Origin: Bacteroidaceae bacterium
GTDB lineage: Bacteria; Bacteroidota; Bacteroidia; Bacteroidales; Bacteroidaceae
Direction of reading: 5' to 3'
Length of the DNA stretch: 48,086 bases
Assembly: GCA_017447625.1 (NCBI GenBank)
Contig: JAFSNB010000043.1
Location: forward strand, 1-48,086
Shown here in pieces: positions 1 through 48,086 of the stretch (positions within the stretch are counted from its first letter, which is position 1; the number at the start of each line of letters is the position of its first letter). The notes beneath the pieces were generated by a model. That model saw only the letters and a program-made list of their open reading frames with translations, did not search any database and was not told where the DNA came from. Position numbers and translations under genes: made by a program.

Positions 1-100
1 CCGTATGGGAAGACCCACATACCTCACATTTCCTCTTATTCATACTAACTCTGCTTTTGGCTTTTGAAATGCCTGCAAAGTTAGCATTTATCGGACTTTA

Positions 101-234
101 AAGGGAGTCATATCCTGCAAAATGAGCTATTGAGCATTTTCAAACGTCGAATTATGCTTTGAAACGTTTGAATCACTTAAAACACCAGTAACAATCAATA
201 TTTGAAGGGTGTTCTATCCTGCAATTTGAGCTAT
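101..234. repeat. Two 30-bp imperfect direct repeats in the host flank
   Basis: Positions 101-130 and 205-234 match at 25 of 30 bases and share the core TATCCTGCAA followed by TGAGCTAT. They lie in the 293-bp stretch before the first gene, which otherwise shows no gene. Their role is unknown; a duplicated leader or regulator site is possible. Confidence 0.5.
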
Positions 235-293
235 AGGTCTGAAATCTTACCCAAAATATTGTCGAAATCCCAATTGTCATTCATTATACTTAC

Positions 294-647
294 ATGTTCG
301 ATATTGTCAAAATCCGCTTAGTCAACCCATACGGTGAAGCCTTTCCCTACAACGATACTGGCGATTTCAATCCTGACATGACATATTATCTCACGTTCGA
401 CATCTCTGCCCCCCATAATGTCATGATGGTTCCTAATGAAGCAGAACTCGGCATGGACTGGGGATATGGTATGTTCCGTATCAAGCATCTGTCCAATTAT
501 CCTGGCACATTTGCAAACGGAGTCATTACGTTCCCTGAAGATGCCTTCTATGTGGCCATGAGTGACTATAACGATGGAAAGTGGACTTGGTATGGCAATC
601 GGAATGGACTGTTTGCTATTGCTTTGCCAGGCTATGAGATACCGTAG
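294..647 (+). CDS. Hypothetical protein, host flank
   Basis: A 117-residue reading frame outside the prophage, left of attL. The protein is rich in aromatic residues and Pro/Gly with alternating hydrophobic patterns that suggest a beta-rich fold, and it has no signal peptide. I do not recognise a family. The frame is open for 17 codons upstream of the chosen ATG, back to a TGA, so the gene could also be the 3' remnant of a longer, broken gene. It ends 12 bp before the hairpin at 659-695, which could serve as its terminator. Confidence 0.45.
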   Translation: MFDIVKIRLVNPYGEAFPYNDTGDFNPDMTYYLTFDISAPHNVMMVPNEAELGMDWGYGMFRIKHLSNYPGTFANGVITFPEDAFYVAMSDYNDGKWTWYGNRNGLFAIALPGYEIP

Positions 648-658
648 AGAACTATAAA

Positions 659-695
659 GCGTGGTGCGAGACTGATTAGAAATCTCGTACCACGC
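659..695. terminator. Hairpin split between host flank and attL core
   Basis: Arms 659-671 and 683-695 pair over 13 bp with one G-T wobble. The right arm lies inside the 37-bp att core; the left arm is host DNA. On the minus strand the hairpin is followed by a short T-rich stretch. In the uninterrupted chromosome it would sit directly downstream of tRNA-Pro, so it was probably that tRNA's terminator before integration moved it about 47 kb away. Confidence 0.65.
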
Positions 696-717
696 TTGAA
701 GTCGGAAAGAGGAGACT
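681..717. repeat. attL: 37-bp direct repeat
   Basis: Identical over 37 bp to 47769-47805. It carries only the last 16 nt of the tRNA-Pro gene (minus strand) plus the start of the tRNA trailer, so it is the remnant copy left by site-specific integration. The flanking bases diverge at once on both sides. The phage genome runs rightward from here. Confidence 0.93.
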
Positions 718-777
718 GGCTCGTCGCGTTGTGTGGTAGAATTAATAATTGATTATCAATGGAATAGCGGAACGACT

Positions 778-1266
778 TTAGCTCGATTTCGCTTTTTTTG
801 TCTCTTCTCCGTCTCGGGACTCATCTTCAGTCTCTTCGGCTATGTAAGATGCCTGAAGAGCTGCTAAGCTGGCCATGAGCATACTGTTCTTGTCTAGGAG
901 CTGGAAGTATGCTTCACGGAGACGGGCAAGCTCTTGACGTGTGTCTGCAAGGTCTTGACGGTAAGCCATGCAGAGCTCTTTGTAATTGTCTGCCTCTGGC
1001 TGATAAGATTGAGGTAGAGTCGAGAGGGTGTCCGTTTCATCCAGGATTGGTTCGCCTTTTCCTTCAAGAATGAAGTCCCTATTGATCATTGGATACGTTT
1101 GCAATATTTTGCGAATTGTGTTAGATGGGATTGCATCATACTTGTTGGACTTAAGGGATGTTACCCAACCTTCTGATTTTCCTATAGATAGGCAAAATTT
1201 TCGATTGGATATCCCAAGAGCTCTAGTTACTGCAAGCATACGGGGATACATTACTCTTTCTTTCAT
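778..1266 (-). CDS. Phage repressor-like HTH protein
   Basis: 162 residues. The N-terminal ~65 residues look like a helix-turn-helix DNA-binding domain of the XRE type found in Bacteroidetes prophages (short helices around GISNRKFCLSIGKSEGW, then the turn and KYDAIPSNTIRKILQTYP). Residues ~95-145 form a predicted coiled coil, probably for oligomerisation, and the tail is charged. It is transcribed leftward, divergent from the early genes, across the operator-like region 1272-1322. That position is classic for a lysogeny repressor. ATG 1266 is used as start; a second ATG five codons in is possible. The function is inferred from fold and place. Confidence 0.72.
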   Translation of the reverse strand: MKERVMYPRMLAVTRALGISNRKFCLSIGKSEGWVTSLKSNKYDAIPSNTIRKILQTYPMINRDFILEGKGEPILDETDTLSTLPQSYQPEADNYKELCMAYRQDLADTRQELARLREAYFQLLDKNSMLMASLAALQASYIAEETEDESRDGEETKKAKSS

Positions 1267-1271
1267 TGTTT

Positions 1272-1293
1272 GAAAAATATTAGAAAAATATTT
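1272..1293. promoter_or_regulatory. Tandem 11-bp operator-like repeat
   Basis: Two abutting 11-bp units, GAAAAATATTA and GAAAAATATTT, start 6 bp upstream of the repressor ATG and run into the -33 element of the rightward promoter. The one-helical-turn spacing and the place between divergent genes fit a repressor binding site. Confidence 0.55.
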
Positions 1294-1322
1294 GGTTATT
1301 TAAAATATATTGCGTAGTTTTG
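1292..1322 (+). promoter_or_regulatory. Early rightward promoter
   Basis: TTG at 1292-1294, a 20-bp spacer and TAGTTTTG at 1315-1322 match the Bacteroidetes -33/-7 consensus. It would drive the early genes from 1370 onward and overlaps the end of the tandem operator repeats, so the repressor could block it. Confidence 0.7.
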
Positions 1323-1369
1323 CGGCGATTTTCAAAAGAATCTGCACAAAATTACTAATTTATTTCAAT

Positions 1370-1609
1370 ATGATTAAAGATTTGCGTTATTTTTTCAATG
1401 AGGGGTACAATCGTCTCACAGTTGGAAATGAGAAGAGCTGCAGGAAGGAATTGACCGAGGAAGTGTTCAGCGGATCCAGTTCTTCGTTCAGCGTTGCATT
1501 GAAAAAGGGACTGAGAAATATTTCCAAGCCCCGTTACGATGCTATCACTTCTATATTCTCGAAATATGGGGTGGAGGAAATGGATGTATGGAAAACTGTT
1601 GAGGAATAG
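1370..1609 (+). CDS. Small early protein, possible Cro/excisionase-type regulator
   Basis: 79 residues from ATG 1370; an in-frame codon at 1310 lies upstream of the promoter -7 box and is not credible as a start. The protein is basic and helical, with a Ser-rich loop in the middle and a segment (KPRYDAITSIFSKYGVEE) that could be a recognition helix and wing. It is the first gene rightward of the divergent promoter, where phages keep Cro-like or excisionase genes. No family is recognised and the role is inferred from position. Confidence 0.6.
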   Translation: MIKDLRYFFNEGYNRLTVGNEKSCRKELTEEVFSGSSSSFSVALKKGLRNISKPRYDAITSIFSKYGVEEMDVWKTVEE

Positions 1610-1616
1610 GTAGTGT

Positions 1617-2024
1617 ATGCGAGCAGTCGGAAGTCATAACTGGAGTGCCGATGAGGATGCCTTTGTTCGGGCTAATGCCGGCATGATGAGCTATGAGGCT
1701 TTGGCTGAACTGCTGCCAGGACGTTCGGCTGCAGCTGTGCAGCTGTATATGTACAGGCATCAGATTCCAGTGAGGCCTCAGATTAAAAAGGCAATTGTGC
1801 CGGAGATGCTGCGTATAAAGTTTGGTGATGCCACAATGTTCACTCCCAATAAGGCATTTTATGCCAAGGCTAAGGTGACTACCCAGCGCTTCAACAGGCT
1901 ACGCTATGGATATACACAGCCTACCCAGGATGAGATTGTGAGCATAGCGCGTGCGCTTAACATGGAAGCTAAAGAGATGATCCAGATGCAGGATGCGATG
2001 CAGCTGGAGCTGGATTTTATGTGA
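1617..2024 (+). CDS. DNA-binding regulator, Myb/SANT-like plus XRE-like HTH
   Basis: 135 residues. Residues ~8-50 (NWSADEDAFVRANAG and following) look like a Myb/SANT-type helical domain. Residues ~75-125 look like a helix-turn-helix (PTQDEIVSIARALNM). It starts 8 bp after the previous stop and is probably co-transcribed with it. The 3' end of this gene is the source of the duplicated segment at 2272-2358. Likely an early transcription regulator; the target is unknown. Confidence 0.65.
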   Translation: MRAVGSHNWSADEDAFVRANAGMMSYEALAELLPGRSAAAVQLYMYRHQIPVRPQIKKAIVPEMLRIKFGDATMFTPNKAFYAKAKVTTQRFNRLRYGYTQPTQDEIVSIARALNMEAKEMIQMQDAMQLELDFM

Positions 2025-2036
2025 ACTAAATAATAC
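1950..2036 (+). repeat. 87-bp direct repeat, copy 1
   Basis: Matches 2272-2358 with a single mismatch (1994 T against 2316 A) at a fixed offset of 322 bp. This copy is the genuine 3' end and stop of the 1617-2024 gene plus 12 bp of spacer. Confidence 0.95.
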
Positions 2037-2052
2037 GTATGATAAACCAACT

Positions 2053-2217
2053 ATGACACAAGCAACAAGAAAGATGATACAGCAAGGTCACGTGATTCTC
2101 ATAACAAAAGACCCGCTAACTTTACGAGGCATCAGGTTCCTACGGGACACCAATGTAATAGGCCTTGCCGGATACATAGGAAGAATAACAGTAACAATAC
2201 CCAATGATAAAAGATGA
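2053..2217 (+). CDS. Small hypothetical protein
   Basis: 54 residues from ATG 2053, lying between the two copies of the 87-bp repeat. The protein is basic with alternating hydrophobic residues near its end. No family is recognised. Its last four bases overlap the ATG of the 22-codon remnant at 2214 (ATGA), a coupling arrangement common in this genome. Confidence 0.45.
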   Translation: MTQATRKMIQQGHVILITKDPLTLRGIRFLRDTNVIGLAGYIGRITVTIPNDKR

Positions 2218-2282
2218 TGACAGTAAAACAGAAAGCGATACAACTGGCACTGACGCTTATTGGTGAAGACCCGTGCGCTTAA
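2214..2282 (+). pseudogene. Truncated ORF ending at the duplication junction
   Basis: ATG 2214 opens a 22-residue frame (MMTVKQKAIQLALTLIGED then PCA) that stops at TAA 2280-2282. The junction with the duplicated segment is at 2272, so the last three codons come from the pasted copy. The start and coupling look like a normal gene of this operon, so it is probably the 5' stub of a gene cut by recombination. Confidence 0.5.
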
Positions 2283-2358
2283 CATGGAAGCTAAAGAGAT
2301 GATCCAGATGCAGGAAGCGATGCAGCTGGAGCTGGATTTTATGTGAACTAAATAATAC
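2272..2358 (+). repeat. 87-bp direct repeat, copy 2
   Basis: Second copy of the 1950-2036 segment, now out of context: it restates the last ~24 codons of the regulator gene without its start. It begins inside the truncated frame at 2214. Confidence 0.95.
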
Positions 2359-2366
2359 TATTGATT

Positions 2367-2579
2367 ATGGAAAAGAGGGATTATACTGAAATGATGGACG
2401 CTTTACGTGACCAGAATAATGCATTGAGGGGTCTGCTGCGTCTGAACTGGAGAAAGTATGAATGGGCAAAAGAACTTTATTACGAACTGACACCTCTGTA
2501 TGAAAGGATGCATCAGTGTGTTTATGAGGAAGAGGAAAACGAGAAGCAGAAATGTCTGAAAGCAAACAGTGATAAGTAA
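2367..2579 (+). CDS. Small hypothetical early protein
   Basis: 70 residues from ATG 2367. Helical and very charged, with an acidic tail (EEEENEKQK), and probably coiled coil. It follows the duplicated segment by 8 bp in the early operon. No family is recognised. Confidence 0.5.
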   Translation: MEKRDYTEMMDALRDQNNALRGLLRLNWRKYEWAKELYYELTPLYERMHQCVYEEEENEKQKCLKANSDK

Positions 2580-2601
2580 CGGAATAAACACTATAATAAT
2601 T

Positions 2602-2853
2602 ATGGAAAACAAAGGCTATAAAATCGCTCAGTATGAGCAGAACCTGCCTGCAGGGGCAGTGATAGACGAAGTCCGCTATAAGGCAAAGGGCGGCCAGAAG
2701 GTGAACTATGTCATCGGAACAGTGAAGAGGCGTGTGTCTCGTCCGGGTGGTTTCGTTGATAAGGTGATAACTGTGACATGGAATGACGAAGGCCTTTGCC
2801 GCAGACGTGACAATAATGAACGGATGTCGGAGTTCGACATCAAAATGGGATGA
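2602..2853 (+). CDS. Small hypothetical early protein
   Basis: 83 residues from ATG 2602, preceded by the AT-rich leader typical of Bacteroidetes starts. It mixes beta-type patterns (YVIGTVKRRV, KVITVTWNDEG) with basic patches, which would fit a small nucleic-acid-binding protein, but no family is recognised. It overlaps the next gene by 4 bp (ATGA). Confidence 0.5.
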   Translation: MENKGYKIAQYEQNLPAGAVIDEVRYKAKGGQKVNYVIGTVKRRVSRPGGFVDKVITVTWNDEGLCRRRDNNERMSEFDIKMG

Positions 2854-3116
2854 TCAATATGAAGGGATTTGAGGAATGTCTGAATCCGAAATGCAAGAAG
2901 CTTTCGGAAGCCACAGAGACACACATATCAATGGTCTGTGCCTCTTGCGATCAGTTGGTATCAGGTCTGGAGAATTTGATAGAGTTGCTGCAAGAGGAAC
3001 ATGCCTTCGATTACGATGGGATTGTCCGATTGGAGAAGATGGCCATGAGAGCCCGTAAGCTGCTCAATGAAACAGGTGACCTATATAACATGATGTATAA
3101 AAAAGATCTTTTATAA
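2850..3116 (+). CDS. Small Cys-containing early protein
   Basis: 88 residues. Four Cys in two pairs (C-x4-C near residue 11, C-x2-C near residue 30) suggest a small zinc-binding knuckle, followed by helices. ATG 2850 overlaps the previous stop; an internal ATG at 2859 is possible. It is the last small gene before the primase. Confidence 0.5.
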   Translation: MINMKGFEECLNPKCKKLSEATETHISMVCASCDQLVSGLENLIELLQEEHAFDYDGIVRLEKMAMRARKLLNETGDLYNMMYKKDLL

Positions 3117-3164
3117 GGCTGGCCACTCAATCTTATGACAGACTAATTTCAAAAATGCCCCGAT

Positions 3165-6086
3165 ATGATCAAGAAAGAAGATGTACTGGCCAGGACTGAT
3201 GGTGGATTGCGCATAATCCTGGACTACTACCCTCAGGCTGAGGAGGTGGTGGGCACGAAGAATAAGTTCCGCATGAGGCGGAGCGAGAGGACTCCTTCGG
3301 CTACCCTTCGCCAGAAAGCGGAGACGGGTCTGTGGGTGGTTACAGATTTCGGCGATGACGGCCATGAGATGAATGCTATCGATGTGGCCATGAAGGAAGA
3401 AGGTCTTACCTTCCGAGAGGCTGTGCTGAAGCTGGCCGCCCGCTATGGCGTTTCAGATGAACTGAAGAAGGACGTGAACCGCCCCGAGATACGGGAAGAG
3501 GACGCACGGGCTGATCAGCAGGAAGGTGAACAGTTCTACGAGCTGAACGAGAGCTTCACACCGGAGGAACTGCGCCTGCTCGGTCCTCTCGTGAAGCAGG
3601 AGCACGTCGATGCGCTGCACTGGCATTCCGTGAAGTACTGGGCACGTGTCAAGAACCGCCGCGTGAAATATGAATACAGCACACCAGATTATCCTATATT
3701 CATGCGCGAATGTGTCATAGAGGAAGCTCATGGCGATGTTCCGGCCAAACGCTTCTTTAAGATATACCGGCCGCTGAACTATGACAAGGCCTTCCGCTTC
3801 ACTTACTACCCTGCAGGGGCAAAACCAAAGAAGTATGTAAATGGACTGGCTGAACTTAAAGCAGCTTGGCGCAAGTTCAATGCCGATGAGGAAGCAACCT
3901 TCCGCGAAGACCCACACAACGAAGAGAAACCGTATAAAGAGAAGAAACTACCAGAGGCCTTCATTTGCTCCGGCGAACGCGACGCACTCTGTTGCCGCTC
4001 TCTGGGCTACTGGCCGTTGTGGTTCAACTCTGAATCGTACAATGTAGATGAGTCTGAGATGCGCGAGATTCGCAAATATGTGGACGTTCTATATAACATC
4101 CCGGACATTGATGAGGCTGGAATACGGCGTGGTACAGTACTGGCTCTGAGATATAATGAGATCCACACGGTTTGGCTGCCGCAAAAGTATATGGGGCAGT
4201 TCACGGATATGCGGGGCAAAGGGTACAAAGACTTCCGCGACTGGATGGAGGCCAAAGACAACCAGGGACCCAAGGCATTCCGCCAACTGCTCAATATGGC
4301 CACGCCGGCGAAGTTCTGGGTGGAGACCGTGAACAAACGGACTAACAAGACGGACTACCACATCGATACGGTGTGCCTGCATGAGTTCCTGCGACTGAAC
4401 GGATTCCAGACGCTTCATGATGAGGATATCACTGCCACTCAATACGTGCGTATTATTGGCCACGTGGTCCGGAGGATCACGGCGAAGGACATCCGTGAGT
4501 TCATTATCTCATGGTCTGAAGGGCAGTATCTGCCGCGTGAGGTCAGGAATACCATCCTGAACAGCCCCAAGATACAAGGTCAGGCACTGGAAAGCCTGAA
4601 GGAGGTGGATCTGGACTTCCGGACGAGCACGGCTTCAAGTCAGCTGTTCTTCTTCCAAAACGAGGCAGTCCTTGTCACAGGCTCCGGAATCGAGGAAGGT
4701 GCTGCAGGCCATTATGTATGGGAGCACGACGTGCAGCCGCACCGCTTCAAGTTGCTTGATGATATGTTCTCTGTCACCAGGACAAAGGATATGGAGGGGA
4801 AGGACCACTGGGATATCGAGGTGAAGAGACCTGCAGACGGGAAAACTACGATATCAAAGCTGATGAACTATGTCATCAACTCGTCACGCATATATTGGAG
4901 GAAGGAACTGGAGACAAACTTGGAAGACATGAGTGAGGAGGATGCTGAAGCATACCGCAAGGCCCACCATTTTGATATAGCCGGTGAAGGGCTGACACCG
5001 GAAGAGATCGATGAGCAGAAGCAGAACCTCATAGCCAAGCTGTTCGTCATCGGATATATGCTGCACCGCTACAAGGCTCCCTCACGCTCATGGGCCCCCT
5101 ACTGCATGGATAATAAGGTAGGTCAGGAAGGAGAGTGCAACGGCCGCTCAGGAAAGAGCTTCTTCGTGAAGAGCGTTGCCCAGCTGATGAAGACCGTGAA
5201 ACTCTCCGGACGCGATCCGCGACTGATGGACAATCCGCATGTCTTCGATCAGGTGACAAGGCACACGGACCTGGTACGTATAGACGACTGCTCACAGTTC
5301 TTTGACGTGCGCCGCCTCTTTGACTCGATTACCGACGATATGGTAATCAATCCCAAGAATAATCAGAGCTACACCCTCAGCGCAGAGGAAAGCCCTAAGT
5401 TTGCCTTCACCACAAACTACGTTCCCGGAGAGATTGATGCATCGATGGAAGCAAGACTGCTGTTCGTGGTGTTCTCTGACTACTACCACGAAGCAGGCGA
5501 GCAGAACGACTATTCGGAGAGCCGGAGCATAAAGAGTGATTTCGGCAAGGATCTGTTCGGTGTGGAATACACAGAAGATGAGTGGAACGCCGACTTCAAC
5601 TTCCTGCTGCAGTGCTGCAGGTTCTACCTGTCACTGGTCCGCGAGAACGTGAAGCTGCAGCCGCCTATGCGCGATATCAAGCTGCGTCAGTACAAGGCTG
5701 ATATGGGCAGCTCGTTCGAGGACTGGGCGGCCACCTACTTTGCTCCTGAGGGCGGCCACCTGAACACGCTGCTTGTGCGTGAGGAGGTATTCAATGATTT
5801 CCAGGCTGCTTCAAAGAGCTACAAGTGGACGGCCAACCGATTCAGTAAGGCTCTGAGGGGCTTCGCACGCTTCAATGCTGACTGGCTCGTGATGAACCCT
5901 AAAGAGGTATGCAACAACGGCACACGCATCATTGGCAAGAACTCGGCCGGGGCAAGCAAAGAGATGATCTATTTCAAAACCATTGAGGGTGGAGTACGTC
6001 CAGATGTCGTCACCTCCAGTTCTGTGGCCAGCCCTCAAAGTAATGATGATGACTTCGATTTCGAGGATTACCTGCGGCAAACATAA
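3165..6086 (+). CDS. Primase-helicase fusion, replication protein
   Basis: 973 residues. The N-terminal ~100 residues resemble the zinc-binding domain of phage primases (TPSATLRQ, DFGDDGHEMNAIDVA) but the Cys ligands are absent. A TOPRIM-like segment is near residue 265 (FICSGERDALCC). The C-terminal part is a superfamily-3/D5-type helicase: Walker A GRSGKS at 660-665, Walker B RIDD at 705-708, then a sensor-like FAFTTNY and an arginine-finger candidate (MEARLLFV). Such fusions prime and unwind phage DNA. A terminator follows at 6132-6171 and a repeat cluster that may be the origin at 6236-6481. Confidence 0.85.
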   Translation: MIKKEDVLARTDGGLRIILDYYPQAEEVVGTKNKFRMRRSERTPSATLRQKAETGLWVVTDFGDDGHEMNAIDVAMKEEGLTFREAVLKLAARYGVSDELKKDVNRPEIREEDARADQQEGEQFYELNESFTPEELRLLGPLVKQEHVDALHWHSVKYWARVKNRRVKYEYSTPDYPIFMRECVIEEAHGDVPAKRFFKIYRPLNYDKAFRFTYYPAGAKPKKYVNGLAELKAAWRKFNADEEATFREDPHNEEKPYKEKKLPEAFICSGERDALCCRSLGYWPLWFNSESYNVDESEMREIRKYVDVLYNIPDIDEAGIRRGTVLALRYNEIHTVWLPQKYMGQFTDMRGKGYKDFRDWMEAKDNQGPKAFRQLLNMATPAKFWVETVNKRTNKTDYHIDTVCLHEFLRLNGFQTLHDEDITATQYVRIIGHVVRRITAKDIREFIISWSEGQYLPREVRNTILNSPKIQGQALESLKEVDLDFRTSTASSQLFFFQNEAVLVTGSGIEEGAAGHYVWEHDVQPHRFKLLDDMFSVTRTKDMEGKDHWDIEVKRPADGKTTISKLMNYVINSSRIYWRKELETNLEDMSEEDAEAYRKAHHFDIAGEGLTPEEIDEQKQNLIAKLFVIGYMLHRYKAPSRSWAPYCMDNKVGQEGECNGRSGKSFFVKSVAQLMKTVKLSGRDPRLMDNPHVFDQVTRHTDLVRIDDCSQFFDVRRLFDSITDDMVINPKNNQSYTLSAEESPKFAFTTNYVPGEIDASMEARLLFVVFSDYYHEAGEQNDYSESRSIKSDFGKDLFGVEYTEDEWNADFNFLLQCCRFYLSLVRENVKLQPPMRDIKLRQYKADMGSSFEDWAATYFAPEGGHLNTLLVREEVFNDFQAASKSYKWTANRFSKALRGFARFNADWLVMNPKEVCNNGTRIIGKNSAGASKEMIYFKTIEGGVRPDVVTSSSVASPQSNDDDFDFEDYLRQT

Positions 6087-6131
6087 TGTAACCTGCATTC
6101 CATAATTAAATAGTGATTGATTTGTTCACTG

Positions 6132-6171
6132 GCCGGACTGGTGCGAGAGGCATCGGCCCGGCTTACTTTTT
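6132..6171 (+). terminator. Rho-independent terminator after the primase
   Basis: Arms 6132-6144 and 6150-6162 pair at 12 of 13 positions around a GAGAG loop, followed by TTACTTTTT. It ends the early operon. Confidence 0.8.
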
Positions 6172-6235
6172 CAAGGAATCATGCGTCGCCGCCATGACTT
6201 CCCCATACCCCATCCCTATTTTTCTACAAAAATTC

Positions 6236-6481
6236 TGTAACTTTGTAACTAAAAAGAAGAAGATGGGGTAAACTTTTGAAAAAGAATAAGATGGAGACGT
6301 TACATTTTCAGTTACACTTCGGGTTACACTTTTGCAGCAAAGTGTAACGGGATGATGTCCGCCTTGTGCAGCATACGTCGTTACAATTTGCATCTGCCGG
6401 AAGAATTCTGTAACGCTGTTTGCACCAGATTCTGTAGTCATTGATTTTTAATATATTAGAGATTTTGAAAGGTTTGTTACA
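6236..6481. repeat. Cluster of nine GTTACA/TGTAAC motifs, iteron-like
   Basis: GTTACA occurs at 6299, 6311, 6323, 6380 and 6476; its reverse complement occurs at 6236, 6244, 6343 and 6409. Three are exactly 12 bp apart (6299-6323), and AATTCTGTAAC occurs twice (6231-6241, 6404-6414). The stretch 6172-6554 holds no gene that I can support. A repeat cluster directly after the replication gene fits a phage origin; a regulator-binding array is the alternative. Confidence 0.55.
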
Positions 6482-6542
6482 GTTTTACACAAAATTTGTG
6501 CAAAAAACTATAGTGTTGTGGAATGATTTAAAATATATTTTG

Positions 6543-6550
6543 TACTTTTG
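6543..6550 (+). promoter_or_regulatory. -7 promoter element TACTTTTG
   Basis: TACTTTTG ends 4 bp before ATG 6555. With normal Bacteroidetes spacing, transcription would begin at or next to the ATG, so the mRNA may be leaderless or nearly so. No good -33 is seen at 19-21 bp; the nearest TTG (6516-6518) is 24 bp away. Confidence 0.5.
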
Positions 6551-6554
6551 CGCC

Positions 6555-7169
6555 ATGAAAGAGGCTGCAAAGGACAAAAATAACAAGTATGTGGTGTGGG
6601 TGCACATGGCTCCATACGCTGCCCGCTACCTGATAGATAACTTCGGTGTGGGCGACCGCGAATGGCCGGAACTGGTGGATGTGCACCGCGATGATGCCAT
6701 CATGGCATTCCTCTCTCCACACCTGAATAAGAGCTCTCATACTTACGACCACAGGAAGAGAATCAGGATCCCACAGCAAGGGTTTCGGAAATCGAGAGTG
6801 GCAATCATCATCTCCGCCCGCAGATTCACACGAGCTGGATGGGCACTCTCGCCAACAGACGAAGCAGCACTGGCCACGCTCATCGAGAAGCGTTGCCGAG
6901 GTATGCTTCTGACTTTCCTCTCTGCACACTACATGGTCAGCGGGGATGCTGCTCAGAGCATACGGGCCTTCTACCGCTTCTTTCACCAGACGGAGGAGAG
7001 TTGGCCCTACGACTCAATCCGCAAAATATGGAACAGAAAACTGGATGTTCTACGAAAAAAGAGCATAAATGGTGTCATTGAACGACAGATTAAAGAAATA
7101 GTTTTGGCGACATTGTCCGAGAATGGGACAATATCAGAACAGGGAAAGGACGTATATGAAAACAGTTGA
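6555..7169 (+). CDS. Hypothetical protein, 204 aa
   Basis: Start at ATG 6555, right after the promoter; the open frame upstream has no signal. The protein is basic and helical with many Arg and Trp (for example SARRFTRAGWALSPTDE), and its C-terminal helices could bind DNA. No family is recognised. Its place, beside a possible origin and before the head genes, allows a replication, middle-regulator or packaging role; none is shown. It overlaps the next gene by 14 bp. Confidence 0.6.
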   Translation: MKEAAKDKNNKYVVWVHMAPYAARYLIDNFGVGDREWPELVDVHRDDAIMAFLSPHLNKSSHTYDHRKRIRIPQQGFRKSRVAIIISARRFTRAGWALSPTDEAALATLIEKRCRGMLLTFLSAHYMVSGDAAQSIRAFYRFFHQTEESWPYDSIRKIWNRKLDVLRKKSINGVIERQIKEIVLATLSENGTISEQGKDVYENS

Positions 7170-7632
7170 TCTTATCTTTGACAACATCGGAGGAATCAGG
7201 GCTCTGTATCTGCTTCCTAAATCAGATGTCCAGCGCATCGATACTAACGTTGCCTCTGAGCAGGTAATCGTAGTAATGCGCACACGCGTGAATATCATTA
7301 AGGTGGAAGTGTCAGACAATGACACGTTCCTGTTCCGCGAAGACATGTCCATTGAGGATGGCGGAATACAGTACTCCGTAGCTATCTCCGGACTTGTGCA
7401 GGGACGGTTGGCTTCTGCCTTGGTGCGAGAGATGGAACGTGGTGAATGGCTCGCCGTACATCAGGATGCCAATGGAAAGATCCTTCTTAGCGGAACCATT
7501 GACCTGCCACTGCGCTGTGTCACTCAGAAATCCAGCGGTTCCACGACAACCAAGAACGGAGTACCCTTTACCCTTCAGGCTACTGAGGCAGAGCCAAGCA
7601 AGGAATGTGAAGGGGAAATCATAGAGGACTAA
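7156..7632 (+). CDS. Hypothetical protein, 158 aa
   Basis: ATG 7156 lies inside the end of the previous gene. Alternating hydrophobic residues (VDLIFDNIGGIRALYLL, VIVVMRTRVNIIKVEV) point to a beta-rich fold, with a flexible acidic tail. Beta-rich proteins just before the capsid protease are often minor structural proteins, but no family is recognised. Confidence 0.55.
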   Translation: MKTVDLIFDNIGGIRALYLLPKSDVQRIDTNVASEQVIVVMRTRVNIIKVEVSDNDTFLFREDMSIEDGGIQYSVAISGLVQGRLASALVREMERGEWLAVHQDANGKILLSGTIDLPLRCVTQKSSGSTTTKNGVPFTLQATEAEPSKECEGEIIED

Positions 7633-7672
7633 TATACCGAAAAAACGGGTTTTAGGCCTGCTTCATGTCGCA

Positions 7673-7713
7673 TTGAATTGCATTGCATGGAATATATCTT
7701 TGCAGTGCAATTC
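7673..7713 (+). promoter_or_regulatory. Head-operon promoter inside a dyad
   Basis: TTG 7673-7675, a 19-bp spacer and TATCTTTG 7695-7702 form a strong Bacteroidetes promoter. Arms 7675-7687 and 7701-7713 are complementary at 12 of 13 positions plus one wobble, and the right arm is followed by TTATTTT. The same bases can therefore act as terminator of the upstream operon and promoter of the head genes. Confidence 0.7.
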
Positions 7714-7726
7714 TTATTTTATACAA

Positions 7727-8830
7727 ATGAAACAGGCTATTCTCAAAATCTATTCACCCATAGACAGCTATGGATGGCAGCTGTACAGGGTGCGATCGTT
7801 CCTGAGTGAACATACAAAGGACGAAGTGGTTATTGAAGTGAACTCGCTCGGCGGCAGCGTCAACGATGCCATGTTGATTAGCAAGGAAATTGCTGATCAT
7901 GGAAACGTGACTGTACGGCTGCTTGCTTTCTGCGCTTCAGCTGTTACATGGATGGGATACGGAGCAAAGCGGGTGGAGATCGCTGACGATGCTCTGTGGC
8001 TGTGTCACCAGTCGAGTGTGCTGGTCAGCATATACTCCAGCCTGAATGCTGAAGACCTGGAACGTACCATCGAGGATCTGCAGAAGTCAAAGAAACTGGC
8101 TGAAGCTACTGACCTGATCATAGCACGCAAGTATCTGGACAAGGCAACAGCCAACGGTAAGGATACGTCTCTGGCAAAGGTCATAGATCTTATGAAGGAA
8201 GAGAAGTTCCTGACGGCACAGGAGGTGCTTGACCTCGGTCTCGTTGATGGCATCATCAAGAACGCCAAAAGCATGACGAACGAAATACGGCAGTTCGTGG
8301 TGGAGAATCATGCCACTCTGGATATGCCTGCAGTACCGGAGGATTTCCTACCTAAAGAGGAAAGCCTTGTGGAGCGAGTGAAGAACATCGTATCGGAGAT
8401 ATTCGGCGGCAAACTGCCGGAACCTCCAAAGGAACCTGAAAACAACCAACCCCAAAATCAAATTAATATGGAAAAGAAGTTTGTACTTGTCAATGCGCTG
8501 CTTGCCGTAGCCGCATTGGAAGTGAGTGACGGTAAGGTCACACTCACTGTGGATCAGATGCAGGCCATTGAGGATGCTTTGGCTCAGAAGAAGGCCGTGG
8601 AGGATGGCGTGAAGGATGCAACCGATGCCCTCGATGCCATCAGCGACAACGTGAAGGCCATCGACGGCCTGAAGAACAAGGTAATGGCCGTGAAGACGGT
8701 GCTGGACCGCACTCCTCTCGTGGCTCCCACCGCTCAGACTCCTCTGCCTAAGACCGAGGATCAGAAGAAGGCTGAGGAACTGGCTGCTTCCGCAGTCGAT
8801 GAGGTGAACCAGGAGGCTAAGAACCTTTAA
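7727..8830 (+). CDS. ClpP-type prohead protease with scaffold domain
   Basis: 367 residues from ATG 7727; an earlier in-frame codon lies upstream of the promoter. Residues ~1-190 are a ClpP/S49-like serine protease as used in prohead maturation: VNSLGGSVNDA at 38-48 forms the oxyanion strand, Ser71 in FCASAVT is the likely nucleophile and His94 in WLCHQSS the likely base. Residues ~190-247 are a linker. Residues ~248-367 are helical with little aromatic content, typical of a scaffold. It lies directly before the major capsid gene. In the cell it would cleave scaffold and capsid inside the procapsid. Confidence 0.85.
   Translation: MKQAILKIYSPIDSYGWQLYRVRSFLSEHTKDEVVIEVNSLGGSVNDAMLISKEIADHGNVTVRLLAFCASAVTWMGYGAKRVEIADDALWLCHQSSVLVSIYSSLNAEDLERTIEDLQKSKKLAEATDLIIARKYLDKATANGKDTSLAKVIDLMKEEKFLTAQEVLDLGLVDGIIKNAKSMTNEIRQFVVENHATLDMPAVPEDFLPKEESLVERVKNIVSEIFGGKLPEPPKEPENNQPQNQINMEKKFVLVNALLAVAALEVSDGKVTLTVDQMQAIEDALAQKKAVEDGVKDATDALDAISDNVKAIDGLKNKVMAVKTVLDRTPLVAPTAQTPLPKTEDQKKAEELAASAVDEVNQEAKNL
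8468..8830 (+). CDS. Nested in-frame scaffold protein
   Basis: An internal ATG at codon 248 of the protease gene is preceded by an A/T-rich leader (CAAATTAAT) like the true starts elsewhere in this genome. The nested 120-residue product (MEKKFVLVNALLAVAALE...) would be the scaffold alone, in the manner of Nu3 inside gene C of lambda. It shares frame and stop with the long product. The internal start is inferred. Confidence 0.5.
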   Translation: MEKKFVLVNALLAVAALEVSDGKVTLTVDQMQAIEDALAQKKAVEDGVKDATDALDAISDNVKAIDGLKNKVMAVKTVLDRTPLVAPTAQTPLPKTEDQKKAEELAASAVDEVNQEAKNL

Positions 8831-8889
8831 GAGCTTAAAGGTAAGATTTAAGAGTTTAAAGCTAGAATTTAATTGTTTAAAGTTAATTG
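8826..8889. repeat. Three ~21-bp tandem repeats before the capsid gene
   Basis: Units at 8826-8846, 8847-8867 and 8868-8889 each begin TTTAA and contain a TTAAAG core; the first holds the near-palindrome TTTAAGAGCTTAAA. The array begins within the stop codon of the protease-scaffold gene and ends 9 bp before the capsid ATG. It could bind a regulator or shape the capsid mRNA leader. Confidence 0.6.
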
Positions 8890-8898
8890 TTAAGAACT

Positions 8899-10014
8899 AT
8901 GAATCTGACAAAACCTATTGACATCACTGCGGTACTGGCTGCAGTGAAGAAACACCAGGATTTGCTGGTGTCCATCCGCGACAAAGAAGCTGCCAAGCTG
9001 CTCATGCTGTTCGCTCCCCTTCCCGGCGTGAAGGACAGCGTGACCATCGGCCGCACTGAACTTGGCTCTGTGAGCCGTGGCTATACGGGCGAGTTCCTTG
9101 GTCAGCTGAAGAGCGGACGCATCATGCCACGCACGCTGACCGTGCACCGCGTGGTCATGGAAATGGACGATGAGCCTGAACGCTATCGCCGTTGGTACCT
9201 GGGAGACATCGCCGCCGGTATCATCCCCAACACTCACCCCTTCGAGCTCTGGCTGAACAACTACGGCATCCAGTGTGCCTCCGAGGATCTGGCCGCCGCC
9301 CTGCTCTGCGCCAAGCACAACGAGAACAAACTGAAGGACGGTGTGCAGTACTCTTTCGACGGCCCTCTCACCATCGTCGAGGAGGATATTGCCGACGGCA
9401 ATATCTCCGTCGCAAAGGGCAACATGTACGCCACCGGAGAACTGACCCGTGCCAACGTTGGCACGAAACTGCTGGAGATGTGGCGCAGCCGCCCCAAGAG
9501 CTTCCGCGACAAAGCCTCCGAGATGTGGATCAGCTCCGATGTCAAGGACCTCTATGTCGATTGGCTCGAGGACCAGGGCGTACACGTCACCGGCACGACG
9601 GGCGAGGCAACGCAAGAAACCAAATACCTGCGCAATACGGGTGGCAAGGTGCGCCTCGTCGAGGTTCCCTATATGCCCGCAAACTCGCAGTTCGTGCAGC
9701 TCATGCTCCCGCGCACCATCTTCTATGGCTTCGACAAGAACTCCGACATGAACCATCTGAACCCCTTCCCCAGCGGTAACCCCTACCACTACACGGCTAC
9801 GGGCAGCTACGTCATCGGCTTCCAGTTGGTGAGCATCAACCCGCTCATCTACTGCTGCAACGAACGGCCCATCGTCTCCTACACCGAAGTGGAAACAACC
9901 ACCGGAAAGAATCCTGTCAATGAAGGTTGGTTCGTACTCTCCAGCGGCAAGTATGTTCTCGCCACCGACGAGACACCTCAGGAAGGTACGACCTACTACG
10001 TTCGTAACGTCTAA
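8899..10014 (+). CDS. Major capsid protein
   Basis: 371 residues from ATG 8899. Identification rests on place (directly after protease-scaffold), size and composition: a mixed alpha/beta protein with a long N-terminal helical region, Arg-rich middle and beta-rich end. The G+C-rich, evenly used codons suggest high expression. An HK97-like fold is expected for a tailed phage with a ClpP-type protease, but I see no diagnostic motif. The leader carries the 21-bp repeats at 8826-8889. Confidence 0.75.
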   Translation: MNLTKPIDITAVLAAVKKHQDLLVSIRDKEAAKLLMLFAPLPGVKDSVTIGRTELGSVSRGYTGEFLGQLKSGRIMPRTLTVHRVVMEMDDEPERYRRWYLGDIAAGIIPNTHPFELWLNNYGIQCASEDLAAALLCAKHNENKLKDGVQYSFDGPLTIVEEDIADGNISVAKGNMYATGELTRANVGTKLLEMWRSRPKSFRDKASEMWISSDVKDLYVDWLEDQGVHVTGTTGEATQETKYLRNTGGKVRLVEVPYMPANSQFVQLMLPRTIFYGFDKNSDMNHLNPFPSGNPYHYTATGSYVIGFQLVSINPLIYCCNERPIVSYTEVETTTGKNPVNEGWFVLSSGKYVLATDETPQEGTTYYVRNV

Positions 10015-10034
10015 CCCTCAAATACGCTACAATT

Positions 10035-10637
10035 ATGAAATGTATTGAACTCGCAGATATAGATGAAGCCATCAGCTGCTCCGACATCGACAATGTAGGA
10101 GGTCTGGTACAGGAGATAGGCATCGCATACGCCGAGGACATTGCTACATGGCCGACTCTGCCTGCCCCAACAGGTCAAAGCGCCACTTTGCAACTGGCTG
10201 CTGCAGGCGCATGGAATGGCGATATCGTTCAGAATGTCGGTGCCAAGTTCATCAAGGTGAAGTTCACTGACGAAACAGGTGCCTTCACAATCACACAGCA
10301 GGGAGAAGCCGGAGGCGAAAACTACCTCTACCAGCTGGATATCTCCCGCGCCAAGATGAACGCCACCATCTTCGGACTCGAGAACGCCCTGCGCGGCCGC
10401 AAGCTCGTCATCCTCGTCAAGGACAAGAACGGCATCTGCTACCTGATGGGCGATAAGCTCAATGCCGCCAAGATGGTAGCCGCTGATGCTTCCACCACTG
10501 GCACAGCTTCCACGGACAAGAACAACGTGCCGATGCGCTTCACATACGTGTGTCCGCGCAAGCTGGTCTATACCGGTGACAAGGACGGTCTCTTCACAGA
10601 GAAGACCGCACCTGCGCAGACGCAGAATCCTGGATGA
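10035..10637 (+). CDS. Phage structural protein, probably head or tail-tube related
   Basis: 200 residues, 20 bp after the capsid gene and before a strong terminator at 10670-10698. Beta-rich with a helical N-terminus (ELADIDEAISCSDIDNVGG), Ala/Thr/Gly-rich loops and no transmembrane segment. Proteins in this place are often abundant virion components such as decoration, head-completion or tail-tube proteins. I cannot decide between them. Confidence 0.6.
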   Translation: MKCIELADIDEAISCSDIDNVGGLVQEIGIAYAEDIATWPTLPAPTGQSATLQLAAAGAWNGDIVQNVGAKFIKVKFTDETGAFTITQQGEAGGENYLYQLDISRAKMNATIFGLENALRGRKLVILVKDKNGICYLMGDKLNAAKMVAADASTTGTASTDKNNVPMRFTYVCPRKLVYTGDKDGLFTEKTAPAQTQNPG

Positions 10638-10669
10638 CCCCACGGAGAATCTGACTAGAAAGTCTTTTT

Positions 10670-10698
10670 GTTCCACCTCAAAAGGGTGGAACTTTTTT
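10670..10698 (+). terminator. Rho-independent terminator of the head operon
   Basis: Arms GTTCCACC (10670-10677) and GGTGGAAC (10685-10692) pair perfectly, followed by TTTTTT. Confidence 0.9.
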
Positions 10699-10727
10699 AT
10701 GTCCCATTACCGCAACCGAAAACGCAG

Positions 10728-10735
10728 TAACTTTG
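10728..10735 (+). promoter_or_regulatory. -7 promoter element TAACTTTG
   Basis: The element is 22 bp before ATG 10758, after the head-operon terminator. No TTG is present at the ideal -33 place. It probably opens the terminase operon. Confidence 0.55.
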
Positions 10736-10757
10736 CAGTATCTTAATTTATAGAACA

Positions 10758-11666
10758 ATGAAAAAGAATTTATTCGAGGTCGCAGCCATCTGGCTGAACG
10801 GAGAGAAAAAGGATTTTCAGGAAGGAATCGCAATTCTGAAAGAGGCTGGTTTCAAGCCGGGTGTGGTAAGCAAACTGGAACGTGACGGTGTCGGTGGCCC
10901 TGCAGCTGCCGAGCGGCTGGAGTTCCAGATAAGGGAATTCATGAAGGCCTACGGCTTCGACAGCAATGTGCCGGACACTGATCCTGAACTGCACGTGTTC
11001 GACGGACAGGAATCACCTGCAGACATTCCTGAAGAGAAGCAGCTGGGCATCATGGCCACGGCTGAGAAGATCGAGGCAGAGGAAATGACAGTGGAGGATG
11101 TGAATGCCGAGCGCGTCATCCACGAATATGCCGCTGCCTACCGCCAGCGCGAGCAGGCCATGCGACTGATGGCCGAAGTGGGAGAGCAGAACGACGAGGA
11201 GTCCATGGCCAAACGTAAGCAGTTCTCTGATAAAATAGATGAGTGCACCGCTCTGATGGAGCGCTTGTACCAGCTATTCGAGCGTTACCAGAGTGGCGCA
11301 GAGATTTCCGATGAAGATGTAGAGAAGACCATTAAAGGATCTTCTTCCACTTCACCTGAACACTCTGCTGCCATGGATAGCGGTGCGGCTCACACCTCTG
11401 AGGCCACTGCCACTGTGCCCGCCGCTTCTGCGGCGTGTGGCATTGACCTCGAAGGTAAGAGCCGCGAAGAGTTGGTTCTTCTGAAGAAGAATGCCACATC
11501 GCGCATAACACGCGCAAAGTGCAAGTTGGAGTACCAGGCAGAGACCAAGGGCGAAACCCCGAACCCAATGCCGGAAGGCCCAAAGCGCGAGAAGCTGCTG
11601 GCAAAGATTGCCAACGAGGAGAAACTCATCGAGGCTATTGATATGGCCATCGCTAAGTTCGGTTAA
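10758..11666 (+). CDS. Hypothetical helical protein, 302 aa
   Basis: Residues ~1-65 are a compact N-terminal domain; residues ~90-175 and ~235-300 are strongly coiled-coil-forming (E/K/A-rich), separated by a Ser/Thr/Ala linker near 195-230. No enzyme motif is seen. It is the first gene of the packaging operon and shares one base with the next gene (TAATG). A virion-internal or DNA-associated protein is possible; the function is unknown. Confidence 0.6.
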   Translation: MKKNLFEVAAIWLNGEKKDFQEGIAILKEAGFKPGVVSKLERDGVGGPAAAERLEFQIREFMKAYGFDSNVPDTDPELHVFDGQESPADIPEEKQLGIMATAEKIEAEEMTVEDVNAERVIHEYAAAYRQREQAMRLMAEVGEQNDEESMAKRKQFSDKIDECTALMERLYQLFERYQSGAEISDEDVEKTIKGSSSTSPEHSAAMDSGAAHTSEATATVPAASAACGIDLEGKSREELVLLKKNATSRITRAKCKLEYQAETKGETPNPMPEGPKREKLLAKIANEEKLIEAIDMAIAKFG

Positions 11667-12262
11667 TGCTCTATACTCTGCCAATACCCTCACAGGAACC
11701 TGCGCCGCCCGCACCGGCTCAGCAGCCGACGACGGGCAAGTTCTGCGCCAGCGACTTCGCTGACTGCAGTGATATGGTGGCCACCATGCTGCTCTCACCT
11801 GAAGGCCTCGGGCAGATCTTGCAGGGGCAAGAGAAACATTTCTACTCAAAGGGGGCTTTCAACCTGGTGCAGCTCGTGCTCTACCTGCTGAAGCAGACAG
11901 GCCCGGCTCACGTCTTCCTCTCCTCCTATTCCATCGCCTCAGACAGTCTTGCGGCCGTGAAGAGGAGGGAGGAAGCCGGGGAAATACTCTCTATCAGGTT
12001 TCTCATAGACAACCGCGTGCGCACCATCAGCCCCAAACCCTTCGACTATCTGGCCACGGCCTTCGAAGGAAGGTACAGATGCTGCGCCCTTCATGCCAAG
12101 GTTGCGCTCCTGTGGAATAGTGAGTGGCATGTCGCCGTAATTACGTCGATGAATGCCACACACAATCCCAAACTGGAGCGGGGCATCATATACACCTCCA
12201 AGGAGGTTTTTGATTTTGATCTGAAGACGCTGGAAGATGAATTTGAACACGGAACAACTTGA
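11666..12262 (+). CDS. Phospholipase-D-like protein with a single HKD-type motif
   Basis: 198 residues. After a Pro-rich N-terminus, the C-terminal half matches the PLD/Nuc superfamily pattern: LSSYSI strand, FLIDNR, then His143 and Lys145 in HAKVALL, Ser161 and Asn163 in TSMNAT, and Glu171 in NPKLERG. The usual Asp of HxKx4D is replaced by Trp150. One-motif members act as dimers on phosphodiesters, often DNA. It sits between a helical protein and the terminase genes, so a DNA-end or anti-host role is conceivable. The family call is good; the substrate is unknown. Confidence 0.68.
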   Translation: MLYTLPIPSQEPAPPAPAQQPTTGKFCASDFADCSDMVATMLLSPEGLGQILQGQEKHFYSKGAFNLVQLVLYLLKQTGPAHVFLSSYSIASDSLAAVKRREEAGEILSIRFLIDNRVRTISPKPFDYLATAFEGRYRCCALHAKVALLWNSEWHVAVITSMNATHNPKLERGIIYTSKEVFDFDLKTLEDEFEHGTT

Positions 12263-12521
12263 ACAGCTGGAACAGATGGGCTATTCGCTCATCACACCGG
12301 AACTGGCAGCTGCTAACCTCGAGGTCGATGAGCTGGAATTCAGGACAGAACTCGGCACCGTCGGCTCTGATGTGCGTAAGGCTTATTACACAGGCTACAT
12401 ACGCCAGCTCACTGAGACACGACAGGCTATCATCAAAGCAGCCCACAACGGAAGCAACCCCGCACAGCTGGAACTGCTGAAACTCATCAACAGATTCCAA
12501 AACTCCCTGAACCATGTCTAA
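12237..12521 (+). CDS. Small helical protein of the packaging operon
   Basis: 94 residues, overlapping the previous gene by 26 bp and the next by 8 bp. All-helical, with LEQLEQMGYSLITPELAA then a segment that could be helix-turn-helix. It may bind DNA together with the terminase small subunit. No family is recognised. Confidence 0.55.
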   Translation: MNLNTEQLEQLEQMGYSLITPELAAANLEVDELEFRTELGTVGSDVRKAYYTGYIRQLTETRQAIIKAAHNGSNPAQLELLKLINRFQNSLNHV

Positions 12522-13116
12522 AAGCAGCGTGACTACACATAAAAGACTGCGCCTCGATGAAGAACGATTCGAGACTCTGCGGAACCACATTCTGGATCCG
12601 CAGCAGTTTCCTCTGCAGACACGGGAGGAGGAACAGCAGCTGCGCCGCGTGCAACAGGCGGCCATGCTTATCCAGGAATACCCGAACGAGGCACACGTCA
12701 TCACACTCATGCTGCAGAGCCACCGCATCACACGCACTCAGGCTCGCCGCGACATTGCTATAGCAAAGGAGATGTTCAAGACGGATTTCAACTTCGACTG
12801 GGACTTCTGGCGTGCCTGGCAGATAAAGGACCAGCTGGAACTCATCCGTGAGGCTAAGCTGAAGGGCGACCTGCGCGAGTGGAACAACGCCAAGAAACTG
12901 CTGCATGAACTCATCGGAGCCAAGCCGGAGGCCATTGAGGATCCGAGACGCATGGAAAAGAACGTGTTCTTCATCCAGATCATCAACGCAGACGGAAAAA
13001 GAATACAGGTCCCGCTGGATAAATTCCGATTCTCCGGAGAGGACGTAGCAACGCTCATCGATACCTTCAATGAACCGATCTCGGATGCACAGGCCGAGGA
13101 AATTATGAACAGCTAA
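12514..13116 (+). CDS. Probable terminase small subunit
   Basis: 200 residues. The N-terminal half has a helix-turn-helix-like segment (ITRTQARRDIAIAKEMF, ~72-90), a central helical part follows, and a beta-type segment near 155-175 (FFIQIINADGKRIQVPL). It lies two genes before the large subunit in an overlapping gene chain. Size and place suit a small terminase that binds the packaging site. Confidence 0.6.
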   Translation: MSKSSVTTHKRLRLDEERFETLRNHILDPQQFPLQTREEEQQLRRVQQAAMLIQEYPNEAHVITLMLQSHRITRTQARRDIAIAKEMFKTDFNFDWDFWRAWQIKDQLELIREAKLKGDLREWNNAKKLLHELIGAKPEAIEDPRRMEKNVFFIQIINADGKRIQVPLDKFRFSGEDVATLIDTFNEPISDAQAEEIMNS

Positions 13117-13364
13117 TGGAAAAGAGACTGACTGACAAACGACTGGTAACGCGCCTCATGGACATGAAGCATGTGGACCGCATCGTTATCAATGACCATG
13201 CCGTGACTGTCCGGATGAAGCAGTCACGCGTGGATCAGCACCGCGTCACGGCCAATGACTTCATGAAGATTGCTTCTGAAGTAGGACAGGCTAAGACGGC
13301 CGTGCCGCTGGTAAAGGATATCAACGGTAGTAAGGAACTCTGGATTAGATTCGAAAGATACTGA
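13116..13364 (+). CDS. Small hypothetical protein before TerL
   Basis: 82 residues, linked to both neighbours by one-base overlaps (TAATG, TGATG), so translation is probably coupled. Basic, beta/alpha pattern (RIVINDHAVTVRMKQSR). No family is recognised; the context suggests packaging. Confidence 0.55.
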   Translation: MEKRLTDKRLVTRLMDMKHVDRIVINDHAVTVRMKQSRVDQHRVTANDFMKIASEVGQAKTAVPLVKDINGSKELWIRFERY

Positions 13365-15097
13365 TGAAGGAAGAGAACGTCTGGGAAGAGGAAATCCGCG
13401 TGAACCCCGCACAGATGGCCTTCATGCTCATGCAAGCCAGGCAGAAGACACTCATCTGGAGCCGTGGCACGGGCAAGAGTTTCATCGTGGGTGCCGAGGT
13501 GGACGAGAATGTCCGCCTTATGCCGCGCGGCATCACCACTCTGGCACAGGCCACCTACGGACAGGCTCTCACCAAGACGCTGCCATCTACCTTCAAGATG
13601 CTTGAGATGCTGGGCTATAAGAAGTACGACCCCAAGACCGGCACAGGCGACTACGTTGTCTGCAGACAGCCGCCTTCGGGGTGGTACCTGCCATACGAGC
13701 ACCTGCTATCCTTCGAGCACTGCATCACCTTCAGCAACGGCCACGCCCTCTATATCCTCACACAGGACGGCAACTCTCGCGGCCCTAACGCAGACTATAA
13801 CATCACCGATGAAGCGCTTACCTTGGACAAAGAGCAATTCGATCAGGAGGTGGCACCCACGAACCGTGGCAATGAGCATGTCTTCGGCAGACTGTCCAAG
13901 AATCCGCTTCAGAAACACCATGGTAACACGTTCCTCTCGTCAATGCCATACGAGCCTGAACAGCGATGGCTGCTGGAACCGGCCAAATACTACGAGGAGG
14001 AACGCGGCATTCAGCTCTTCGACATCTGGAACCGCATCGTAAAGCTGCAGCTGCAGCTCATCGATGCGAAAATGCAGGGCGATGCCTCTATGTTCGTCGA
14101 GATATGGAACGAGGCTGCACGCCTGCGCCGTACCATCCGGCCCTTCGTGTCACGGGACGGCACACTGTTCATGCTGGCCTCGATATTCGACAATCTGGCC
14201 AACGTGGGTATGTCGTACATCGTCAACCAGTACAAGGTGATGGCGAAGCTGCAGTTCATGATCGAAATCCTGAACTTCGTGGTCGATAAGATTGACCACT
14301 GCTACTATCAGCTCACGGATCAGCACAAATACTACCACGCAGACAACGACGCATTCATCCGGGACTTCGCCGAGGACACGGATTTCTCCTGGGCGAAGCT
14401 GGCTGAGCGCGACAGTCGCATGGATGCGGATTGCAACCCGTCGGAACCATTGGAAATATGCTTCGACTGGGGCAGCAGCGCATCATTTCTGGAAGTGGCA
14501 CAGCCCGGACACTTCGACTGGGCTACACACACGCTCTACCCTGACCGCATCGTGGATAACACCATCAATGAGTTCTTCGTAAAGCGAGAGGAACTGGCCG
14601 ACACCGAGGTCAATGCACTGGTAGATCAGTTCTGCCTCTACTACCGACACCACTCCAACCGCCTACTGCACTTCTACCGCGACCGCTATGGCGATGCCCA
14701 CCGCGCCAACAGCCGCCGCACTTACAACGAACTGGCGATTGCCCGGCTGCAGAGTCACGGCTGGACTGTGGAGACGCATACACACCGGGGCATAGAACCG
14801 CCACAGCATGACAAGTATCTGCTCTGGAGTTATATCCTCGCTGAGACTGACCAGCGCTTCCCCATAAAGCGCTTCAATGCGCAGCGCTGCAAGTATATCC
14901 TCATATCAATGAATAACACCCGGGTCCGGCAGTCTCCCTCTACAGGCCGTTTCGAAAAGGACAAACGCTCGGAGCGCAACGACTCTGTCCTGCCTGAGGA
15001 AGCCACTCACTTCGGCGACGTGGTCGATAAACGCATCTGGACCAAGTACGGCGACCTCCTGCAGAAGCAATATACCTTCGTGGATGTGCGGATGTGA
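13364..15097 (+). CDS. terL: Terminase large subunit
   Basis: 577 residues. The ATPase domain shows Walker A SRGTGKS at 33-39 and Walker B with catalytic acidic pair YNITDE at 145-150. The nuclease domain has the RNase H-like first Asp at 368 (ICFDWGSS), further acidic residues at 440 and 444 (YRDRYGDA) and a final acidic site near the C-terminus (FGDVVDKR). It is the motor that packages DNA into proheads and cuts it. The length is usual. A terminator follows at 15127-15158. Confidence 0.93.
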   Translation: MKEENVWEEEIRVNPAQMAFMLMQARQKTLIWSRGTGKSFIVGAEVDENVRLMPRGITTLAQATYGQALTKTLPSTFKMLEMLGYKKYDPKTGTGDYVVCRQPPSGWYLPYEHLLSFEHCITFSNGHALYILTQDGNSRGPNADYNITDEALTLDKEQFDQEVAPTNRGNEHVFGRLSKNPLQKHHGNTFLSSMPYEPEQRWLLEPAKYYEEERGIQLFDIWNRIVKLQLQLIDAKMQGDASMFVEIWNEAARLRRTIRPFVSRDGTLFMLASIFDNLANVGMSYIVNQYKVMAKLQFMIEILNFVVDKIDHCYYQLTDQHKYYHADNDAFIRDFAEDTDFSWAKLAERDSRMDADCNPSEPLEICFDWGSSASFLEVAQPGHFDWATHTLYPDRIVDNTINEFFVKREELADTEVNALVDQFCLYYRHHSNRLLHFYRDRYGDAHRANSRRTYNELAIARLQSHGWTVETHTHRGIEPPQHDKYLLWSYILAETDQRFPIKRFNAQRCKYILISMNNTRVRQSPSTGRFEKDKRSERNDSVLPEEATHFGDVVDKRIWTKYGDLLQKQYTFVDVRM

Positions 15098-15126
15098 CTT
15101 TTCCCTTCTTATTGTATTCCTGATTG

Positions 15127-15158
15127 CTGCTGCCCATGGACGGGGTGGCAGTTTTTGT
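15127..15158 (+). terminator. Rho-independent terminator after terL
   Basis: Arms 15127-15135 and 15143-15151 form nine pairs (two wobbles), followed by TTTTT. It closes the packaging operon and opens a ~540-bp stretch without genes. Confidence 0.8.
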
Positions 15159-15464
15159 TTCTCTGTCAGAGCCCATTTCTCTTGCAACGGCTCTTCACCA
15201 TGGTGTAAGTCATGGGGCTTCTGGTGATGATTCTCTGATGGTCATGCTGTTTGCAATGCTGCCTGACGTGAGTTCTGGGCACTGTGCGCAGTGGTGTGAC
15301 TGCAAACCTCATGAACTGTCTCCTGTCCTGTCTCTTCTTTCAGGTCGCTATATATAATGAAGCACCCCTGATACGGTGCTGCAGGATGTCAGGACGTTGT
15401 CATGACAGCTTTTCCGCCTGTTTTCCCGATGTACACTCCAGTACTGGTATTGACTTTTGCACTG

Positions 15465-15494
15465 CAAAGGTAATTCGCCCGTCTTGTGCTGCAA
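15465..15494 (-). promoter_or_regulatory. Leftward promoter in the gene-free stretch
   Basis: On the minus strand TTG (15492-15494), a 19-bp spacer and TACCTTTG (15465-15472) fit the consensus exactly. Transcription would run leftward toward the end of terL, where no minus-strand gene is evident, so the product would be a noncoding or antisense RNA. Confidence 0.6.
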
Positions 15495-15613
15495 GGCTGG
15501 ACGGGGCCTTGGCTACATAAATTATTTTCCCACAAATAAGCCGCGAGCAAGCTCAGACTGATTTCTGCTGAAGCCCTGAAGGGTGAAAATAATTTCTTTC
15601 GGCCTTGCTGCAC
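15486..15613. other. Nested inverted repeats in the terL-15698 gap
   Basis: Outer arms 15486-15497 and 15602-15613 match at 11 of 12; inner arms 15519-15529 and 15585-15595 (AAATTATTTTC and its complement) match perfectly. Together they can fold the 128-bp segment into one long hairpin. The rest of 15160-15690 shows no gene, only small hairpins such as CACTG-loop-CAGTG. It may be a noncoding RNA or a cis site. Confidence 0.5.
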
Positions 15614-15649
15614 TGCATCTGGCTTACCTTGATTTCGCAGTGTAAAAAT

Positions 15650-15657
15650 CAAAAGTA
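15650..15657 (-). promoter_or_regulatory. Second possible leftward -7 element
   Basis: Minus-strand TACTTTTG, with no good -33. Transcription from it would cross the nested inverted repeats at 15486-15613. Weaker than the promoter at 15465. Confidence 0.3.
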
Positions 15658-15697
15658 CTTCGGTACACAAAACATTAACTAAAAAACTTTCATCATC

Positions 15698-15916
15698 ATG
15701 ACAACTCCTTACATGACATCCAACTTCCGCACCCGCACCAGAGGTCGCCGCTGTTTTCTCAGCAACCAGTTCACAGTAGAGATCCAGGACTTCGACGGAG
15801 AACTGTTCACCTACGAGGTTTGCGCTGAGTCACACCAGGAAGCAGCACATGAAGCAAACGAACTTGCATATGCAGACGGCATACAAATCAGCATAATGAC
15901 TATCTACGAATTCTAA
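15698..15916 (+). CDS. Small hypothetical protein
   Basis: 72 residues with a basic N-terminus (TRTRGRR) and an FTVEIQDFDGELFTYEV beta segment followed by a helix rich in Ala/Glu/His. ATG 15698 follows an A/C-rich leader as in the next two genes. No family is recognised. Confidence 0.55.
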   Translation: MTTPYMTSNFRTRTRGRRCFLSNQFTVEIQDFDGELFTYEVCAESHQEAAHEANELAYADGIQISIMTIYEF

Positions 15917-15946
15917 ATCACATAACCCCCTAAAACAACTCACATC

Positions 15947-16312
15947 ATGGAACAGAACTTTATCGTAGCTGAAATGGTTCAGTCTAACAAGAGCAACAAC
16001 TTAGTGTGGCACGTCCACGTAAAAGACAGCAGCAATCCTGAACACGAAGGGTTCTGCAGCAAAGCCGGCAAAGCCATCCGACTGGCTTTCCTGCTAAAAG
16101 GTCGCACAGGTCTCTTCATCGATGGAGACTCACTGGAACGCCTCATGTGGCACAACAAAGAGGACAGAGCCGCCGCGCAGACCTCCGAGCCTGCCACTGA
16201 ATCCGAAACGGAACCAGCAGAGGAACCTGAGACTGTCACGGATCCTGATGGTTCTTCTGAGAATAACAAGAAGCAGCGCAGCACACGACGCACTAAGAAG
16301 GAGGCCGCATAA
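15947..16312 (+). CDS. Hypothetical protein with acidic then basic tail
   Basis: 121 residues. Residues ~1-70 form a folded part (KAGKAIRLAFLLKGRTGLFID); residues ~75-103 are Glu/Thr/Pro-rich and the end is Lys/Arg-rich (STRRTKKEAA), a disordered charged tail that could bind nucleic acid. The stop codon lies in the loop of the hairpin at 16297-16322. No family is recognised. Confidence 0.55.
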   Translation: MEQNFIVAEMVQSNKSNNLVWHVHVKDSSNPEHEGFCSKAGKAIRLAFLLKGRTGLFIDGDSLERLMWHNKEDRAAAQTSEPATESETEPAEEPETVTDPDGSSENNKKQRSTRRTKKEAA

Positions 16313-16322
16313 GGCCTCCTTC
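16297..16322 (+). terminator. Ten-bp hairpin over the stop codon
   Basis: Arms 16297-16306 and 16313-16322 pair perfectly with a six-base loop that contains TAA. No T-run follows, so it may be an mRNA-stabilising or pausing hairpin rather than a full terminator. Confidence 0.5.
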
Positions 16323-16352
16323 ATTGTCTAACCCCTAAAACAGATACTCGCC

Positions 16353-16868
16353 ATGCTACAGTACGCTCTCTACACCTACGTTCCTCAGCGGTTCCGCCGC
16401 ATCTCATTTGAGCAGCAGGAAACCAACCGCCATATCCTTGATTTCAAGAACGGACGCACTTATGCCAAGCGGTGGGCGGCAATAGCCATCGCTGGCGCAT
16501 TGGCTGCAGCACAGCTGAAGGATGTGGTCGTGGTATGCGTGCCGGCATCCAGCCAGCGCTCCTACACACGGAGGTATCGGAAGTTCTCTCAGATGCTGTG
16601 TGACACTTGTGGCGCTGCTGATGGCTTCGATTGCATCAAGGTCATCGGCACACGCGACAAGGCACACTGCGGAGCTCACAGGGACGCAAGCCTGGTGCAG
16701 AACGTCGTCATCAGCAGCAACCTCCGTGGACGGAAGGTGCTGGTGATTGATGACATCTACACTACAGGCTCCACCTCTAGAGCGTTCATAAGCAAGCTTA
16801 CTGGAGCAGGTGCAGATGTCTGCGGTGCTGTATTCCTCGGGAAGACCCGGCAATACAGGACCGCATGA
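16353..16868 (+). CDS. Phosphoribosyltransferase-fold protein, ComF-like
   Basis: 171 residues. The PRPP-binding signature VLVIDDIYTTGST is at 129-141, after a strand-helix core (VVVVCVPASSQRSYTRRYRKFS) that matches the PRTase type I fold. Unlike ComF it lacks an N-terminal zinc finger, though CDTC and other Cys/His occur near 83-107. Type I PRTases transfer phosphoribose to bases or act as regulators. In a phage it may alter nucleotide salvage or counter host defence; neither is shown. It follows the 15947 gene by 40 bp. Confidence 0.75.
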   Translation: MLQYALYTYVPQRFRRISFEQQETNRHILDFKNGRTYAKRWAAIAIAGALAAAQLKDVVVVCVPASSQRSYTRRYRKFSQMLCDTCGAADGFDCIKVIGTRDKAHCGAHRDASLVQNVVISSNLRGRKVLVIDDIYTTGSTSRAFISKLTGAGADVCGAVFLGKTRQYRTA

Positions 16869-17075
16869 ATCTGCAGTGCTCACCCGCAGACACATCGTAG
16901 GACTGTGCATGGCCACACGCACGCTTATCTGTCCACCGCATTATTCCGCACCATGAGCGGTGGTGTCCACGCATAGTCCGACGAAGAGTCTGCTGGGATT
17001 CCTCTCGAGAGTCTTATGCAAGACACTCGACGTACGCAGCCCATAGGACTGCGATAGCCAGCGGAAATACCGCAA

Positions 17076-17128
17076 CAGGACAACGCTGAGCGCAACCGCA
17101 GGACAGCCGCTCTCAGCTGTGCAGGACA
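17076..17128. repeat. Three CAGGACA motifs with 23-bp period
   Basis: CAGGACA starts at 17076, 17099 and 17122, exactly 23 bp apart, within a G+C-rich gene-free stretch after the PRTase gene (16869-17578). The units are otherwise diverged. Confidence 0.45.
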
Positions 17129-17145
17129 AAACGCAACTGCGTGCC

Positions 17146-17424
17146 GCAACCCCCGTCCCCGTGTAACGACCAACGGGGGGGGAGGTGTCCGTCATATTTC
17201 CTGCCTTGATTGCGTTTTCGGCTGCGGCGCAGGTTAGGGCGCGTCAGGCTTCACAGCCAGAAAACAACCTTTTTTCATAAATTCAAAAGGTTGTTTTCCG
17301 TATGTTCAGAGGGTTTATCTCTCTTTATAACATTCATTAACTATTATGCTTTACCCCTGCGCCACTTCCAGGGCGTTGAAAGTGGCGCAAAAAAGAAAAG
17401 GAGACCGAGGCGCAGGTCTCCTTT
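17146..17424. other. Series of strong hairpins, no gene
   Basis: Complementary arms occur near 17148-17176 (CCCCCGT with ACGGGGG), at 17260-17273 with 17285-17298 (14 bp perfect), 17359-17367 with 17380-17388 (9 bp perfect) and 17397-17406 with 17415-17424 (10 bp perfect). No coding frame here looks real. The chain suggests a structured RNA or stacked terminators between the rightward PRTase and the leftward genes. Confidence 0.5.
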
Positions 17425-17546
17425 CCGGCTGTTTTGAGAGAGAGTTCATTAACTTGTTCAACCTTGGGCCAAAGCCCTAAAGCCTGACAGAGTCGCCTCA
17501 AATGATGGGTTGCGCCCGCAGGCGGACGGGCGGCTTTTGTCTTAAT

Positions 17547-17575
17547 AAGGCCAACGAGGGCCTCGCCTTTTTGGG
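17547..17575 (-). terminator. Bidirectional-looking terminator
   Basis: AAGGC and GCCTT arms enclose an inner GAGG/CTC pairing, with T-runs on both strands. It lies just past the stop of the leftward gene 17579-17869. Confidence 0.5.
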
Positions 17576-17578
17576 GGG

Positions 17579-17869
17579 TCAGACAGCAATGCCGAGACTC
17601 TCTGGGCAGATATCTTCGGCAACACGCCGTATTCTGTTAGACAGATCGATGAGAGCACCGCGCATCTGCTCGGCTTCCTCTGCAGTGAATCCTCCTCCGC
17701 CACCGTTGCCATCAATACCATCGAGTTTGTGATAGAACCACGATGAGGAACGCTGAAAATAGGTGTTGGCAAATTCACGCCATGATATGGTCATCTGTAT
17801 ATCCCTAATTCTCTTTTTCATGTCGCTGACCACAACGGGATCTTTGATTTTTGCTTCCATAGTGTCCAT
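17579..17869 (-). CDS. Small conserved-type Bacteroidetes protein
   Basis: 96 residues. N-terminal helix (KDPVVVSDMKKRIRDIQMTISWREFANTYF), a Trp/Tyr segment (SSSWFYHKLDG), a Gly-rich hinge and a C-terminal helix. It resembles my recollection of the DUF5053 family of Bacteroides mobile DNA, which I could not check. It is downstream of the 52-residue gene at 17935-18093 on the same strand, with a hairpin between them. Confidence 0.6.
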   Translation of the reverse strand: MDTMEAKIKDPVVVSDMKKRIRDIQMTISWREFANTYFQRSSSWFYHKLDGIDGNGGGGGFTAEEAEQMRGALIDLSNRIRRVAEDICPESLGIAV

Positions 17870-17906
17870 TGTTTTAATGTTGAATATTCTCTCTGCGTTT
17901 TGGATA

Positions 17907-17927
17907 CCCTCCCCGAGTGGGGGAGGG
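17907..17927 (+). terminator. Hairpin between the two leftward genes
   Basis: CCCTCCCC (17907-17914) and GGGGAGGG (17920-17927) pair perfectly with a GAGTG loop. The T-rich tail (CTTTTCTTT) is on the plus strand, so it would stop rightward transcription; on the minus strand it is a leader hairpin of the 17579 gene. Confidence 0.6.
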
Positions 17928-17934
17928 CTTTTCT

Positions 17935-18093
17935 TTAGAGGCTCGGCTGTCGTACCATGTCATCAAACAGCCTTTGTGCAAACCAGAGTAGCTCGGGATA
18001 TCCGTCTGGAAAAGATTTGTTGTAGTCCCTGATTGACTTAATGAGATCTCTTTCCTCTGGTGTCACTTTCATCGTTTCCATTTTCTGTTTCAT
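17935..18093 (-). CDS. Small leftward protein, 52 aa
   Basis: ATG 18093 to TAA 17935. The protein starts MKQKMETMKVTPEERDLIKS and continues with a Tyr/Pro/Trp-containing helix (YPELLWFAQRLFDDM). It has a consensus promoter 26 bp upstream (18119-18149) and sits in a convincing operon with 17579-17869. It looks like a regulator-sized helical protein; no family is recognised. Confidence 0.6.
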   Translation of the reverse strand: MKQKMETMKVTPEERDLIKSIRDYNKSFPDGYPELLWFAQRLFDDMVRQPSL

Positions 18094-18118
18094 ATTTCGT
18101 TGTTTTATTAAGACGTTG

Positions 18119-18149
18119 CAAAGGTACTACAAACTTTCGTATTACGCAA
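18119..18149 (-). promoter_or_regulatory. Leftward promoter for the two small genes
   Basis: Minus-strand TTG (18147-18149), a 20-bp spacer and TACCTTTG (18119-18126) form a full Bacteroidetes promoter. Confidence 0.8.
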
Positions 18150-18162
18150 ACATTTTACTACA

Positions 18163-18186
18163 TTTTTTCGTATTAACGCGAAAAAA
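18163..18186. promoter_or_regulatory. Palindromic operator candidate
   Basis: TTTTTTCG (18163-18170) and CGAAAAAA (18179-18186) are perfect inverted arms just upstream of the leftward promoter. TTTCGTATTA occurs here and again at 18135-18144 inside the promoter spacer, so a regulator could bind both. Confidence 0.5.
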
Positions 18187-18294
18187 CTGCATTTTTCTTT
18201 CTTTTTTATGCTTTTGGGCAATCCTAAATGACTCATTTATCACAAATAAATTAAATTTTATTTGAAAAAACAGTAGATTCATATCAAAAGTATC

Positions 18295-18302
18295 TATATT
18301 TG
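18295..18302 (+). promoter_or_regulatory. -7 element TATATTTG
   Basis: It lies 45 bp before ATG 18348, with no clear -33. It probably starts the short operon 18348-19716. Confidence 0.45.
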
Positions 18303-18334
18303 CAGCGCAAAATAATATGCTATATGCTAACAAA

Positions 18335-18340
18335 AGGAGG
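18335..18340 (+). promoter_or_regulatory. Perfect Shine-Dalgarno, unusual here
   Basis: AGGAGG lies 7 bases before ATG 18348. Starts in Bacteroidetes usually lack this motif, and the other genes of this phage do not show it. It decides the start over the upstream ATG at 18324 and hints that the cassette came from elsewhere. Confidence 0.6.
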
Positions 18341-18347
18341 TTTTATT

Positions 18348-18605
18348 ATGTGCGCTCTTAACCTTTTAGGAAGCTTTTTCTCAAATGGAGCAAAGACGTT
18401 ACATGATGCTGCATTGGGACAATATACCCGCGAAAGTACAGGTATAAGTGAAATACGTGCAGAACTGTTCGATCAGGAGATCTCTGATGGAGAGAGGGTT
18501 CGTGGCGATTGGCGTATGCTTGGCCGCTTATCATCTGCGCCGCTGGACGGCGCAGATCTGTCGGCCATGGGCATGACTGGGCGAAAGAGGGACGAGAGAA
18601 GATGA
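18348..18605 (+). CDS. Small hypothetical protein with strong RBS
   Basis: 85 residues. N-terminal CALNLLGSFFSNG is hydrophobic but short for a membrane segment. The rest is charged (ISEIRAELFDQEISDGERVRGDW). It is 61 bp upstream of the exonuclease gene and may share its operon. No family is recognised. Confidence 0.5.
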   Translation: MCALNLLGSFFSNGAKTLHDAALGQYTRESTGISEIRAELFDQEISDGERVRGDWRMLGRLSSAPLDGADLSAMGMTGRKRDERR

Positions 18606-18666
18606 GGATAGGAGATAAAAAGTACTGGGTATAATAAGAACTTTTGAGACTACGTCAAAACAATAT

Positions 18667-19716
18667 ATGTCTATGACCATCACTTTCGGCAACATTAATG
18701 ACCCAACTTTAAATTTGGACGAGAAATTGCTTCCTCGTAGCACCTTCCTCCCCGAAGATGACAATCGGGATTTTGCTCTCGACGCTCCTTTTGCGGAGCA
18801 GGGCATCAGTTTTGTAGCTATAGACTTGGAAACTGCCACGGATGAACGAAATTCCATTTGCGAGATAGGCGTCACCGTTGTAGAGAATTCACGAGTAAAG
18901 GAAAGTCGCTCGTGGCTCGTACAGCCACCAGGCAATTTTTACTATCCATTCAACATTGGTATTCATGGCATAAAACCGGAAGACACCGCGAACAGTCCCC
19001 ATTTCAAGGAGGTCTGGCAAGAGGTGCTGCCGTATGTGCAGGGGAAGGTGGTGGTGGCACACAATACGTCATTCGATACTTATGTCCTTCGCGACAGTTT
19101 CCTGTGGAATGATATGCCCTTCCCTAACTTCGTATTCTTCTGCTCATACAGGATTTCCACGCGGGTCGTGAGGAATTGTTACAGCTATTCCCTACCATAC
19201 GTCTGCGAAGCCGTGGGCGTAGAGTTCTGTCACCACCATCGGGCAGAGGGTGATTCCAAAGGCTGTGCTGAGCTCTTCCTGAAGCTGATAGATTTGTCGG
19301 GAGCCACTTCATTCGCTAACCTTCAAGAGTCTTTAGCTTTCCGATGCGGACGTTTCTCAGAACAATACTTCCGTCCCCAACTCTCCAAGCACAAGCCTAA
19401 GAGCAAGGTCTGCGAAATCGTGGGCGACCCATCAAAGGTGGACGAAGGTAGTTATTTCTATGGCAAGACCGTCTGTTTCACTGGCAAGTGTATCTATGGA
19501 ACGAGGACGCAACTGCAACAGAAGATAGCTGATATTGGCGGCTACCCTGCCCAAAATGTCACAAAGGATACAGACATTCTCGTCGTAGGCCAGCAGGACT
19601 ACCGCATTGTTGGCGACAGTGGCATGAGCGGGAAGCAGAAAAAAGCTATGCAACTCAAGGATGCTGGTGTGGAAATAGAGATTATGTCAGAGCAAGAATT
19701 TCTGACAAATCTTTGA
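18667..19716 (+). CDS. DnaQ-like 3'-5' exonuclease with C-terminal BRCT domain
   Basis: 349 residues. The DEDDh exonuclease domain spans ~45-215: AIDLET gives Asp53 and Glu55, HNTSFD gives Asp137, and HHRAEGDS gives His191 and Asp196. Residues ~265-349 are a BRCT domain (KTVCFTGKCIYGTRTQLQQ, then DTDILVVG), as in NAD-dependent ligases and some epsilon-like exonucleases. It would degrade or proofread DNA ends. It stands as its own unit with a terminator at 19756-19788, so it looks like cargo rather than core phage gene. Lower G+C than the neighbouring structural genes supports that. Confidence 0.82.
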   Translation: MSMTITFGNINDPTLNLDEKLLPRSTFLPEDDNRDFALDAPFAEQGISFVAIDLETATDERNSICEIGVTVVENSRVKESRSWLVQPPGNFYYPFNIGIHGIKPEDTANSPHFKEVWQEVLPYVQGKVVVAHNTSFDTYVLRDSFLWNDMPFPNFVFFCSYRISTRVVRNCYSYSLPYVCEAVGVEFCHHHRAEGDSKGCAELFLKLIDLSGATSFANLQESLAFRCGRFSEQYFRPQLSKHKPKSKVCEIVGDPSKVDEGSYFYGKTVCFTGKCIYGTRTQLQQKIADIGGYPAQNVTKDTDILVVGQQDYRIVGDSGMSGKQKKAMQLKDAGVEIEIMSEQEFLTNL

Positions 19717-19755
19717 TCAATTTGTCGGTATTTTATAAAATATCCCTGTTTTTTT

Positions 19756-19788
19756 GGCGAGAAATGAACTTTTCTCGCCTTTTTCTTT
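19756..19788 (+). terminator. Rho-independent terminator after the exonuclease
   Basis: GGCGAGAAA (19756-19764) and TTTCTCGCC (19771-19779) pair perfectly, followed by TTTTTCTTT. Confidence 0.9.
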
Positions 19789-19816
19789 GTCAAATCAGAA
19801 TAAGTCCATACCTTTG
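19787..19816 (+). promoter_or_regulatory. Strong promoter of a structured leader or RNA
   Basis: TTG 19787-19789, a 19-bp spacer and TACCTTTG 19809-19816. The first coding start is 314 bp further on, so the predicted transcript begins with a long noncoding part. Confidence 0.8.
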
Positions 19817-19821
19817 CTCCC

Positions 19822-20120
19822 GCTAACACATCAAGAGACTTCGGTCTCCCGTCGGGCATCGGTCACCTGCTCACTCCCTCGGTGGGCATTTCTTATGCCC
19901 TGCGAGGATTTCCTCCGAAAGGGGAGAAAATGATAAAGGCGGCTGCCTACCCAACTTCAAGTATCTGCCCTTCGGGGACGAACCTCTTGATGTGTTTAGC
20001 GACGGGGTATGGCAGCCGTTTCTCTGTCTGTAACGCTAAACACATCAAGAGTATGGGAACAACATCCATCAACCTGGGCCAGAGGCCCGCAAGTGCTAAT
20101 CAAATAGCACTGAACGCAAT
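19822..20120 (+). ncRNA. Candidate structured RNA or switch-like leader
   Basis: From the predicted start near 19822 this ~300-nt segment has no gene but dense complementarity: GAGAC-UUCG-GUCUC (19834-19847), GGGCAT/ATGCCC arms around a UUCUU loop near 19883, CCC-UUCG-GGG near 19970, and CGGCTGCC (19940-19947) with GGCAGCCG near 20011. An 18-nt arm at 19984-20001 is complementary both to 19821-19837 (one base shorter) and to 20034-20051 (perfect), so two folds exclude each other. Further hairpins GGGCC/GGCCC and GTGCTA/TAGCAC follow before ATG 20131. A free RNA and a riboswitch-like 5' leader are both possible. Confidence 0.6.
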
Positions 20121-20130
20121 TTTATTAAAG

Positions 20131-20325
20131 ATGAGTGCCATCATCGGACGCTGCACCGGTGCCGCCCTCACCCATCGCACGGCGGTGGGAGGGGTGGCGC
20201 TGATGGGCGGCATGGTGCTGGCCACTGGAGCTGACAACATCCCGCAGGCACTGCTGACGCTGGCCGCCTTCGCCGTGGCCGGCACATGTCTCCATGAGAA
20301 GGAGGAGGAAGGAGGTGAGGCATGA
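20131..20325 (+). CDS. Small membrane protein, possible holin
   Basis: 64 residues from ATG 20131; the frame is open further upstream but that part is the structured leader. One or two hydrophobic stretches (AVGGVALMGGMVLAT and ALLTLAAFAVAGTCL) and a charged tail (HEKEEEGGEA) fit a small phage membrane protein. It is far from the amidase, so holin is only a guess. Overlaps the next gene by 4 bp. Confidence 0.5.
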   Translation: MSAIIGRCTGAALTHRTAVGGVALMGGMVLATGADNIPQALLTLAAFAVAGTCLHEKEEEGGEA

Positions 20326-20633
20326 TTATCACTGAGTATGCTGCAAAGCGCGAAAAACTGGAAAGGACGATGCAGGAAATAAACGAACGAGAGGCTGCAC
20401 ACAAGCTTGATCTCTGTGCCAAGCATCAGATAGTATTGAAGAAGATTTCCTCTCAGATTGGCCAGCTGAAGCATCAGAGGGCTGAGGAGAATAAAAGGTA
20501 TGAGCAGGATAAAGCTTTCTTCCACCGCAAATACCGCGAAGAAAAACATAAAGTGACGGAGGCCATGCACTTGCTTCGACTGGAGTACCTGACAGTGAAT
20601 GGTATTAGAGAACAGGAAGGAGGTGCGATATGA
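20322..20633 (+). CDS. Coiled-coil protein, 103 aa
   Basis: Almost entirely charged heptad-like helix (KREKLERTMQEINEREAAH and onward), ending near a hydrophobic LLRLEYL segment. Overlaps both neighbours by 4 bp. Small helical proteins accompany some reverse transcriptases, but this one lies 13 kb from the RT and shows no link to it. Function unknown. Confidence 0.55.
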   Translation: MIITEYAAKREKLERTMQEINEREAAHKLDLCAKHQIVLKKISSQIGQLKHQRAEENKRYEQDKAFFHRKYREEKHKVTEAMHLLRLEYLTVNGIREQEGGAI

Positions 20634-20902
20634 CTAAGCAGGAGGTCAAGGTAACGGTGAATGGTCACGAGGTGGTTATCACCGAACGTATGGCTGAAGC
20701 CCTGGAGGATCTGCCGAATGAAAACTATTCCATCATACGGGACTGGGTGGCATTCGTGGACACGGTGTCCATGCACCTGAGCATAAACGAATGCTATAAA
20801 CCATCACCTGAAGGCTGCAAGTTTGCTATGCAGACCGTAGTGAATATGAAACTGTTTTTGTTATCACTCACAGATGAAGACTATTATGAAATCTACAAAT
20901 AA
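20630..20902 (+). CDS. Small hypothetical protein, 90 aa
   Basis: Starts MTKQEVKVTVNGHEVVITERMAEALEDL, a beta hairpin followed by helices. Acidic. No family is recognised. It overlaps the next gene by 17 bp if that one starts at 20886. Confidence 0.5.
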   Translation: MTKQEVKVTVNGHEVVITERMAEALEDLPNENYSIIRDWVAFVDTVSMHLSINECYKPSPEGCKFAMQTVVNMKLFLLSLTDEDYYEIYK

Positions 20903-21179
20903 ACCAAAAGATACGCCCAAAGGCGGCAAGAGTTCGGACACATACTCCGACAAGGAACTATTTCGGAATATGATACAAGGTCAATACCAGCCTTCATTTG
21001 ACATACCGGGAATGGATGATACGAAGCAGCTGGTCACCAGCCGCGACCTGCAGTACCGCTACCGCGATATGTGCACCGTCTCGGTCAGCACAGTCGCCGA
21101 CGTGCTGCAGGAACTGGGCTATGAGTTCACCTTCGTGAACGGAACACCCTACTGGGTGCTGTATGACAGAATAGAATAA
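20886..21179 (+). CDS. Small putative HTH protein
   Basis: 97 residues from ATG 20886; ATG 20874 is an alternative. A disordered basic N-terminus is followed by a C-terminal helix-turn-helix-like segment (VSVSTVADVLQELGYEFTFVNGTPYWVLYD), resembling a winged-helix end. It may regulate the downstream late genes. A hairpin follows at 21219-21246. Confidence 0.5.
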   Translation: MKSTNKPKDTPKGGKSSDTYSDKELFRNMIQGQYQPSFDIPGMDDTKQLVTSRDLQYRYRDMCTVSVSTVADVLQELGYEFTFVNGTPYWVLYDRIE

Positions 21180-21218
21180 GAGGTAAGAAGGCACATATTT
21201 TTTTTTGCATTTTTTCGG

Positions 21219-21246
21219 GAGACGCCGTCCGTGAGGATAGCGTCTC
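21219..21246 (+). terminator. Hairpin after the small-gene cluster
   Basis: GAGACGC (21219-21225) and GCGTCTC (21240-21246) pair perfectly. The following sequence is AT-rich but has only a short T-run, so termination may be partial. Confidence 0.55.
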
Positions 21247-21290
21247 TCATCTTTATATATGTGTGCAGGTGTCCCACGAATTTAAGAGGG

Positions 21291-21324
21291 GGTGTTGTAC
21301 TTTTGCAGTGGAAAGTATAACACC
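21291..21324 (+). promoter_or_regulatory. Promoter within a 13-bp dyad
   Basis: TACTTTTG (21298-21305) is the -7 element. Arms 21291-21303 and 21312-21324 pair over all 13 positions with one wobble, and the left arm includes most of the -7. It drives the operon from 21353. The dyad could be an operator or a hairpin. Confidence 0.65.
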
Positions 21325-21352
21325 ACGCATACAATAATATATAAATACAACG

Positions 21353-21655
21353 ATGACCAGCCAGACATTCAGGAAGAAAGCCAGGGAGTGCCGCGCCTGC
21401 AAGGTGACGTTCTTCGCCTCGTTCACGGTGGCCGTGGTACTGATAATAGCTGGATTCGTGGTGCCGCCGATGGGAATCATCGACGGGTCAGTGCTCACCG
21501 CAGTGGGCGAGCTGGTGGCGTTCCCTGCACTGGCCTTCGGAATGAGGGCCGTGGAACTGGGCTACAGCCTGCGACTGGCACGCGGCGAGATGAGCATGGA
21601 GATAAGCAATGAAAACTCAGAAACCACAATAAACACAGAAAAAAATGAAGCGTGA
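21353..21655 (+). CDS. Two-helix membrane protein
   Basis: 100 residues. A basic N-terminus is followed by two hydrophobic helices (~20-42, FFASFTVAVVLIIAGFVV; ~48-70, LTAVGELVAFPALAFGM) and a polar acidic tail. It is shaped like a phage holin, although the endolysin is 16 kb away and the next gene is also membrane-anchored. It overlaps that gene by 11 bp. Confidence 0.55.
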   Translation: MTSQTFRKKARECRACKVTFFASFTVAVVLIIAGFVVPPMGIIDGSVLTAVGELVAFPALAFGMRAVELGYSLRLARGEMSMEISNENSETTINTEKNEA

Positions 21656-22208
21656 AGGTATCGTGTGCCTATTTTTTATGGCGCTGCTTATTTTTATGTT
21701 TGCAAAAATCGAGGGCTGCATCCAGAAGCACAGGGATACATCCCCGGACAGTTTACTCGTGGAAGTGCGCATCGACACCTTGTGGATCCACGACACGCTG
21801 CATGTGTATCACCCCGCCGTAATACGGGAGCTGACCCGCCCCGTGCCGGCGGAGGTTGATACCGCAGCGATACTCGCTTCACACTTTATGACAAGGGTGT
21901 ATGCCGACACTCTGCGTATAGCAGACGTGGCCACTGTACATATCTCGGACTCTGTAAGCGAGAACCGTCTGCAGAGCCGCAGCATCGACTGGGTGGCTGC
22001 GCAGCTGGAACCCGTGGTTACGGTGACCAAGCCTCCCAACGTGGTCACACCGCGTCTGGCTCTGTCAACCGGTGTACAGCTGGGAACAAAGCAGGCAACG
22101 GTCGTGGTCGGCCTGCGCATCAAACGCGCAGAGCTTCTCGCAGGCTATGACCTGCGCCTGCACACACCGAACATAACTCTGAAATACGATATCTGGCAAT
22201 GGCAATAA
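21645..22208 (+). CDS. Membrane-anchored protein before the tail genes
   Basis: 187 residues with one N-terminal transmembrane segment (IVCLFFMALLIFMFAKI) and an outside domain with beta-repeats. A signal anchor in Bacteroidetes and the paired two-helix protein suggest a spanin or lysis accessory unit; it may be what is filed as DUF6808, unverified. It overlaps the next gene by 10 bp. Confidence 0.55.
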   Translation: MKREGIVCLFFMALLIFMFAKIEGCIQKHRDTSPDSLLVEVRIDTLWIHDTLHVYHPAVIRELTRPVPAEVDTAAILASHFMTRVYADTLRIADVATVHISDSVSENRLQSRSIDWVAAQLEPVVTVTKPPNVVTPRLALSTGVQLGTKQATVVVGLRIKRAELLAGYDLRLHTPNITLKYDIWQWQ

Positions 22209-23386
22209 CGACTTCCACACTGGCAGCCTCATACTTCGTGCTTGACGTTCCCGATGTCCGCTGGACGGATGCCGCAGACGGCAGGCGCGTGCGCGTTGTC
22301 ATCGTGCCGGGGAATGACGCTCAGGTGGAGTTCTCGGAGCCTTACGTACCCGACAATGGGGTGGTAACGCTGAGAGGACTGGCAGAGCTGCTGCAGCCAT
22401 ACGTCCGCCCTTGCCCAACACCGCTGCGCCGTGACCTGGTGCAGGGCAGAGGGGTGTGGCTGGCAACGGTCGTAAGGGCTTCGTTCACGGCTCAGCTTTA
22501 CAACGAGCCGGCTGAAGGTCAGGAAGCGCAGATGATCGGTCAGGCATTCCACTCATACGCATACTATGCCAGCCGCCGCACTACCGCCACTCCAGGGGCT
22601 ACAGCTATGTGGCTGACACGCTACACGGAGCGCATCATTCTCCCGCAACAGCCCATAACGCTGAGCGTGATGCTTATGGCAGGTATGTCGGCCAGATACC
22701 AGTGTCAAGGAGTGGACTCAAATGGGGAACTCATACAAGCTACGGTGAATATAGACCTTGAAGCAAGCAACGGAGCGGCAATAGGTTCGGCTCCGGCCTA
22801 CGCTTCAGTGGTACACACTACGGTAGCAGCTCTCACTGAGGCCGCCCAGATGGCACGCCTGCACCGCATTACTGTGGAGCTGCTTAAAAACGGGACGGTC
22901 GTTGATAGCGTCACATACCATATAGATTACTCTCATCATGCACAGCTTCGGATCATTGCATTCACCAACTGCTTCGGTATGCTGGAGACTGAGGCCTTCA
23001 CCGGATCTGATGAAGAGACGACTGAGATGGAAGCGGAATTCGCATGGATGGACAGAGAGTATGAGAAGAATGTCACACGAGAGGTGACACAGCATCGTCT
23101 CGCCGCACGCTTCAAAGATGACACGCGCCGCAACAGCCTGCGTGATATCACGGTCTCCCCGGAGATTTATCTGATAAATGACAACGGCACAGACTGCTGG
23201 GAAAAGATGACACTGACTGGATTTGAGATGACAGACCGCAGACCGCATTCAGAACCTCAGACAGCAAACATCACACTGCGCCCGTCGGCCATGTATCAGG
23301 AAGAGGTGGCACGAAGGGGAGACACGGACTCCGGAGAGACGCGCCACCGCATATTCGACTACACTCATGACTATACTTTCAATTGA
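22199..23386 (+). CDS. Phage structural protein, likely tail
   Basis: 395 residues, beta-rich, with Ser/Thr and aromatic residues, no signal peptide and no enzyme motif. It stands before the portal in a long chain of structural genes and has the look of Bacteroidetes phage tail or baseplate proteins. Start ATG 22199 overlaps the previous stop. The exact role is unknown. Confidence 0.55.
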   Translation: MAITTSTLAASYFVLDVPDVRWTDAADGRRVRVVIVPGNDAQVEFSEPYVPDNGVVTLRGLAELLQPYVRPCPTPLRRDLVQGRGVWLATVVRASFTAQLYNEPAEGQEAQMIGQAFHSYAYYASRRTTATPGATAMWLTRYTERIILPQQPITLSVMLMAGMSARYQCQGVDSNGELIQATVNIDLEASNGAAIGSAPAYASVVHTTVAALTEAAQMARLHRITVELLKNGTVVDSVTYHIDYSHHAQLRIIAFTNCFGMLETEAFTGSDEETTEMEAEFAWMDREYEKNVTREVTQHRLAARFKDDTRRNSLRDITVSPEIYLINDNGTDCWEKMTLTGFEMTDRRPHSEPQTANITLRPSAMYQEEVARRGDTDSGETRHRIFDYTHDYTFN

Positions 23387-23392
23387 CATGAT

Positions 23393-23680
23393 ATGAAGAA
23401 AGAACCAATCTACCGCCGTCAGGTGCTCGATGAGCTGGACGTGCGCACACATCCGGACGGCCGCAAGCGGATATTCAGCATCAAGTTCGTCACGGCTGAA
23501 GGCAAACTTATATTCTTCCCACAGGCATACGCTTGCGGCGCAGGACGCATGAACAACAAAGTGTTCCGCGTACGTGGCATTCAGGCGTGCGACTGCCAGG
23601 GGAACCCAGAGAAGGGAATTCACGTCTATCCTGTAAGAATCTATAATATCATCCAGTACAATGGACATCCTGTTCAATGA
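23393..23680 (+). CDS. Small hypothetical protein
   Basis: 95 residues, basic and beta-rich (KRIFSIKFVTAEGKLIFFPQAY), with two Cys near residues 43 and 64. It starts 6 bp after the previous stop and overlaps the portal gene by 20 bp. Possibly a minor structural protein; no family is recognised. Confidence 0.5.
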   Translation: MKKEPIYRRQVLDELDVRTHPDGRKRIFSIKFVTAEGKLIFFPQAYACGAGRMNNKVFRVRGIQACDCQGNPEKGIHVYPVRIYNIIQYNGHPVQ

Positions 23681-25049
23681 AGAAGGTACGCCCATGATGA
23701 TGCAGTCGCATATGATATTCGGCGAAAGCACCGGGCGGCCAGACAACTATGAGGTGAAGAAACGCAATATCCTTGCACCATTCGAAAGCCTGCGTACCAC
23801 CTATAAGGAGTGGAACGGACACCGCCTCCTCGAGTGGGGCGGGGATAACGACTTCCCGCGTACTGCAGCCAAGGTGGTGTCTGAGACAAGCGTACTCAAC
23901 ACCGGTCTGCGGTTCCTGCGCAACCTCACACTCGGGCAGGGACTATTCGCTTGCCGTGTCACCGGATATGACGAGAAGGGAAACGAACAGCTGCAGCCCA
24001 TCGATGACCCGCAACTGACGGCACTGCTTAACGGACGTATGATCCGACGCTATACAGAGCGTGCCAGCCGTGACTACTTCAAGTTCGGTTGCTCGCCAGT
24101 GGAACTGATTCCTGATGCTAAGGGGCAGCGCATTGTCGGCCTGAATCCTATCAATGCGCTCTATTCCCGCTTTACGGTTCCTGATGCAGTGGGGCGCTGT
24201 AAGTGCATCGTTTCCGGTTGTTGGCCAGACCTGCCAGCAACGACGGAGGATGACACCCCACGTGTGCTTGATACACTGATGGACTATGACCCGCAGCTGG
24301 AGTATGACACTCGATTCCTGCTTGACAAACTGAAGCAGCCACTGGTCTATGCCCTGCGCGACTCTTGGAGTAACCATGATATCTACAGCGAACCGGTATG
24401 GCTGCCAGCCTACATCCTCGGATGGATAGACATTGCTCAGCAGGTGCCCAAGTTCCTGAAGAAAGCCTATAAGAACCAAATCACGTGGAAGTGGCATGTC
24501 CAGATTCCATATTCATTCTGGGATCGCAAATTCCCGATACAGGACTATGCCACTCTCCCAAAGGAGGCTGCAATCGCTAAGCGCAAGGGAGATATCACAA
24601 AGTACATGGACAAAATGGAAGAGAACCTCTGCGGAGTGGAGAACGCAGAGAAGCCTCTGATGACCATGTACGCAGTGAATGAGGCTAACGGCAAAGTGGA
24701 AGAGGAGTGGAAGATACAGGCTCTGGATAACAAATACAAAGGCGGAGAGAACTTGGTGACCTCTGCAGCCGCAAACTCCGAAATACTCTTCACGCTCGGC
24801 GTCAATCCTAACGTGTTCGGTGCTGGTATGCCGGGCGGCACCTATGCAGGCAACCAGGGCGGCTCAAACATACGTGAGGCCTTCCTTGTGAACATCGCAA
24901 ACGCGTGGGTAGATCGTCAGAACCTACTCGATCCTGTTTACCTGATGCTGCGCTCCTGGGGATACGGCGAGGACGTACAACTGAGATACAGGAATACAAT
25001 ACTTACAACACTTGACACGGGTGCAGGCACCCAGAAAACATTGAGCTGA
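23661..25049 (+). CDS. Portal protein
   Basis: 462 residues. Features match phage portals: an N-terminal alpha/beta wing (SLRTTYKEWNGHRLLEWGGDNDFP), a helical stem-like centre with SWSNHDIYSEPVWLPAYILGW, and a C-terminal helical crown with NPNVFGAGMPGG. The dodecameric portal joins capsid and tail and is the DNA channel for TerL. Unusually it lies 8.5 kb after terL, separated by the accessory zone. Confidence 0.8.
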   Translation: MDILFNEEGTPMMMQSHMIFGESTGRPDNYEVKKRNILAPFESLRTTYKEWNGHRLLEWGGDNDFPRTAAKVVSETSVLNTGLRFLRNLTLGQGLFACRVTGYDEKGNEQLQPIDDPQLTALLNGRMIRRYTERASRDYFKFGCSPVELIPDAKGQRIVGLNPINALYSRFTVPDAVGRCKCIVSGCWPDLPATTEDDTPRVLDTLMDYDPQLEYDTRFLLDKLKQPLVYALRDSWSNHDIYSEPVWLPAYILGWIDIAQQVPKFLKKAYKNQITWKWHVQIPYSFWDRKFPIQDYATLPKEAAIAKRKGDITKYMDKMEENLCGVENAEKPLMTMYAVNEANGKVEEEWKIQALDNKYKGGENLVTSAAANSEILFTLGVNPNVFGAGMPGGTYAGNQGGSNIREAFLVNIANAWVDRQNLLDPVYLMLRSWGYGEDVQLRYRNTILTTLDTGAGTQKTLS

Positions 25050-25050
25050 T

Positions 25051-26061
25051 ATGTTCTTCAGTAGCGAGAAATGGAATAACGGAAGCGAGATGGATGCTGT
25101 GATACCGGCATCATCCGCACTGAGCTTCGAGAATCTGCAGTCTTCACTGATGACTGCTGATGAACTGTTCCTGATACCGTTGTTCGGCAGCACCCTCATG
25201 GGCAGCTTCGAGTCATTATACTCCAAGACCACCCCTTCAGATGATGAGAAGCAGCTGCTGCGCGTTCTTCAGGTAGCCGAGGCAAACCTGGCATACTATG
25301 CCAACTTCGACGTCCTGCAGCTGAGAATCACAGACCAGGGATTCCAACGGCAGCAGACTGACAATTTCGGATCACCGTACAAATATCAGGAAGACCGGCT
25401 GCGACAGACTTTCAAGAACCGCGGCTTCAATGCCATAGACCGCATCCTCGAAATGCTTGATAACAAGTTCACGAAGCTGCAGGGATATGCAGATATGCCA
25501 GTTCGTGTCTCAACACGCACAGACATTGTTCAGCGTACGTCAGAAGTGAACGCAGTGCATTTCATAAACAACTCCCGCCTGGTGTTCCTCCGTCTGGTTC
25601 CGATTATGACAGCGATCTGCCATAATGAACTACGACCGCTGCTGGGATGGAACCTCTACAACGCTTTGAAGCAGGCCCTCGAAAACGGAAAAGCTACAGC
25701 CCCAGTTCGCATTGCTTCAGCATCGGGTGACCCTGCACGTACTTTCGAGGAACTGCGCCTGCAGTGCATTCCCTTCGTGGTGAAGAAAGCCGTGGCACAA
25801 CTAATCCGCGAAACAGGGTCTCTCACAGATCGAGGACTCTACTTCATAGGGCAGAGTGCCGGCAGCTCCGACAACAGGACGGAGACTCCGGCAACACGAC
25901 GCGAGGCACACGACGCTGCCGCAGTAGCAGAGGGAGAGGCTAAGGCCTTTGCCACCTCTCTCCAAGCTTTCATTGAATGGAAATGGCCGGAATACTTCGG
26001 AGGACACGTATCCGATGTGTTCAAACGCGATAACGACGACAAAAGAACCTTCTGGGCATGA
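25051..26061 (+). CDS. Head-tail region protein, 336 aa
   Basis: Helical throughout, with a central segment rich in Arg/Gln (DRLRQTFKNRGFNAIDRILEML) and an Ala/Glu-rich coiled C-terminus (REAHDAAAVAEGEAKAFA). It begins 1 bp after the portal stop, so it is probably a connector or portal-associated protein. Similar proteins in Bacteroides phages may be filed as DUF6712; I could not verify this. Confidence 0.55.
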   Translation: MFFSSEKWNNGSEMDAVIPASSALSFENLQSSLMTADELFLIPLFGSTLMGSFESLYSKTTPSDDEKQLLRVLQVAEANLAYYANFDVLQLRITDQGFQRQQTDNFGSPYKYQEDRLRQTFKNRGFNAIDRILEMLDNKFTKLQGYADMPVRVSTRTDIVQRTSEVNAVHFINNSRLVFLRLVPIMTAICHNELRPLLGWNLYNALKQALENGKATAPVRIASASGDPARTFEELRLQCIPFVVKKAVAQLIRETGSLTDRGLYFIGQSAGSSDNRTETPATRREAHDAAAVAEGEAKAFATSLQAFIEWKWPEYFGGHVSDVFKRDNDDKRTFWA

Positions 26062-26831
26062 AAGAGATAAGATTCGAATATACTTATTTCGGGCGTAGGA
26101 AAAGCTTCACAGCCACTGTGCCGGAGAAACTTGGGGAAGCCAGCAGCAACCAGTTCATAGCTCTGCTGTCTCTCTCTGAGGGAGCGGTGACGGAGGAGCA
26201 GTTCTTCAAGTTGTTCTTCGGCATAGGAAGCGATATCCTCTCACGCCTCGATCCGTGGCAGCTCTATGTGATGACTGAGCAGCTTCGGAATCTATGGGAA
26301 ATGACAGCCGCAGATCACTTCTTCATCCCGGAACTGTCAATAGACTCCGTGCGGCTCGTGGCTCCTGAAGACAGACTGCGCGGAATGACCCTGAAACAGT
26401 TCATGACTGTGGATCAGTTCTGGCAGTGGTATGCCTATTCTGGAAATAACACATACCTGTATGCCATGGTAGCAGCATTGTACCTGCCTGAAAATACAGA
26501 CTTCTTCAGCTATGACCATGGTGCACTGGCTGAGAGCATTGCCAAAAGCGAAGATCTCATGCTTCTGCAGGGGATAACCGTCAACTGGGCATTGATAAGG
26601 AACTGGCTTTCTGATGCATACCCGCACCTCTTCCCCTCTGCAGAGCAAGATTCTTCGAATGAAGCTCCGTCGGGTAGGAAAAAACAACGTCCGGGATCAT
26701 GGCTCGCAATCCTCGATGCCCTTGTGGGAGATGACCTGACAAGGCTGGAGACATACCCGCACCTATTGGCACTGGATGTAATCAGGATTCTTGACCGACG
26801 TATTAAAGAACAGAAGAAACCACGGATATGA
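26058..26831 (+). CDS. Hypothetical head-tail/tail protein, 257 aa
   Basis: An N-terminal beta strand (EIRFEYTYFGRRKSF) then helices rich in aromatic and Leu residues. The C-terminus is basic (RRIKEQKKPRI). It overlaps both neighbours by 4 bp, which ties it to the structural operon. No family is recognised; tail assembly is possible. Confidence 0.5.
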   Translation: MKEIRFEYTYFGRRKSFTATVPEKLGEASSNQFIALLSLSEGAVTEEQFFKLFFGIGSDILSRLDPWQLYVMTEQLRNLWEMTAADHFFIPELSIDSVRLVAPEDRLRGMTLKQFMTVDQFWQWYAYSGNNTYLYAMVAALYLPENTDFFSYDHGALAESIAKSEDLMLLQGITVNWALIRNWLSDAYPHLFPSAEQDSSNEAPSGRKKQRPGSWLAILDALVGDDLTRLETYPHLLALDVIRILDRRIKEQKKPRI

Positions 26832-27319
26832 CACCATTCCATACATATATTGAAAATCTCTGCAGACGACATCACTCCATCCGGCATACGGATGAAGTAC
26901 CTCACTTCGCCGGCTCTGCAGACAGCGCACAGACAGCTATGGCCAGACGCCTGCATTACCCCGCTGTCTTCCTCGATGTCGGGGATTTCGATTTTGCTGG
27001 GGACAATAGCCATAAGATAATGCGGCGTTCAATTTCAATCGCCTTTGTCACTCATGTCCGTGACAGCGGCAACGCAGAAGAGATCCAGACGGCACTCAAC
27101 AATATGGAACAGCTGATGATGGACTTCATTGCGCAAATGGATGCCGACAGAAAGGCTTGCCTGAAAGTGGCAATGGGGGTGCAGCTCGCCGGAGGTGAAG
27201 CGCACCGCGTGGAGCTGGAAGGCGCAGGACTGTATGGATGGATGCTTTTCTTCGCAAAGGAGAACCATATTAATTTGTGCATGCCTGATAATCCTTTCGA
27301 AATAGAGACGGATGATTGA
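26828..27319 (+). CDS. Probable tail completion or minor tail protein
   Basis: 163 residues with a fold-like pattern of helix, strand, helix (RRSISIAFVTHVRD, ALNNMEQLMMDF) and a closing beta part. Size and place between connector and large tail proteins match tail terminator/completion proteins of siphophages. Overlaps the next gene by 8 bp. Confidence 0.5.
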   Translation: MTPFHTYIENLCRRHHSIRHTDEVPHFAGSADSAQTAMARRLHYPAVFLDVGDFDFAGDNSHKIMRRSISIAFVTHVRDSGNAEEIQTALNNMEQLMMDFIAQMDADRKACLKVAMGVQLAGGEAHRVELEGAGLYGWMLFFAKENHINLCMPDNPFEIETDD

Positions 27320-28946
27320 TGACACTCTCATACAGCAATTGCTAGCACGCGCCGGCGTGGTGGCCAACGAGACAGAGGACAGCGCAAACGATGCCAACCG
27401 CATAGGTACGCTGTTCGCCGATATCATACGTGCGCTGAGTATGCTCATAACAGAGGAGGAACTGGCACAGCTGATTTCCCAATACGGCAGCCGTCTGTTC
27501 CTCTCGAAGGTCAATCCCGACACCGCCGCCGAACGGATCATAATGGCCAAAGGCGTGCAGCTGGGAGAGTCGTTCGCCTCCGGGATGACCGGACACGGAG
27601 GACTGCTTGACGGGCAGGGACGCGCTGAGATGCGTTCCCTGAAGCTGTGGGAGTGGCTGGAAGTGCCGGAGCTGCGCAAGAACCGCACGCGTATCATCGT
27701 CGGTGACGAATGGCAGGCCCCGGGCGGCATCATCGAGAGCGTGGACACCGACAACCAGACAATAACGCTGAAGCTGGAGGAGGGGGAAATCGGCCTTATC
27801 GAGGAAGACGACCTCTGCATGGGCTACTGGAACGACCCCGACACGTCACTCAACAGCCGCGACACCAGCGATGACGGACGCAACAACCGCCGCATAGCCG
27901 GGTTCGCCACCAGTTATTTCCGCCTCACAAGAGTGTCAGGGAGCCGCAATGAGAATGCCGAATACGTGCTTCGCGGACAGTCTGAAGCCTACCCGAATCC
28001 CTACCACCCGCAGGTGGGTATGCACTTCGTGGTATTCGGTAACCCGACCAGGACGGATCGCCAGAACTCAGCATACAGGACACGGACATACACCCGCTAT
28101 GTCAAGGGCGTTACGACATGGGAGTTCTCGGCCGCGAACATAGCAATGCAGTTCGGGGACCTGTCCAACCTCTCACTCCTGGGAATAAACATGCAGGGCT
28201 ACTCTGCATACCTGAACAATATCTATCTCACAGGCCATATCGAGGACGTGGAGGTCAGCGGGGCGCATCTGGAAATACAGATGCTCAACGGCGGATGGGT
28301 GGATGCCCTGAACAGCGAGACGGTCACGTTCTCGGCAAAAGACGGTCTGGGGCGCGACATAACGGGGCATTTCACTGGATTCAAGCTGACCCGTGAGAGT
28401 GGCGACGAGAGCGCTGACAGAGCTTGGAACGCTACGCACACGCCCCTCACTTCTCCCGTCACGCTTACCAAGGCGGATATGGGAACACTGTGGTTCGTGC
28501 GCCGGACTCTCTTCACACTGGAAAGCCTGGGCGGGGATGAGACGATACGGATCAGCTTCGCCATAGGAGTACGCGACCATCAGGACCTGCATATAGAATT
28601 CGTGGCCAGCCGTAACGTGGTGTATGTGGATGACGTGAACGTGACCGTAGAGGCACGCCTGTTCTACGGAGAGGAAGACGTGACGGATGAGCTGCTGCTG
28701 CAGAACACCACCGCCACGGAATGGAAGCGTGACAGCGGAGTGGTGGCGGAGGATGCCGCATGGACTCCGACCTTCGGTACCACAAGGAACAAGATAGTCC
28801 TGCAGCACGGCCCCGGATACAATCGCAGGGACTGCGGCAGCCAGTGGGAGGAGACGCTGCACTGCTCCTTCGACTTCAAGGCCGTCCTGTCCACCGGCCT
28901 GAACCAGCAACAGACAATAACAGAGAACTTCCCACTGGGAATATGA
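27312..28946 (+). CDS. Tail/baseplate or spike-like protein
   Basis: 544 residues. The N-terminal ~60 residues are helical (trimeric coiled-coil type), followed by a large beta-rich body with motifs of tail adhesins (NNRRIAGFATSYFRLTRVSG; GFATSYFR patterns recur in Bacteroidetes phage fibres) and Ig-like strands near the C-terminus (VVYVDDVNVTVEARLFYGEED). It starts the distal tail block that includes the DGR target. Confidence 0.6.
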   Translation: MIDDTLIQQLLARAGVVANETEDSANDANRIGTLFADIIRALSMLITEEELAQLISQYGSRLFLSKVNPDTAAERIIMAKGVQLGESFASGMTGHGGLLDGQGRAEMRSLKLWEWLEVPELRKNRTRIIVGDEWQAPGGIIESVDTDNQTITLKLEEGEIGLIEEDDLCMGYWNDPDTSLNSRDTSDDGRNNRRIAGFATSYFRLTRVSGSRNENAEYVLRGQSEAYPNPYHPQVGMHFVVFGNPTRTDRQNSAYRTRTYTRYVKGVTTWEFSAANIAMQFGDLSNLSLLGINMQGYSAYLNNIYLTGHIEDVEVSGAHLEIQMLNGGWVDALNSETVTFSAKDGLGRDITGHFTGFKLTRESGDESADRAWNATHTPLTSPVTLTKADMGTLWFVRRTLFTLESLGGDETIRISFAIGVRDHQDLHIEFVASRNVVYVDDVNVTVEARLFYGEEDVTDELLLQNTTATEWKRDSGVVAEDAAWTPTFGTTRNKIVLQHGPGYNRRDCGSQWEETLHCSFDFKAVLSTGLNQQQTITENFPLGI

Positions 28947-28973
28947 CATTATTAACTTCAAAACTATAGTATT

Positions 28974-29171
28974 ATGGCTTATCACATTCTTGTGCCCCAG
29001 TCTCTCATCGAGAGCCGGCACGTATTCCCCGACAATCCCAAGCTGCCAGACGGCCGCACAGTGCTGAGCGTGCGCGACCTGAGCTACACACGATTCTCCT
29101 ACGGCCCCGTGGAAATCGTGAACGACCAGGACCTTGCAGAGCTTATGAACGAACAAGTGTCAAATGACTAA
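28974..29171 (+). CDS. Small structural-block protein, 65 aa
   Basis: Short beta/alpha protein (AYHILVPQSLIESRHVFP, then RDLSYTRFSYGPVEIVNDQDLAELM) between two tail genes. Possibly a chaperone or small tail subunit; no family is recognised. The 27 bp before it are AT-rich. Confidence 0.5.
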   Translation: MAYHILVPQSLIESRHVFPDNPKLPDGRTVLSVRDLSYTRFSYGPVEIVNDQDLAELMNEQVSND

Positions 29172-29182
29172 ATACTGAAGAT

Positions 29183-30277
29183 ATGGGAAAGACAATTACC
29201 AACAGATTCGGGCTGACAGCCGTCATCAACGGCATGACATTCCGCGCACAGATTATCCGTGACACGAACAGCCGCGCTTTCTTCCAGTTCTATGACAAGG
29301 ATGCCCATGTCTGCACACCGGACTGGAGTGACAGTTCATTAGGCCCCAAATTTCATGTCGAGGTGACCGACGCAAAAGGAACGACGTACAACCCGACGAA
29401 TCTCACCCTGATGTGGAACGGCACCGCAGTTACCTTCGGAAACGCAGACGCGAACGGTATCGCATTAAACACAGACGGGGTGCTGGATCAGGGGACGGTG
29501 AAGAAATGGACGGAAAACTCCGTCACATACTTCCAGATAGTTAAAAACATCTTCACAGCCGGCAATGATGACAACGACCAGTTCTATCTGACAGGACAGG
29601 TCCGTATGCAGGGTGGTACCATGCAGACTGTCCGTACAGAGACCGAGAACGTCACTGTCGTGAAGACTGCCAGCGGCGGTACCAGCTACTATGTGCACGT
29701 CGAGGTGACAGACATAAAGACGGCAGGAGGAACCGGTACTTGCGTTGCCCACCTCTTTTCAAGTGCTTCTGGAACGGAAGTCCCATCCGGTATGTCCTAC
29801 CAGTGGTATAACATGACGGGGGCAAGTGCCGATGCATGTACCGCTCAGGACGGATATTCCGGCGTCAATCAAAAGACCTTGACCGTGCCGGAGGGAAAAG
29901 TCAACGGCGATGAGCTCTTCCGCGTGGACGTGACCTTTAACGGAAACACCTATTCAGGCTATGGCCAGATGCATGACTGGAGTGATCCCTATTTTATCGC
30001 TCTCGAGGAGACAAGCAACGTCACTGGCCACAACTTCGGTTCCATAACGGAAGATGAGACCGTGACCGTTCGCGCATACATCGTGGACAAGGAGGGCGAA
30101 GCCGTTTCTGGCAGCGGACTGACACCTGCCTTTACTCTCGTGGATGCCGGAGGTTCGGCACTGACAGCCGGAACCGGTTACACGTATAACAGCTCCACCA
30201 ATTCAGTTTCACTGACTTATACACAGGTCATCGCAGCGGGCGGAGGAGTTACAGGATATGTCACGGCTGAGAGCTGA
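29183..30277 (+). CDS. Ig-like tail protein
   Basis: 364 residues, almost all beta strands with Thr/Gly/Asn-rich loops and repeated Ig-like units (VTVVKTASGGTSYYVHVEV, VTVRAYIVDKEGEAV). Such proteins decorate tails or form the stalk of fibres. It directly precedes the DGR target gene and may form a complex with it. Confidence 0.6.
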   Translation: MGKTITNRFGLTAVINGMTFRAQIIRDTNSRAFFQFYDKDAHVCTPDWSDSSLGPKFHVEVTDAKGTTYNPTNLTLMWNGTAVTFGNADANGIALNTDGVLDQGTVKKWTENSVTYFQIVKNIFTAGNDDNDQFYLTGQVRMQGGTMQTVRTETENVTVVKTASGGTSYYVHVEVTDIKTAGGTGTCVAHLFSSASGTEVPSGMSYQWYNMTGASADACTAQDGYSGVNQKTLTVPEGKVNGDELFRVDVTFNGNTYSGYGQMHDWSDPYFIALEETSNVTGHNFGSITEDETVTVRAYIVDKEGEAVSGSGLTPAFTLVDAGGSALTAGTGYTYNSSTNSVSLTYTQVIAAGGGVTGYVTAES

Positions 30278-30304
30278 GTTGTATAACTGATAAAGACTGA
30301 AACC

Positions 30305-33300
30305 ATGCGTAAGAAAAGCAGTGTACTGGTAATGACCAAACCGCTGACAGTGTCGGCGGCAATATCTGTCGCAGGCAGCAGCACCAGACAGATATACGAC
30401 AACTCTACGGGCATATACAGCCCTGACCGCATAACAACGGCTACAACTCTTCAGTTCCTGATTACATATTTCGACCCGAATACAGGGACAGCAGGCAACG
30501 CAACACCGACAAGCGTGGCATGGTATGAGGAAAACCGTAATGGTGTAAGATCCATTATCACGGCCTCTAACCCAGACTACCATATCGGTAATATCAATCC
30601 ATTAGATTCCGATCCAAGTATATTGGTCATAAGGAAGAATGTTCCTGAGGGTCAGAGTGGAATGGGTATAGTCGGCGTGGCACACTACACCAACCCGAGC
30701 ACAGGAAAAAGCCAGGTGATAAAGGCCCGTACGAAGCTGACAACGGCCGTGTCTGCCGTGTCCGCCCTGAGCCTTAACATAGAACCTGCTGCAGGTGACA
30801 CTACCTACGCAGGACGCGTCTGTCTCATCAACCCTCTGCTGACGCCGCTGAACCAGGCTGAGACGAACTGGAAGCGCAAATGCCGCGTACAGCTGCGCGA
30901 CGGAACGGTGGCTCTGGCCGACGCTCACACCATCGGCAGCTCCGCCGATGCCGCACGCACCGGCAACGCCTTCTACTTCTGGTACTACCGCCTGAACGGA
31001 CAGCTGATCCGCCTGCGCGAGAACAACGACTGGTTCGAGGCTGAATACTATGCCGACGGAACAATGTCGCGCGAGGTGACGGTGAACCTCGCAAAGATCA
31101 AGGATGTGGAACTGGTCTGCAAGGCCGGGTACATCCCGTACGGCGAGCTGCAGGACTACGTAGATGGCGACGGTATCATTCAGCCGTCGAAGTGCTACCT
31201 CGGATATCTGCAGGAGTCGTTCAAGCTGCGCGTCGCCCTGCCCATAGTGCAGCGCGACGAAGTTGTCTCCCTGAGCCACCCTGTACTGGAACGCTCCGAT
31301 ATAGGCAACAGTTCCGTCAGCATCAAACGCCGTCTGCTGCTTACATGCGGCGGCAGCGTGGTGAACGACCTGGCTCTTACTGGCCCCTCTCAGTCCACGA
31401 CGGTCTTTGATAGCCTCTTTGACGTTACGTGGTATGCCGTATATAACGGCGACAGCGTGGCCATCGGTACCGGAGAGTTTCTTGTCATCAACGGGGCAGA
31501 GCTGCTGGCCTACCTCCGTACTCTGGACAACACCATTACAGCAGCCACCTTGAAGGGAATAAACTTCGAGGTGGAGTATGAGCCGAAATACCCGCTCCTC
31601 AGCGGAAACAACTACGTGGAGGGATATACCCAGGGAAGCTCCGACATCGTTCCGGTGAAGAAGATCGGAAACAGGGAATGGCTCAACAACCTGGACTTTT
31701 TCCTGCTCGATACCACGGACAATACGGGTGAAGACACGGAACCGCTGCTGCTGCGCCGCAACAACCTGCTGCGCTTTGCAGGCGGCGGCTGGGCTCCGGT
31801 CGTCCAGATATCCTCGGCGCAGGCTGCAGATGCCAACCTGCAGCTGTTCAGACAGTCACCGACCGGCGGCTATTATGAATACTGCGGAGCCGGTGAATAT
31901 GATCCTGAGGGGTATGTCGATAACGTGCTAAGGCCATGGTATGCAGGCACCCTGTCCGAATGGAAGTCTCCGCAGCTGTACAAGTCAGACGGCAACGGCG
32001 GATATGCGGAAGCGCACGCCGTGCTCCCGTGGGAAAGCACGGAGACGAAATGGACCATCGGCATCGGATACTCACAGGGCCTCTACCTCCTCGATCAGGT
32101 GCAGGGAGCCAGCGGAACCGTGTGGAAGGGACTCTTCACTGATGTCACCGAGTGGGACGGCATAGACCTCACACCATACTACCTTGCACCGACTGCAATA
32201 AGCCCGTGCCCTGTGGCCACCATCACGGAGGGCGGCAAGCACAAGACCCGCAACCGCTTCTTCCTGACACAGGGAGAGACGAACAGTGCAGGCATGGCCG
32301 GAATGAATGACGTCAGCCAGATGTTTCACCAAAGTGGACGCACGTATCCGCGCACTCAAGACGTGGAGGCCGTGGTCAATATGCAATATGCCAGAAACAA
32401 CAACGCCAACGTCAAAAGTCCAGTTCCGTTCGCTGAAGGCGGTTACCATGCCAAAAACGTGTTCATCACGGCGCAGGAACTGCTCTACTCACGCAAGAAC
32501 CCGTTCCGTGCCTCGCAGTTCGGCAGTGGCATAAACAGCAATGACGACTGCAATTCACTGTCCACATGGCGGCAGAACGGCGGCGTGCGTGCGAAGCTGC
32601 AGAGTGCCGGCAGCTTCTCGTACTACAAATGGGCTGATAACACTCCATTCTACCATAATGCCAGCGGCGGCCGTCAGAACTTCACGAGGACCATGAACCA
32701 GTATGCGCCAAAGGAGCAGTGCATGGAGAGCCAGATGGCTGCAAGCTTCGCTGCTGAGTTCGGCATCACAGCTACGACGGACGTGTCTTCGCCCGTGTAT
32801 TTCGAGATGTATGGCGGAAAGTACTATTACATGAATGTCAGCGATGCGAAGACCTTAGCTCAGGGATACATGAACGCCCGTGTCTATAAGGAACTGACAG
32901 AGACAATCAACGCATGGGACGCAAGCGGTGGTGCCGTGCAGTATGATGTGGAGGTGGTTCTGCGCATGAGTCTGTTCGGCGGTGCCAACCTTTGCGGTGA
33001 CGTGTATGAGTACTGTCAGGGCGGCGCAGAATGTATAGGAACCTGTCTGGTCAGGCAGTCAACATCGAAAGAAGGGAACCGCTATGATGCATATATCATT
33101 ACGGACCAGCGCCGCTGGCTCTACGATACGACGATAGCTCTTGGCACGGGCTCAGCAATGATTGAGAACAGTGAGTATGCACTGAGTTTCGGGCCGTTCA
33201 CGCAGGTAGGGGACGGCAATGCCAAGAAACGCCAGAGCTATACACCCGTAAAGACGGAGAATGGCGGTGATATGTCTTCCTGGGAATGTTTCTACGGCTA

Positions 33301-33478
33301 CACAAGGAACGAATGGGGCGATGTCATAAACAACAGGTGGCGTGTCGCTCTGCGTTTTCGTGGTTATGCGCACAGTACTTACAGTTCTCCTCGCACTTGG
33401 TCTGCGTCCTTTGCTGCCTCCTACACGTATGCGAGTTCTGCGGGGTCTGCCCAGGCTCTTCTCAGGAAGCGCAGCTAA
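30305..33478 (+). CDS. DGR target: large fibre-like protein with variable C-terminus
   Basis: 1057 residues. The N-terminal ~450 residues are beta-rich, Ig-like. From ~600 the sequence has the C-type-lectin/formylglycine-enzyme-like look used by DGR targets (ITDQRRWLYDT, SWECFYGYTRNEWGD). Residues 1015-1050 are the variable repeat. There the template Asn codons are replaced: Tyr1021, His1023, Thr1031, Ser1033, Ser1035, Phe1036, Tyr1042, Ser1044 and Ser1045. The scaffold residues between them are unchanged. The role is inferred as receptor binding at the tail tip, diversified by the adjacent RT. Confidence 0.85.
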   Translation: MRKKSSVLVMTKPLTVSAAISVAGSSTRQIYDNSTGIYSPDRITTATTLQFLITYFDPNTGTAGNATPTSVAWYEENRNGVRSIITASNPDYHIGNINPLDSDPSILVIRKNVPEGQSGMGIVGVAHYTNPSTGKSQVIKARTKLTTAVSAVSALSLNIEPAAGDTTYAGRVCLINPLLTPLNQAETNWKRKCRVQLRDGTVALADAHTIGSSADAARTGNAFYFWYYRLNGQLIRLRENNDWFEAEYYADGTMSREVTVNLAKIKDVELVCKAGYIPYGELQDYVDGDGIIQPSKCYLGYLQESFKLRVALPIVQRDEVVSLSHPVLERSDIGNSSVSIKRRLLLTCGGSVVNDLALTGPSQSTTVFDSLFDVTWYAVYNGDSVAIGTGEFLVINGAELLAYLRTLDNTITAATLKGINFEVEYEPKYPLLSGNNYVEGYTQGSSDIVPVKKIGNREWLNNLDFFLLDTTDNTGEDTEPLLLRRNNLLRFAGGGWAPVVQISSAQAADANLQLFRQSPTGGYYEYCGAGEYDPEGYVDNVLRPWYAGTLSEWKSPQLYKSDGNGGYAEAHAVLPWESTETKWTIGIGYSQGLYLLDQVQGASGTVWKGLFTDVTEWDGIDLTPYYLAPTAISPCPVATITEGGKHKTRNRFFLTQGETNSAGMAGMNDVSQMFHQSGRTYPRTQDVEAVVNMQYARNNNANVKSPVPFAEGGYHAKNVFITAQELLYSRKNPFRASQFGSGINSNDDCNSLSTWRQNGGVRAKLQSAGSFSYYKWADNTPFYHNASGGRQNFTRTMNQYAPKEQCMESQMAASFAAEFGITATTDVSSPVYFEMYGGKYYYMNVSDAKTLAQGYMNARVYKELTETINAWDASGGAVQYDVEVVLRMSLFGGANLCGDVYEYCQGGAECIGTCLVRQSTSKEGNRYDAYIITDQRRWLYDTTIALGTGSAMIENSEYALSFGPFTQVGDGNAKKRQSYTPVKTENGGDMSSWECFYGYTRNEWGDVINNRWRVALRFRGYAHSTYSSPRTWSASFAASYTYASSAGSAQALLRKRS
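33347..33453 (+). repeat. DGR variable repeat (VR)
   Basis: 107 bp aligned without gaps to 33739-33845 (offset 392). The 13 differences all face adenine in the template: 7 A to T, 5 A to C, 1 A to G. The last 15 bp (33439-33453) are identical and G/C-rich, as expected of the initiation-of-mutagenic-homing region. It lies in frame at the 3' end of the target gene. Confidence 0.95.
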
Positions 33479-33488
33479 GCCGCAGGCA

Positions 33489-33523
33489 GCGACGCAGTCG
33501 CAATAAAGCCCACGCAGTGGGCT
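33489..33523. promoter_or_regulatory. Two hairpins after the VR, same apex
   Basis: GCGAC/GTCGC (33489-33501) and AGCCCAC/GTGGGCT (33507-33523) both close on the same apex ACGCAGT. DGR target recognition is known to use a hairpin shortly after the VR; these are 36 and 54 bp past it, the first beginning 11 bp after the stop codon. Confidence 0.55.
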
Positions 33524-33534
33524 GGCAAGGTGTT

Positions 33535-33571
33535 CAGAAGGTGGCGGCGGTGCAGCCGCCGCTGCCTTCTG
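33535..33571 (+). other. 16-bp hairpin between VR and TR
   Basis: Arms 33535-33550 and 33556-33571 pair at all 16 positions (two wobbles) with a TGCAG loop. It could stabilise the end of the target mRNA or assist homing. Confidence 0.65.
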
Positions 33572-33580
33572 ATGGAAAAA

Positions 33581-33602
33581 ACGGCGTCAGCCGTCGATTT
33601 TT
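33581..33602 (+). terminator. Terminator between target gene and TR
   Basis: ACGGC (33581-33585) and GCCGT (33590-33594) with a GTCA loop; A-run before and T-run after make it bidirectional. It separates the target mRNA from the TR/RT transcript. Confidence 0.7.
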
Positions 33603-33636
33603 CAGGGCATTTTTAATATAATACGAGGATTATTAT

Positions 33637-33644
33637 TACCTTTG
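33637..33644 (+). promoter_or_regulatory. Promoter of the TR/RT transcript
   Basis: TACCTTTG, a perfect -7 element, ~95 bp before the TR; no good -33 is seen. Transcription from ~33651 would give the template RNA and the RT mRNA. Confidence 0.6.
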
Positions 33645-33738
33645 CCGTCGAAATCCCCATGGCGTCCTGACAAGCCCGGCACTGGGACCGCGGCCAATGA
33701 AACAGGAGACAGGGGTTGAAAGATGGACGTGGCCATCG

Positions 33739-33845
33739 GCTCTGCGTTTTCGTGGTAATGCGAACAGTACTTACAGTTCTCCTCGCAATTGGAATGCGAA
33801 CAATGCTGCCTCCTACACGAATGCGAATAATGCGGGGTCTGCCCA
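33739..33845 (+). repeat. DGR template repeat (TR)
   Basis: 107-bp template with 25 adenines, 18 of them in nine AAT/AAC codons when read in the VR frame. It encodes Asn at every variable site. It lies in a noncoding stretch between the terminator at 33581-33602 and the RT gene, and would be part of the RNA copied by the RT. Confidence 0.95.
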
Positions 33846-33971
33846 TGCTTGGAAAAGTTACACTGCATGGCCATGTCCAGCCCGGAAGTGGCGAAGATAC
33901 AAGACCTAAAGGGTGGCGGCGGCCTCGTGGCCGTGACTGGTAGGCGCCCTATGCCTAAGCCTGGAAAGAGC

Positions 33972-35375
33972 ATGTACATCACCGAACAGCATATCAGGGA
34001 TGCCGTTTTCGAGACCTTCCGCGGCCGGCAGCAGACAAAGCCGGTGCTGGACTTCAAGGCCGGCTTGGGGATGAACATACGGCAGATACACGCAGCCGTG
34101 TGCGATGGCAGCTACCGCGAGATGCTGTGCTACTACCAGAAGGAGGTCGAAAACAAGAACGGGAAGGTGAGGGCCATCGACGCCCCGCTGCTGAAGGCGC
34201 TCATCATTGAGCATGTGTGGTTGGTAGTACTCAGGCCGATCTATGACAGGGTGAACCCCGGCGTGGCACGTAACTGCCTGCCAGAACATGGCATCACAGC
34301 TAAAAGGCGGGAGTTCTCAGTCCTGAAGGAGGCCAAGCGCCTGTTCTACGACCTGCGACACCTGCACTGGCTGGTGGACGTGGATCAGCGACAGTGCTAC
34401 CAGCGTGTGACTGTCAAGGCCTACCGCCGAGGCATGAAGTACATGCGGGCAAAGGTAATGACCTTGAAGGATGTGCCGCCGTTATGGCGGGAGTATGGCT
34501 TCTGGCACTGGCTCATTGATTTCGGCGAAGCCGTCAGCTTCGTGGACGGGCACCTGCCCATCGGCACACCCACCAGCCCCTACGTCCATCAAATCGTCAT
34601 GCTCAGCTTCGACTACTGGCTCTGCGAGAACTATGATTGGCGCATCAGGTATGCCGACAACGTGTTCATCGCCCTGCCCACCAAGGAGGAAGCGCATCAG
34701 GCACTGTGGCGCGTGCGGCAGTTCTGGTGGTACGAGCAGGGCATCAGGGCCAAGCGGCAGACAGCGCGCATCGTGGCCATCGACGACAAAGGGGTGGACA
34801 TCTGCGGCTACCGCCTCTACCGGTTCCCGGGCAAAAAGGCAACAGACCACAATAAGGGGCTGACCCTCATCCGCAGATCTACGCTTCAGCGTGCACGGAA
34901 GGCTGAGAATGACCGCAGCTGGGCAAGCTACTTCGGGCTGATGCAGCACGCCGACACCTACCGGATAATGCAACAAATTGAAAACGATATGAAACTGTCA
35001 CAACTGACTGCGAAAATCCGCATCGACCGCGAGATGGACGCCAAGAATATCCCGATGCAGAATGTCCCTTCCCTGCAGACGCTTACTCTCTATAAGTATG
35101 AGATACGCCAGAGCAAGGGAGAGGACAACTGGATAAAGTGCCTCATTGGTACACCTGAGGTGAACAAGGAGACAGGGGAACCTACGGGCAAGACTCTTGC
35201 ATATGAGTTCCACGGGAATTATCAGGGCATCATACGCTGGATCCGCGAACTGGAGAAACTGTTCCCGGGCAAAGAGTTCCTGCCCATCGAGGACGCACGC
35301 ATCGTCAACGAGTGCGGCTATATCTTCGAGGGCAGCACGAACCAACTCAGATACATTGAGGAGGGTGAGATATGA
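33972..35375 (+). CDS. DGR reverse transcriptase
   Basis: 467 residues from ATG 33972; ATGs at 33867, 33873 and 33951 are open alternatives but closer to the TR. RT motifs in order: KVRAIDAP (65-72), HGITA (106-110), motif A Asp138 in VDVDQRQCY, motif B LPIGTPTSP (195-203), motif C YADN (227-230), GVDICGY (274-280) and the thumb ASYFGLMQHADTY (318-330). Motif C has Asn where Asp is usual. Residues ~350-467 are an extra alpha/beta domain beyond the normal DGR RT length. It copies TR RNA with errors at A into cDNA that replaces the VR. Its stop overlaps the next tail gene (ATGA). Confidence 0.85.
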   Translation: MYITEQHIRDAVFETFRGRQQTKPVLDFKAGLGMNIRQIHAAVCDGSYREMLCYYQKEVENKNGKVRAIDAPLLKALIIEHVWLVVLRPIYDRVNPGVARNCLPEHGITAKRREFSVLKEAKRLFYDLRHLHWLVDVDQRQCYQRVTVKAYRRGMKYMRAKVMTLKDVPPLWREYGFWHWLIDFGEAVSFVDGHLPIGTPTSPYVHQIVMLSFDYWLCENYDWRIRYADNVFIALPTKEEAHQALWRVRQFWWYEQGIRAKRQTARIVAIDDKGVDICGYRLYRFPGKKATDHNKGLTLIRRSTLQRARKAENDRSWASYFGLMQHADTYRIMQQIENDMKLSQLTAKIRIDREMDAKNIPMQNVPSLQTLTLYKYEIRQSKGEDNWIKCLIGTPEVNKETGEPTGKTLAYEFHGNYQGIIRWIRELEKLFPGKEFLPIEDARIVNECGYIFEGSTNQLRYIEEGEI

Positions 35376-37684
35376 AGAAGATAGGTTCACGCTTCTCGTT
35401 AGTGGCAGTCCAGAACGGGAACGGCATCGCCACCGTCACCACATACTTCATCGCTACCACGATGTCGCAGGGAGTGACACGCACAAACCCGGCAAGCGGC
35501 TGGGTGGCCAACGTGTTCCAGCCGCCTACAGCTGACAAGCCCTACGCCTGGAAATATACCAAGACGACATACACTCAGTCCGGAACGGAGCCGACATACA
35601 CTCCCTGCGAACTGATTACAGTGTGGCAGACAGGAGCGAACATCAACCTGCTGGAGTGTGCCGGATTCGACTGCGAAGAGGCCATGCACGCATGGACGAG
35701 CCGAGGAAACCGCTTTGCCCCTACTTATTCAGGATACACGTCGCAGGCCACTGCGACCAACGGGAAGATCGTCAGCTCCGACGATGACGAGGTTCCTGTC
35801 ATCAACACAGCTTCTACGGTGGGAACCGCAGGCAATGAATGGCCCGAGAAAATACCTGAGGGATACCACCTCTGGACTTCACAGACACACTACTTCGGCA
35901 AGAACGGCCAGGGAACGAAGGCGGTGGCTGTCCAGCGGCAGTACTGCCTGAGCAGCAGCGCCACGACACTCTCAGATGCCACAGCTTGGAGCTCCGTCCG
36001 ACAGTCGCCCACGGCGGCCAAGCCGTATGTCTGGATGCGTGACTATGTGGCCAGCGCCACACATACCATTAATATTGGGTATGATGCTTCGGCTACTATA
36101 TTCCTGGTATATCAGAGACCTTCTGCATACGGCGGCTTTGATGGCATAGGTAAGATATCCGACGGCACGCAGGGACGGAACTCCTTCATGAACACCATAG
36201 ACCTGCCAAGCAGCAACACCGGCGGCAAGAACATGCTTATGCAGATGCTGTGGTATGCCAGCGGCAACCGTAGTAACGTTTTAGAAGAGGGGACATGGTA
36301 CACGCTTTCCTTCTGGTGCAAGGGGCACGTGATGAGCACGAACGGGAACACGGAAAGCGGTGCGGCTTCTTCACGCTCGGCTACCTTCAAGACATTCATC
36401 TACGGCAGCAACAGCTATCCGGCCATCGATACCTCCGCAGGCGTCTATGCCGACGGTGTGCTGGATGCGTCCCCCGCCTTGGATGCAGGACACGTGTGGA
36501 CGGCCACGACAAACTGGACACGGCATACATTCACGTTCAAGACGGCGGCCAGCCTGAGCAACGTCGATAAGAAGCTGCTCTTCCGCCTCCTACCGAGCGA
36601 TGCTGCCGTCTTCAGGAACTATGTCTTCATCTGTATGCCGAAGCTGGAGGTGGGCCTTATGGCCACCGCCTTCATGGACAACGGACAGGATCTGGTGAAT
36701 GCAAGCCTGCGTGTCACACCTTGGGTAGAGAACATGCAGTTCTACTGCGGACGCCGGGGCGAGCCATACGTGGATATCGTGATATTCACAGACGGCAAGC
36801 AGTATGCCTGTACAGAGACGCATATCAGTTCTGCAGCCAACAAGCCAACGTCGGGAGGTGACAACCAGTGGTGGAGGATGGGAGACCAGCGCCAATTCAT
36901 CGCTACAATGCTGTTCCTGGCTGACAAGGCTCTTATCAACAACCTTATAGCCACGCTTATTCAGACCGGATACACAGGACAGCCTCACATCGAGGCAGAA
37001 GGATCTGAGTTTAAGGTGTTCGGTAGCGGCCAGTACCCTGCCATATATCTGGCTGTGAACAACGACGGGAAGGCCGTGCTGCGCTTTCAAAACGAGGATA
37101 CCGGCGAATTCCTCTACGACCTTGGACCGGACGGTATCATGCGGGATTTTACAGAGGTGGCGGACACTCATACCACACAGGCACTGAAGAAACTCGTCAA
37201 CGCCACTAGGGTGTCGGAAATCCTTGATATCAGCGACAGCGACTGTACAACATACTACCGCTTCAACGAAGGCTACAAGCAGATTGGTTCTGGCAATAAC
37301 AGGACTAAGGAATATCATGTCTCTGGAACCAATTTGCCTTCTGCCAAGAATGCCCAGTACTTCACATCGCAAATATCAGCTGCAAACAACTACGTGGGCA
37401 CGACCATAGATGACGGCTGGTACGTAAGGCCCAACAACGGCCACTACATCGCCAAGAAGTCTGGCAGGTACCAGCAGGACGGCGGCATCAATCTGGAAGT
37501 GGCTATTTACATGGTCTATATCTACCGTTTCACCGGTGGCAAACTCATCTCTTCCATACCGGTATATTTCATATACACGGACAACCAGAACGCAAGCCAC
37601 AGCGTAGGATGCGACTTGGACGGCAACGAGCTGGACACCTCTACATACCAATACCTCTATTCCTACAGCGGGCTGGCAGGCTGA
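35372..37684 (+). CDS. Large tail/fibre protein, 770 aa
   Basis: Beta-rich with a repeated N-terminal domain (SRFSLVAVQNGNG; two blocks with the pattern KPYxWK/MR near 60 and 215), a carbohydrate-binding-like jelly-roll near 260-430 (LSFWCKGHVMST, HTFTFKTAAS) and a C-terminal region with a helical segment then Gly/Tyr-rich strands. This layout is common in distal tail proteins of Bacteroidetes phages. Its ATG overlaps the RT stop, so it is translated from the RT transcript or by read-through. Confidence 0.65.
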   Translation: MKKIGSRFSLVAVQNGNGIATVTTYFIATTMSQGVTRTNPASGWVANVFQPPTADKPYAWKYTKTTYTQSGTEPTYTPCELITVWQTGANINLLECAGFDCEEAMHAWTSRGNRFAPTYSGYTSQATATNGKIVSSDDDEVPVINTASTVGTAGNEWPEKIPEGYHLWTSQTHYFGKNGQGTKAVAVQRQYCLSSSATTLSDATAWSSVRQSPTAAKPYVWMRDYVASATHTINIGYDASATIFLVYQRPSAYGGFDGIGKISDGTQGRNSFMNTIDLPSSNTGGKNMLMQMLWYASGNRSNVLEEGTWYTLSFWCKGHVMSTNGNTESGAASSRSATFKTFIYGSNSYPAIDTSAGVYADGVLDASPALDAGHVWTATTNWTRHTFTFKTAASLSNVDKKLLFRLLPSDAAVFRNYVFICMPKLEVGLMATAFMDNGQDLVNASLRVTPWVENMQFYCGRRGEPYVDIVIFTDGKQYACTETHISSAANKPTSGGDNQWWRMGDQRQFIATMLFLADKALINNLIATLIQTGYTGQPHIEAEGSEFKVFGSGQYPAIYLAVNNDGKAVLRFQNEDTGEFLYDLGPDGIMRDFTEVADTHTTQALKKLVNATRVSEILDISDSDCTTYYRFNEGYKQIGSGNNRTKEYHVSGTNLPSAKNAQYFTSQISAANNYVGTTIDDGWYVRPNNGHYIAKKSGRYQQDGGINLEVAIYMVYIYRFTGGKLISSIPVYFIYTDNQNASHSVGCDLDGNELDTSTYQYLYSYSGLAG

Positions 37685-37704
37685 TGCTTCTGTCCCACAA
37701 CCCT

Positions 37705-37754
37705 ACACTCGAGTGTGAGTACCTTTGCACCGCAAATGCAACAGTACTCACACT
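37705..37754 (+). terminator. Terminator with the lysis promoter inside its loop
   Basis: AGTGTGAGTAC (37712-37722) and GTACTCACACT (37744-37754) pair perfectly, followed by TTTTTTT. TACCTTTG (37720-37727), a -7 element for the amidase gene, overlaps the left arm and loop. A 12-bp palindrome ACACTCGAGTGT (37705-37716) overlaps the left arm and offers a competing fold. Confidence 0.75.
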
Positions 37755-37763
37755 TTTTTTGTT

Positions 37764-38210
37764 ATGGCACGAAACATCAGATTCATCGTCGTACACTGTA
37801 CGGCCGGAAGCCAGCGGGCCACAGTTGCTGACCTGCAGGCGGAGTTCAGGAAGAAGGGATGGAAGAACCCGGGTTACCACTATGTCGTCTTCCCAGACGG
37901 CAGGGTGGTGCAGCTGCTGGATGAAGCGAAGGTGGCCAACGGGGTTAAAGGCTACAACTCAGTAAGCATACACGTAGCATACGTGGGAGGCATAGATGCA
38001 CAAGGGCGCTCGGTAGATAACCGCACGGAGGCGCAGCGCAGGTCCATGCTCGTAATCTTGAAGGATCTGCACCGCCGCTATCCCTCGGCACGGATCCAGG
38101 GACACCGCGACTTCAGTCCGGACAAAAACTCCAACGGGAAAGTGGATAAGTGGGAACGCATCAAGGAGTGCCCCTGCTTCGACGCCATCACCGAGTATCA
38201 GGATATATGA
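37764..38210 (+). CDS. N-acetylmuramoyl-L-alanine amidase (endolysin)
   Basis: 148 residues from ATG 37764, the usual size for T7-lysozyme-like amidases (Amidase_2). Zinc and catalytic candidates: His11 in VVHCTA, Tyr/His in NPGYHYVV (~37-40), the His of GHRDFSPD and a Cys in ECPCF near the end. It cleaves the amide bond between MurNAc and the peptide stem to open the host wall. No signal peptide, so it needs a holin. It has its own promoter and overlaps the next gene by 4 bp. Confidence 0.9.
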   Translation: MARNIRFIVVHCTAGSQRATVADLQAEFRKKGWKNPGYHYVVFPDGRVVQLLDEAKVANGVKGYNSVSIHVAYVGGIDAQGRSVDNRTEAQRRSMLVILKDLHRRYPSARIQGHRDFSPDKNSNGKVDKWERIKECPCFDAITEYQDI

Positions 38211-38809
38211 AAGACAGCACACCTCATCTCATCACTGCAGCCGAGTTCAACGCGCAGGTGCGCAGCTGGGCCTCGGAAATCAAGGGCATGGCACAGGCCA
38301 GCCTGGCCACCGGCACCCATGGCACGGGACAGCTGCGCGACCGCTTCGCCGCCTTCGTCGACGCCACACGCCACACGGACCCTGCCGTCGATGGGCAGGG
38401 AGAGGCTCCGGCCTATAAGGTGAAGTTCGGCTTCGACCGCTATGGTGTGTTCCGGGCCTACGGCGTGGGACGCGGCTGGGTGCGCGTGGGCGGTGCACTC
38501 GTCAGGGGCTTCCGCGCACGGTCCGAGAGCGAGATACGTAACAAGACGTGGAATATCTTCACCACGGAGCTGCGACGACAGGGACTCACCAGCCGCGAGA
38601 TCAACACCTTCAAGTTCCTGGACAAGGAGAAGGATACCGGCAAGGTGCGCACGCCACTGGACTGGCTGGACCAGCATATCAACCGGCGCATCAACGAGCT
38701 GGCAGACCACGTACAGGAGTTCTACGGCGACGCGGCCATGCGGATCCTGCTCGAAGAGATAGGCAAAATCCGTATCGTCAAGAAAGGCAGCGGCGTGGGT
38801 CTTGGATAG
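38207..38809 (+). CDS. Hypothetical protein after the endolysin, 200 aa
   Basis: ATG 38207 overlaps the amidase stop. Basic, Arg-rich and helical (NIFTTELRRQGLTSREINTF; HINRRINELADHVQEFYGD) with a central Gly-rich beta part (GVFRAYGVGRGWVRVGG). Proteins with this pattern can be minor virion or morphogenesis proteins. No family is recognised. Confidence 0.55.
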   Translation: MKDSTPHLITAAEFNAQVRSWASEIKGMAQASLATGTHGTGQLRDRFAAFVDATRHTDPAVDGQGEAPAYKVKFGFDRYGVFRAYGVGRGWVRVGGALVRGFRARSESEIRNKTWNIFTTELRRQGLTSREINTFKFLDKEKDTGKVRTPLDWLDQHINRRINELADHVQEFYGDAAMRILLEEIGKIRIVKKGSGVGLG

Positions 38810-38815
38810 ACCGAA

Positions 38816-38892
38816 TTTATGCTCTTCGGCATCCTGAATGAAACATTTTTCCCTTTTTTCTTGCATATATCACCGACAATCCCGTACTTCGT
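38816..38892 (+). promoter_or_regulatory. Duplicated promoter leader, copy 1
   Basis: 38816-38865 matches 39576-39625 at 47 of 50 bases. It ends with the -33 region (TTTTTTCTTGCA); TTG 38861-38863 is followed after 21 bp by TACTTCGT (38885-38892), a weak -7. ATG 38908 lies 15 bp on. Confidence 0.6.
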
Positions 38893-38907
38893 ACTAACAA
38901 ACAGCGC

Positions 38908-39165
38908 ATGAAAAATGTCATGAATGCCTTAGACATGAATATTTCCTGGTTCAAGGACAACCGCAGGGAACTATACAACCGCTTCGCCGAGGAATACCTG
39001 GTTATCCATAACCGGGAAGTCATCTTTGCGGCACCCGGCCTGGACGATGTCGGGGCATACCTGCGCCGATACAGGTTCCCACGCGGCAGCATACTCGTCA
39101 GGGAATGCACGCTCAACGACAGGGTCATACAGATTAACCCACTGATAAGTATAGCTCATGAATAA
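38908..39165 (+). CDS. Small protein paired with a retropepsin-like protease
   Basis: 85 residues. A helix with many Arg/Asn (SWFKDNRRELYNRFAEEYL) leads into a beta part (VIHNREVIFAAPGLDDVGAYL and onward). Proteins with this NREV-type pattern stand next to aspartic proteases in other bacteria (DUF5678-like, from memory). It overlaps the protease gene by 8 bp, so the two probably act together. Confidence 0.6.
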   Translation: MKNVMNALDMNISWFKDNRRELYNRFAEEYLVIHNREVIFAAPGLDDVGAYLRRYRFPRGSILVRECTLNDRVIQINPLISIAHE

Positions 39166-39574
39166 GGGCTGGAGTCAGACTATAACGGGACCGGCCGTGC
39201 GCCGCATCATAACCAAGTGTCAGGTGGAAGGCCTCTATCAGCGCACGATGGACGCCGAGACGTGTGTGGAGTGTCTGGCACTGTGGGACACTGGCTCTGA
39301 AGGGACCGTGGTGTCTGAACGCATCGTGAAGGAACTGGACTTGGAACCATACGGGAAAAGCTTGATCGGCCATCTCAACGGGCGGAGCACATCGGTGGAC
39401 TACTTGGTGGAACTTATCTTACCCTCTGGCCAGCGGAGCGGGCTGCTTCGCGTGAATTCCGGCACCATCCCTTCTGAAGTTGACGTCATCATAGGCATGG
39501 ACGTTATCAGCAGAGGGGATTTCCAGCTGCTTCAGAAGGACGGGGGTATGTTTTTCTCTTTTAATCTTTCATGA
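39158..39574 (+). CDS. Retropepsin-like aspartic protease
   Basis: 138 residues. The single aspartic-protease motif is Asp44-Thr-Gly-Ser in LALWDTGSEGTVVS, followed by the flap-like region and IIGMDVISRGDFQL near 110-121, the second hallmark of retropepsins. One motif per chain means an active dimer. Bacterial members are rare and mostly of unknown substrate. Phage cargo, processing of a virion protein and interference with a host protein are all open. Confidence 0.75.
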   Translation: MNKGWSQTITGPAVRRIITKCQVEGLYQRTMDAETCVECLALWDTGSEGTVVSERIVKELDLEPYGKSLIGHLNGRSTSVDYLVELILPSGQRSGLLRVNSGTIPSEVDVIIGMDVISRGDFQLLQKDGGMFFSFNLS

Positions 39575-39575
39575 T

Positions 39576-39651
39576 TTTATGTTCTTCGGCATCCTGAATG
39601 AAACTTTTTCCCCTTTTTTCTTGCACACCTCGGAGATTATCCCCACCTTTG
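39576..39651 (+). promoter_or_regulatory. Duplicated promoter leader, copy 2
   Basis: Second copy of the 50-bp leader (39576-39625). TTG 39621-39623, a 20-bp spacer and CACCTTTG (39644-39651) form a near-consensus promoter for the 39847 gene. Confidence 0.6.
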
Positions 39652-39656
39652 CAGCG

Positions 39657-39846
39657 TCAAAACTACTAAGCGGCATCAAGAAGCCGCCAGCCGTACTCCA
39701 CCGCTGGCTATTTTTATGCCCATCCCTCTTAACGAAAAGTCAAACCCTTTGACTGCGCATGTGTCGGGTAGCGGTGACGCCCCGGAGGTACTGCTTAGTA
39801 GACCTTGACAGCACTGCGCAGTTATTTTAATGTCAAAATACTAAGT
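39657..39846 (+). other. Structured 190-nt leader
   Basis: Between the promoter and ATG 39847 there is no gene. GCGGC/GCCGC, GCCAGC/GCTGGC followed by TATTTTT (39687-39716), and ACTGCGCA (39752-39759) with TGCGCAGT (39815-39822) give several hairpins. The first terminator-like hairpin could attenuate the gene. Confidence 0.45.
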
Positions 39847-40218
39847 ATGGAAACAAATGAAGTAATGAACCCCGAGAACGTGCAAGGCATGTTCCTGTGC
39901 TGGCTGCAGGTGAGCCGCCGGATGGAGAAGACGATGAGCCTGGTTGAGTGGGAACTGAAGAACTGGCTGCTGGAGCACGCCGTACACTGCACCATCCCCG
40001 ACCTTGAATGGCCCTCTGCCATGAAGGCAATCCGTAAACGCGTGTCCACGGCCAACGCCCGCAAGAACGCTGACGACGCGCCGCTGGATTTCAGATGGTC
40101 CCGGCCCGACGAGGTCAGCTCAGGATACATACGCATCGAGCGCGAGGGCGAACCCAAGGCCGTGATGAACATCCCCGTCATCGACTGGAGGGGCAATTTT
40201 ATGCCATGCAGCATATGA
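39847..40218 (+). CDS. Hypothetical protein, 123 aa
   Basis: From ATG 39847. Helical N-terminal half with Trp/Glu (MSLVEWELKNWLLEHAVH), basic middle (KAIRKRVSTANARKNAD) and a beta end (YIRIEREGEPKAVMNIPVIDW). No family is recognised. It lies between the protease pair and the tape measure operon. Confidence 0.5.
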   Translation: METNEVMNPENVQGMFLCWLQVSRRMEKTMSLVEWELKNWLLEHAVHCTIPDLEWPSAMKAIRKRVSTANARKNADDAPLDFRWSRPDEVSSGYIRIEREGEPKAVMNIPVIDWRGNFMPCSI

Positions 40219-40232
40219 GCACGAATTCACAG

Positions 40233-40273
40233 GCGATTCCCCTTGGCCGCGTGCCGGGGAATCGCTACATTTG
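40233..40273 (+). promoter_or_regulatory. Hairpin followed by promoter
   Basis: GCGATTCCCC (40233-40242) and GGGGAATCGC (40256-40265) pair perfectly and TACATTTG (40266-40273) follows with no gap. The -7 element thus directly adjoins the end of the hairpin. Confidence 0.7.
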
Positions 40274-40306
40274 CCAACGCTAAAACCTTCAAAAAGCTAT
40301 ACTGAC

Positions 40307-40876
40307 ATGACACCGCTGTTTTTTCTCTTCGATATAAGCCCCCTGACCTGCTTCCTGGTGGTGGCCTTCTGGGTCATCGCGTTCATCGTACTGGGCATCA
40401 AGGATGCCGGACGTGCAGCACAAGCTAAAGCTGACGAGCGGCGCTTGCTGGAGGAGATGGGACGTGAACTGAGACAGCGGCAGCAGCAGACGCTGGCCGA
40501 AATCACGCGCTACCCCGAAGACAGCCCTACGGACGTGCCGGCGTGGCTTTTTCTGGGATATGCTGACAGATACTCACACTGGCTGCTGACAGATGCAGAA
40601 GGGCGCTACATCGATGATGCCACCGGGAAACCAGATGAGAAGGATTTAGAGCAGGTGGAACTGGTGGTGGCCTACGGCAAGGAGACGCTTCAGCAAGTAG
40701 GCATTGAGACAGCCCGCTGTAAAGACATCAGTCAGCCGGGGGTGACACTGGCACAGATGGTGGGACGTCTGTTCCTCGAAAACGAAAACGTGAGGTTGCG
40801 GGGCATGGACAATGCCGAGGCACAGGCACTGATGACCTACCGCTGCTTCATGCAACTCCGCAGCAACCAAAGATAG
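40307..40876 (+). CDS. Membrane-anchored hypothetical protein before the tape measure
   Basis: 189 residues from ATG 40307. One N-terminal transmembrane helix (~5-32, LTCFLVVAFWVIAFIVLGI) then a Glu/Arg/Gln coiled coil and a globular part. A membrane protein just upstream of the tape measure may serve tail assembly or DNA entry; not established. Confidence 0.5.
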   Translation: MTPLFFLFDISPLTCFLVVAFWVIAFIVLGIKDAGRAAQAKADERRLLEEMGRELRQRQQQTLAEITRYPEDSPTDVPAWLFLGYADRYSHWLLTDAEGRYIDDATGKPDEKDLEQVELVVAYGKETLQQVGIETARCKDISQPGVTLAQMVGRLFLENENVRLRGMDNAEAQALMTYRCFMQLRSNQR

Positions 40877-40917
40877 GTGCTTGGCGTGCAGCCATCAGGC
40901 TGTGTCCCTTTTGGTGT

Positions 40918-40951
40918 CCCACCCGCATCGGGTGGGATTTTTTTATCTTTG
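40918..40951 (+). terminator. Terminator merged with tape-measure promoter
   Basis: CCCACCC (40918-40924) and GGGTGGG (40930-40936) pair perfectly and are followed by a seven-T run (40938-40944). TATCTTTG (40944-40951) begins with the last T of that run and is the -7 element for the gene at 40980. Confidence 0.8.
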
Positions 40952-40979
40952 CACCATGATAAACAACATTTGAACCATC

Positions 40980-43900
40980 ATGGCAAGAACCAACAACAAA
41001 GACGTCCACCGCGGCGTGGTACTTTACCTCGACGGCAAGGAAATCCCAAACAATGCACGCGCCATCCGCGCAGAGATGAAGAAGGTGAGGACAGAGATAG
41101 ACGGCATGACACGCGGGACGGAAGAATACAACCGGGCGGCAAAAAAAATAAAGACGTTGGATGCTGCACTACAGCATCACCGCGCACAACTGAAGTCTGT
41201 GGAGATGGCGCAGGAATCTATGTTCGCCAAAGGGAAACGATGGCTGAAGGATTACTCCGTGGCACTCATCACTACCTTCGAGGCGCTCACAGGTGTGGCC
41301 ATGCAGCTCAACAAGTTCCGCAAGATGGCGGCCGAACAGGAGGACGCTGCCGCCAACCTGAAGGCCCTCACCGGACTGGATGATGACAACATAGCCTGGC
41401 TGAAGCAGCAGGCCGAGACGCTCTCCACCACCATGGAGGCCTCCGGACTGCGCGTGCGCAAGTCGGTCACCGAGATCCTGGAGGCATACATGCTCGTGGG
41501 CTCGAAAAAACCGGAGCTGCTGAAGGACAAGGAGGCGCTGAACGCCGTCACCATCGAGGCCATGCGACTGGCCGAGGCAGCGAAGATGGAGCTGAAGGAT
41601 GCCGTGGCAGGCGTGACGCTGGCCATGAACCAGTATGGCGCCAGCGCCGAGGAGGCAGCGCGCTACGTCAACGTGCTGGCTGCCGGTTCGAAGTTCGGTG
41701 CCGTGGGCGTGGCCACGCAGACGGAATCCATCGTCAAGGCGGGTGTGGCGGCCAACATGGCCAAGGTACCTATCGAGCAGCTGGTGGGCGTACTGGAGAC
41801 ACTGGGCGAACGTGGCATCGAGGGACAGATCGCCGGCACGCAGCTGAAGACGTTCTTCCTGAAGCTGGAGGCCGGGGCCGAGGACACACGCCCGTCGGTG
41901 GTGGGCCTGCAGCAGGCGCTGGAGACGCTGGCAGCCAAAAACCTCAGCGTGACGGAGCTCACCAAGATGTTCGGGCTGGAGAGCATCAGCACCGCACAGG
42001 CGCTCATCAGCTCTGCAGACAAGGTGAAGTACTACACCGATGCCGTCACCGGCACGAACACAGCCGTGGAGCAGGCCGCCATCAACAGCGACACCACAGC
42101 AGCACGCATGGCCCAGGTGCGCAACCAGATCAACCTCACCGGGCAGGAACTGGCCAAGACGCTGGCTCCCATACTCAATAAGACAGTGGGATGGACGCGC
42201 AAGTTTGTCATGATACTGCCGGGACTGATTGACTGGATAAAGAAATGGGGACTGGAAATACTGGTGCTCGCTGCAGCTTATACTACATACGCGTACGGAG
42301 CACGTATGGCAGATGCCGTGACGAAAGCATGGCACGCAACGGTGCTCTTCTTCACTACCGGAATTGCCAAGATGCGGGCTGCTGTACAGCTGACTACACT
42401 GGCCATCAACTTCAACAGGAAGGCAATGGTGCAGATGGGGCTGCAGATGCGATCAATGAATACGCTGAGCAAACTATTCGTGGCCAGTCAGGCACTGGTG
42501 AGGGCTGCACTGCTGGCCGTGACTGGACAGACTACAAAGGCCGCACGCGCAATGGCTGTGTTCCAGCTGGTGATGAAGAGCGTCAATCCCTGGACTGCTG
42601 CAGCCGCTGCCATTGCCGCTGTAGGTACTGCCCTGTACGTTTATTATAAACGCGGCAAAGAGGCTGTGCATGTCAATAAGGAACTCAAACAGGCTCAGGA
42701 AGATGCAGCAACAAGGTACGACGAACAGAGCACCCACATCGAGAGGCTTAACAAAACCGTGCACGATGAGACGCTGGGCTATAGGCAGCGTAACAGTGCG
42801 CTGGAAGAGCTGAAGCGTCTGGTACCGGGATATGAGGCGAGCCTGACAAAGGAAGGGAAACTCATCAACGATAACACCACTGCCATCGACAACTATCTGA
42901 AACGGCTGAAAATGGAAATAGCCCTGAAAGCTCTTGAAGAACATCTGGTGGAAAGCCAGAAGAATGAGCGCAAGGCCAGGGATAAAAGGGATGACAACGA
43001 GGCCGAAGCTGCCAGACACTACAATGCCCGCATGGATGAGCAGGAAGGAAAGAACGGTACCATGGGAAGGTTCAATCCCATCAGGTGGGTCTGGCACGCC
43101 GCAGCTGAACAGTACTATGACTTCAAGGCTGGTAATGCAAAGGATGAACTGAAGCAGGCCGAGAAGGATACCGAGGAGCTTCAGACGGAGATTGACAACG
43201 TGACCAAGCAGCTGGACGAAATCCTTAATCAGGCTGCAGGTGGCGGTAACGGCGATGGTGGCAGCGGTGGCGGTAACGGCGATGGTGGCAGCGGTGGAGG
43301 TAACGGTGATCCTGAGACCGAGTCCGAACGCCAGAAGCGCATCCGCAAGGCCATCGAGGCGGTGAACACGGAGTATGACGCACGAGCCAATGACCTGAAG
43401 CAACAGTACATCGATGGACAGATAGCCACCGAGGAGGAATACAGCCGGGAGTTGGAGGCACTGGAGATGGAACGCCTGAACCGCCAACTGGAGATTGCCG
43501 GGCTTGAACCTGAGAAACGCGAACAAATAAGGGGGAAGATACTCGATATGACCATTAAGCTCCGCGAGCAGCTGAAGCAACAGGACGAAAAGCTGAAGAA
43601 GGACACCGAAAAGGCGGCCTCCGAACGCCTGAACATTTCCCGTCAGGCCATGCAGGACGCTCTTACTCAGATGCGCCGCACTCGCATCGAGGAGGGATTG
43701 ACCGAAGATGAATATGCACAACGGGTACTGGAGATACGCCGTGCCTTCTACCGTCAGGCCCTTCAGGATCAGGAACTGTCAGACCAGGAACGCCAGAAGC
43801 TGCAGCGTGAGGCCAACGAACTGGAGATAACAGAGGAGGAGCGCAAGCAGAAGAAACTGGAAGAGCTGGCACAGAAGCAGGAATACCGCCAGAGGCAGCT

Positions 43901-44612
43901 CTTCGATGCCCTGCGCTCTGCAGGCGAGGAGATGGGAGAGGCCCTGGGCGAATGGCTTACGGATACGGAGAATACCTTCGAGGACTTTTCCAAGCAGCTG
44001 CTGAAGACCATAGTCAAGACGGTGGAGAATATCATCACAGCGGCCATAGTTCAGCGTACGGTGGAGAATATCCGGACGCTGGGATTCTGGGGCATTGCAA
44101 AAGCTGCAGGAGAAATAGCTCTCATCAAGGCTGCAGGTGCTGCTCTCAATGGCCTCGTTGAGAACTTCTACACCGGCGGCTACACAGGCAGGGGGCAATG
44201 GGACGAACCGCGCGGAGTGGTTCATGCCGGAGAGTTCGTGGCCAACAGGTATGCAGTGGCCAACAGCGCCGTACGCCCGGTACTGGATATCATTGACCAG
44301 GCACAGAGACGCGGCACCATAGCCAACCTCACAGCCGAAGACATCATAGCAGCTGCCACACCATCGCGCCCATCAGCGGCACCTACTCACTCTCCAGCTA
44401 CCGTTCCCGTAGCTTCAGCATCGGGTGCTCCCGTACGTGATCCGGAACTGACAGCTGCCATCCGACTCCTTACACGCACCACGGCACGGGCTGCAGAAGC
44501 ATACCGCGAACCTGCACAGGCATATACATTCGTCGATGGCAGGGGTGGTGTGAACGAAGCACAGGCCCTGCTCGCACGCATGAAGACAAACGCCAGCCGC
44601 AGGAATAGTTAA
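40980..44612 (+). CDS. Tail tape measure protein
   Basis: 1210 residues. N-terminal coiled coil (~30-80), then a TP901-type tape-measure core (~95-400: AAEQEDAAANLKALTGL, GVAANMAKVPIEQLVGVLETLGERGIEG, INLTGQELAKTLAPI), several hydrophobic helices (~405-560), a Gly/Asp/Asn linker near 755-775, a second long coiled coil (~785-975) and a C-terminal hydrophobic and low-complexity part. It sets tail length and leaves with the DNA. Its length would predict a tail of roughly 180 nm if the common ~0.15 nm per residue rule holds. It stands far from the other tail genes. Confidence 0.9.
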   Translation: MARTNNKDVHRGVVLYLDGKEIPNNARAIRAEMKKVRTEIDGMTRGTEEYNRAAKKIKTLDAALQHHRAQLKSVEMAQESMFAKGKRWLKDYSVALITTFEALTGVAMQLNKFRKMAAEQEDAAANLKALTGLDDDNIAWLKQQAETLSTTMEASGLRVRKSVTEILEAYMLVGSKKPELLKDKEALNAVTIEAMRLAEAAKMELKDAVAGVTLAMNQYGASAEEAARYVNVLAAGSKFGAVGVATQTESIVKAGVAANMAKVPIEQLVGVLETLGERGIEGQIAGTQLKTFFLKLEAGAEDTRPSVVGLQQALETLAAKNLSVTELTKMFGLESISTAQALISSADKVKYYTDAVTGTNTAVEQAAINSDTTAARMAQVRNQINLTGQELAKTLAPILNKTVGWTRKFVMILPGLIDWIKKWGLEILVLAAAYTTYAYGARMADAVTKAWHATVLFFTTGIAKMRAAVQLTTLAINFNRKAMVQMGLQMRSMNTLSKLFVASQALVRAALLAVTGQTTKAARAMAVFQLVMKSVNPWTAAAAAIAAVGTALYVYYKRGKEAVHVNKELKQAQEDAATRYDEQSTHIERLNKTVHDETLGYRQRNSALEELKRLVPGYEASLTKEGKLINDNTTAIDNYLKRLKMEIALKALEEHLVESQKNERKARDKRDDNEAEAARHYNARMDEQEGKNGTMGRFNPIRWVWHAAAEQYYDFKAGNAKDELKQAEKDTEELQTEIDNVTKQLDEILNQAAGGGNGDGGSGGGNGDGGSGGGNGDPETESERQKRIRKAIEAVNTEYDARANDLKQQYIDGQIATEEEYSRELEALEMERLNRQLEIAGLEPEKREQIRGKILDMTIKLREQLKQQDEKLKKDTEKAASERLNISRQAMQDALTQMRRTRIEEGLTEDEYAQRVLEIRRAFYRQALQDQELSDQERQKLQREANELEITEEERKQKKLEELAQKQEYRQRQLFDALRSAGEEMGEALGEWLTDTENTFEDFSKQLLKTIVKTVENIITAAIVQRTVENIRTLGFWGIAKAAGEIALIKAAGAALNGLVENFYTGGYTGRGQWDEPRGVVHAGEFVANRYAVANSAVRPVLDIIDQAQRRGTIANLTAEDIIAAATPSRPSAAPTHSPATVPVASASGAPVRDPELTAAIRLLTRTTARAAEAYREPAQAYTFVDGRGGVNEAQALLARMKTNASRRNS
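43237..43308 (+). repeat. 27-bp coding repeat in the tape measure gene
   Basis: Two exact and one partial 27-bp units encode GGNGDGGSG-type repeats. They form a flexible linker between the hydrophobic core and the second coiled coil. Slippage here would change the protein length in steps of nine residues. Confidence 0.8.
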
Positions 44613-44640
44613 ATCGTAAATCGTCAAATCGTAAATCCTA
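44611..44640. repeat. 15-bp tandem repeat between tape measure and hub genes
   Basis: Units 44611-44625 and 44626-44640 share AAATCGTAAATC. They begin at the stop codon of the tape measure gene and end 3 bp before the next start. Confidence 0.7.
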
Positions 44641-44643
44641 ATC

Positions 44644-46446
44644 ATGATCCGCCTAGAAATCATAGACAGTAGCTCCGGAGTCACAATGGTGCCTCACCTC
44701 CCTTCCACTCTCGGCTTCGAACTGATAAGGGAAAACCCGTTCTTCGCCCGGAGAGGTGACTATACCTACGACATCGATATCTCTCTGAGAGACCCGCATA
44801 ACCGCGCCATTTACGACCATATAGACCGACTGACCAGAGCCGGCAGGCCACAGAACCGGAGAGCACGCCTGTACTGTGACGGACACGTCATCTGTGACGG
44901 TAAGGAGGTAATCCTGAAGAAGGAAGGTGACAACGTGAAGATCCAAATCCTCGCTGGCAACTCGGAACTGAATATCCTCACTGCAGACGAGAACCTGCGT
45001 ATCCGTGACATGGACTTCGGCTCTTTCACGGAACCGCGGGATCGTCAGACTTATCTGGGGCTGATATACCCTGATGTCCATATTGCTTACCCCACGGTGT
45101 TTACAGCTTATGCGTCAGATAAGGACAGCGATATAACGTACGACGTGCCTTATATCGGCAACAAAATGATATTTGAAAACGGGAACAGTCAGTACGACGG
45201 GAGAACACCTTCAAGGATGTTCCCCTTCCTGATGTACTACGTGGAGAAATTCATCCAGTTGCTGGGATTCACCATTGGCACCAATGAGTTGCTGCAGGAT
45301 GAGAGGTGGAAGAGGCTTATCATCATAAACGGATATCAGTTAGTCACAAGGGAACGGCAGATTGTGGCATCCAAGATGCTGCCTGACTGGTCGGCTGCTG
45401 AGTTCCTGCAGGAGATAGAGACATTCTTCAACTGCGTCATCGTCTGCAACCATGTCACCAAGGTTGCAAACATCCTCTCCGCAAAGTCCTTCTATTCATC
45501 CGCCAATACAGTCAGGCTCCGGGACGAAGATATCCTGGATGAATTCGACTGTGACTTCACTGTGGATGAGCAGTTCTACAATAACTATGCCAACGTGCAG
45601 TATAAAATGCCCGATAACGAATGGGGTAAGTATGCCTCTCTCTCTGAGGATGTGAGGAACAAATGCACGCGCGAAACAGCTGGCATAAGCGATCAACATA
45701 TAAGGAGTACTGACCAGTGGAAGATCTTCCATGACGAACAGTACGATTTTGACTACTTCAGCCTGTGGATTAAACAGGACGAGAATACAAGAGCCCATAC
45801 TATAAGGAGAGTTGATTTCTTCGCCCAGCATCTGGAGAATGTCGGCAGCGTGAACACAATGAGAATAGTTCCGGCTGAAATAAGAGTCGTTCAGGCTTTT
45901 CCCGCACAAGGACAGGGATGGCTTACATGCGCCATGCCGCAGTATGTGGAGAGAACGGAAGATCAGGATTTTGAAGAGTCGCTCGAGAACGGGATGGCAG
46001 AGGAAAAGACTATGGATACAATGCAGGTGGCGTTCTACGGTGCTATACGTCTGAGGAGATCTTATAGCGATGGCGTGGAAACCATGCCCTATGTGGCACC
46101 GATGTTATTCAACCAGAGATATCATACGCTGTGGGTAAACCTTCACCGGTACCAGGACATCATGGACGGGGCCGTGAGAATCACGGATAACGATATCACT
46201 GATGGCAGCAAGATGAACCTGGAACTCAATGGCGATGCAGGACGATTCGGGATGGACTTCAGCCAGTCGGCACAGGTGAACAGCAAAGAGGCCCGTACTA
46301 TACGCTTCCGGGGCGGAGCCGAACTGGATCCCACAAGACAGTATCTCATACATGGAAGACTTTTCGCCTGCCAACAGCTGAAATACACATACTCTAACGG
46401 CTCTCAGCACCCCGTCGTAGAGGGCATTTTCTTTCCTTGTTTATAA
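44644..46446 (+). CDS. Probable tail hub / distal tail protein
   Basis: 600 residues following the tape measure, the normal place for the tail hub. N-terminal beta-domain with YTYDIDISLRDPHNRAIYDHIDRL resembles hub domains; the middle has mixed alpha/beta parts (FPFLMYYVEKFIQLLGFTIG, SAAEFLQEIETFFNCVIVCN) and the end is beta-rich. ATG 44644. It converges with the integrase gene, the two stops being 19 bp apart. Confidence 0.65.
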   Translation: MIRLEIIDSSSGVTMVPHLPSTLGFELIRENPFFARRGDYTYDIDISLRDPHNRAIYDHIDRLTRAGRPQNRRARLYCDGHVICDGKEVILKKEGDNVKIQILAGNSELNILTADENLRIRDMDFGSFTEPRDRQTYLGLIYPDVHIAYPTVFTAYASDKDSDITYDVPYIGNKMIFENGNSQYDGRTPSRMFPFLMYYVEKFIQLLGFTIGTNELLQDERWKRLIIINGYQLVTRERQIVASKMLPDWSAAEFLQEIETFFNCVIVCNHVTKVANILSAKSFYSSANTVRLRDEDILDEFDCDFTVDEQFYNNYANVQYKMPDNEWGKYASLSEDVRNKCTRETAGISDQHIRSTDQWKIFHDEQYDFDYFSLWIKQDENTRAHTIRRVDFFAQHLENVGSVNTMRIVPAEIRVVQAFPAQGQGWLTCAMPQYVERTEDQDFEESLENGMAEEKTMDTMQVAFYGAIRLRRSYSDGVETMPYVAPMLFNQRYHTLWVNLHRYQDIMDGAVRITDNDITDGSKMNLELNGDAGRFGMDFSQSAQVNSKEARTIRFRGGAELDPTRQYLIHGRLFACQQLKYTYSNGSQHPVVEGIFFPCL

Positions 46447-46455
46447 TACGCGCGC

Positions 46456-46469
46456 GTGAGAGGCCTCAC
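46456..46469. terminator. Short hairpin between convergent genes
   Basis: GTGAG and CTCAC around AGGC lie where hub and integrase genes converge. No T-run, so weak. Confidence 0.35.
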
Positions 46470-47611
46470 AGCTTTCCCTCGTAGTTCTTCAGCTCCGGAT
46501 GCGCCGTCAGCTGCTCCTTCCTTATATACCTGTTCGTGGTCGCTATGCTGCTGTGACGCGCCTGGTCCTTTGCTACCACAAGGCCTACACGCTCCACGGT
46601 GTCCGTGATGCCCGTGTCCTTCAGGCTGTAGAACTTATAAGACTTGGGGAAACCGAGGGCCTTGCGTACCTTCGCCCAACGGTCGCGGTACTGCTTGGCC
46701 GTGCCGCGTTCTGCAGAAGGCAGGAATTCGTGACCGAAAAGATAATAGGTGGAGGGGGCGTTGAACACGCCCAGTTCCAGCATCATCTTCAGGACTACGG
46801 CCGGAAGAGTCACCTTGCCGTCCTTGTGGTTCTTTGACACCTCACGGCTGATGAACAGCGTCTGCTCCTTTACGTTGATGTCCTTCAGGCGGATGTAGGA
46901 CATTTCCTTCGGCCTGACAAGCGTATAATAGTGAACCATGCAGGCCAGAAGAAAAGGACGGTCGTTTGCCGTGAGATACGCCTGCAGCTTGGCCATGGCT
47001 GAGTCAGAGAGTGGCTTGCGCTCCTTCTCCGGCTCGCGCAGCTTCTCGATGCCAACGGTAGGATCCTTCGCTATGTAGCCGTGACCGATAAGCCAGCCAG
47101 ACAGGGACTGCAGCCAGCTCAGATAGTTGTTACGTGTGGCTGGCGAACAGCCGTGGTCGATATAGCAGTAGTCCAGATATTCCTCCACGAATACCCTGTC
47201 AAACTGGTAGGCATAAGTAAGGGGTACAGGCAGCGTCTTGTTGAAGTCATCGATGCGCTTCATGCGGCTCCTGTAGTTCTCCAGAGAGTCGATGCGCATG
47301 GCTCCGTCCTCCTGCTTCTTCTGTATGTAGGCCAGATACTTCGCAGATACGTCAGACCACAGGGCCAGACCCTTGGAACCGCTTGATTCAACCAGGGGAT
47401 TCCAGCCGCGACGGAGCTTCAGACCGATTTCGTTGCAGAAACGCAATGCCGCATCTCGCTGCTCCTTGCGGTTCTTGATATACCCGAACTTCTTCTTCAG
47501 GCGCACCAACTTCGGACACCCGGCCGCCACAGACACAGGATCCAGGACATAGTAATAAACATACGCAGATTTCGCCGTCTTCACAAAATGCGGAAGACGG
47601 AACTGCTCCAT
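46466..47611 (-). CDS. int: Tyrosine recombinase, phage integrase
   Basis: 381 residues from ATG 47611; an ATG at 47665 would add 18 residues and the frame is open up to TTG 47770 at the att core. N-terminal arm-binding and SAM-like core domains, then the catalytic domain with Arg in LVRPKEM, Lys in a beta hairpin, the Bacteroidetes variant YSLKDTGITD in place of HxLR, His in ARHSS and the nucleophile Tyr in TNRYIR. It joins attP to the tRNA-Pro 3' end. It is transcribed leftward, away from attR, and may be reached by read-through from the tRNA. Confidence 0.92.
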   Translation of the reverse strand: MEQFRLPHFVKTAKSAYVYYYVLDPVSVAAGCPKLVRLKKKFGYIKNRKEQRDAALRFCNEIGLKLRRGWNPLVESSGSKGLALWSDVSAKYLAYIQKKQEDGAMRIDSLENYRSRMKRIDDFNKTLPVPLTYAYQFDRVFVEEYLDYCYIDHGCSPATRNNYLSWLQSLSGWLIGHGYIAKDPTVGIEKLREPEKERKPLSDSAMAKLQAYLTANDRPFLLACMVHYYTLVRPKEMSYIRLKDINVKEQTLFISREVSKNHKDGKVTLPAVVLKMMLELGVFNAPSTYYLFGHEFLPSAERGTAKQYRDRWAKVRKALGFPKSYKFYSLKDTGITDTVERVGLVVAKDQARHSSIATTNRYIRKEQLTAHPELKNYEGKL

Positions 47612-47768
47612 ACCATCATAGCTTACTCTATTACGCGCGATGGTTTTTTTGTCGGAAAGATGCATTTTTTTGCATTGTTTGCCTACCAGACAACCAACGC
47701 TGATTAATAATAGTGGACCAAATTTGTCCCGCTTATCTAACGCAAAACGCAGTATCTGATTGACTTTC

Positions 47769-47805
47769 AATCTCGTACCACGCTTGAAGTCGGAAAGAGG
47801 AGACT
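47769..47805. repeat. attR: 37-bp direct repeat
   Basis: Identical to attL at 681-717. It overlaps the last 16 nt of the intact tRNA-Pro gene and the first half of its trailer hairpin. The integrase gene starts ~100-160 bp to the left. Confidence 0.93.
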
Positions 47806-47862
47806 CGAACTCCCGACCCCTACGTCCCGAACGTAGTGCGCTACCAACTGCGCTACTTTCCG
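47790..47862 (-). tRNA. tRNA-Pro (CGG)
   Basis: 73-nt cloverleaf on the minus strand: 7-bp acceptor stem CGGAAAG/CTTTCCG, D arm GCGC/GCGC, anticodon stem CTACG/CGTAG with loop TTCGGGA (anticodon CGG), T arm with TTCGAGT, discriminator A; CCA is not encoded. The gene is rebuilt intact by the phage copy of its 3' end. Confidence 0.93.
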
Positions 47863-47905
47863 ATTAAAGTGCATCGCGGACACCCGTGATGTCGTTTTGC
47901 GGGCG

Positions 47906-47913
47906 CAAAGGTA
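47906..47913 (-). promoter_or_regulatory. -7 element of the tRNA-Pro promoter
   Basis: Minus-strand TACCTTTG about 44 bp before the tRNA 5' end. A poor -33 is seen. It belongs to the host. Confidence 0.6.
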
Positions 47914-48005
47914 CAATCTTTTCCTGAAACTGCGAACAAATCCCCACTTTTTTTCTCGTTTTGGGGCTAAAATGTATGATTTGGGCAATATTTTTGCAGA
48001 AAAAC

Positions 48006-48036
48006 TTGCGCAGTCCAAACAATTGTCGTACCTTTG
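48006..48036 (+). promoter_or_regulatory. Promoter of the right-hand tRNA
   Basis: TTG 48006-48008, a 20-bp spacer and TACCTTTG 48029-48036 match the consensus and point to the tRNA at 48062. Confidence 0.8.
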
Positions 48037-48061
48037 CACCCGCAAATCGAAAGACGAGCAT

Positions 48062-48086
48062 GGTGTCATAGCTCAGTTGGTAGAGC
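48062..48086 (+). tRNA. tRNA, 5' part only
   Basis: The first 25 nt of a tRNA (acceptor strand GGTGTCA, then the D arm TAGCTCAGTTGGTAGAGC) are cut by the window end. The anticodon is outside, so the identity cannot be read. Confidence 0.8.

Follow-up and report, generated by a model that had tools for sequence, protein, structure and literature searches.

The 48,086-nt stretch of Bacteroidaceae DNA analysed here (the window) carries what we take, with a probability of roughly 0.9, to be a diversity-generating retroelement (DGR) of a divergent lineage, in which a folded template RNA serves to rewrite the C-terminus of a phage tail protein. This reading is built, at the level of sequence, on a pair of template and variable repeats (TR and VR), the adenine specificity of their differences across the family, RNA pairing, hairpins, homology of the reverse transcriptase (RT), and VR change at constant TR in relatives whose enzyme carries the motif YADN. 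The window itself contributes one sequence, and the other support comes from the sequences of its relatives. The original prediction of a complete DGR holds insofar as this is indeed a DGR whose target is the C-terminus of a tail protein. The cassette itself departs from the standard one: the contig gave no Avd match, the RT bears GTPTSP together with YADN, and the TR lies within a structured RNA.

Repeat pair and target gene

All features described here lie on the forward strand. The VR (33347..33453) aligns without gaps over 107 bp to the TR (33739..33845), at an offset of 392. Realignment reproduced exactly the pattern first reported, namely 13 differences, 13/13 at TR adenines (7 A>T, 5 A>C and 1 A>G). 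With adenines at 25 of the 107 TR bases, the chance of such an outcome is 2.9e-10, which rules out a chance repeat as the source of the pair. An independent repeat search also recovered this pair, as a family of 111 nt (87%). Read in the frame of the VR, every one of the 25 TR adenines occupies codon position 1 or 2, and the layout is that of a DGR, the VR lying in coding sequence and the TR outside it, between the 1057-aa ORF and the RT gene. Identification as a DGR from the adenine pattern is borne out by relatives, in which the same TR/VR/RT layout and adenine-specific differences recur. The VR ends in a G+C-rich, IMH-like stretch (33439..33457) that is identical to the TR over 33439-33453; the match continues for four more bases, with one non-A difference at 33454, and then diverges. 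Relatives have a comparable layout, and this stretch may act as the IMH. When 33700-33900 was used as a query against the source genome (46 contigs, 73% complete), only these two sites were returned at E <= 0.001. A 53-bp repeat at 38813/39573 was considered as a second VR/TR pair and rejected, its differences not being adenine-specific.

The target gene (30305..33478) encodes 1057 aa, and the VR lies within its last 43 codons. That the target is tail-like, as had been proposed, is upheld by a match of residues 25-168 to PHROG 3267 'tail protein' (E 2.4e-11). The C-terminal 420 aa gave a single match against the PDB (E 0.13), which is not credible, and the C-terminus matched no Pfam family in any of 22 family members; receptor binding by this protein is plausible. 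Downstream of the VR are three hairpins, GCGAC-GCA-GTCGC (33489..33501), AGCCCAC-GCA-GTGGGCT (33507..33523) and one with a 7-bp stem and the loop TGCAG (33544..33562), none with the four-nucleotide GRNA loop of the BPP-1 type. Hairpins with GCA loops were found 3' of the VR in 13 of the first 15 loci and in 13/13 later loci, and 3' of the TR in 0/28.

A folded RNA around the template

The TR sits inside a covarying RNA structure of 31 pairs, 29 of them with double changes among 15 aligned loci. In the window, the 5' element (R1, with helices P1, P2 and P3) occupies 33651..33723, the 12-bp stem P4 closes over the TR by pairing 33724..33735 with 33868..33879, and the hairpin P5 (GCC-CGGAAGT-GGC, 33880..33892) leads into a conserved tail reaching 33905; each of these elements shows covariation. 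Across the alignment, 90.5% of 463 cells were paired, against 60.6% after shuffling and at most 45.0% after sliding, and cells with a double change numbered 144, against 42.4 shuffled and at most 36 slid. Nine subclade representatives gave 258/278 paired cells, with a double change in 28/31 pairs. In a control with swapped flanks for P4, 13 of the first 15 loci scored above the swapped 95th percentile of 22, while L017 and L020 did not; in the 13 later loci the presence of near relatives spoils this control, the 95th percentile being 33 and the own scores 18-34, and it is given no weight.

A covariance model of R1 matched the window at 33652-33728 with 77.9 bits, the window being in its training set. 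L023 gave no R1 match. The model also matched 17 of 21 later loci, and R1 lay directly upstream of the TR in all 14 of those 17 loci that have a full TR/VR pair. Single-sequence folding of the window RNA gave an energy that is not unusual (z -0.63), and the minimum-energy fold has stems at the places of P1-P4. Three Rfam hits, all far below gathering scores, led us to reject a known Rfam RNA as its identity. Among 295 Bacteroidales-order genomes R1 matched one, the source genome itself, and a scan of viral contigs for the RNA pattern found one stretch only, on the contig of L024.

We propose that an RNA would be transcribed from the region between target and RT, and that the P1-P3 element, with P4 closing over the TR and with P5, would present the TR to a bound RT. 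The enzyme would then prime and make cDNA from the TR, misincorporating opposite adenines, and this cDNA would take the place of the VR at the 3' end of the gene for the tail protein, with the unvaried VR 3' end and the GCA-loop hairpins as putative guides. Phages of one population would then be expected to differ in their tail tips, and the copy in the window may still be active.

The reverse transcriptase and its family

The RT gene (33972..35375) encodes 467 aa with the motifs DQRQCY, LPIGTPTSP and RYADN and a family-specific C-terminal region. Its start is most likely the ATG at 33972, since in the relatives L002 and L003 the corresponding ATG is preceded by stop codons. The protein matches PF00078 (33.6 bits, residues 62-262), carries the label PHROG 1423, as does the SQ-type RT of phage vir215, and gave an AlphaFold2 model with a mean pLDDT of 82.3; one of six C-terminal pieces matched Pfam, at E 0.056 only. 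Run against 101 genomes of the taxonomic family, the RT profile found one, the source genome itself. A six-frame search of the source genome for Avd (NF033474) gave no match on the window contig and, elsewhere in the genome, two matches that stayed under the cut-off; matches also appeared in 6 of 14 control genomes. Avd is not universal among DGRs.

Throughout the 33 RTs compared, GTP(T/S)SP replaces the canonical GxxxSQ, as GTPTSP in the window and GTPSSP in L082 and L084-L088. This comparison left out L015 for its frameshift, L083 and L089 for their stops, and also L085 and L091-L094; its rows for L080 and L081 are identical, and L090 was entered as a piece. In the RT tree, which left out L046 and L055 (near-copies) and L033, L043 and L044 (odd RTs), the family forms a clade beside 19 sampled canonical DGR RTs and is not nested among them (union 97/86). 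A motif rule gave no RT in six of the 29 loci L027-L055, and the labels group II and retron, as well as DGR for four RTs, were assigned in the analysis from motifs. An RT grouping outside the DGR clade had been named at the outset as a sign against the original prediction, and the sister position comes close to this, AU tests not settling it; the family is nonetheless a DGR in function, because of the adenine pattern found across it.

The second catalytic aspartate of the canonical YxDD is replaced by asparagine (YADN) in 18 of the 33 RTs, including that of the window, and the D/N state of the motif switches at least four times on the tree. The aspartate missing from YADN is considered essential in most RTs, a point against the present reading. 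At 15 YADN loci, 194 of 196 TR/VR differences fall at TR adenines, and at 12 YADD loci 139 of 152; the corresponding counts are 9/9 in L083 (broken RT) and 9/13 in L094 (RT remnant). The tally comprises 29 loci, each repeat being shortened by its final 6 bases, and leaves out L002/L003 (same contigs as L014/L015), L085 (near-copy of L084), the pairless loci L007, L008, L009, L018, L080, L082, L089 and L091-L093, and L023, whose repeat pair lies 3' of the RT and shows differences that would fit A on the minus strand. Non-A differences are many in L013 (7/19) and L094 (4/13). Two loci that are both YADN and 95% identical, L087 and L088, have 0 differences in the TR and 14 in the VR, all at TR A, so at least one VR was rewritten after their split; L084 and L086 likewise have 0 in the TR and 17 in the VR, of which 15 are at TR A. 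Such changes over an unchanged TR indirectly suggest that mutagenic homing operates in the family. Broken or partial cassettes occur as well: the RT is frameshifted in L015, has one stop each in L083 and L089, and is partial in L091 and L094, the N-terminus of L008 is cut, and L007 and L018 are without VR and 5' element.

Alternative explanations and related systems

Since the window has YADN and broken relatives exist, its VR differences might be the trace of past activity in a relic whose RT was silenced by YADN or other decay. We consider this very improbable, given the repeated switching of the motif, the adenine specificity of the 15 YADN loci (in 14 of them the RT frame is open over the part read, and L015 is frameshifted) and the rewriting in L087/L088. 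It is also improbable, if slightly less so, that the folded RNA controls RT expression, as an attenuator or ribosome-site regulator, instead of being a template scaffold. Its position upstream of the RT start, with P5 and the conserved tail near that start, would suit such a role, but the P4 strands flank the TR on both sides, with 88.3% of P4 cells paired across 15 loci, and the distance from R1 to the TR is steady (9-10 bases in eight later loci, 4 in L090, with full-length match and TR/VR pair), whereas P5 and the RT are separated by a spacer of variable length.

The enzyme could instead be a group II intron- or retron-like RT separately recruited to mutagenic homing. Among the RTs sampled, GxxxSP is shared by those of group II type and by most of the retron type, the stem of the family is long (2.2), and AU tests tolerate its union with group II (p 0.22) or retron RTs (p 0.226), as they do placement with Bacteroidetes-type DGR RTs (p 0.425) or BPP-1 (p 0.107). 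However, the best tree unites the family with canonical DGR RTs, among solved RTs the family profile comes closest to that of the Bordetella DGR (8ub7, 1.3e-11), and the adenine specificity is that of DGRs, which makes such a descent unlikely. Within our preferred reading of a divergent DGR with a folded template RNA, a bolder version can be offered tentatively, at somewhat less than even odds: the family would be a second deep DGR lineage, free of Avd and outside the RT clade that underlies surveys and finders, with a dedicated folded RNA to clamp the template and an RT that is both proficient and adenine-mutagenic on only two of three catalytic aspartates, the third switching repeatedly between Asp and Asn.

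We place the window in the lineage of the DGR of crAssE-Sib (OR575929), an epsilon crAss-like phage, on RT homology, GxxxSP and the same RNA and hairpins. That element, whose RT is a member of the family compared here, has been described as an atypical DGR in the literature (Babkin et al., 2024, PMC11054128); its VR, TR and IMH, annotated in the deposited record, and a C-type lectin-like target are described there, and no RNA structure was seen in the portions of the paper available. Its RT is 40.8% identical to that of the window over 93%, the order target-TR-RT is shared, its 111-nt repeats differ mostly at TR adenines, its DNA holds the P1-P5 RNA and GCA hairpins, and the target motif PKEQCMESQMAASFA is common to both. 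It differs in having YADD and in residing in a 151-kb crAss-like genome, whereas the window is a 48-kb contig with an integrase gene. The DGR of Bordetella phage BPP-1 (NC_005357), with its adenine mutagenesis (PMC3240598), resembles the window in its TR/VR, RT, phage tail target and hairpin after the VR; it differs in its RT motifs (GSLTSQ and YMDD), in an Avd gene with the TR between Avd and RT, in a hairpin of 7-10 bp with a GRNA 4-nt loop (Guo et al., 2011, PMC3240598), and in scoring only 11.1 bits against R1 (E 0.74). The RTs of p00 'hankyphage', LMMB and cr56_1, unlike the window family, fall inside the canonical DGR clade; all three have YxDD, GxxxSQ was read in p00 and LMMB and not by the motif scan in cr56_1, and none matched R1 above 12 bits. 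Their DGRs, canonical ones of Bacteroides and crAss phages, share with the window tail or presumed tail targets and a Bacteroidales-phage setting.

The crAssE-Sib DGR was missed by myDGR, which the authors of the crAssE-Sib paper put down to GxxxSP, in the part of it available (PMC11054128). The accessible part of the Roux et al. (2021) survey recognises one DGR RT clade and judges RT groups outside it unlikely DGRs, yet would keep outside sequences with at least 75% of differences at A (PMC8144416), so that this lineage may or may not be under-represented in DGR catalogues. A limited literature search found no published report of the YADN motif or of this template RNA. For the template RNA of a DGR, the family supplies a secondary structure based on covariation, with an alignment of 15 natural variants and a further 13 loci that have a full TR/VR pair (a few of these broken), which would allow template recognition to be dissected in a system other than that of Bordetella. 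Because YADN and YADD enzymes occur naturally within one family, the need for the third catalytic carboxylate, and any effect of it on adenine mutagenesis, are also directly testable. The share of A>G was lower at YADN loci (19/194) than at YADD loci (32/139; p 0.0012), with loci counted irrespective of kinship and no conclusion built on it.

The adenine-specific repeat pair and its probable phage

In the window, the open reading frame at 30305-33478 ends in a variable repeat (VR) of 107 bases (33347-33453), of which an ungapped copy, the template repeat (TR, 33739-33845), stands 392 bases downstream. The original prediction had counted 13 differences, all at template adenines, and our recount gives the same figures (7 A>T, 5 A>C, 1 A>G); with 25 adenines among the 107 TR bases, the probability of such a placement by chance is 2.9e-10. 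The reading of the locus as a diversity-generating retroelement (DGR) is right, as the adenine pattern is present in the window and across its relatives, and the element is a member of the crAssE-Sib-type lineage. In the VR frame, all window TR adenines correspond to codon positions 1 and 2, as do 346 of 359 when 14 loci are pooled. A search of the source genome assembly found no third copy of the repeat.

Across 27 loci, the VR starts 39-50 codons from the end of the target frame, and the frames are 642-1153 aa long, apart from three loci truncated by the contig end. The last 420 residues of the target proteins form a family (alignment of 22 rows), for which Pfam and PDB gave no credible sequence match; the crAssE-Sib homologue has been modelled as C-type lectin-like (Babkin et al., PMC11054128). 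The window is the entire contig 34 (48,086 bases). It carries a tyrosine recombinase-like gene (46466-47770), a tape measure gene of TP901 type (40980-44612) and a tRNA-Pro (cgg; 47789-47862), and a temperate tailed phage is therefore its most likely identity. The recombinase-like gene adjoining the tRNA at the contig end (46466-47862) resembles an integration site. A separate 53-bp direct repeat (38813-38865 and 39573-39625, 92% identical) was set aside, its four differences (2 T>A, T>C, C>T) being without adenine specificity.

The reverse transcriptase and its altered motif C

By open frame alone the reverse transcriptase (RT) begins at 33849; the protein most likely has 467 aa and starts at the ATG at 33972, since relatives carry stops upstream of the corresponding ATG. 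It matches RVT_1 (33.6 bits) and PHROG 1423, and its top match among phage records is the crAssE-Sib RT (40.8% identity), whose sequence record annotates VR, TR and IMH. Relatives came from 7 bacterial genome contigs and from viral contigs, 2 at first, then 11 (including those 2), then 32 (21 of them new). Wherever the motifs were readable, the relatives have DQRxCY as motif A together with P(I/V)GTP(T/S)SP; two copies with stops are the exceptions, L083 (DERQCY, TSS) and L089 (DQCKCY, TSS). The AlphaFold2 model (mean pLDDT 82.3, pTM 0.66) contains blocks with pLDDT of at least 77 within residues 1-330; region 357-442 is predicted to be beta-rich, and six pieces of the C-terminal region had no credible match in Pfam.

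Nineteen RTs of this GxxxSP-type family group in a single clade (100/100), which is set off by a long stem (2.2) and unites with another clade, that of 19 SQ-type DGR RTs (86/93; 15 come from named phages and 4 were assigned by motif). Support for this union is 97/86, the comparison being with 8 RTs of retron type and 6 of group II type. A position outside the DGR clade had been named beforehand as a refutation of the DGR reading; the tree unites the family with DGR RTs, but as a separate clade beside the SQ-type RTs. AU tests did not reject placing the family with retron RTs (0.226), group II RTs (0.22), Bacteroidetes-type DGR RTs (0.425) or BPP-1 (0.107). Profile comparison with solved RTs puts the Bordetella DGR RT 8ub7 nearest to the family (1.3e-11), with a group II RT second (1e-9). 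The family is thus likely kin to DGR RTs, with several placements compatible with the AU tests.

GxxxSP has been noted in the crAssE-Sib RT, whose DGR is missed by myDGR (PMC11054128), and occurs together with "diversity-generating" in PMC12386605. Roux et al. (PMC8144416) report that DGR RTs form a single clade and judge groups outside it unlikely DGRs, while retaining outside sequences with at least 75% of differences at A. The first filter of that study would pass many family RTs, because 15 of 18 have an RVT_1 match at E 5e-7 or better, which corresponds to about 30 bits.

In motif C, 18 of the 33 RTs compared, that of the window included, read YADN in place of YADD (15). An RT that lacks the second aspartate of motif C would in most cases be expected to be crippled; GDN in the polymerases of negative-strand RNA viruses is a natural parallel. 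Across 18 aligned RTs, neither the aspartate of motif A nor the first one of motif C varies. On a tree built without the YADN/YADD column, the label requires at least four changes, of which starred branches (bootstrap 4-5) force three. The cleanest adenine signature is that of the YADN loci, with 194 of 196 differences at TR adenines (15 loci), against 139 of 152 in YADD loci (12 loci), where the eroded L013 supplies 7 of the 13 exceptions. The YADN loci L087 and L088 (95% identity over 8.8 kb) share the same TR sequence, and all 14 sites at which their VRs differ are TR adenines. The TRs of L084 and L086, also YADN, are likewise identical, and 15 of the 17 differences between their VRs fall at TR A; L084 and L085 differ in neither repeat. 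In three further pairs both repeats have changed: L021/L022 (13 TR differences; 29 in VR, 18 at A), L012/L013 (10; 22, 19 at A) and L012/L075 (5; 26, 20 at A). The clean signature, together with VR change beside identical TRs in YADN pairs, is good evidence, at the level of sequence, that the YADN enzymes work. For residue 230 of the family RT, the A>G share of TR-A changes is lower with YADN (19/194) than with YADD (32/139), in counts that ignore kinship. No report of a YADN variant was met in the part of the open-licence literature covered, from which absence from print does not follow.

Covarying RNA around the template and hairpins after the VR

TR and flanks were aligned in 15 loci and the alignment was folded without guidance, giving five helices (P1 6 bp, P2 5, P3 5, P4 12, P5 3), of which P4 closes the TR, its strands flanking it on both sides. 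Two small helices within the TR had little support and were set aside. Of 463 P1-P5 cells, 90.5% are paired; 29 of 31 pairs show double changes. These occupy 144 cells, where shuffled alignments give 42.4 and slid ones no more than 36. Nine representatives (50-73% identity) give 92.8% paired and double changes in 28 of 31 pairs. Well conserved are the P3 loop CAxxGGGA, GGTTGAAA 3' of P1, and letters like GAAnATATAAGAC 3' of P5.

R1, the covariance model built on the 5' element (P1-P3; 33651-33723), matches 17 of 28 sources: the full training set of 15 loci plus two duplicates. Of 21 loci fetched later it matched 17, some of which are closely related to training loci (L075, L074). Scores were at least 68 bits in 9 of the 17 and 26-32 bits in the other 8; most of these 8 belong to one subclade of the RT tree (L076-L081, L090), which did not include L083 among its RTs. 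Of the loci missed, L082 and L089 start near a contig end, and L092 and L093 match over only 34 and 30 RT residues. Thirteen of the later loci have a complete TR/VR pair; the score for P4-like pairing is 29-34 in 11 of them and 18-19 in L090 and L094. R1 found nothing above 12 bits when run on five canonical DGR loci and their flanks, and Rfam gave no match near thresholds; among the portion of matching DGR RNA structure titles covered, none describes this RNA, a weak negative. Between P5 and the RT, a further conserved noncoding stretch (33911-33945; GGGTGGCGGC..GTGACnGGTA), present in the window, L014, L015, L016 and L017, is perhaps another RNA domain.

Within 130 bases 3' of the VR, each locus has one to five hairpins with perfect stems of at least 5 bp. 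Among the first 15 loci, 24 of 39 hairpins have the loop GCA, and they occur in 13/15 loci (exceptions L019, L020); among the 13 later loci it is 23 of 36, in 13/13 loci. Base shuffles give 0.001 per locus, and none of the 28 loci has such a hairpin 3' of the TR. In BPP-1, efficient homing requires a GRNA-loop hairpin after the VR (PMC3240598). The family hairpins differ from it in loop and multiplicity, but their matching position suggests, by analogy, that they may share its role in homing. YADN, the covarying template RNA and the GCA hairpins are features of this DGR for which the literature covered gave no description.

Atypical and broken cassettes

In L007 (4777-4995) and L018 (4578-4899), TR and RT are present, VR and 5' RNA element were not found, and similarity stops near the 5' end of the TR in both; L007 has an additional 50-bp repeat (4687-4736 and 8760-8809). 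L023 has a repeat pair 3' of its RT (6372-6488 and 6708-6824) with differences that fit A on the minus strand, and no R1 match. A model of Avd gave two weak sub-cut-off matches elsewhere in the source genome (C1:29845-30129 and C18:28063-28377), and control genomes match too. RT genes are broken or partial (stops, remnant, frameshift) in L083, L089, L094 and L015; TR/VR pairs survive beside three of them, with differences at A in 9/9 (L083), 9/13 (L094) and 14/14 (L015).
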